Positions 1 to 31,476 of a stretch of DNA of 31,476 nucleotides are shown one piece after another (within the stretch, counting starts at the first letter, position 1; every line of letters starts with the position of its first letter). A program made the position numbers and the translations under genes. The stretch comes from a virus, in IMG/VR virus record IMGVR_UViG_3300025151_004699, positions 1 through 31,476 of that record; one strand, 5' to 3'. The notes beneath the pieces were generated by a model. The model was not told the DNA's origin, did not search any database, and saw nothing but the letters and a program-made list of their open reading frames with translations.

Positions 1-1254
1 TTTAGCTGTTTTATCCCAGTTGTATTTTTGCATAGCTAAGTCGCGCTGGCGACTTCCTTCTGCGGCTAGGTCTTTGTCTGGATGCGTTAATGTAGACAAC
101 AGGTCTATAAACTCTTCATTATTTGGAACTGCTCTGTTGCATCCGGTTTCTACCTCTTTAACCGTACATAATGGCTCTACTCCCCAAGCTTCTATATTAT
201 CTATAATAGACTTCATAGCGGAATATCGCACAGAAATAACAGGAACACCGCATTGCGCGGCTTCAAGCTGCGGCATACCAAACCCTTCGCTGTTTGCGTA
301 CTGTACATACAAATCAAAAATGTTATAAATACTTGCCAATTCTTTGGTATTGATTGGATTATTTACTCCAACCAAATGATTGTTAAATGAGTTACACTTA
401 CTGCAAAATTTCATAGAGTTTTGAAACGTCTCTACGGAAATATTTCCACAGTCTCTACACTTGTACGTCATTGTTACCCTTCCAGAAAGACCATACTCCT
501 GTATCAATGAGGGTATGTCCCATCCTGAATCTGGATAATAGGTATGACAGTGTAGAAAAAGATTATCGTTCTTTGTTCTATCTAGTGTCTCTCTAAAGCT
601 CTTGAACAAGTCTGGATAAAGTTTACGTCTTTGGTTTCGCATCACAGTTCCAACGATGGTACAGTCTCTAGAGAGGCCCATAGACTCCTTGTGATCGCCT
701 TTGTTTTCCACTGGGTAAAAGTCTTGACTAGCAGACGGAGGAGCCATGTCAATAAAATTTATATCATCTGACTGAGACCTTAGAACGTCTCTTCCGAATT
801 CACTGTAAGTAAAAACAGAGTCAGCAGAAGCATAGGTATTAATCCATTGCTGATCTTGAGGCGATGCGTCCACAGTAGGCATGATAGCCCAATGAAAGAA
901 ATTCCTAAAAGGAGACCTCTGTTCAAACTCCATCATCCACCAATCACGAATATCCATAACAATATCCGGCATAAAATCTAGCAACACTTGATTGAAAATC
1001 ATGTCTCCAAACTGACAAGACGCGCTGTTGCTATATTTTTCATATATGTCGTCTGTTTTTAAAGGCTTGTTAGCGTATGCTTTCCAGTCTCTAGGGTTCT
1101 CTTTTAGATCGTTCACATCGGCAAAAGTGCAGATCTCAGCAACCTCTATACCATCTACTTTGTTTAGCCTAGACAAAACCTCGTTTGTGTATACAGAGTA
1201 TCCAGTGGGAAGCCAAGAAGCCTCGGATACAAACAAAACTTTTTTATTTCTCAT
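1..1254 (-). CDS. GT4-like glycosyltransferase with inserted zinc ribbon (C-terminus cut by window edge)
   Basis: The frame is open from an ATG at 1254 to base 1, giving 418 residues with no stop, so the C-terminus lies outside. The product looks like a GT-B fold retaining glycosyltransferase of family GT4. The N-terminus has the Rossmann-like strand KKVLFVSEA followed by LPTGYS. The C-terminal lobe carries EGFGMPQLEAAQCGVPVI, whose two glutamates (about E323 and E331) fit the EX7E nucleotide-sugar motif. Between the lobes sits a zinc-ribbon-like insert with C266-x2-C269 and C284-x2-C287, unusual for the family. The start overlaps the ssb stop by 11 bases, with AAGGA about 9 bases upstream. 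The family call is firm. The acceptor (host glycan, virion protein or phage DNA) is unknown. Confidence 0.8.
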   Translation of the reverse strand, partial: MRNKKVLFVSEASWLPTGYSVYTNEVLSRLNKVDGIEVAEICTFADVNDLKENPRDWKAYANKPLKTDDIYEKYSNSASCQFGDMIFNQVLLDFMPDIVMDIRDWWMMEFEQRSPFRNFFHWAIMPTVDASPQDQQWINTYASADSVFTYSEFGRDVLRSQSDDINFIDMAPPSASQDFYPVENKGDHKESMGLSRDCTIVGTVMRNQRRKLYPDLFKSFRETLDRTKNDNLFLHCHTYYPDSGWDIPSLIQEYGLSGRVTMTYKCRDCGNISVETFQNSMKFCSKCNSFNNHLVGVNNPINTKELASIYNIFDLYVQYANSEGFGMPQLEAAQCGVPVISVRYSAMKSIIDNIEAWGVEPLCTVKEVETGCNRAVPNNEEFIDLLSTLTHPDKDLAAEGSRQRDLAMQKYNWDKTAK

Positions 1255-1594
1255 TTAGCCAATCCTTACTACCGTGGAATATTTTAAAACTAAGCACTCT
1301 AAAATAAGTCCTATCTATACCGTCGAACTCAGGGCTAGTGTTACCAAATGTAGATCTAGCTTCACATTCTACCAGCATAGTAGAGTCTGGTGTTAATTTT
1401 TCATATATAGTGCTTGCTGCTGAATCCCAAGCCTCAAACTCTAGACAGTTATATTCTCTTTTCTTTTTACCGTTTTTACTTTTCCTAAAAGACTCTACAT
1501 CCATAGAAAAACGTATGCGTGGGGTTGTATTGGCGTTTGTAAATTCTATTTCTACGTCTGGACTCAGACGGCCCAAAAAAGTACACTTGTTCAT
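1244..1594 (-). CDS. ssb: Single-stranded DNA-binding protein
   Basis: This is a 116-residue OB-fold protein of the bacterial SSB type. It starts MNKCTFLGRLSPDVEI, which matches the usual N-terminal strand (N..x.GRL..DPE), and continues with beta strands around NCLEFEAW and TYFRVLSFKIF. It is shorter than cellular SSB (about 170 residues). It ends in DWLNEK rather than the acidic DDDIPF-like tip that recruits partner proteins, so it may not engage host partners that way. An SD-like GAGG lies 5 bases before the ATG. It follows the dnaE C-half by 7 bases and overlaps the glycosyltransferase start, so it belongs to the polymerase transcription unit. Role by family: coating single-stranded DNA at the phage fork. 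The SSB call is likely, though sequence similarity in this family is low. Confidence 0.75.
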   Translation of the reverse strand: MNKCTFLGRLSPDVEIEFTNANTTPRIRFSMDVESFRKSKNGKKKREYNCLEFEAWDSAASTIYEKLTPDSTMLVECEARSTFGNTSPEFDGIDRTYFRVLSFKIFHGSKDWLNEK

Positions 1595-1601
1595 ATTTAC
1601 C

Positions 1602-3167
1602 TCAAATTTGTATTGCTTTATTTACGATTACCGATCCTTTGTCTTTTTTAGAAGGTTCACAAAGTAGCATTACTGTGTTCTCTTCCAGTAAAACGTTTTT
1701 ATATTCTTCGTAAGTGTCTGGAAAAACAGTTACAGACTCTAGACCTCCGCTATTGTCTTCAACAGAAAGAAATGCCATTTCCTGACCAGGGTTTTTTCCG
1801 TTTCTTGTTTTGACTACCCTGATAGAATTTATAACAACGGCCAAGCTTATTTTCTTCTTCTTTAAACCATTAGCAACGTCTTCGCAATAGTCTGTAGCTA
1901 CTTCGGCATCGTCTACTTTGCTGCATGTCAAAGAGCATCCTAACAACTTAGCTTCTTGGGTTGCTACAAAAGCAGCATGATCTTCTAGGTCGTAAAATGG
2001 TTTTTCTAAAGAGTTCTTTATGTTTAACACTGTTTCCATTCTTCTAGAGTTTATTTTGGTGTTTTCCATAAGTACTCCTACTGCGCCCGCAAGGGTTTTG
2101 GATGCTGTGCTTGGGCTTTTCTGGTTTTCTACAATGGCAGACTGCTCGCGGGCAGAAAGCTGTTTCCAGCTATCAAACTCATAAAGCATTTTTCTTCTGC
2201 TTTCTCTGTTATTTTTGCCATTAAAAGCCCCAACAGATATCATTGCAATAGCCGCTCTCTTGTTTATCTTTAAAGGATGTATTACTTTAGTGATACAGTC
2301 TATCCAAGAGTATTCCGAAATGTCTCCAGCGGTTTCAATTTTCTCACATTCTTTAGTTCCTACGCCTTTTACGTGCCTAAGACCAAAGTAAATCAAATCT
2401 TTATTATCGTCTAGCTCAAAGTCTGTTTGCAATCTAGAAAGTCTTGGAGGGTACACTTCTATACCTGCTGATTTTGCGTCCATAACGAGTTGCTTTATCT
2501 CGACTTCTGACTTTGGTTTTTTGTCCGATCTATTTAAATATGTTCTGTAAAACTTTTTAAGCCTGTGGGTTTTGCAGTACGCAGACCAGTAAGCGTTGAT
2601 CGCATAAGCAACAGCATGACTCTTATTGAATGCATACCTACTAGACTTTTCAATCCAAGAAAATATCTCTTCCGCTGCTTTTTGACTAACGGTTTCCTGT
2701 TCCTGTGTTCCTTTTACGAACTTCTTTTTAATCTCTTCCATCAAATCGGCCTTCTTTTTACCGATAGCCTTTCTTAGATCATCAGCTTCTTTCAGATTAA
2801 AACCAGCTAGCTGTTGAGCTATCTTCATAGACTGTTCTTGGTACACAAGTACGCCGTAGGTTTCTTTCAAAATAGGCTCCAGAGACTCATGTAGATACTC
2901 TACAGGATAATCCGTATTGCCAGACTTCCTATAGGCATAAAGCTGGGTCATGCTCTTTTTAGTTTTTTCGTCTTTAGCTTTCAATGTTCCCGGTCTGATT
3001 AAAGAAATTGTTGCCGCTAGTTCGATAATGCTTCTTGGAGCAACTTCTTTAGCCCAGTGCTTTCCTAAGTTTGACTCTAGCTGAAAAACGCCTTTTGTTC
3101 TGCCTTCGCAGATCAAATCCCAAACTTCTTCATCTTCAAAGTTGTTAATATCAAATTTATTTTTCAT
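1602..3167 (-). CDS. dnaE: DNA polymerase III alpha subunit, C-terminal half (fingers, HhH and OB regions)
   Basis: This 521-residue protein aligns by eye to bacterial DnaE from just after the palm to the end. Near its N-terminus it has the fingers motif TKGVFQLES and then ISLIRPGTL (E. coli VFQLES and ALFRPGPL). It continues with YQEQSMKIAQQLAGF, RKAIGKKK and SRYAFNKSHAVAYA, then a helix-hairpin-helix segment (FGLRHVKGVG), the EAKLLGCSL block, and an OB-fold end (VEDNSGGLESVTVFPD). It has none of the catalytic aspartates; these are in the partner gene at 4271-5884. I chose the ATG at 3167 over an upstream in-frame TTG at 3188; it overlaps the 68-aa gene by 11 bases. The two products presumably assemble into one polymerase. 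Confidence 0.9.
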   Translation of the reverse strand: MKNKFDINNFEDEEVWDLICEGRTKGVFQLESNLGKHWAKEVAPRSIIELAATISLIRPGTLKAKDEKTKKSMTQLYAYRKSGNTDYPVEYLHESLEPILKETYGVLVYQEQSMKIAQQLAGFNLKEADDLRKAIGKKKADLMEEIKKKFVKGTQEQETVSQKAAEEIFSWIEKSSRYAFNKSHAVAYAINAYWSAYCKTHRLKKFYRTYLNRSDKKPKSEVEIKQLVMDAKSAGIEVYPPRLSRLQTDFELDDNKDLIYFGLRHVKGVGTKECEKIETAGDISEYSWIDCITKVIHPLKINKRAAIAMISVGAFNGKNNRESRRKMLYEFDSWKQLSAREQSAIVENQKSPSTASKTLAGAVGVLMENTKINSRRMETVLNIKNSLEKPFYDLEDHAAFVATQEAKLLGCSLTCSKVDDAEVATDYCEDVANGLKKKKISLAVVINSIRVVKTRNGKNPGQEMAFLSVEDNSGGLESVTVFPDTYEEYKNVLLEENTVMLLCEPSKKDKGSVIVNKAIQI

Positions 3168-3363
3168 GGTGTTTTTTTCGTAACTCAATTGATAACCTAT
3201 TCATTTCTTCATCAAGCTCTTCTTGTTTCTTTTGACGAGCCAATGTGTCTTCTTGTATCTGTTTTTTATAAACCTTTGCTAGTTCGTCCATTTCTACGTA
3301 TGTAAAATTACCATGAACGTCAGAAATTTTAATCCGTTTTGGTCGCGATTTATTACTTGACAT
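3157..3363 (-). CDS. Small charged protein between the polymerase halves, unrecognised
   Basis: This encodes 68 residues beginning MSSNKSRPKRIK. The ATG at 3363 is preferred over one four codons upstream because GGAGAG (3368-3373) lies 4 bases before it. The reading frame overlaps the exonuclease 3' end by 11 bases and the dnaE C-half start by 11 bases. After a basic N-terminus and a short segment (ISDVHGNFTYVEMDEL), the C-terminal half is very rich in K, E, Q and R without proline, which predicts one long helix or coiled coil. I recognise no family. The location between exonuclease and polymerase suggests a small replisome accessory or linker, but that is only inference. Confidence 0.6.
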   Translation of the reverse strand: MSSNKSRPKRIKISDVHGNFTYVEMDELAKVYKKQIQEDTLARQKKQEELDEEMNRLSIELRKKHHEK

Positions 3364-4048
3364 ACAACTCTCCATTAGCGAAGGCTTTTTGAAACTTTGT
3401 CTTTTCTAAAAGCGTTCTTTGGAATTTCATAAACTTAATCATCAAATTTGCAGTGTCTTTTACATCTTGGAGGGCGTCGTGAGCATTTTCTTTGCTCTGT
3501 TGACCCATTCCAAAGTAATCTCGCATGTAATCCATTCCATACCCTTTTACTTCTTGATTGTTTTCAAACCAGCAATAAATATGCTGCATAACATCTATTG
3601 TAAAAATAGGATTAAAAATGCCCTGCTTGTCTCTTTTTTTATCTACTGGACCATATTGTTGGCACATACGTTCCACGATGGGCATATCGTAACCGTTGAT
3701 ATTGTATCCGGCTGCAATTGGCGCGTAGTAGCTAGTCTTTTTAAAGTTGTACTCGTTGCAGAATTGAGCGAATTTTTTCCACACAGTCTTTGGAAGCGGA
3801 CCCTTTGAAATTTCTTCTCTTGTTTTTCTGGTTACTTCCAAAGCCTTGTCTTCCACGGGGTCAAGGCCAGCTTTTATGCACTCTTCGTCATCTACGATGC
3901 ACCGCATTTTGCTTTCAAACACCCCGCCAGGTTGTAATTCTAGTTTTCGAGCATGGATAGCTACGGCAGCGATCTGTGTTGGTTGACACTTGTAAGGATT
4001 GCGTCCTGTTGTTTCAAAGTCGAAAACAATAATATCTCTATAGTTCAT
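3353..4048 (-). CDS. DEDDh 3'-5' exonuclease, DnaQ/epsilon-like
   Basis: This 231-residue protein has all the motifs of the DEDDh exonuclease family. Exo I is VFDFETTG with D10 and E12, Exo II is YNINGYDMPIVERM with D121, and Exo III is HDALQDVKDTANL with H190 and D195. The family removes mispaired 3' ends from DNA or trims RNA. Lying between the two halves of the phage DnaE, it is most simply the proofreading exonuclease for that polymerase, equivalent to the epsilon subunit. This is consistent with the polymerase PHP domain appearing inactive. It starts 2 bases after the 74-aa gene, with AGAGG about 5 bases upstream. A general nuclease role (RNase T-like or host DNA turnover) cannot be excluded. 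Confidence 0.88.
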   Translation of the reverse strand: MNYRDIIVFDFETTGRNPYKCQPTQIAAVAIHARKLELQPGGVFESKMRCIVDDEECIKAGLDPVEDKALEVTRKTREEISKGPLPKTVWKKFAQFCNEYNFKKTSYYAPIAAGYNINGYDMPIVERMCQQYGPVDKKRDKQGIFNPIFTIDVMQHIYCWFENNQEVKGYGMDYMRDYFGMGQQSKENAHDALQDVKDTANLMIKFMKFQRTLLEKTKFQKAFANGELYVK

Positions 4049-4049
4049 A

Positions 4050-4274
4050 TTAGCCTCTTTTATTTTTGTTGATTAATTCTATAAATTTATTAACAGCATC
4101 GTCTATGTTTTTAAAAAGATGGTATTCTTTACTTCTATCTGACCAAACTTGATACTCATTATTGCTAACAAGTCTCTTGTAGTGGTTAGAAAGATTGCAT
4201 ATAGAAACACCCCTATAATCAATAGAGCATCCTGAAAAAATAACTGATTTATAATCTTCTTTTGTGGCTTTCAT
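4050..4274 (-). CDS. Small protein of unknown function downstream of the dnaE N-half
   Basis: This encodes 74 residues starting MKATKEDYKSVIF. The ATG overlaps the TGA of the dnaE N-half in an ATGA arrangement, with GGAG about 9 bases upstream, so it is probably translationally coupled. The middle (VSICNLSNHYKRL, then EYQVWSDRSKEYHLF) and the end (IDDAVNKFIELINKNK) look like a small alpha/beta fold with strands displaying charged side chains and a final helix. I recognise no family and see no catalytic motif. Its position suggests a part in, or passive presence beside, the split polymerase. Confidence 0.6.
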   Translation of the reverse strand: MKATKEDYKSVIFSGCSIDYRGVSICNLSNHYKRLVSNNEYQVWSDRSKEYHLFKNIDDAVNKFIELINKNKRG

Positions 4275-5884
4275 TCACAAATCTCCATAATTTTACTTAG
4301 TAGGTCAATGCCTAGAATATCGAATTTAACATGCCCTTGGGCTTCAAGAGCAACCATTTCAAATTGTACAATCTTCTTGCCGCTTTTATCAGTGACCATA
4401 GGGCATACCTTATTTAGTTCATATTTAGAAATAATCACGCCCGCAGGATGCTTACCTTGAGACTTGTTTGTTCCTTCTATAATCATAGCCTGCTTAAACG
4501 TTTCTGACATTGGTCCAGCCAAATTTCCATCTTTGTCAAGATAGCACCATTTTTTTAGATTGCTAGATTCGTTGATTAGCGCCCATCTAATGATAGACCT
4601 GTCTTCCTTGTCCATCAACTCTAATTGGTCAGAAATCATAGCTTCGTCTGGTATACAGTCTGTTATCTCATTCATTTCAGAAAAGCTTACATTGTCATTA
4701 ATCCTCATGACTTCTTTAAGAGCCGATCTTCCTTGCAATCTTCCATATGTCACCATTTGAGATACGTTTTCTTTGCCATACTTATTTTTAACGTATTCAA
4801 TAACCTCATCCCTGTGTTCTGCCGGAACATCTATATCAACATCGGGCAAGGACACATGATCCTCGGTATTACGTCCCTCATTGTAGAATCTCTCAAACAA
4901 TAAGTCAAACTCAATTGGATCAACTTCTGTAATTCCTAAGAGGTAAGAAACTAAGCATCCAGCAGCAGAACCTCTTCCGGGTCCAGCAAGCCAACCTCTT
5001 CCTTTCACATAGTTGACAATATCTTGCACAATCAAGAAGTATCCACTTAGTCTAGCTTTAAAAATAACTTCTAATTCATTTTTTACTCTGTCTAAGTATT
5101 CTTGTTTGCTTTTAACATTAGAAACTTTACCTTTAGGAACTAGCTTATTTTTCCAGCCGCCTCTACATAGATCTTTCAAATATTCATCTTCTGTAAAACC
5201 TTTAGGGCAGGAGAAGTTAGGAAGCATTGGCGCGCTCTTTACTTCATAAGATTCGCACATGTCTGAGATATTTTTAACCAATTCCATTTCTTTTTTAGAT
5301 TTTGTTTTCTGTGGAAGATGGAAGGTTTCATTAGTAAAATATTTACTGTTTTCAAAATCTTGTTTTGTGCTGATCTTTTTTTCTACTTTGGGAAGGGTAA
5401 GCTTCATGCCGGAACAAAGAACCACTCTATGAGCGTCTACTTCTTCTTTTGAGACATAAACAACTTCTCTTTTCTGGTAGTCGTACTTGAATACAAGATT
5501 TTTAAGATTTGTTATCTTTTCCCAAGCCTTAATAACCGTTGAAGAGTTTGTTACACAAATGAGATTTCCACTTTTGGCTATGTTGAAAACTTCTATAATG
5601 TTCACACCTTCTTCAACTATGCCGATTGTTCTCATAAGCTCTATCCAGCCGCTTCTGTTTCTTGCGTAAAGGCAAAAATCCCCGTAGTCGCAACCTATGA
5701 TAGGTTTTACACCATTGGCTTTGCAAGATTCGTGAAACTCGATAGCTCCAGAAACAGTCTTGTAGTCAGCAATTGCGCATGATTCAATGTCTAGTTCTGC
5801 ACATTTGGAAGCCAGCTTCTCAGGCTTGCAGAAACCTTTCAAAAGACTATAATGAGTCTTGCAATTTAGTGGTATTAGATTCAT
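4271..5884 (-). CDS. dnaE: DNA polymerase III alpha subunit, N-terminal half (PHP, palm, thumb)
   Basis: This 537-residue protein covers the PHP, palm and thumb regions of bacterial DnaE. Diagnostic motifs are GPGRGSAAG (301-309) followed by SYLLGITEVDP, then LPDVDID with catalytic D348 and D350, GRLQGRSALKEV, GKHPAGVIIS (477-485), and GHVKFDILGI with the third catalytic aspartate at D522. It ends 15 residues later, where E. coli alpha passes from palm to fingers; the rest is encoded at 1602-3167. The PHP domain is degenerate: the usual HxH near the N-terminus reads N7-C-K9, so the metal site is probably lost. I chose the ATG at 5884 over an in-frame TTG at 5893. The gene overlaps the upstream glycosyltransferase by 38 bases. 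Confidence 0.92.
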   Translation of the reverse strand: MNLIPLNCKTHYSLLKGFCKPEKLASKCAELDIESCAIADYKTVSGAIEFHESCKANGVKPIIGCDYGDFCLYARNRSGWIELMRTIGIVEEGVNIIEVFNIAKSGNLICVTNSSTVIKAWEKITNLKNLVFKYDYQKREVVYVSKEEVDAHRVVLCSGMKLTLPKVEKKISTKQDFENSKYFTNETFHLPQKTKSKKEMELVKNISDMCESYEVKSAPMLPNFSCPKGFTEDEYLKDLCRGGWKNKLVPKGKVSNVKSKQEYLDRVKNELEVIFKARLSGYFLIVQDIVNYVKGRGWLAGPGRGSAAGCLVSYLLGITEVDPIEFDLLFERFYNEGRNTEDHVSLPDVDIDVPAEHRDEVIEYVKNKYGKENVSQMVTYGRLQGRSALKEVMRINDNVSFSEMNEITDCIPDEAMISDQLELMDKEDRSIIRWALINESSNLKKWCYLDKDGNLAGPMSETFKQAMIIEGTNKSQGKHPAGVIISKYELNKVCPMVTDKSGKKIVQFEMVALEAQGHVKFDILGIDLLSKIMEICE

Positions 5885-6713
5885 ATTCTTCAATCTTACT
5901 TTTCAATATTTTTGACAAATTATTAGGGTCCAACACTTTCATATTATACTGAGCCAATGAAGAAAAGACACCCTTATTTTCAATATTGTAAAGAAAATTC
6001 AAAGTTTCTGATAGCGTCTTGTCTAAAAACTCCCATCTTCCATTAAAAAATGGCGCAATTTCATAATACCAAAACTTAGGAAGTCTTTCTACCAATGGAA
6101 AAGCACCCATCATCAGCGACTCAAAAAATCGAAACGTCTCTTCACTGGTCGCTCCAGATGGGCAAAGACAAACCTTAGAGTTGTTTAAAAGGTTTAGGTA
6201 CTCTTTGTGCGGCAGACCTTTAGCAAATCCATCAGTATAAATTACTTTACTTTTGAATTTGTCTCCTGTTTCCGATAGCATGGATTCTAGACATCTTTTA
6301 AACTTATCTCTAGTGCCAGTGTGCGGCATCTGACCAACGAAACAAAAATCATATTCTCTTTCTGAAATAAGTTTGATAGGTATTTCATCATCCCTGTCCA
6401 CGAAATTTCCCAAAGGAAGAGGAAAAACTTTGGGGTGATGCACGGGATATCCCCAATGATCTAACATGGCATAGTTGTGAAAAATGAAATGAACCCTACT
6501 GTCTTCTATGTCTCTTGGTGGGCTATGTATTTCCCTAGACAAAGACATCACTATATTCTTTCTTGTGTCTGCAAATAGCTCTAGCGGCTGCATGTCATAT
6601 TTTACAACAACTCTATACTCATCACTCAACGATCCTGCTAAAAACTCAGAGGTTTCTAGCAGGAACTTGCTGCCTTTATCAAAGTCGCCTTTTAAATCAA
6701 TTAATTGTGCCAT
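5847..6713 (-). CDS. Exostosin-like glycosyltransferase
   Basis: This 288-residue protein resembles exostosin/GT47-type glycosyltransferases. Its C-terminal half has the characteristic stretch VCLCPSGATSEETFRFFESL followed by MMGAFPLV (about 181-208), where the glutamates sit in the nucleotide-sugar site of GT-B enzymes. Before it is DFCFVGQMPHTGTRDKFK, the usual FxGxxx..R..R block. There is no signal peptide or transmembrane segment, so it should be cytoplasmic. The start overlaps the upstream nuclease stop as TAATG, and the end overlaps the polymerase gene by 38 bases. Being inside a replication operon, it might glycosylate modified bases in phage DNA, but a glycan or virion target is equally possible. 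Confidence 0.7.
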   Translation of the reverse strand: MAQLIDLKGDFDKGSKFLLETSEFLAGSLSDEYRVVVKYDMQPLELFADTRKNIVMSLSREIHSPPRDIEDSRVHFIFHNYAMLDHWGYPVHHPKVFPLPLGNFVDRDDEIPIKLISEREYDFCFVGQMPHTGTRDKFKRCLESMLSETGDKFKSKVIYTDGFAKGLPHKEYLNLLNNSKVCLCPSGATSEETFRFFESLMMGAFPLVERLPKFWYYEIAPFFNGRWEFLDKTLSETLNFLYNIENKGVFSSLAQYNMKVLDPNNLSKILKSKIEEYESNTTKLQDSL

Positions 6714-7735
6714 TATCCGGGTGCCTCGTAATATCCTATGTTAAAACCTTCTTTAGTACACTCTTTTACCGTTTGTTCATAGCCAATTGTATGAATTCTA
6801 TCTTCTACATACTGACACATTGTGGTGTTTGTGCCCGGCCAGTTGTTTTTATAAAAATGACACAGCTTTTGGCATCTAAAATCTAGTCTCTTTTCGCTTA
6901 TTGGTTTAGGCTTAATGTTTTTCTTAATATCTTCGTATCTAGCACGAAGCATCTCTAGGAAGTTTCTCTGATCAGAATCGTCAAAACACATGCTAAAAGG
7001 TCCACCATCTCTAGTGAAAAATATAGACATGATAGATTGATCGTATTGTGGATAAAGTTTTGATATGGCATAATTGTACAGTAGTAGTTGAGGATCTTTA
7101 GTTAGCTTATTATAGTCTTTAACCTCTCCTGTTGCCCAATTTTTTCTTTGTCCTGTCTTCCAGTCAATAACCTCGATAATGTTTTCAGAAACGCTTGTAA
7201 CTAGGTCGATTGTTCCTTTGATGGCTAAATTACCTTTAATCGTTTCACCGTTTGGCATTTCGTATTCATACTTTGCCCACTCTTCTTCGATAGGTATGTC
7301 AAACGTAGGCTCTGTGTCTACTATGGTCCTGTTCCTTGGATCAAATTGACCATCGTTAAAGGTCAACGCCGTCTCTACTTGCTTCTCACAAAACTTAAAA
7401 TCGGCAGGATAATACTTATGACCATCCTGCGAGGTGTAGTGTTCATAACTATCCTTCATAAGTTGAGCCACAAACTTTTTTGTTCCTAGTTTTCTAGGAG
7501 TAAACTCTACCTCCCCAAGGGCATCGTCTACTATTTTTAGATTTTTAGATTTTGGATTTTCTTGTAATTCTTTTTTGCAAGCAGCTAGGCACTCCATAAC
7601 CTTATGACAGGCGGTTCCTTGCTGTGCCTTTTTGCCGGATTCTGATCTATGTCCTAAAACATAAGTCATAAAGTATTGCATTTCGCAAAACTCATAGTTT
7701 CCATAGCTGGAAGATCTAATATATGTAACTATCAT
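6713..7735 (-). CDS. Cas4/RecB-type PD-(D/E)XK nuclease with probable Fe-S cysteines
   Basis: This 340-residue protein has the full RecB-family nuclease motif set. These are H44 in GTACHKVMECL, D177 in KGTIDLVT, the core EVIDWKTGQ with D191 and K193, and the QxxxY-like DPQLLLYNYA with Q216 and Y220. Four cysteines, C17 near the N-terminus and C288, C292 and C307 at the C-terminus, match the arrangement that binds a 4Fe-4S cluster in Cas4 and AddB nucleases. In phages such proteins act as exonucleases in recombination or DNA processing. There is no CRISPR array or Cas1/Cas2 here, so a recombination or replication role beside RecA and DnaE is more likely. The ATG at 7735 follows AAGGA. Confidence 0.85.
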   Translation of the reverse strand: MIVTYIRSSSYGNYEFCEMQYFMTYVLGHRSESGKKAQQGTACHKVMECLAACKKELQENPKSKNLKIVDDALGEVEFTPRKLGTKKFVAQLMKDSYEHYTSQDGHKYYPADFKFCEKQVETALTFNDGQFDPRNRTIVDTEPTFDIPIEEEWAKYEYEMPNGETIKGNLAIKGTIDLVTSVSENIIEVIDWKTGQRKNWATGEVKDYNKLTKDPQLLLYNYAISKLYPQYDQSIMSIFFTRDGGPFSMCFDDSDQRNFLEMLRARYEDIKKNIKPKPISEKRLDFRCQKLCHFYKNNWPGTNTTMCQYVEDRIHTIGYEQTVKECTKEGFNIGYYEAPG

Positions 7736-7736
7736 T

Positions 7737-8633
7737 TTATTTCCTTATCTGGTGTAGTGGCGTTTTTTTTGTTTTAGACATATCGTCTCCAAGCCAGCCG
7801 CTGCTGTCCAGATTAGATATCAATTCTTTGTTCACTTCATCAATAGTCATTGTTGAATTGTCCATAATTAGATCACACGCACTAATCACAGGATCTGCGT
7901 CTTCGCTAGAATGACTATCTTCTTTAACGTTCCTAGCAAGACCTACACACATACTAAGATCTCCCCAGTATTCTTTGATCTTTAAAAGTTCGTCTGTAAA
8001 TCTCATATCGTCAATTACTGCTAGAAGAGGTTTTTCTTGATCAATTTTTTTTATAGTTCTGTTTATCCAAACAGGTTCCCAGATTTTACGCATAACATCT
8101 GTCCCAAGAAATTGCATAAACTCGCGTGCAGTCATTGGTCCGGGTTCATGATGGGTCAGTTTATAATAATCTGATGGAAATCCATGAGGATCAAGACTAG
8201 CTTCTTGCACGTCACCGAAAATGTCTCCTGTGCTATCGGTAACAACTCCCGGCATATTCTCCCACAGCAAATGCTCCTGCACTTGGTTCTTCTGCTCGTC
8301 TGTTCCAAAGCAGCACTCATGAGGAATGTCGAATAGCTCTACACATATTTTTTTTAGTTCGCTTGCAAAGCTATATCTTTTTACAAATGGAAACATAACG
8401 CCTTCTGCCCAATGTAAAAATTCTCCATCTCTTCTTGAGATGTCTAGTTTAAGAAAGCTGTCTTCTTCTTTGCCGTCTTCTCCCACACCAGCATTTACAA
8501 ATAGTTCTCCTTCGTTTGTTATTACAAAGTCTTTAATTATATCAAAACATCTCATTTGATATCCATGAAGAAAGTTGCAAAGCGTAGATTTGCCTGATTG
8601 TTTTCTTCCGGCAATGGCTAAAACTCTAGTCAT
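7737..8633 (-). CDS. Deoxynucleoside monophosphate kinase-like P-loop protein
   Basis: This 298-residue protein opens with a P-loop, RVLAIAGRKQSGKSTL (G9 to T17). It has the features of phage deoxynucleotide monophosphate kinases: YSFASELKKICVELFDI, then GPMTAREFMQFLGTDVMRKI, EPVWINRTI, and LLAVIDDMRFTDEL. The family phosphorylates dNMPs to dNDPs in the cytoplasm, restoring precursors from degraded host DNA. Here it would work with the ribonucleotide reductase and dUTPase encoded upstream. It is somewhat longer than typical members (about 240-250 residues), with an acidic insert around residues 40-65. Its ATG overlaps the primase stop (ATGA). The P-loop and family are clear; the nucleotide preference is not. 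Confidence 0.85.
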   Translation of the reverse strand: MTRVLAIAGRKQSGKSTLCNFLHGYQMRCFDIIKDFVITNEGELFVNAGVGEDGKEEDSFLKLDISRRDGEFLHWAEGVMFPFVKRYSFASELKKICVELFDIPHECCFGTDEQKNQVQEHLLWENMPGVVTDSTGDIFGDVQEASLDPHGFPSDYYKLTHHEPGPMTAREFMQFLGTDVMRKIWEPVWINRTIKKIDQEKPLLAVIDDMRFTDELLKIKEYWGDLSMCVGLARNVKEDSHSSEDADPVISACDLIMDNSTMTIDEVNKELISNLDSSGWLGDDMSKTKKTPLHQIRK

Positions 8634-9742
8634 ATTCTTATTGTCTCCAAGTCACTTAGTTGTGGATCTAATTCTAAACGTAATTCCTCAATAGACATGT
8701 CTCCCACATCTTTTGCTGAGATTTTTGGTCTATAGTAGTTGAATCTTCTTCCTGCCTTTTGAACTATCTGATTGGCGGCTTTTTTACCCGCATCGTCATA
8801 ATCTGTAAGTATTATAAGATTCATAACCCCGACCTCTTCTAGTAAAACTAACTGGTCGTCACTTAAAGCAGAACCAAAAATGCTTACCGAGTTTCTGTAT
8901 CCAGATTCGTACATTCTCCATACATCGCCCTGCCCTTCTAATATAAACAAAGTTGGATATTTAAACCCGTCTTCCATGAAATCTTTCGCAATATTTATTC
9001 CATATAGCGAATTTTTTTTAAATCCTTTACTGTGCAGCCATTTTTGCTTAGATTTTTCTGTTTTATCTCTTCCTACGCAACCAAGATAGTTATAGTTTAT
9101 GTCATAGATAGGAACGACTGCCCTGTTATGCATAGGCTTTCCAAACTCTGAACAGTCGCCAACATCAAACATGGTTAGAGTTTCTTGTTTATACCCTCTA
9201 TTTATGTAATAAGAAGATGGTATATCTAGTTTTTCTTGGATGCTTTCTCTAGAAAACTTTTGCTCTGGGCTAGTGTATTTCTTTTGAAAAAGTTCTAGCA
9301 GTTTTGACTTTGTATTTTTTACACGGTTCGTCTCAGAAGGCTCTATCTTTGACTTTCCTAAAAACTCTAAACAAAAATTAAAAGCCTCATTTAATGAAAC
9401 GCTATTTCCAGACTGATAAGATAATACGCCTCTTACAAATCCAAATATGTTTTCTTTCCACTCTTCTTCGCAATGACAGGTCCAACAGTTCCAGTTTCCT
9501 TTTACTGTTTCCCCATCCGTAAATATGGTACAACCTTCTGGACTGTCGCCGCCATGTACGGGACAGGGAAAAGAAAACCTGTTATGGTATTCTACGTATT
9601 CTACACCTAGTCTATCTAGCAGTTCTTCTATTCTTTCAGAAAGAAGATCACAGACTCTAGCTAGTTCAGGCTGGGATAAGGTCTTCTTCTTGTTCTGTTT
9701 CAAAGCCTTCTTCTCTTGATCTTGCATTATTGTATATCTCAT
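8630..9742 (-). CDS. dnaG: DnaG-type DNA primase (CHC2 zinc finger plus Toprim)
   Basis: This 370-residue protein is a compact DnaG-like primase. The zinc-binding domain has C60, H63, C86 and C89 (FPCPVH ... NCWTC). The Toprim catalytic domain shows LFILEGQGDVW with E269 and LIILTDYDDAG with D314, D316 and D317. It lacks a helicase domain and the DnaB-binding C-terminal domain is short or absent, as in many phage primases. It makes RNA primers at the fork with the DnaB encoded upstream. The ATG at 9742 is followed by another in-frame ATG at 9727, and neither has a convincing SD. Either way it overlaps the dnaB 3' end by 62-77 bases, the longest overlap in this window. Confidence 0.9.
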   Translation of the reverse strand: MRYTIMQDQEKKALKQNKKKTLSQPELARVCDLLSERIEELLDRLGVEYVEYHNRFSFPCPVHGGDSPEGCTIFTDGETVKGNWNCWTCHCEEEWKENIFGFVRGVLSYQSGNSVSLNEAFNFCLEFLGKSKIEPSETNRVKNTKSKLLELFQKKYTSPEQKFSRESIQEKLDIPSSYYINRGYKQETLTMFDVGDCSEFGKPMHNRAVVPIYDINYNYLGCVGRDKTEKSKQKWLHSKGFKKNSLYGINIAKDFMEDGFKYPTLFILEGQGDVWRMYESGYRNSVSIFGSALSDDQLVLLEEVGVMNLIILTDYDDAGKKAANQIVQKAGRRFNYYRPKISAKDVGDMSIEELRLELDPQLSDLETIRI

Positions 9743-11114
9743 CTCTGCTTAAACCTTCTTCAATTCTACCAATAGACCCAAACATTTTTATACTGACATA
9801 GTTTCCGTCCTGCATCCCCTCGCCATGCCTAGTTTCTACTGTCACAATCTTTCTGTCTCCATTTCGCACGTTATCTTCTGCCATTTCTTCGTCAGATTTA
9901 CGCTTAAAGATTGAAAAACTTGTACACAGCCAAACAAGTCTGTCTGATCCAGATATAACGTCTGTAGTCTCTTTAGTAATCCCGTCTCTGTTTAGCTGCA
10001 CAAAGGCCAAACATGGCACATCATATTTTACCATAAAGTTATGAAGCTTAGTAATCTGAAATCCTAAAACTTGAAATTCTGCAACATTGTTAGAGATAGC
10101 GCTAGAGTCCATGAGTTTCAAGTAGTCGTAAATTATGGCACAGTCGTTTGTTTCACCGTTTTCATCAAATCCGACATGTTGATATATCCATTTTCTCATT
10201 ATTCCAAGTATGTTTTCAAACGGTTGACCAGAAATATTTATGTAGTGATAAGGTATAGTCTTTAGCTCTTCTGCCGCTTTAACAACTTTCTCTTTTTCAA
10301 TTTCGTTTTCTGTAAATTTTCCCGTTGATATCCTTTTGGTTTCTACGCCGCTTAGACAAGCAAGCATCCTGTTCCAGTGGTCTTTTTTTGACATCTCTGT
10401 GTCTAGCACCAAAACAGGAATATTTTTCTTGGCTATGTTTACGGCAACGGAATCTCCAAACATAGATTTACCCACTTTAGGACGAGCAGCAATAAGATCT
10501 ACGCACTTTCTCCTAAGACCTCCACCGATTGCTTGATCGTATCTGTCAAAGCCTGTAGGAATACCAACAAAATCTGAAACGTTTTCTGAAAGGTATTCTA
10601 GATAATCGTCAATATCGTCGCCTATAAGTTCTGTTTTATTTCCAGAAGATTGATAAACGTCTGCTGTGGCGTCTAAGATAGGACTCTCTACTTTGGATAT
10701 GAGGTCCATTACATCTTCTTCGCCAGTTATGTTGTCTAGATCTTTTGAACATAGAGATATAGTCTTCTTAAAGTCTCTAGCTAGTTTTAACTTGGCAAGT
10801 TTTGCAGCGTGAGCTTGTGCGTTTTCTTTGTGTACGGGAAAGTTAAACAAAGACCTAACGAACGATATCTCTTCTTTTGTGTTTATTACATCTTCCATGC
10901 CTAAACTATTTGCGGCAGACAGTATAGAAGAAAGTTCCACTTTGAGATTTTCAGATACGACTTTATATATGCAGCTAAAGATCAACTGATTCATGTCGTC
11001 TGTAAAATGGCTCTCTTCTATGAAATCCATTTCAAGATAAGAATCTAATCCAAATTGACAAAGGGAAGATAATACCGCTCTTTCAGAAGCTAAGTCTTGC
11101 AAGTTTTTTTTCAT
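9666..11114 (-). CDS. dnaB: Replicative DNA helicase, DnaB family
   Basis: This 482-residue protein matches DnaB in domain order. An N-terminal helical domain (ERAVLSSLCQFG ... FTDDMNQLIFSCI) is followed by a linker and a RecA-like motor. The motor has Walker A ARPKVGKS (about 210-217), the DTEMSKKDHWNRMLA block, Walker B AIIYDYLKLMD, and the late AFVQLNRDG and SGSDRLVW motifs. It is a hexameric 5'-3' helicase that unwinds the fork and works with primase. I set the start at the ATG at 11114, eight codons inside the longest frame, because a strong GGGGGAGG (11124-11131) sits 9 bases before it and the ATG forms an ATGA overlap with the preceding stop. Confidence 0.92.
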   Translation of the reverse strand: MKKNLQDLASERAVLSSLCQFGLDSYLEMDFIEESHFTDDMNQLIFSCIYKVVSENLKVELSSILSAANSLGMEDVINTKEEISFVRSLFNFPVHKENAQAHAAKLAKLKLARDFKKTISLCSKDLDNITGEEDVMDLISKVESPILDATADVYQSSGNKTELIGDDIDDYLEYLSENVSDFVGIPTGFDRYDQAIGGGLRRKCVDLIAARPKVGKSMFGDSVAVNIAKKNIPVLVLDTEMSKKDHWNRMLACLSGVETKRISTGKFTENEIEKEKVVKAAEELKTIPYHYINISGQPFENILGIMRKWIYQHVGFDENGETNDCAIIYDYLKLMDSSAISNNVAEFQVLGFQITKLHNFMVKYDVPCLAFVQLNRDGITKETTDVISGSDRLVWLCTSFSIFKRKSDEEMAEDNVRNGDRKIVTVETRHGEGMQDGNYVSIKMFGSIGRIEEGLSRDEIYNNARSREEGFETEQEEDLIPA

Positions 11115-11533
11115 CTGTTGCTGCCTCCCCCTGCACATCTAAAGCAAACATAAAACTCTCTTAAAAATTGAGGATGCACCATTTCTGACTTTCTGCAATG
11201 ATTACAGACTTGCTCAACCTTTTTAAACTTAGGTCTAGATCTAGTAGAAAGAACGATTTCTGGAGTCTTGTTTGCTTCATTCTTATGCTCTGTTCCATCG
11301 TCTACAAAAAGATTCTCTCTTTTTTTTACTTCCACCTGAGTAGATTTTTGTTTAGGCTTATCTCTTTTCATTGTGAAATCGTCTGACGCTATTCTTTCTT
11401 TTGGAGGCTTAGTTTCTTGCTTTGTTTTGTTGACATCCCTTAGTTCATCTGTTTTTGAAAGCTTACTTACAAGTTCAGCTTTTTGTTCTTCTGTCATCAT
11501 ATTCAATAGTGTTTCTACAATGTCTTCGCTCAT
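11111..11533 (-). CDS. Zinc-ribbon protein of unknown function upstream of dnaB
   Basis: This encodes 140 residues. The N-terminus is a short helical acidic segment (MSEDIVETLLNMM then EEQKAELVSKL). The middle, about 35-100, is a lysine- and glutamate-rich, probably disordered linker. The C-terminus is a compact zinc ribbon with C110-x2-C113 and C130-x2-C133 (VCNHCRK ... YVCFRC), ending in a glycine-rich tail. I know no specific family. It sits between a 154-aa gene and dnaB, overlapping both by 4 bases, which suggests a function at the fork such as helicase loading or single-strand DNA contact. A transcription role is also possible. Only the zinc ribbon is evident from sequence. Confidence 0.75.
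   Translation of the reverse strand: MSEDIVETLLNMMTEEQKAELVSKLSKTDELRDVNKTKQETKPPKERIASDDFTMKRDKPKQKSTQVEVKKRENLFVDDGTEHKNEANKTPEIVLSTRSRPKFKKVEQVCNHCRKSEMVHPQFLREFYVCFRCAGGGSNR
11124..11131 (-). promoter_or_regulatory. Ribosome binding site setting the dnaB start
   Basis: GGGGGAGG on the minus strand ends 9 bases before the ATG at 11114. It lies inside the last codons of the preceding zinc-ribbon gene. It supports this ATG over the in-frame start eight codons upstream, which has no comparable site. Confidence 0.7.
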
Positions 11534-11994
11534 TGTTTTCTCCTAGCCATATTCGTTAGTATTTCTGCCATCTTAATAATTCTGCTGTTTTTACCTTCTA
11601 ATGTCCTGACTCTAGCCTCTGCGTGATTTTTGACTTTCAATATTTCAGAAGCTAGAGGGTTTTCTTTGACTGCTGCAAAATACTTTTGCTGCCACTTTGT
11701 CCAACCGTCTCCGTATTGGTTCATCGTGCTACCTATTATAAACCAAATAGAAGAATCTGCCCACTCTAAAGCGTTTTTTTCTTTGGCTAATTGTGTTTCT
11801 ATATACTCTGCATAGGCATATAGTCTAAAGCTGTATATGTTACATTCTTCCGAAGTTAAAGATTTCATGTCGTCATAGTCAGCATTTAAGATTGTAACAA
11901 TTTCTTTTGGAGCGTTTACCTCTACTAGGTATTTAGAATCTTTCCAGTCTTCAATAGATTGTAAAAACTCATTTAATCTTTCTTCGCCACTCAT
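11530..11994 (-). CDS. Unrecognised 154-aa protein in the recA-dnaB cluster
   Basis: This encodes 154 residues, mostly helical: ERLNEFLQSIEDWKDSKYL, then SEECNIYSFRLYAYAEYIET, and a basic C-terminal helix ending NMARRKQ. A central stretch rich in tryptophan (EWADSSIWFIIG, then GDGWTKWQQKYF) is distinctive. There is no signal peptide, metal site or nucleotide motif. It has SD GAGG before the ATG and overlaps the nuclease gene by 26 bases and the zinc-ribbon gene by 4. Similar small helical proteins occur beside phage replication genes, but I cannot name a family. A structural role in recombination or helicase loading is a guess from location. Confidence 0.75.
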   Translation of the reverse strand: MSGEERLNEFLQSIEDWKDSKYLVEVNAPKEIVTILNADYDDMKSLTSEECNIYSFRLYAYAEYIETQLAKEKNALEWADSSIWFIIGSTMNQYGDGWTKWQQKYFAAVKENPLASEILKVKNHAEARVRTLEGKNSRIIKMAEILTNMARRKQ

Positions 11995-12364
11995 CTATAT
12001 CCTCATTGTAGTTAAATTCTATAAATCTTATTTCGTTTACTTCGCACCACTCCGATTTTTTTCTATCTCTAGCCTGCGCCCTAAAAAAAGAAAGCTTATC
12101 TTTGAAGTGAAACTTGTTAAACTTAAAATGCTGCTGACCATGAACCTCAACTATCAAATTACGACTTGGAACAAATAAGTCTGCTCTAAGCATAGAGTTT
12201 TTCATAGTTTTAGTACCGGGTAGAGAAACTTCTTCTAAAACTGTGTCATGGGGGAATATTTCATCTAGTAGTAGCTTCGCTTTCGTGTGAAGCTTAGACC
12301 TTCTTCCTCCCCCAGACTTAGGATTCCATTTATACTCTTTTCCGTCTAGTCCAAAAACTATCAA
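11969..12364 (-). CDS. Probable PD-(D/E)XK or Vsr-like small endonuclease
   Basis: This encodes 131 residues. The core RADLFVPSRNLIVEVHGQQH (D62, E73, H75, Q77) resembles the catalytic hairpin of restriction-like endonucleases of the Vsr type. It is preceded by an acidic EE pair (44-45) and followed by a basic helix (FFRAQARDRKKSEW). The usual lysine after the second acidic residue is replaced by histidine, as in some Vsr-like enzymes. The likely role is cutting branched or damaged DNA during recombination, given that recA lies directly upstream. The only plausible start is TTG at 12364, overlapping the recA TGA (TTGA); there is no ATG before residue 54. Fold assignment is moderate and the substrate unknown. 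Confidence 0.68.
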   Translation of the reverse strand: MIVFGLDGKEYKWNPKSGGGRRSKLHTKAKLLLDEIFPHDTVLEEVSLPGTKTMKNSMLRADLFVPSRNLIVEVHGQQHFKFNKFHFKDKLSFFRAQARDRKKSEWCEVNEIRFIEFNYNEDIDEWRRKIK

Positions 12365-13455
12365 GACAAAGATTCCAATATCATGCTTTTGAGAATAGTT
12401 ACCAGTTCTGGATGGTCAGAGATAAAGTTGTACAGTTTTGACTGACCCTGAAACTTAAACGCTTTTATTATAGCTTCGTCATCGTTTATGTCCACGTCTG
12501 GATTTATTTTTTTAACTATGTCCTTTTTCATCAATAAAAACGGACAAGAAATCCAAGCGCCAGCCTTGTCTATAAAACCTAAGTCTAGGGCTAGTTCTAT
12601 GATCTCTTGAGTTTTATCAATACCTCTACCATACCTGATATAGCTTTGAACGTTTCCTCCGGGTGGTCCCATAGATGAGCATATGATGCCCCAGTTTATT
12701 TGCTGACCTATCCTCTTTCCGTTTTCGTCGTCCCAATATTTTATAGCTGGACAGTCTTTTCCACCGTTTCTTATCTCCATTCTTGTATCAGCTTGATACT
12801 GAATCTTGTTTCCGCCATCTGCCATTTTTGCCTTACCAAAACCAGAAGTATTGGCGATGTAATGAGTGATCGCGATTATTAAACCCCGTTGTCTAGGAAG
12901 TAGTTGTCCCATCTTCTTTGTAAAAATACTAAGTATTTTAGGAAGTCCAGCACGACCGGGACTAAAATCGTTGTCTAGTTCTTTTTCTGGGATAAGAGAA
13001 GAGATGGAATCAATGATAAGGACCGCACCATGATTGTCTGGATGGCTCATCATTAGATACCCCCACTCTAAAAACTTTTCCGCTGGGATTGGCTTATCCT
13101 CTGGAGCCATGATGGACATCTTTTCAGGATCTAGACCATCTACCTGAAAATTCATATCCTTAAACCTTCCTTCTGCGTCAATATAAATTACATTCCTGCC
13201 CATTTCTTGGCAGTTGCAGGCTATTTGCATTGCGGTAGTTGTTTTACCAGATTTTGGATCTCCCGTCAACGTTACCCAGCTACCCTCTTTGATACCACCG
13301 CCTAGCGCAATATCAATAGCAGGGCTAACGGGTATAACTTCGTATCCACTTTTTTCTTTTAATACCTCTGCTCCAGTCTTAATAATCTTTCCGTACCCCT
13401 TAGCGTCTTTTTTTAGATACTCAGGAATACTATCTTTTTTTATTGTCTTTCCCAT
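12361..13455 (-). CDS. recA: RecA-like recombinase
   Basis: This 364-residue protein has the RecA core: VIPVSPAIDIALGGGIKEGS, Walker A GDPKSGKTT (65-73), Walker B AVLIIDSISSL (about 144-154), and the loop region PRQRGLIIAITHYIANTSG. It would catalyse homologous pairing and strand exchange on single-stranded DNA coated by the phage SSB, supporting repair and recombination-dependent replication. The C-terminal region, with KINPDVDINDDEAIIKAFKF, is not the acidic tail of cellular RecA. The divergence suggests a phage lineage. The ATG at 13455 has AAGGA 7 bases upstream and lies within the last codons of the upstream 164-aa gene. The RecA/UvsX superfamily is certain; closeness to RecA proper rather than UvsX is my reading of the Walker A region. 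Confidence 0.9.
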   Translation of the reverse strand: MGKTIKKDSIPEYLKKDAKGYGKIIKTGAEVLKEKSGYEVIPVSPAIDIALGGGIKEGSWVTLTGDPKSGKTTTAMQIACNCQEMGRNVIYIDAEGRFKDMNFQVDGLDPEKMSIMAPEDKPIPAEKFLEWGYLMMSHPDNHGAVLIIDSISSLIPEKELDNDFSPGRAGLPKILSIFTKKMGQLLPRQRGLIIAITHYIANTSGFGKAKMADGGNKIQYQADTRMEIRNGGKDCPAIKYWDDENGKRIGQQINWGIICSSMGPPGGNVQSYIRYGRGIDKTQEIIELALDLGFIDKAGAWISCPFLLMKKDIVKKINPDVDINDDEAIIKAFKFQGQSKLYNFISDHPELVTILKSMILESLS

Positions 13456-13924
13456 CTATGTTCCTTAGTTTTGAAAATAGAGAATTATTCTTAGCCTTTG
13501 TCTTTTTAGGCTTAAACACTAACTCTTTTTTAGGTTCTTCTTGCTTTGGTTTTGGTTTAAGGTTTTGAGATTTTAACATTTCAAAACACTTTGCCACGCC
13601 TTCGTCTACAAAATTCAAGGCCAAAACAAATTTCTTAGACTTATGTAAAAATCCTAGCGAATAGATATTTTTTCCGCTAGGACTATTTAAGTACCTAACC
13701 AGAGCCGTTTCATTATACTTCTTAATGAGTATGTTTGCAACCCTTATATTGGTTTGGTACTGTTCTTTTTGTGATTTATTCCAAAACTTAAATTCAAGAC
13801 TACCTTTGTTTTCTCTTTCACGCTTTCTTAAACATACAAGTTCTGCACAGTATTGTGCAGCGTTACAAGGTTGACCCGTCGATAAACTTTTGTAATTCTG
13901 GGTTTTTGAGTTTTTCTGATCCAT
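13430..13924 (-). CDS. Unrecognised 164-aa basic protein upstream of recA
   Basis: This encodes 164 residues. The central part has a helical region starting GQPCNAAQYCAELVCLRKRE, then LEFKFWNKSQKEQYQTNI, ALVRYLNSPSGKNIYSLGFL, and a lysine- and proline-rich tail (KPKPKQEEPKKELVFKPKK). The pattern resembles a conserved phage protein type found beside replication and recombination genes that I cannot name. It overlaps the upstream gene by 62 bases with no clear SD before its ATG, so translation probably depends on coupling. It overlaps recA by 26 bases. The basic tail suggests nucleic acid binding, but this is inference. Confidence 0.68.
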   Translation of the reverse strand: MDQKNSKTQNYKSLSTGQPCNAAQYCAELVCLRKRERENKGSLEFKFWNKSQKEQYQTNIRVANILIKKYNETALVRYLNSPSGKNIYSLGFLHKSKKFVLALNFVDEGVAKCFEMLKSQNLKPKPKQEEPKKELVFKPKKTKAKNNSLFSKLRNIDGKDNKKR

Positions 13925-14378
13925 TTTTAAAAATCATATATTCTAAGTTTTGTTTGGTCACTGCTCTAACTTGATTAAATTCTTCAAGCTCGTTTATAGG
14001 CCATGTGTATTTTTTCACATCTATCCAAGAGCAACAGTCTCTTAAAAGAGAAACAGTTAGAGTTTGAAAAGATTTAGAGTGGTCCCCTGTCATAGACTGT
14101 TCTTTTGCTATTCCTCTCATGACGGATATTCCGTCTAGACCTTTTTCATCTTCAAAGAAAACTAGCTTAGGTGTTCCAACCATGTGTAGTTCTACTTTTG
14201 TTATGAAAACGTCGTTGGTTTTGCAATATTCTGAAAGTCTCACCCAAGGATTGTCTAAGTCTGGCCTGTCGTAATCACCGTAAACATCAATACCATTTGA
14301 TAATTTTATTTTCCAACTAATCATTACTTTTGATCTAGTTAGATTTTTCATGTACTGATCTCTGTGTGTACAAATCAT
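13863..14378 (-). CDS. Unrecognised 171-aa protein
   Basis: This encodes 171 residues, probably alpha/beta: SWKIKLSNGIDVYGDYDRPD, VFITKVELHMVG and PKLVFFED read as strands, and QTLTVSLLRDCC and LEEFNQVRAVTKQNLEYMIF as helices. A start at the ATG at 14378 is preferred over an internal ATG near SWKIK because AAAAGGA lies 6-7 bases upstream and the upstream stop is 1 base away. No metal or nucleotide motif is visible. It lies between small unknown genes and recA. Function unknown. Confidence 0.68.
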   Translation of the reverse strand: MICTHRDQYMKNLTRSKVMISWKIKLSNGIDVYGDYDRPDLDNPWVRLSEYCKTNDVFITKVELHMVGTPKLVFFEDEKGLDGISVMRGIAKEQSMTGDHSKSFQTLTVSLLRDCCSWIDVKKYTWPINELEEFNQVRAVTKQNLEYMIFKNGSEKLKNPELQKFIDGSTL

Positions 14379-14379
14379 A

Positions 14380-14712
14380 TCAGTCCTTTTTTATAATATG
14401 AATCATTCCCTTTTGTCTTTTAGGAGCGCTCCTGTTGAAACTTCTAGCTTCATCGCCTCTGCTTGATGCTGCTTCTGTCATTACGGTAACTCCTTGTTTT
14501 TTGTTTTTAGCAAACAAACTAGACGTGCTTCCTAGCCTTTCTTTTGGCTCAGGAGCGGGTTGATCGGTAGGCTGTTTAATTAAACTAGACACAAACTTGT
14601 GTACTACATGAACAGATCTGTCCATATCATCTGCCATTATTGTAGATGTACTGTTTAGGTAATTTGCCTCAATGTAAGCTTTTTCTTTTTTAGAAAGTGG
14701 ACCCTTTTTCAT
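14380..14712 (-). CDS. Small protein with a possible helix-turn-helix N-terminus
   Basis: This encodes 110 residues. Residues 1-45 (KKGPLSKKEKAYIEANYLNS, then TSTIMADDMDRSVHVVHKFV) read like a compact helix-turn-helix: a start resembling LSxxExxYIxxN, a short turn, then a recognition-like helix with VHVVHKFVSSLI. The remainder is proline-, serine- and lysine-rich and probably disordered, ending KRQKGMIHIIKKD. A DNA-binding regulator or sigma-like accessory is the best guess, in keeping with its place just after the promoter-like region near 15670. SD GGAG precedes the ATG. Confidence in the gene is good; the HTH reading is tentative. Confidence 0.62.
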   Translation of the reverse strand: MKKGPLSKKEKAYIEANYLNSTSTIMADDMDRSVHVVHKFVSSLIKQPTDQPAPEPKERLGSTSSLFAKNKKQGVTVMTEAASSRGDEARSFNRSAPKRQKGMIHIIKKD

Positions 14713-15045
14713 TTAATTCTCCATAGATAATCTTCGGGATCTTGTAAAATATGTTCTGTTTTTTGTTTGTAAATATTTAACATAGTTATCAAAACATTTT
14801 GCATTTACCCTTCTTTCAATAAACGCTCTACGTTTTATTTGAGAAATATTTTTGTCGTTTGAGTGTGGATCTAATAGCTGACCTCTATGCATTTTTATAA
14901 AATAAAACGCAGTGTTTTCGCCTCTGTCTTTATCAAAGGTCATTTTAGCTACACAATTCTGTGAGTTTTTTTCTGTTAAAATTTTACCATTTTCATCATA
15001 TAAAAATCTAACTATTTCTTTATCTTCAAAATCTTTATCGTTCAT
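14713..15045 (-). CDS. Unrecognised 110-aa basic protein
   Basis: This encodes 110 residues. The N-terminal half is acidic (NDKDFEDKEIVRFLYDENGK) and the C-terminal half strongly basic (KRRAFIERRVNAKCFDNYVK, then RTYFTRSRRLS). The first part, NCVAKMTFDKDRGENTAFYF, could be two strands. The basic half could bind nucleic acid. The ATG at 15045 has GGAG upstream and overlaps the preceding gene by 11 bases. No family recognised. Confidence 0.65.
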   Translation of the reverse strand: MNDKDFEDKEIVRFLYDENGKILTEKNSQNCVAKMTFDKDRGENTAFYFIKMHRGQLLDPHSNDKNISQIKRRAFIERRVNAKCFDNYVKYLQTKNRTYFTRSRRLSMEN

Positions 15046-15283
15046 TCATCTTCTCCAACATTGTTACTAAATTTTTAACACAATCTGCTTCTGTTACTCC
15101 AGAAACACATATCTGTAATTTATTTGATATTCCGTATTTTTTTAAAGCCTCGTTTCCTAATACACAACTATCTAAGTTGCCGTTTTCTAGCATCCTTCTA
15201 ATATCAACCTTCATGGTTACGGTTGCGTGATGTGGCTGTTGGGATCTAGGAAGATCGTTTGGTATTTCATCTATAAAGGGCAT
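15035..15283 (-). CDS. Small unrecognised protein after the FmdB-like gene
   Basis: This encodes 82 residues starting MPFIDEIPNDLPRSQ. The ATG at 15283 overlaps the FmdB-like stop as TGATG and is preferred over the TTG one codon upstream. A strand-like segment ATVTMKVDIRRML is followed by a helix near GNEALKKYG, a strand KLQICVSG, and a final helix VKNLVTMLEKM, suggesting a small alpha/beta domain. Function unknown. It is the second gene in the transcript that would begin at the promoter near 15670. Confidence 0.65.
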   Translation of the reverse strand: MPFIDEIPNDLPRSQQPHHATVTMKVDIRRMLENGNLDSCVLGNEALKKYGISNKLQICVSGVTEADCVKNLVTMLEKMNER

Positions 15284-15624
15284 CAATCACCATCCTTAAT
15301 CCATTTGACTTTTTGTTGTGGCGTCATCTTGTTTATTTTTCTTCTTTGGGCAGATACTTCCCTATGCTTGTTATGCAAATCCATATTGTTTGCTTTATTT
15401 TTATCTTCTAATTCATATCTACCCATATTCCTTGTATTCTTGTCTGCCTGCTGTCCTAAAGTCTTCACTTCTCCTCTAACAGAAACGTGGGGCGCATTTA
15501 TAAAGACTTTTTTTAGGCTCTGCTCTTTACAAAGCGGACAAGTGTATGTACTTGGTTCTGATGGCCCCTGTACAATTTCAGTATAGTAAGCGCAAGGTTC
15601 GCATTCAAAATCATATGTCGGCAT
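15283..15624 (-). CDS. FmdB-type zinc-ribbon protein
   Basis: This encodes 113 residues. It begins MPTYDFECEPCAYYTEIVQG and has a second knuckle CPLC, giving C8-x2-C11 and C29-x2-C32. This is the zinc ribbon of FmdB-family small proteins, which start MPxYxYxCxxCG. The C-terminal part is charged and helical (RYELEDKNKANNMDLHNKHR) and ends in a basic segment. FmdB domains are widespread, often called regulatory, without a proven function; in phages they may bind DNA or RNA polymerase. The start is the ATG at 15624 because GGAGG (15630-15634) precedes it by 5 bases; the longer frame starting at 15645 has no such site. It follows a promoter-like element and hairpin. Confidence 0.8.
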   Translation of the reverse strand: MPTYDFECEPCAYYTEIVQGPSEPSTYTCPLCKEQSLKKVFINAPHVSVRGEVKTLGQQADKNTRNMGRYELEDKNKANNMDLHNKHREVSAQRRKINKMTPQQKVKWIKDGD

Positions 15625-15629
15625 TTTTT

Positions 15630-15634
15630 CCTCC
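15630..15634 (-). promoter_or_regulatory. Ribosome binding site setting the FmdB-like gene start
   Basis: A full GGAGG on the minus strand, 5 bases upstream of the ATG at 15624. It decides between this ATG and the in-frame ATG seven codons upstream at 15645, which would place the SD inside the gene. Confidence 0.75.
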
Positions 15635-15648
15635 GTTCTAGTCAAGAA

Positions 15649-15665
15649 GGCGACTATTTGTCGCC
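15649..15665 (-). promoter_or_regulatory. GC-rich hairpin in the leader of the FmdB-like gene
   Basis: GGCGAC, a 5-base loop, then GTCGCC: a perfect 6-base-pair stem in an AT-rich gap. Read on the minus strand it lies 5-10 bases past a TATAAT box, at about the predicted transcript start. It could be a 5' stabilising stem for the mRNA. It could instead be a weak terminator for phoH, but the following TTCTTG is a poor T-tract. The hairpin is seen directly; the role is inferred. Confidence 0.55.
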
Positions 15666-15669
15666 CTCT

Positions 15670-15698
15670 ATTATATCCGTAAGCTAAGAAAATTGCAC
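15670..15698 (-). promoter_or_regulatory. Sigma-70-like promoter in the phoH-fmdB gap
   Basis: On the minus strand a perfect TATAAT (15670-15675) is preceded by a 17-base spacer and a weak -35 hexamer GTGCAA (15693-15698; 3 of 6 matches to TTGACA). It lies in the longest gene-free gap of the window and points into the FmdB-like gene and everything down to base 1. This would let the replication block be transcribed by host RNA polymerase separately from the structural block. The -10 box is convincing; the -35 is not. Confidence 0.45.
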
Positions 15699-15707
15699 TA
15701 ATTTTCT
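15687..15707. repeat. Inverted repeat over the phoH stop codon
   Basis: AGAAAATT and AATTTTCT flank a 5-base loop: an 8-base-pair perfect inverted repeat. The phoH stop (15698-15700) lies in and next to the loop. It overlaps the -35 region of the promoter-like element, so it could be an operator, or an AT-rich RNA stem ending the phoH message. Both are inference. Confidence 0.45.
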
Positions 15708-16372
15708 AAAGCATTTAAAATTCTTCCAATAATTCCATTTCTTTGTATGTCTTGATTAGTTAATCTACATACGGCAACGCCTTCAACGTCTTTAAGTTTA
15801 TCTATGCAGTCATAAAGGCCGCTTATTGATCGTATATCCGTTTGTCTAACGTCTCCGTTTATTATAACTTTTGAGTTTTTGCCCATTCTTGTTATGAACA
15901 TTTTTATCTGATCCATGCTGCAATTTTGCGCTTCGTCTAATATCATATACGAATCGTTGAAAGTGCTACCCCTCATGACTTCTAACGGTAAATACTTTAT
16001 TCTGTTTTCGTTTTCGTACTGACCGTAGTATGCCCTTCCCAAGAAAAACTTTATATTTTCTTTCATGGGTAAAAGATATGGAGCTATTTTTTCATTTAAT
16101 TCTCCCGGTAAAGATCCTAAGTCTTTTCCAGAGCATACAAGAGGTCTTGTAACAATAATGTTATCCGTTTGTCCGTTGTGTAGTTTTTGAGCGGCTATAC
16201 CAGAAGGTATAAAAGATTTTCCAGACCCGCTTGGTCCTGTGCAAAAAATCACATCATTTTCTATAATTGCACGTATATAATCTTCTTGATTTTCTGTTTT
16301 TCCCTGTACTATTTTTAGTTTTTCAGGTGTATTTTTTTTAGACCTATTTTGACTATGGGATTTTTTTCGCAT
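15698..16372 (-). CDS. phoH: PhoH-like ATPase
   Basis: This 224-residue P-loop protein matches PhoH. It has Walker A TGPSGSGKSF (about 45-54), then IIVTRPLVCSGKDLGSLPGE (the family's RP.v..g..lGfLPG motif), and the Walker B region SYMILDEAQNCSMDQIKMFI, followed by GKNSKVIINGDVRQTD. PhoH is a very common marker in marine phages; its biochemical role (RNA-linked ATPase) is not settled, and the link to phosphate starvation is by name from E. coli. It starts 9 bases after the 597-aa gene, with AAGG upstream. A lysine- and serine-rich N-terminal tail precedes the domain. It ends at the presumed transcription boundary at 15698. Confidence 0.92.
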   Translation of the reverse strand: MRKKSHSQNRSKKNTPEKLKIVQGKTENQEDYIRAIIENDVIFCTGPSGSGKSFIPSGIAAQKLHNGQTDNIIVTRPLVCSGKDLGSLPGELNEKIAPYLLPMKENIKFFLGRAYYGQYENENRIKYLPLEVMRGSTFNDSYMILDEAQNCSMDQIKMFITRMGKNSKVIINGDVRQTDIRSISGLYDCIDKLKDVEGVAVCRLTNQDIQRNGIIGRILNALEN

Positions 16373-16381
16373 GGTTCGCCT

Positions 16382-18175
16382 TTATAAGGGTTCGGTTGGA
16401 TTGTCTATGTCGTATGGAATTATGTTTTCAACGTAGTCCCCCTTTGTAAACACTGCATCGCTACAAGAATTGGAATATGTTAGTGTAGTTTTTACCTCGC
16501 CACCAGAAGTGTCTCCGCCAGAAGTAGATATATCAACAAGATAATTACGTTTTCCTAAATCCCAAAGTAAGAATTTTTCTTGTTCATCGTGAATACCTCT
16601 AGCTACTAATTTTATTTCTCTGTCAGCCTGCATCCAGTCAGGCAAATGATTAAAGTCAATGTCGTTGTAATCTCTTGACCCTGCCGACTTTGTGTAAACA
16701 TTGTCTACATTTCTAATTGCGTCAAAGTCTTCCTGATTTGGACGGTATGAATTGTTGAATTCGTGTAAGAAATTCCAATAAGGCATACCCTGTCTTGTAA
16801 TTCCTTCAAATGAGCATTTAACATCTATAGGTAGAGACAAGACCTTAAACCTATTTACTTTGTTTTCCTGATCTCTTACACTTCCTGGCCGCTTTCCAAT
16901 GTCGGCAAAGTCTTTATAGTTAAATGATAAGTCTATATTTATAGAAGTTATAGCTAAATTTTTTCTTCTTTCTGTTCTGTCTGTATACTCTGAACCTATT
17001 TCGGATTCATAAGCAACTTCTAAATCGAACAAATTAATAACTTCTGTAGGAAGGTTAGATGGCCCATACGAGTCTCTTAGGATATCTAAATGATAGCGAC
17101 GAACAGGCAATCCCTGACGAGGCTTGGCTTTAACCCTGTACCAACCTAAACCCGGAGATGATTCTGAATACTGAGTACCAATTACTTCTTTAAAAGTTAG
17201 AGAAAGAGGGTCTTGGTCAATTTCTTTCCATAGGTATAAAGGGTTGTCTGGATATCTATAGGGCAGTTGAACCGAAAAGAATTGTTTATTTGGTAAGTTG
17301 TAATACCTAATATCTTTTGGGTCTCTTGAAACAGAGTTAATGTTGTGGACTAGATTTTTAGAATTTAAAGTTATAGATTCTGTAACTGCTCCGTCTGCGT
17401 TTATAGAATAGCTAATCGAAGAGATCAAGCAGTTTCTATATGTCATAGATATTACATCATATCTATCATTATCCTCTAACGATCCCTGTGTTCCAGCTAG
17501 AGGGTCTATTCCAGTATCTTCAACTATTCCTCCTGCTGGCTGATAGTCTTGATGCCTAAAGGGGTTAGATATAAGATTGGGCTTTTCTCCTGTGTCTAAA
17601 TTGTCCGAACTTTCAGGAAGGTATTCTTCTGGCGATCCGGAAAATTCGGGCCTCTCTATGGCGTTAGCGATTCTTGAAAATCTATCAGGAGTATATAGTA
17701 TTGTTATATCGTAACTTCTCAAAGCGAAGTTTTCTGATCCTTCTTGCGTGGGATACCCCTTGCTGCCCATATTCTTTTTGTTTAATATGTGATTATCTTT
17801 ATAATCGTTAGAATATTGAGAATCGTAGCCGGATGGATCTTCTTCGCCATAAACACGATAAAACATTTCAGAATCAAAATCAAGAATTCTTTCGATGTTT
17901 ATTTCATACTCTGTTTCACCATATCTAATTGCCTGTTTTTGAAACCTTCCAACGTCAGACAGCGACTCTGGATTTAAATTGCTAGAAGTTCCAACAGCCT
18001 GCACCCCTTTTAAAAAGTAAGAATTAAGAGTGGGGTCATAAGGATATTGGTCTGGTTCTTCTCCGTTTTTTTCCCACACAAAAACAGCCTGACAGTAGTA
18101 TGATATTCTGTGATTGGGAGCATTAAAAGGAATCCCTTGCGTGTTTCCGGGATTATACGGGATGTTCGTTGTCAT
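16382..18175 (-). CDS. Probable virion structural protein, possibly tail-tube-related
   Basis: This encodes 597 residues with a strand-rich, tyrosine- and asparagine-rich composition typical of phage structural proteins, and no signal or membrane segment. Two stretches resemble tail-tube-type beta sandwiches: RNCLISSISYSINADGAVTE followed by SITLNSKNL in the middle, and KTTLTYSNSCSDAVF near the end. Similar strand pairs (SISYSxxxDGxxTESxTL) occur in several phage tube proteins. No enzymatic motif is visible. Its start overlaps the dUTPase stop as TAATG. It might alternatively be a head-tail connector or baseplate protein, so the structural call is moderate and the tube call weak. Confidence 0.55.
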   Translation of the reverse strand: MTTNIPYNPGNTQGIPFNAPNHRISYYCQAVFVWEKNGEEPDQYPYDPTLNSYFLKGVQAVGTSSNLNPESLSDVGRFQKQAIRYGETEYEINIERILDFDSEMFYRVYGEEDPSGYDSQYSNDYKDNHILNKKNMGSKGYPTQEGSENFALRSYDITILYTPDRFSRIANAIERPEFSGSPEEYLPESSDNLDTGEKPNLISNPFRHQDYQPAGGIVEDTGIDPLAGTQGSLEDNDRYDVISMTYRNCLISSISYSINADGAVTESITLNSKNLVHNINSVSRDPKDIRYYNLPNKQFFSVQLPYRYPDNPLYLWKEIDQDPLSLTFKEVIGTQYSESSPGLGWYRVKAKPRQGLPVRRYHLDILRDSYGPSNLPTEVINLFDLEVAYESEIGSEYTDRTERRKNLAITSINIDLSFNYKDFADIGKRPGSVRDQENKVNRFKVLSLPIDVKCSFEGITRQGMPYWNFLHEFNNSYRPNQEDFDAIRNVDNVYTKSAGSRDYNDIDFNHLPDWMQADREIKLVARGIHDEQEKFLLWDLGKRNYLVDISTSGGDTSGGEVKTTLTYSNSCSDAVFTKGDYVENIIPYDIDNPTEPL

Positions 18176-18696
18176 TATACACCTGTACTTCCAAAGCCAG
18201 ACTCGTTCCGATCCGTGCTGTTTAGGTCAGACACTTCTACTAGTTCAAAGTTTTCTACCTTTTGTAATACAAGCTGGGCAATCCTGTCGCCTTTTTCTAT
18301 GTTATAGTCACTGTATTGCGAGTTGTACAGTATCACGCCTATATCTCCACGATAGCCGCTATCAATAACTCCTGCAAATACATCTATTCCATGCTTGTAA
18401 GCCATTCCAGATCTAGGCCAAATCAAACCAACATACCCTTTTGGTATAGCCATAGATATGCCTGTTTTAATTAATTTATGTGTGTGTTTTTCTAACACGG
18501 TTCCGTGAGAAGCGTAGAGATCAAAGCCTGCATCGTATTCGTTTGCTTTTGTAGGAGTTGTTGCATTTTCATTAAGTTTTACAAATTCCAAAGGTGTACC
18601 GTTCCAAGGCTTTATATAGCTAGGAAAGCAGGTTTTTTTGTTTTGTGCTTCTTCTAATTGTTTTTCTCTAGCCAATTCGTCTGGATGAATATTCAT
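18175..18696 (-). CDS. dut: dUTPase (trimeric type)
   Basis: This 173-residue protein carries all five motifs of trimeric dUTP diphosphatase in order: DAGFDLYA (55-62), PRSG (94-97), GVIDSGYRGDIGV (109-121, with catalytic D112 and the uracil-stacking Y115), GDRIAQLV (136-143), and NESGFGSTG (164-172). It hydrolyses dUTP to dUMP and pyrophosphate, keeping uracil out of phage DNA and supplying dUMP for dTMP synthesis. An N-terminal extension of about 35 residues (rich in E, K and Q) precedes the core and is longer than usual. SD AGGAG lies 7 bases before the ATG. It sits between structural genes rather than with the other nucleotide genes. Confidence 0.95.
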   Translation of the reverse strand: MNIHPDELAREKQLEEAQNKKTCFPSYIKPWNGTPLEFVKLNENATTPTKANEYDAGFDLYASHGTVLEKHTHKLIKTGISMAIPKGYVGLIWPRSGMAYKHGIDVFAGVIDSGYRGDIGVILYNSQYSDYNIEKGDRIAQLVLQKVENFELVEVSDLNSTDRNESGFGSTGV

Positions 18697-18714
18697 TTTT
18701 TTCTCCTGTTTCTT

Positions 18715-20650
18715 TTAACCTATTCCTAAAAGTAGCATTCCTCCACCCGCTCCGGTTTGATCTGCTCCCACATCCCAATCTTGAGATTCGGACCTAGCAA
18801 TACCGTCTATATCAATAGCTATAGTAGGGTAAGAAGAATAGTCTGACAATGCATTATAACCAGCCCTTACCGCAGAAGACTCAGGATTTAGGTGATAATC
18901 TTCACTTCCCACTAAAATACTTTTAAACATAGTTTGGTCAAACGCCTGAGAGGTAAGAAAACCTACTCCAGAAGCGCTAGCATCAGAAGATATGTTGTAT
19001 TTCTGAGTTATCGCTCCATCAAAATCTGCTACCCTTATGTTGCCGCTAGAAGGATCAGAAACAGATATAGAGTTTACCACGGTAACAGTTCCTGAGTCTC
19101 TTCTTACTCCATACACATGATCGGCAAGCGTGGTATTTATGCAGTCTAATGTTCCGCCTCCAGAATATATAGAAGCGCCCTGATTTCCACTGTTGCTGCT
19201 GTCATAAAATATACTGTTGTCAACTATTGATGTTCCGTAATTTTTGAACATGTAATTCAAACCAGAGTAAACAAGACATCTAGACATTTGAAACAAGTAA
19301 CTTGAAGCATTTGCGGTTATCTGAACGCCATACATGTCCCTTTGGTCAAACGCTAAATATTCAAAAGACACAGGAATATTGGCAGTTATGCTGCTAGGCT
19401 GGTAGCTTGACGTAGGAGAAATCGTTACTCCGCTTCCAGCCGTTCCATCATGGCGGTCGGAGCGAGCAGCTTCAAGCCTGACAGAATATAGTCCTACCGT
19501 GTCTCCGCCGTCTACGCTAAACGCTTCGTAAAAAGTAGAATCGTTATAACACTCTCCTATAGCCCTATCTTCATAAAAATAAATATCTTCATTGTCCAAG
19601 TCTGCTTCCCATAGCGAGATGGTAGAATAGTCTCTGGAGTTTGTTCCAATGGTCTTTGTTATTGTGGTTGGAGTTTGATCTGCCCCTATGTCCCAGTTTT
19701 GCCCCCTAGAAAGATGATCTATATCTTGCGTTGCTAAACCAGTATCGAATCCAGATATTCCAGGTTTGAAGGTTTCAGAAGAAACGTTTATTCCCAATCC
19801 AACAGCAGGGGCGTAGTTTTCATAATCAAACTGACTTCTCAAGTGGTAATCTTCACTACCCACAACGGTAGATATAAACATGTTATCCATTGAAACGTCT
19901 GTGTAAGTATTTGAACCATAGATTGAGCCAGTCCCCACCATATTTGTGTCCCAGTATGGAGTTTGTGTTGGCGGCGTTCCGTTTATTGAATACGCTGGAT
20001 GCCCATCTCTGCGAAAAAGAAGATTGTTTTTTACGGTATTTTTAGATATGTTTCTTTCTCTTGTATAAATAGCTGGGCCATTATTGCTAATGATCGTATT
20101 GTTAAGTAGCTTGCAGCCCGTGTAGTAATTATTTGAAGACCAGCCATACTTAATATTGTATATTACGTTATTTGCAGCAAATATATACCAAAACCCTGCA
20201 CCTATTCCTGCTCTGTTGTTTGTTTCGGGTAAATAGCTTTCGTGTATGATGCATCTTAATATTGTTTTGTTGTTCTGATTGTCTGGGAAGGTTACTAAAT
20301 CGAAAGCAGAAATGTGATATCGAGTTATTTCTAATCCTTCTACTTTTACTGGTATATTGGGGCCACAGGCGACCCTTAGTGGACGTTGCCAATTGGCCGT
20401 AGTTTGAATTTTAACTCCTGTGCCAGCCGTTCCGTCGTGAGCTTCTCCCGCCGCAGCTTTTAATGTTACAGTATTTAAACCTATTGTGCCGCCACCGTTT
20501 ATATCAACTGGACCAAAGGCTGAATCATTGTAACATTCTCCAACGGCATCATCTCCTTCCATGTATACGTTTGCATTGTCTAGGTCGGCTTCCCATAGAG
20601 ACATTGTAGAATAATCTCTAGAATTGGTTCCTATAGTTTTAGTTATGGTT
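18715..20650 (-). repeat. Tandem duplication inside the beta-helix protein
   Basis: Two units of about 326 codons, roughly 20650-19675 and 19672-18715. They share an initial block at the nucleotide level (compare 20583-20650 with 19600-19670: both contain TCCCATAG and tctctgg/tctctag runs in similar order) and a final VGADQT-type block. The interiors differ in sequence. This indicates an old internal duplication with diverged rungs. Confidence 0.65.
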
Positions 20651-20724
20651 CCCGGTTCTCTTGAAGACCCGTAATAATTTCTACCAATAGTACCCGCTAA
20701 AGATATGCTTGTTAATCTTGTCAT
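18715..20724 (-). CDS. Tandem right-handed beta-helix surface protein, tailspike-like
   Basis: This encodes 669 residues in two similar halves. Each half starts TITKTIGTNSRDYST followed by SLWEADLDN, continues with VGECYNDS and a HDGTAG block, and ends with VGSEDYHLR or VGSEDYHLN and a DWDVGADQT or NWDIGADQT block. Starts at residues about 26 and 352 give a unit of about 326 residues. The interior repeats many N, S, I and V residues (NNTIISNNG, KNNLLF), typical of parallel beta-helix rungs. Such proteins form receptor-binding or glycan-cleaving spikes; no catalytic residues can be assigned. The start shares its A with the LamG gene stop (TAATG), so the two are probably co-translated and both virion-surface proteins. 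Confidence 0.7.
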   Translation of the reverse strand: MTRLTSISLAGTIGRNYYGSSREPGTITKTIGTNSRDYSTMSLWEADLDNANVYMEGDDAVGECYNDSAFGPVDINGGGTIGLNTVTLKAAAGEAHDGTAGTGVKIQTTANWQRPLRVACGPNIPVKVEGLEITRYHISAFDLVTFPDNQNNKTILRCIIHESYLPETNNRAGIGAGFWYIFAANNVIYNIKYGWSSNNYYTGCKLLNNTIISNNGPAIYTRERNISKNTVKNNLLFRRDGHPAYSINGTPPTQTPYWDTNMVGTGSIYGSNTYTDVSMDNMFISTVVGSEDYHLRSQFDYENYAPAVGLGINVSSETFKPGISGFDTGLATQDIDHLSRGQNWDIGADQTPTTITKTIGTNSRDYSTISLWEADLDNEDIYFYEDRAIGECYNDSTFYEAFSVDGGDTVGLYSVRLEAARSDRHDGTAGSGVTISPTSSYQPSSITANIPVSFEYLAFDQRDMYGVQITANASSYLFQMSRCLVYSGLNYMFKNYGTSIVDNSIFYDSSNSGNQGASIYSGGGTLDCINTTLADHVYGVRRDSGTVTVVNSISVSDPSSGNIRVADFDGAITQKYNISSDASASGVGFLTSQAFDQTMFKSILVGSEDYHLNPESSAVRAGYNALSDYSSYPTIAIDIDGIARSESQDWDVGADQTGAGGGMLLLGIG

Positions 20725-23700
20725 TATCCAATAACCTTATTGTTAAACGCTGTATTGATTATTTGGTCTGAGTTAAACTTATCCGGCCTATCTGAAATTT
20801 GTCTATCTATCTTTTCTACCCATAAGGAGCTTATAAGGTCATTTCCTATAGAGTTTGGCCCTTGTGCGACAATCAAGAATCCCGACTTGAAGTCGTGTTC
20901 TATATAGCTTTCCGAAGCAAGATTAAAGTCTGTATTTGATTTAACGTTGCCTAAAATGTCCATGTAGCTCCCAACAGACGCACTAGAATTCATGCTGTGT
21001 ATTTTGTAACCTTGATCGTAAAAACTAAATGCGGCAGAAGCGGCAAAAGAAGCATCACAATGAACAGAACCTACTCTATATACGCCCGGTCCATCTGGAA
21101 GGTCTAACCTAAAAATGAGTCCATTAGTACCTACATGCTTAAAAAATATTCCTGCTAATTGAGGGTCTAAAGAAGAGTTTCTGTCTCTAGTTCTGGTTGC
21201 GTCCCAAACGTAAAATCCGTAACCTCTATCTGAGTTGTAATAAGCGTCAGCTAGTGAGCAAACATCAAACCCGCTTGGGTCGGTTACAAACCCTTCTGTT
21301 TGTCTAAAGTTTACACCCTTAAATTTAACACCTCCAGAGATTCCCCTAGATCTAGAAAGATGAAGTATTTCTGATTCGGTCAGCGACCTGTTGAACCACC
21401 TAATGTCGTCCATCTTGCCTTCGTAGGCATAGAGGGATGAGCCATCTATATTGTTTCCAATGGTGATATCATTGCTGAGAGTAATCGGGTCTGATGCAGT
21501 TCTTGTGATCGGCTTTAATTCTCCATCAAAGTATGCCTTGATTGTGTTTGAGCCAGCCTCTCGCTGAAAGAGAACGTGAACCCAAGTGTTGGTCAAAACA
21601 TTGTTGTATGTGTTGCCAGAACCGTCTGAGTTTGGTCTTGCGGATGCCTGCACCTTTGCTGGACCGACTGTTCCAAAACAACTGAGTGCGTTGTTTTCGG
21701 TGTAGTCCATGTCCCACATGTATTCAGTTCCATTCGCTTCCCAGTTCATCCAGTAAGACAAACAGAAGGCGTCTGTAGTTCCAGTACCAACTCCACCAAG
21801 AATTTTTATGTAGTCATCTGTGCCGTCAAAGTCAAAGGCGCGACTGCCCCCCGAACCAGACGATGCAACAGTTGCCATTCCGCCTTGATAAGTTCCATGA
21901 TTTTCGTTGCCGCTTATATCTCTAGCGCCGTCTTTGAGAGAGGGGCAAATCCACAACTCCTCATCGCCAAGCCCTACGTATTGAACAGGAGCGCCCAATA
22001 CCCCGCGAGATGAAGACAAATGAGACACCTGTGCTGGCGATAAGGGGTAATCGTAGCATCTAAAGTCGTCTATTTTACCTTTAAAATTACTGCTACCGAT
22101 AGTAAACGGATTTCCGTATTTTTCCGTAGTGACTCCAGGGTTTCTTGTAACAGAGCTTACTAATACTCCATTTATGTAAAAATGTGCCGCTGCATGATCC
22201 AGCACAAATGCCCAATGCTGCCATCCAGCATCAATAGCATCTGCCAATGTTTGCACAGTTTGCGATGCCAAAGTACCAAACCCGCCAGAGTCTAAAGTGC
22301 CAACTACGGATGTGTAAAACGATTTTGGGTTTTGATATACGTTGCCAGTAGTAATCCGAACGCTAGCCGTTCCCCCATTGGCTCCTGTATGTTCTTGAAA
22401 GAGTTGTACATAAGCGTCGTTAGCATCATTATCATTATAGCACCACATAGACCAAGAAAGCGTTCTTAGTCCGCCGCCATATACTTTAGTGGTAGTTATT
22501 GTATCGTCTATTCCGTCAAATTCATAAGCTCTAGAACCTCCATAAGCACTATCTTCAACCAAGGAAGCTCCATTGTTTAGCGTCAGAGTTCTTGCACTGG
22601 GAGATAGGTCAACATGATTTGGCTGTAGGGTTGGACAAGCCCAAAATATTTCATCGCCAAGCCCAACAGGAGGTGGACCCTCTATACCCCGCGAGGAGGA
22701 TAGGTGTATTATTTCCTTTTGGGTAAGAACACGGTCATACACCCGAATGTCGTCATAGCGAGACCACCGGAGTACACTTCCAATCTCATAGCTGTCAGAA
22801 ATAGTTGTTGATGCACTTCTTGTCTGTTGTCCATCAAGTACTCCATCAATATAGATGGAAGCTATTTGTTCGTTTGGATCATAGGTTAAAACGACATTAT
22901 GCCATACGTTTTGGTTAATGAAAGTAGTTGCATAATTTCCATGAACCCCATCTAAGGTAAGTCGGTAGCGCTTGTTGCTCCTGCTGTCTCCAAATCTGGT
23001 TACGCCAGAAGCAGAGTCTTTCAAGTGTACGGAACTGCTGCCGATACTGCTGGAGCTTACCCAGAAAGACAAACTCTTGACCTCAAATGGACTTGAGAAA
23101 GTACCAGTCATAGAGTCGGTATCGGACAAACCTTGATAAAAATGGTCGTAATTAATGGTCATTCCATTGAAGGTTCCATTGTTTCCATTACCTGACAGAT
23201 CGACAGGACTAGTCCTATTTAGCGTTGCACAAAGCCACAGCTTCTCATCTCCGAGGCCATTGTATACAGAACCCTGCACCCCCCGCGACGAAGCTAGGTG
23301 TGTGATCTCTGCTTGGGTGAGAGGTCTGTCATAGACTCGAATATCATCGTAGTACTTGGATGATGTTACTGTAGACCCACTGGATGAACCAATTTTGAAT
23401 GAAGATGTTGTCGCAGCGGGTGAGTTAAGGGTTAGCGATTGGTGAAGCACGCCATCAACATAAATGTCTGTTGTGGTTCCATTGCTTACTTTCGCAAAGT
23501 GAAACCAACCACTTGACGGCAGCGTTGGGGTGATCTGCCCAAAGTTTTGTCGCTTTATATAATCATTTGAATTTTCGCTATATAGTGCGTCTGACCATCC
23601 TGACGAACTAAACGCATTGTTTCCACAGAACCACGATGTGCCATTTTCAATCGCTGACCTCTTTATCCACATTGAAACAGAGGTAAAAGTCGTCCCGATG

Positions 23701-26700
23701 GTTCCAGTCACCTCGATGAACTGGTTAGTGGAATCGTTTTCATAGGCTCTTGTTCCACCGTTACTAACGTCAGGGACGGTAGCCATTCCCCCGCTATATG
23801 ATCCATTATTTCCGCTGCCAGACAAGTCGCCAGCACCGTCACTGAGGCTAGGACACAACCACAGTTTTTCGTCACCAAGCCCAACAGGGACAGGCCCTTC
23901 TACACCGCGCGAGGATGCAAGGTGAACGATCTCTGCTTGGGTAAGAACTCGACTAAACACCCTTACGTCATCAACGTAACCGTTGGTCCAATATGTGCCA
24001 TTGACGTAGCCAATCCTTGCGTCATACGACTGTGCGTCAACAGTTGTTCCGGACCCTGCTGTGACCTCTGACTCGAATGCACCGTTTTGATACACCTTGA
24101 TTCCACCAGCAGTGAATGTCATTGCAAAGTGACGCCAAACGAAACCGCTGTTTGGGTAAAGTGGATTGGAAAAGTTGCTGTAATTGGAAGGGAGTAGTCC
24201 GTTTGCACCAGCACGATTAAAGTTTGATTCCTGCCCCATATAGACAGCACCATCATTAAAAACCCTGCCGGTGGCATACTTGTTCTTTGTCTTGTACCAA
24301 CCGCAGATAGTGAAGTCGCCGTTGCCTGATCTCCAGTCAGTGTCAGACAGTGTGGTTTGAATGTAGTCATCAACACCATCAAAGTCATAAGCATAGCTAC
24401 CACCCGCACTAGAATCCGCAACGATTCCTAATCCGCCTTGTCTAATTCCGTCGTTATTTTCCCCGCTAATGTCTCCATATCCTGCACCTAGACTTGGACA
24501 CATCCACAGCTTTTCACCTCCCAGTCCAGACACATTTATTGATTCTATTTCTGGAACTCTTTTAGAAGCTAGAGTTTTTATTTGCTGCTGTGTTAAAACC
24601 TTGTTAAACAGTCTGATATCATCAGTGTAAGCTTTACCATTACTGGTTTGTATAGTGCCTAGCGAAGTTAATTCGTTAATAGCAACTCTGGATCTTGCTA
24701 TAAGTTTTCCGTTTACATAAAAACTTGCATCGTCGGTAGCGCTGATTGTTGCGCATAAGTGATACCATTTACCATCATTTATGTTGATAGAACTGTCTGT
24801 GATGCTATCAGGTGAGTTTAGATTATATCTTCTAAAAGTTACGGCTCCTGAGCTACTATATATCATAATATCTCGACCGCCAGATTGAACGATTGTAAAT
24901 ATATTTCCGTCAACAGCGCCTCTAGCCCAAAGAGAAATAGTCAAGGGGAAGTTTGGAACAGGGTCGCTGCCGGTTAAAACCTTCTGCCTAGCGTTTCCAC
25001 TATAAGTAGATCCTCTAAATGAATACCCATTAGTCACACCTCCCCCAGTAGATCTAATCATTCTTCTGGACTCATCTGCTCCGTCGTTGGTGACAGTTTT
25101 ATTATTTGCCAAATCTAAAGTTTCGTTTAATGTTGCAGAAGGAGCAAGCCATAATATTTCATCTCCTATAAGACTTGTTATGTTTTCAAGTTTTGTTTTA
25201 GGTCTTCCTTGGACGCCCCGCTTCGATGCTAGGTGGGTAATCTCTGCTTGGGTTAGGACGCGGCTGTAGTGTCGAATGTCATCCATCTTGCCATCAAGCG
25301 TGGATCGTGTAATGAGAGATGTCCAACTACCTATCCTCATTGCTGCTGCACCATTAAGCTCTCCTATCGCAGCTATGTAGGTACTGATTACTGGCGTCGG
25401 GTCTGCACCTTCGTACAAGGATAAGTAGCCAGAAGCAGTGTCCCTGACTATCGTAAAGTGACGCCAGTTTCCATCGTTGTAGGTTTTAGAAGATGTGGTC
25501 GAATCTGACTTTTGCGACCCGTCGTCAACAGTCAAATGCATGTCGCCAGTGAGGGACGATGTTCCATCGTTGTTGAGGTGAGCGAGGAAGTACTTGCCGC
25601 TTGGTCCGGTTCCTGAGTAGTTATTAAATAACGGCCCTCCGGTTGTGTCGGTAGAACTCAGCCAGAAAGAAAGGGAAAAGTCACTTGAGCCAAAGTTACA
25701 CGCCGATGACGGCAACTGAATGTAATCATCTGTCCCATCAAACTCATAAGCAAGCGATCCACCGTATTCAGTGTCAGCAACAGTTCCCATACCTCCGTTG
25801 TACGTTCCGTTGTTTCCATTACCACTAATGTCGTCAGCACTGTCATTCAGAGAAGGACACAGCCAAAGCTGTTCATCACCCAGACCAACAGGAGCAGGCC
25901 CCTCGACTCCCCGTGAGGAAGCCAAGTGAGATATCTCTTCGCCCGTTAAAGCTCTACTGTACAAACGAATGTCATCTAAATAACAGCTATTATTGTAGCT
26001 AGTAGAATTGGATGCTCCAAAATAAAAGTCTTGCGTAGGAAGAGCGTATGAACCAGTGCCTGTTCTTGTTCGTGTAAGCCTTCCGTCAACATAACAACGG
26101 CTGGTCACACCATCGCACACAAAAACATGATGTCTCCAGTATCTAGATGAAGATCCGAATCCGTAGTGGGATGCTCCAGTATCATTACTGGTATTTCCTG
26201 TCGTGTTGGCGGGACTTGGTGGAAAAGTGGAAAGATTGCTCACTTGTCTAAAGTCTATCCCTCCATCATTAAAAAATCTTCCATTTTCTCCCCACTGATT
26301 GTTTTCAGAAACCCATAAAGAAATACTAAAAACACCGTCGTCCCTCCAAGAGGCAATGTCCTCTCTTTTAACTATTAAGTGTCCAGAAGAAAGATTAAAA
26401 GCCTTTTTTCCACCCGCTCCTGTGCCGTTTCTCAATCCTAAATTGGATATACTAGCGTCTACCATTTCAACCTGCGAACCGTTGCCAGAAAGGTCTGAAT
26501 GATCTCCGGTTATGGTTGGACAAAGCCACAATCTTTCATCGCCTAGACCTAAAACCTCTTGAGGTCTGCCTAATATTCCCCGCGATGATGCTAGGTGTGT
26601 GATCTCTGCTTGAGTCAATGCTCGATGGTAGAGTCGGAAGTCATCTCCATAGCCAGAAATTTTATTTAGCTCAATCGTCGAACTGTCGCCAGTTACGTCA

Positions 26701-28586
26701 ACGTTAGGATCAAGAGTAGTTACCCCTACCAAAGAACCGTCCAAGTATGCTTTTGCATCTGTACCATCTTGAACAAGGCAGTAGTGATGCCATGCTCCAT
26801 TAACAGAACTTGTGTTGCTGTTAATCATATAGGTTTGCGACCAAGGCGAGGCTTGTAATGTCTGCACCGCAACGACTTCACCAAACCCTTGCATTTTCAT
26901 TTGAAGCAAGCTTGACGCAAACAGTTTGTGCGCCTGAAACGCACCAATTGTGTCTCCGTAGACCCAACAGCATATCGACCGAACAGTATTCGCTGGAAGA
27001 ACGTTTGGGACAGATACAAAATCTGTCGTGTAGCTGGACGACGAAAACGCATTTGTTCCGCCCATGCCAGACTGAGCTACAACTGAACAATTACCATTCA
27101 GAGTTCCGTTGTTCCCATTACCAGAAATATCATTGGCGCTGTCGCTAATGCTTGGGCATAGCCACAGTCTCTCGTCACCGAGTCCAACGGGCGGCAACCC
27201 TTGCACTCCCCGTGCGGAGGCAAGGTGTCCTATCTCTACGCTGGTAAGTGCCGTCTGAAAGAAACGAATGTCGTCGTACTTTGCCGCAGTCGCACCAGTA
27301 GTCCTGCCGTCTTGACTTCCAAGGCTCAGGTTGGTTCCTCCTATCTGTATGTCCCCGGATACCGATGCCGAGCTAGTGCCAAGCAATACGCCATCAAAGT
27401 ACACGCTGATGTATCCTCCACTAGTTACCAAAGCCCAGTGATGGAATCCACCACCAGTTAAGTCTGCGCTTCCGTTTGGCATAGCAACGTCAAAGTTGTA
27501 TATACCGCCTCCGGTCCCTTTCCAGTTAACCCTAATAGTACCTGTAGTAGCCTTTCGGCTTACAAAGAACCTAAGATCGTTGAATGCAGATGTACTGAAT
27601 CCTGCGATGGGGGCATAGGACGGTGTAAAGTTTGACGATGCCCAGAAAGAAAGCGTAGCCTTAGCAACGTCAGATGAAGGACTGCTAAAGTAGGCGTAGT
27701 CAGTTCCAGCCGTTGTGTTGCTGGTCTGAAAAGACTCAAAGCCTGTGGTGTCTTCAACTACAGCAACCGTTCCGTTATAAAGTGCGTTGTTGCCGTTTCC
27801 GGTAATGTCAGATACATCGTTAGACGTTAGCGTTGGACTCACCCATAGGTCTTCTGTTCCCAGCCCAACAGGAGGTGAACCTTCTATACCTCTAGCAGAG
27901 GCTAAGTATCTTATTTCATTTCCGCTTATAACCTTATTAAATATCCTAATATCATCCATTTTTCCATTAAGATCGTATTGATATCCTGCCTCACTACCTC
28001 CTATCATAAGACTAGAGCTAGATCTTAATATTCCACTAACGCTGGGCTGGATAACAGATTCTAAGCTTCCATTTAAATAAATCCTAATATTATTACCATC
28101 ATAAGTTAGACAAACGTGCGTCCAAGTATCTTTGGAAACACTAGGTCCAGTCATCTTGGCGCTCCAAGAGCCGCTTTCAACGGTCTTGATATAAAGTTCT
28201 AAGTTTCCGTTTGAAGTATTAAGGTTGGTGGTAAACGCTCCCGATCTTACCAAATGCCCTTGAGAAACGGGACCACTCCATTCGTCTGGATTAACCCAAA
28301 AACAAACACTTAAATTTTCTACTCCGTCAAAAGAAACATCCGATGCGATTGTAGATTTCGCATAGCTAGTATACTCGCCGTAATTACTTATCTTTATATT
28401 GTTTCCGGGATTAGATGAGGCTGTACCAGAAAAAAGATATGCTCTTTTACCTCCATAAGAAGTGTCTATTGTAGTAGACATTTCTCCGTTATAAGTAGCA
28501 GAAAATCCATTATTAGACAAGTCCTTGGCTGAGTTCTGAATAGAGGGACATAGCCATAGAACTTCACCACCTATACCAGTTGGCAT
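20724..28586 (-). CDS. Giant eleven-repeat LamG/concanavalin-fold surface protein
   Basis: This encodes 2620 residues, by far the largest gene. It consists of eleven repeats of about 200-230 residues. Each has an opening block such as GLGDEKLWLCPSLSDSANDI, SGNGNNGTYNGG, then YEFDGTDDYI, a middle WVHFA/WHHYCL strand with YVDG or YLDGSL, and a closing block DDIRVYDRALTQAEITHLAS followed by SRGVEG. These are the hallmarks of LamG-like jelly-roll domains (glycan- or protein-binding sandwiches of the laminin G/pentraxin type). The last about 205 residues are unrelated, with VYRVGSVHCDASFAASAAF in them. There is no signal peptide. Such proteins are expected on the phage tail or fibre for binding host glycans. 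It starts from an ATG with SD GGAG. Confidence 0.82.
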   Translation of the reverse strand: MPTGIGGEVLWLCPSIQNSAKDLSNNGFSATYNGEMSTTIDTSYGGKRAYLFSGTASSNPGNNIKISNYGEYTSYAKSTIASDVSFDGVENLSVCFWVNPDEWSGPVSQGHLVRSGAFTTNLNTSNGNLELYIKTVESGSWSAKMTGPSVSKDTWTHVCLTYDGNNIRIYLNGSLESVIQPSVSGILRSSSSLMIGGSEAGYQYDLNGKMDDIRIFNKVISGNEIRYLASARGIEGSPPVGLGTEDLWVSPTLTSNDVSDITGNGNNALYNGTVAVVEDTTGFESFQTSNTTAGTDYAYFSSPSSDVAKATLSFWASSNFTPSYAPIAGFSTSAFNDLRFFVSRKATTGTIRVNWKGTGGGIYNFDVAMPNGSADLTGGGFHHWALVTSGGYISVYFDGVLLGTSSASVSGDIQIGGTNLSLGSQDGRTTGATAAKYDDIRFFQTALTSVEIGHLASARGVQGLPPVGLGDERLWLCPSISDSANDISGNGNNGTLNGNCSVVAQSGMGGTNAFSSSSYTTDFVSVPNVLPANTVRSICCWVYGDTIGAFQAHKLFASSLLQMKMQGFGEVVAVQTLQASPWSQTYMINSNTSSVNGAWHHYCLVQDGTDAKAYLDGSLVGVTTLDPNVDVTGDSSTIELNKISGYGDDFRLYHRALTQAEITHLASSRGILGRPQEVLGLGDERLWLCPTITGDHSDLSGNGSQVEMVDASISNLGLRNGTGAGGKKAFNLSSGHLIVKREDIASWRDDGVFSISLWVSENNQWGENGRFFNDGGIDFRQVSNLSTFPPSPANTTGNTSNDTGASHYGFGSSSRYWRHHVFVCDGVTSRCYVDGRLTRTRTGTGSYALPTQDFYFGASNSTSYNNSCYLDDIRLYSRALTGEEISHLASSRGVEGPAPVGLGDEQLWLCPSLNDSADDISGNGNNGTYNGGMGTVADTEYGGSLAYEFDGTDDYIQLPSSACNFGSSDFSLSFWLSSTDTTGGPLFNNYSGTGPSGKYFLAHLNNDGTSSLTGDMHLTVDDGSQKSDSTTSSKTYNDGNWRHFTIVRDTASGYLSLYEGADPTPVISTYIAAIGELNGAAAMRIGSWTSLITRSTLDGKMDDIRHYSRVLTQAEITHLASKRGVQGRPKTKLENITSLIGDEILWLAPSATLNETLDLANNKTVTNDGADESRRMIRSTGGGVTNGYSFRGSTYSGNARQKVLTGSDPVPNFPLTISLWARGAVDGNIFTIVQSGGRDIMIYSSSGAVTFRRYNLNSPDSITDSSININDGKWYHLCATISATDDASFYVNGKLIARSRVAINELTSLGTIQTSNGKAYTDDIRLFNKVLTQQQIKTLASKRVPEIESINVSGLGGEKLWMCPSLGAGYGDISGENNDGIRQGGLGIVADSSAGGSYAYDFDGVDDYIQTTLSDTDWRSGNGDFTICGWYKTKNKYATGRVFNDGAVYMGQESNFNRAGANGLLPSNYSNFSNPLYPNSGFVWRHFAMTFTAGGIKVYQNGAFESEVTAGSGTTVDAQSYDARIGYVNGTYWTNGYVDDVRVFSRVLTQAEIVHLASSRGVEGPVPVGLGDEKLWLCPSLSDGAGDLSGSGNNGSYSGGMATVPDVSNGGTRAYENDSTNQFIEVTGTIGTTFTSVSMWIKRSAIENGTSWFCGNNAFSSSGWSDALYSENSNDYIKRQNFGQITPTLPSSGWFHFAKVSNGTTTDIYVDGVLHQSLTLNSPAATTSSFKIGSSSGSTVTSSKYYDDIRVYDRPLTQAEITHLASSRGVQGSVYNGLGDEKLWLCATLNRTSPVDLSGNGNNGTFNGMTINYDHFYQGLSDTDSMTGTFSSPFEVKSLSFWVSSSSIGSSSVHLKDSASGVTRFGDSRSNKRYRLTLDGVHGNYATTFINQNVWHNVVLTYDPNEQIASIYIDGVLDGQQTRSASTTISDSYEIGSVLRWSRYDDIRVYDRVLTQKEIIHLSSSRGIEGPPPVGLGDEIFWACPTLQPNHVDLSPSARTLTLNNGASLVEDSAYGGSRAYEFDGIDDTITTTKVYGGGLRTLSWSMWCYNDNDANDAYVQLFQEHTGANGGTASVRITTGNVYQNPKSFYTSVVGTLDSGGFGTLASQTVQTLADAIDAGWQHWAFVLDHAAAHFYINGVLVSSVTRNPGVTTEKYGNPFTIGSSNFKGKIDDFRCYDYPLSPAQVSHLSSSRGVLGAPVQYVGLGDEELWICPSLKDGARDISGNENHGTYQGGMATVASSGSGGSRAFDFDGTDDYIKILGGVGTGTTDAFCLSYWMNWEANGTEYMWDMDYTENNALSCFGTVGPAKVQASARPNSDGSGNTYNNVLTNTWVHVLFQREAGSNTIKAYFDGELKPITRTASDPITLSNDITIGNNIDGSSLYAYEGKMDDIRWFNRSLTESEILHLSRSRGISGGVKFKGVNFRQTEGFVTDPSGFDVCSLADAYYNSDRGYGFYVWDATRTRDRNSSLDPQLAGIFFKHVGTNGLIFRLDLPDGPGVYRVGSVHCDASFAASAAFSFYDQGYKIHSMNSSASVGSYMDILGNVKSNTDFNLASESYIEHDFKSGFLIVAQGPNSIGNDLISSLWVEKIDRQISDRPDKFNSDQIINTAFNNKVIG
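21340..28586 (-). repeat. Array of eleven LamG-like repeats
   Basis: Approximate repeat limits on the minus strand, placed at the SRGxxG linker: R1 28586-27885, R2 27885-27200, R3 27200-26575, R4 26575-25905, R5 25905-25212, R6 25212-24560, R7 24560-23905, R8 23905-23275, R9 23275-22687, R10 22687-22000, R11 22000-21340. The linker sequence is the most conserved part; loop regions and strand content differ greatly. R6 and its exit linker (KRVPEIESINVSGLGGE) are the most divergent. R2 starts with GLGTEDLWVSP and lacks the usual cysteine in the LWLCPS position. Confidence 0.8.
23281..23316. repeat. Linker DNA shared between LamG repeats (example copy)
   Basis: The linker DNA at 23281-23315 and at 26578-26612 is almost the same: CCCCGCGA, then GCTAGGTGTGTGATCTCTGC continuing for 3 more identical bases (23 identical bases, 23293-23315 and 26590-26612). 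Related but less similar copies lie near 22687, 23905, 25215 and 27210. The flanking LamG bodies differ far more than the linkers. Confidence 0.65.
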
Positions 28587-28600
28587 ATCTTTATCTCCAA

Positions 28601-29209
28601 TTAAACAATTATAAAAGTATCATTATCGGCAGGCGCTTCTGTCATTGCAGAAACGGTAAACTGGCCTATTCCACCCACTTGAGAATAAGACTCGATAGTG
28701 GCAGCCTGTCCAGAAAGCGCACCAGAAGTAAAGACCACTATTCTAGTTTTATAGTGATCTGTAGTAGCCTCTGTAATCGTGTCGCTTTGAAAAACAGTAG
28801 TTGTAGGAGTATGAGTATTAACTACGGTGTCTACAGAAGCAGACAATATTTGGGCAGCACTAAGCGCTAAACTTTCCGCTGCGCCAGAAACATTGTTGAT
28901 TTTTCCAACATTGTCGCTCATCACTACAAACTCCCAAGAGTTTTCAAAAACGGCAGTGCTAACAGTAACCGATTCTTCTACGGTGTATCTATCACCATCT
29001 GACTCTCCGCTAGGGTCGTATGAGCAATCATATATACCAACTGTTGCGGATCTTTTCGTAACTGTAACGGAGTCTGCTGTACTAGCTCCATTTTTTCTTA
29101 TTGCTACCGTAGGATTAGAGTCTGCGTCTGTCAGCCCTCCCGAATTGTCAAAAACTCTAATAACCCAGTTAAGGGTTGTATCTTTAAATAAAACAGATGG
29201 TCTGCTCAT
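28601..29209 (-). CDS. Probable phage structural protein with an Ig-like or baseplate-type N-terminus
   Basis: This encodes 202 residues. The N-terminal part (LNWVIRVFDNSGGLTDADSN, VAIRKNGAS, GIYDCSYDPSGE) looks like a beta-sandwich of the kind found at the base of phage fibre proteins. The C-terminal part, with KTRIVVFTSGALSGQAATIE, FTVSAMTEAPADNDTF and a final ...IIV, is a beta module seen in several phage tail-associated proteins. It directly precedes the giant LamG gene and could anchor it to the baseplate. SD GGAG precedes the ATG. The fold is inferred from pattern only. Confidence 0.55.
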   Translation of the reverse strand: MSRPSVLFKDTTLNWVIRVFDNSGGLTDADSNPTVAIRKNGASTADSVTVTKRSATVGIYDCSYDPSGESDGDRYTVEESVTVSTAVFENSWEFVVMSDNVGKINNVSGAAESLALSAAQILSASVDTVVNTHTPTTTVFQSDTITEATTDHYKTRIVVFTSGALSGQAATIESYSQVGGIGQFTVSAMTEAPADNDTFIIV

Positions 29210-29223
29210 CTTTATCTCCGGTG

Positions 29224-29865
29224 TTAGTTTGAAGGCCAGTTTGCGATCATTTCTGATAAAGCGTCTTGAATTTGTTGTTCTGTTGGAGCCTGATCGGAAA
29301 CGACAGGTGAGATATACTGATTATAAAGAGCGTTGTATATTTCAATCACTCTTTGCTTCTCTTGTTCAATAGCAAGCTGCTCTTGTCTTTGTCTTTCTTC
29401 TTCTTCTTGCTCAGAAATTCGATTAGCTTCTGCGTCTTTAGCGTCCGAAACATCTTGCGCTGTTACAGGAGGTGGAACCTCGCAAAGACTCAGCAAGGCT
29501 TCAACATCAGAACTATCAACATCAAGATTTGGATTTTGAGCAAATCCCGAAAGCATAGACCTTTGAAGATAGTTTCCTAAATCTATCGTACCGGGATTTG
29601 TAGTGTCTTTGAGTTGTTGTAACTTGTTTGAAACCAAAAAGCTACCAACGGCAACACTTTCCAAGGACGACATAAGTCTAGTTATGATTCCGTCCGCATC
29701 AGGATTTCCTAAATCCGTCAAAGCAACAGCAACCTGATTAACTGTCATTTCTTTGACTGGGTATCTGGAAGATTGAGCCGTTATGATTTGAGCTATCTGT
29801 TCATTAGACAAGCCGTTGCCGTCTAGTTCTCTAACAAAATTGTTGTAAAAGTTTATATCTGACAT
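29224..29865 (-). CDS. Unrecognised 213-aa protein with a charged helix
   Basis: This encodes 213 residues. The N-terminal half (DINFYNNFVRELDGNGLSNE, then QIAQIITAQSS and LMSSLESVAVGSFLVSNKLQ) is helical. A long E/Q-rich helix follows (ANRISEQEEEERQRQEQLAI, then EQEKQRVIEIYNALY), probably a coiled coil, and a final segment ends EMIANWPSN. No motif of known function is visible. SD AGGAG precedes the ATG. It sits in the structural block, so an assembly or fibre-associated coiled-coil role is plausible. Confidence 0.65.
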   Translation of the reverse strand: MSDINFYNNFVRELDGNGLSNEQIAQIITAQSSRYPVKEMTVNQVAVALTDLGNPDADGIITRLMSSLESVAVGSFLVSNKLQQLKDTTNPGTIDLGNYLQRSMLSGFAQNPNLDVDSSDVEALLSLCEVPPPVTAQDVSDAKDAEANRISEQEEEERQRQEQLAIEQEKQRVIEIYNALYNQYISPVVSDQAPTEQQIQDALSEMIANWPSN

Positions 29866-29878
29866 GATTTCTCCTAGA

Positions 29879-30736
29879 TTATCTAGTTGGGGTTATATTT
29901 TGATTATTGTATTTTGTGGTTTGTATGTCTCTAGTCTGGTTCGGTGAAGAAAGTCTAATATCTACCGTTGTCAATGAATCTAAAACGTCTAACGGATCTA
30001 CTAACCCTTCTAAATTGTTCATCCAGTCTACATTTCTTACCCTGCTTTTTTCGATGACCTTTTCCCATCCCTCTTCGGGCTGTTCTTGAGAATACACCTC
30101 TGACTTGGAAAGGTCTTCGTTTACCTTAGTCCACAAGTACAAACCGTTGTCGTTTGTTTTCCAAAGCGGTTCTTTTTTCTCTGTGATCGCGTCGTCAGCA
30201 AAATCTACCATAGGAACAGCCAAGAAGTGTTTTTTGTCTAAAGATCCTAGAGGAAAATATTTAAATTCGTCTGAGTCTCTAAGTTTTTCTGTATAGAATT
30301 CTATGTAGCTCCAAACATTATCTAATACTTCATCATCTGTTGAAACGCTCCCACCATACCATATTTCTTTGCCTCTAGCTCCAAAAAGCTTATGGTTGAT
30401 ATTTCTATACCTTCTCAAAACAAATTCTTCTACGTTTATAGAGTCTGGACCGAAAAGTGTCTCTGAATTAGTCACAACTGAACCTGAGTTGTCCAGTTCT
30501 AATCTCAAGACCTCTGTTTTTGAAACCCTTTCAAATCTATAGCTATAAACACAGTCTAAGTAAAACTTGCCAAGACTATTAGAGGGTCTTAGTCCGTCAG
30601 AATTAAAACCTTCTTTTCTGGGATCTGCGACAATTTCTGCGTGAGTAGCGCTTGTTATTTTGTCATTTACAGCTTCCACCACGTCTCCATCATCCCATAA
30701 ACTAGAGCTTCCTATTTTTAGTATTATTTCTGCCAT
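29879..30736 (-). CDS. Unrecognised 285-aa protein in the structural block
   Basis: This encodes 285 residues. N-terminal MAEIILKIGSSSLWDDGDVV and repeated strand-like stretches (VYSYRFERVSKTEVLRLELD, KLFGARGKEIWYGG, GLYLWTKVNEDLSKSE) suggest an alpha/beta protein. There is a possible conserved YRNINHKLFG segment and no catalytic motif. It starts 12 bases after the reductase stop, with GGGC as weak SD. It is the first gene of the block leading to the LamG and beta-helix proteins. Function unknown; virion association is inferred from context only. Confidence 0.62.
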   Translation of the reverse strand: MAEIILKIGSSSLWDDGDVVEAVNDKITSATHAEIVADPRKEGFNSDGLRPSNSLGKFYLDCVYSYRFERVSKTEVLRLELDNSGSVVTNSETLFGPDSINVEEFVLRRYRNINHKLFGARGKEIWYGGSVSTDDEVLDNVWSYIEFYTEKLRDSDEFKYFPLGSLDKKHFLAVPMVDFADDAITEKKEPLWKTNDNGLYLWTKVNEDLSKSEVYSQEQPEEGWEKVIEKSRVRNVDWMNNLEGLVDPLDVLDSLTTVDIRLSSPNQTRDIQTTKYNNQNITPTR

Positions 30737-30748
30737 ATTTATGCCCGA

Positions 30749-31476
30749 TTAAATTATATCACATTTTCCCCCAGCGCAGGCTATTTCCTGTTCTGGCTTT
30801 ACGTTATTGGTTTCTTCTATGACATTTGTAAAGTCAACATCTGCGTATTCTCTATTCATGTCTACCCACTCCTTCCAATTATACACATCTTTCATGCAAT
30901 ATGTAAGTTTACGCAGGTCTCCATTAAAATATTTTAAAGAAAATTTTTCACACCTGTCTTTCCAAGCCTTCTTTCCGTTGCCTTTTATTTTTTCTCCAAC
31001 GCCCAAAAGACTATCGCAAGCGGCCCACAGGTTATCTTCCCACAGAGTTAGTGCTACTTCAATAAGCCCGCTTACAAACAGAGAAGCGTCTCCGTAATGC
31101 GCAACCTGCTCGCTTGGCAAATAAACAGTAGTAAATGGAGCTTGAGGGTAATCTTTATCTCCAGAAATCGGCAGCAAAGAAATACCGCAAAAATACTTTC
31201 TGTTCTTATATATGTATTTTTCTACATCCTGCCACTCTTCGGGTTTTACATTGATTGTATTGCTTACATTGTGACTTAGCCAAGGCTGGGTGCATAGCTC
31301 TGAATTTGTTCCGTTTAAAACCCAACTTTTTTGTGTCGATTTTACATAATCTAAAAGCTGAATAGCGTCAACTTTGTTCTTTGTTTTACTACCGTCAGGA
31401 ACCTCAACACAGAATCCAACAACGTCATCACTTTCATTATTGCTCCATACGCTCTCTTCGCAGGCTCTTGGGTTTA
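30749..31476 (-). CDS. nrdJ: Adenosylcobalamin-dependent ribonucleoside-triphosphate reductase, C-terminal 241 residues
   Basis: The frame is open from the window edge to a TAA at 30749, giving 241 codons (31474 downwards). It includes NPRACEES, VLNGTN, SHNVSNTINVKPEEW, KYFCGISLLPISGDKDYPQA and PF, which fit the monomeric class II (B12-dependent) reductase of the Lactobacillus leichmannii RTPR type. It ends in CAGGKCDII: two cysteines four residues apart, the place of the C-terminal redox pair (C731/C736 of RTPR) that recharges the active site. The enzyme makes dNTPs from NTPs and needs adenosylcobalamin from the host. The in-frame TTG near 31177 is not the start; the N-terminus lies outside the window. 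Confidence 0.88.
   Translation of the reverse strand, partial: NPRACEESVWSNNESDDVVGFCVEVPDGSKTKNKVDAIQLLDYVKSTQKSWVLNGTNSELCTQPWLSHNVSNTINVKPEEWQDVEKYIYKNRKYFCGISLLPISGDKDYPQAPFTTVYLPSEQVAHYGDASLFVSGLIEVALTLWEDNLWAACDSLLGVGEKIKGNGKKAWKDRCEKFSLKYFNGDLRKLTYCMKDVYNWKEWVDMNREYADVDFTNVIEETNNVKPEQEIACAGGKCDII

Follow-up and report, generated by a model that had tools for sequence, protein, structure and literature searches.

The DnaE-type (C-family) alpha subunit of DNA polymerase III in the IMG/VR phage contig IMGVR_UViG_3300025151_004699 is encoded by two minus-strand genes, and its products very probably form a heterodimer, in which an N-half (PHP-palm-thumb) and a C-half (fingers-HhH-OB) are docked non-covalently. 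All 31,476 nucleotides of this contig were analysed and are called the window below. The two genes are separate, intact and conserved together; their order is fixed, and selection on them is purifying. The lineage is a large family of uncultured bacterial viruses, whose sole recognised DNA-copying enzyme is made as two proteins that probably must assemble in the cell. Since the cut falls between two functional domains and an exonuclease gene lies in between, the enzyme is probably assembled from parts. The halves, the genes between them and the rest of the replication block are arranged as follows:

1244..1594, minus strand: single-strand DNA-binding protein, the last gene of the replication block (Pfam SSB, E 5.9e-9)
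1602..3167, minus strand: C-half of DNA polymerase III alpha (fingers, HhH, OB fold), 521 aa (Pfam, PHROG, predicted structure)
3157..3375, minus strand: charged small gene, 68-72 aa, no function assigned (ORF; sporadic in relatives)
3353..4048, minus strand: DEDDh 3'-5' exonuclease, putative proofreading (epsilon-like) subunit, 231 aa (Pfam, PHROG, active-site residues)
4050..4274, minus strand: small gene, 74 aa, no function assigned, with a 4-base overlap with the N-half stop (ATGA) (ORF)
4271..5884, minus strand: N-half of DNA polymerase III alpha (PHP, palm, thumb), 537 aa (Pfam, PHROG, predicted structure)
6713..7735, minus strand: PD-(D/E)XK (RecB-like) exonuclease, replication block (Pfam PF12705, E 1.4e-18)
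7737..8633, minus strand: deoxynucleoside monophosphate kinase, replication block (phrog_139, E 9.2e-24)
8630..9742, minus strand: DNA primase, replication block (phrog_47, E 1.6e-40)
9666..11138, minus strand: DnaB-like replicative helicase, replication block (phrog_19, E 2.5e-50)

Both reading frames lie where the earlier note had placed them, and their ends at the cut were described correctly. The N-half stops 15 residues past the third catalytic aspartate (D522, within KFDILGI), which is invariant together with D348 and D350 in 23 aligned relatives. It matched PHP (PF02811, E 3.9e-14) and DNA_pol3_alpha (PF07733) in Pfam and phrog_405 in PHROG (E 4.8e-112), and its predicted model (pLDDT 88.5) fits residues 4-570 of E. 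coli alpha 2hnh (Z 36.3, rmsd 3.6 A, 494 aligned). The PHP domain was recognised both by Pfam and by a match of the predicted fold to the PHP domain of DnaE. Its metal-site motif is partly lost in the window clade, where NCKTH replaces HxHxxYS, and activity of this domain is therefore doubtful. The C-half opens just ahead of the fingers motif (VFQLES from residue 27), matched DNA_pol3_finger (PF17657) and HHH_6 (PF14579) above the cut-off and aligned with positions 620-1054 of phrog_405. Its model (pLDDT 87.9) corresponds to residues 581-906 of E. coli alpha in 2hnh (Z 19.6), or to 582-1073 in 5fku. The OB fold was assigned to residues 422-521 by the predicted structure, the Pfam OB match being below the cut-off. 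The tau-binding C-terminal domain is absent, as nothing follows the OB fold in the C-half and the 5fku alignment stops at 1073 of 1160. The two models tile E. coli alpha with the cut at about 570-581, and since the N-half covers 4-570 while the C-half starts from 581, about ten linker residues are missing at most. Within this margin the halves consist of complete domains with no homologous sequence lost, as had been supposed.

The same split, with an identical cut, was found in 141 sequence-distinct viral loci spanning the junction, which are 36-92% identical. Relatives with a continuous gene, the case that the earlier note had named as refuting, were looked for, and none of these loci (0/141) is uncut. 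In contrast, all 78 cellular DnaE controls found with the same query are uncut (78/78), i.e. bacterial DnaE is one polypeptide, while the phage alpha is two. The recurrence of the split with the exonuclease between the halves was borne out as well: the order N-exonuclease-C is kept in 70/70 clusters (90% identity). The arrangement was met again in independent metagenomes, at 92% and at 78% identity, which strongly argues against an assembly artefact. Catalytic aspartates and motifs are intact in 169/169 complete copies, dN/dS of both halves (roughly 0.02-0.11) indicates purifying selection, and the split clade received full support in three trees. Because the family includes relatives of only about 40% identity, the split design can be regarded as old and successful. 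In 14 long relatives (contigs of 103-244 kb, not necessarily complete genomes) a single N-half and a single fingers domain were counted per contig, and no further polymerase of family A, B or C was detected. Divergence of the two halves is correlated (r 0.84), but this is no evidence for their contact, because the replication block is inherited as a whole, which accounts for it: the partial r was 0.10 once the block had been removed.

Between the halves an exonuclease and two small genes had been predicted, and all three are there, with the start of the gene at 3157 being either 3375 or 3363. The exonuclease matched RNase_T in Pfam (E 1.7e-13) and phrog_192 (DNA polymerase exonuclease subunit, E 1.3e-22), and its closest solved structure is the PolC-type exonuclease 2p1j (E 3.1e-8). 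Its residues D10, E12, D121, H190 and D195 are invariant in 16 relatives. The 74-aa gene had no match in Pfam, PHROG or NCBIfam; its dN/dS is about 0.06-0.09 (versus two close relatives), and it is present in 43/70 clusters. It was not found in a distant subfamily, where an unrelated 59-aa gene occupies its slot, and at some loci the slot after the N-half is empty, the N-half and the exonuclease overlapping. Short ORFs comparable to the charged small gene occur in loci L002 and L103, and this gene is missing where the exonuclease and the C-half overlap. Neither small gene is conserved family-wide, so they are unlikely to bridge the halves, and this role was rejected for both. Thus, of the suggestion that the split is a functional design and not a simple frameshift, the stable split gene arrangement stands (141 split, 0 continuous), while the part ascribed to the small genes does not.

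Non-covalent assembly of the N-half and the C-half, already proposed from the sequence, appears to be the best explanation, because the halves have no plausible way to be joined: whole genes, many of them overlapping, separate them, which makes an intein, an intron or a frameshift implausible as the means. Protein trans-splicing by an intein at the palm/fingers junction is very improbable, even though true split inteins do occur elsewhere in the polymerase of relatives (GPGRG|SAAG in L077, L078, L083 and L085; FNK|S in L027 and L078). In all relatives examined the N-half stops about 15-20 residues past the last catalytic Asp and the C-half begins directly at the fingers homology, and neither side is extended by Hint-like sequence; in the distant subfamily the C-half does carry a short extension containing CGC, without a counterpart on the N-half. 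In the window, no intein domain was matched by Pfam in either half, DnaE homology reaches both ends at the cut, and nothing intein-like terminates the N-half, in line with the earlier reading. Since neither end shows Hint sequence, the intein was rejected. The cut also differs, as had been pointed out, from the cyanobacterial DnaE split-intein site, which (YAFNKSH) is intact in the C-half. Cyanobacterial alpha likewise comes from two genes, but there the cut is inside the fingers and intein halves ligate the protein, whereas the window cut is upstream and intein-less. A self-splicing intron that holds the intervening genes, so that mRNA splicing yields one continuous polymerase, is only slightly less improbable. 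Introns with endonuclease genes are frequent in phage polymerase genes, HNH genes are present in some of the slots between the halves, and in Bacillus phage KLEB27-3 and Alicyclobacillus phage KKP_3916 endonuclease or other genes separate polymerase pieces. However, a ribozyme would lack room, because the N-half and the exonuclease overlap by about 8 bases in several relatives and the exonuclease and the C-half by 4-20 bases in many; the C-half, moreover, possesses its own start codon. Rfam gave nothing at the gathering threshold or at E up to 1, a negative that is weak by itself, for it gave none in KLEB27-3 (L303) either and its sensitivity is unproven. The intron was rejected for want of non-coding room in many relatives.

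If the halves are indeed docked non-covalently, the exonuclease might be a structural bridge holding them in an obligate N-exonuclease-C heterotrimer. It is the only gene always present between the halves, and the three cistrons often overlap. Nevertheless, this is unlikely: epsilon of E. coli contacts the PHP domain and the clamp but is not what holds the fingers to the palm, and in two cultured phages, phiT1 and P1201, the cut is in the same linker with no exonuclease between the halves. By analogy with epsilon, the window exonuclease, as the presumed proofreading subunit, would probably attach to the PHP domain of the N-half and would not span palm and fingers. Equally doubtful is an obligate three-part replicase, in which the proofreading subunit and palm/fingers docking are coupled and assembly of the parts switches between polymerisation and editing. 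If it existed, as many as four translation products would be put together into a single polymerase in relatives with additional split inteins, and two different joining principles would be at work. Much less probable is a reading in which the phage genome is copied by host DNA polymerase III, one half being a fragment that decays or serves regulation. Some host parts are probably used, since a phage beta clamp was not found and the C-half lacks the tau-binding domain; but both halves are under strong purifying selection with all catalytic motifs kept down to 36% identity, and the replication block has its own helicase, primase, SSB and exonuclease.

In the heterodimer that we favour, the N-half would bring PHP, palm and thumb with the entire catalytic triad, and the C-half fingers, HhH and OB fold, each being a complete-domain set likely to fold by itself. 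They would dock, and regain polymerase activity, through the palm/fingers interface, which in continuous DnaE is bridged by a flexible linker. The break may have arisen from a mobile element that interrupted a formerly continuous gene; homing-type HNH genes and endonuclease VII genes are found repeatedly in the slots that separate the halves. In replicative polymerases the fingers move against the palm in each catalytic cycle; a natural cut at this point therefore shows where the chain may be broken with its function retained, and offers a ready two-part C-family polymerase. The replicative family B polymerase of Methanothermobacter thermautotrophicus also consists of two polypeptides and works as a non-covalent heterodimer, but has an unrelated fold and another cut.

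Domains and their order, the catalytic triad, HhH and OB fold are shared with bacterial DnaE (E. coli 2hnh, 5fkv; Mycobacterium tuberculosis 5lew), and the match of the predicted structures extends over both phage halves; the tau-binding C-terminal domain of E. coli DnaE is what the phage alpha lacks. Splits of DnaE in other forms are already known, while the lineage-wide intein-less form appears to be new: no description was found in the papers searched. Group 2.2 jumbo phages have a minimal Pol III alpha, made up of nucleotidyltransferase core and template-binding domain, as two standalone proteins proposed to reconstitute the enzyme, but without PHP and all other Pol III domains, with distant genes and a family B polymerase alongside (Iyer et al. 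2021; PMC7824862). The window alpha, in contrast, is nearly complete (PHP, HhH and OB fold are present), its genes share one operon with the exonuclease, and no family B polymerase (PF00136) was matched in the 14 long relatives. In Cellulophaga phage phiST, Tenacibaculum phage Larrie, and Bacillus phages G and Jayan, as well as in KKP_3916, DnaE is annotated in two or more pieces, but the cuts are elsewhere, often with endonuclease genes or intein-like ends.

Closest in the position of the cut are Corynebacterium phage P1201 (gp59/gp58, NC_009816) and Rossellomorea phage phiT1 (gp20/gp18, PV767480), both cultured and with both halves annotated; as the same palm/fingers linker is cut in them, it evidently tolerates a break. 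Unlike the window clade, they are single cases, and in P1201 the ORFs overlap and relatives at 59% are continuous. Together with the relatives bearing split inteins at other sites, these phages make ligated and non-ligated joints comparable in one enzyme. A quick tree set phiT1 apart from the split clade, but a single clade remained compatible with the AU test (p 0.70; 0.46 with a careful tree), and for this reason an independent origin of the phiT1 split is not claimed. The nearest uncut sister varied, being Mycobacterium and Rhodococcus phages in the quick tree and, weakly, P1201 in another.

In the window, a 31,476-base IMG/VR virus record, a replication block lies on the minus strand in this gene order:

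DnaB-like helicase, minus strand
primase, minus strand
dNMP kinase, minus strand
PD-(D/E)XK exonuclease, minus strand
glycosyltransferase-like gene, minus strand
4271–5884, minus strand, N-half of DNA polymerase III alpha
4050–4274, minus strand, 74-aa gene
3353–4048, minus strand, DEDDh exonuclease
3157–3375, minus strand, small charged gene
1602–3167, minus strand, C-half of DNA polymerase III alpha
SSB, minus strand

PHP, palm, thumb and all three catalytic aspartates belong to the N-half; fingers, HhH and OB fold belong to the C-half, and profiles of both match E. coli and Thermus alpha end to end. In confident AlphaFold2 models (pLDDT 88.5 and pTM 0.83 for the N-half, 87.9 and 0.75 for the C-half) the former aligns with E. 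coli alpha residues 4–570 and the latter from 581 on, parting at about 570–581, the palm-to-fingers linker of E. coli alpha. The cut spares every domain, in agreement with the earlier note, which described each half as a set of complete domains. The tau-binding C-terminal domain is missing from the split alpha.

The split with the exonuclease between its halves, whose recurrence the earlier note proposed to search for, proved general among relatives. IMG/VR scans gave 158 sequence-distinct viral loci, 17 of them incomplete; all 141 that span the junction are split and none carries the continuous DnaE that would have spoken against a genuine division. As a control, the same query found 80 cellular DnaE loci; 78 read through the junction in a single frame, and no split occurred among the 80. 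The C-half is missing from 14 loci: in 13 the contig ends soon after the N-half, and in L060 (L numbers denote loci of relatives or named phages) the exonuclease is followed by other genes and then the contig end. The 169 loci with complete halves form 83 clusters at 95% identity and 70 at 90%, clustering also merging loci taken twice from one contig, and the order N-exonuclease-C holds in 70/70 of the latter. Three trees each set the split clade apart by a branch with full support. In L153 (4385–5943) the C-half lies in two broken frames, probably by frameshift or assembly error.

Catalytic aspartates are intact in 169/169 complete copies, and dN/dS is about 0.02–0.11 for both halves, approximate because dS is near saturation. 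Each of 14 related contigs (103–244 kb, possibly partial) has a single N-half and a single fingers domain; neither a family A or B polymerase nor a beta clamp was detected in them. This is strong evidence that these phages have no other polymerase of family A, B or C and no beta clamp, falling short of proof since the contigs may be partial.

As ways of joining the halves, intein, intron and frameshift are either excluded or highly improbable, because the cut has no Hint sequence, one to several genes separate the halves and the cistrons overlap in many relatives; the earlier opinion that neither a simple frameshift nor a split intein is involved thus stands. Instead, the two halves probably associate non-covalently across the palm/fingers interface, and the DEDDh exonuclease probably acts as proofreading subunit. 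Universality of the exonuclease among split relatives fits a core-subunit role; bridging does not follow from it. The 74-aa gene, earlier counted as part of the split design, is not required as a bridge, since many relatives lack it or have an unrelated 59-aa gene in its place. The replacing family (about 59 aa, ELAVGDKF...SCC..., no Pfam match) sits between N-half and exonuclease in L053, L054, L056, L058, L063, L066, L070 and others. In a distant subfamily (L054, L056, L061, L062, L065, L066, L081) the C-half has an N-terminal extension with a conserved CGC motif, possibly a metal site or docking element.

In some relatives the two slots between the halves hold HNH or endonuclease VII genes: HNH-like in L088, L211, L218 and L147, endonuclease VII-like in L003, L195, L204 and L218, with homing-type genes also in L031 and L045. 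Pfam comparison covered only the L211 and L218 genes and confirmed endonuclease VII in L218. The N-half is cut again at GPGRG|SAAG by split inteins (N-intein CF[IV]P[DE]T..., C-intein ...NVEG[IL]GVHN) in L077 (5666–8726), L078 (7637–10028), L083 (5566–8723; weak Hint or intein Pfam matches for its N-intein) and L085 (7287–10429). In L027 (3497–6440) and L078 (10855–13824), N- and C-intein sequences accompany a cut of the C-half at FNK|S, which is three residues away from the cyanobacterial DnaE site. Judged by sequence, the L078 polymerase, having both cuts, is in four pieces, with two joining inteins plus the intein-less cut. In Bacillus phage G (L322, 3246–14009) DnaE extends over gp329, gp331 and gp339, separated by a homing endonuclease and other genes; gp329 has a cis intein, again at GPGRG|SAAG. 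Thus, the DnaE gene of these phages is a repeated target of mobile elements; plausibly, one such element would have broken the gene at the linker and then been lost.

Rossellomorea phage phiT1 (gp20/gp18) is cut at the same linker with a 49-aa gene between; it may share its origin with the present clade or have split separately (AU p 0.46). Corynebacterium phage P1201 (gp59/gp58) is also cut there, but its relatives at 59% identity have continuous DnaE, so the break either arose separately or is a frameshift of that single genome. Its ORFs overlap by 29 bases (L321, 46317–46345) and GGAGG precedes the GTG start of gp58; a true second cistron, programmed frameshift and sequencing error are the alternatives. 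In Cellulophaga phage phiST (L086, 5692–9292) and Tenacibaculum phage Larrie (L302, 3701–7281) the DnaE cut falls within the palm; unusual extensions (...EGDxxIKY stop; M...TAPKLVNG) could represent an atypical split intein or what is left of one. Endonuclease-looking genes divide the DnaE of Alicyclobacillus phage KKP_3916 (L319, 1968–8582) into at least four pieces.

Public records annotate DnaE in pieces for cultured phages, and our literature search found no paper discussing a palm/fingers split. The minimal two-gene Pol III of jumbo phages (Iyer et al. 2021, PMC7824862) does without PHP and other domains and occurs beside a family B polymerase, whereas the present alpha has PHP, HhH and OB fold and its clade has no detected family B polymerase in 14 contigs. 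Split DnaE is therefore known in other forms, and the present palm/fingers variant appears new.

PF07596-family genes that begin with a prepilin-type FTL[IV]ELLVVI sequence occur at four loci:

L323 (contig G011), 21960–22853, above Pfam cut-off
L324 (contig G014), 95752–96522, above Pfam cut-off
L325 (contig G006), 73848–74801, above Pfam cut-off
L060, 12128–13201, seen by eye

Planctomycetota carry an expanded set of this family, which hints at the host. In the window, glycosyltransferase-like genes, one GT group 1 and the other exostosin GT47-like, flank the replication genes (1–1254 and 5847–6713); similar moron genes differ from relative to relative. Positions 20724–28586 form one 2620-aa ORF matching phage virion structural protein families.
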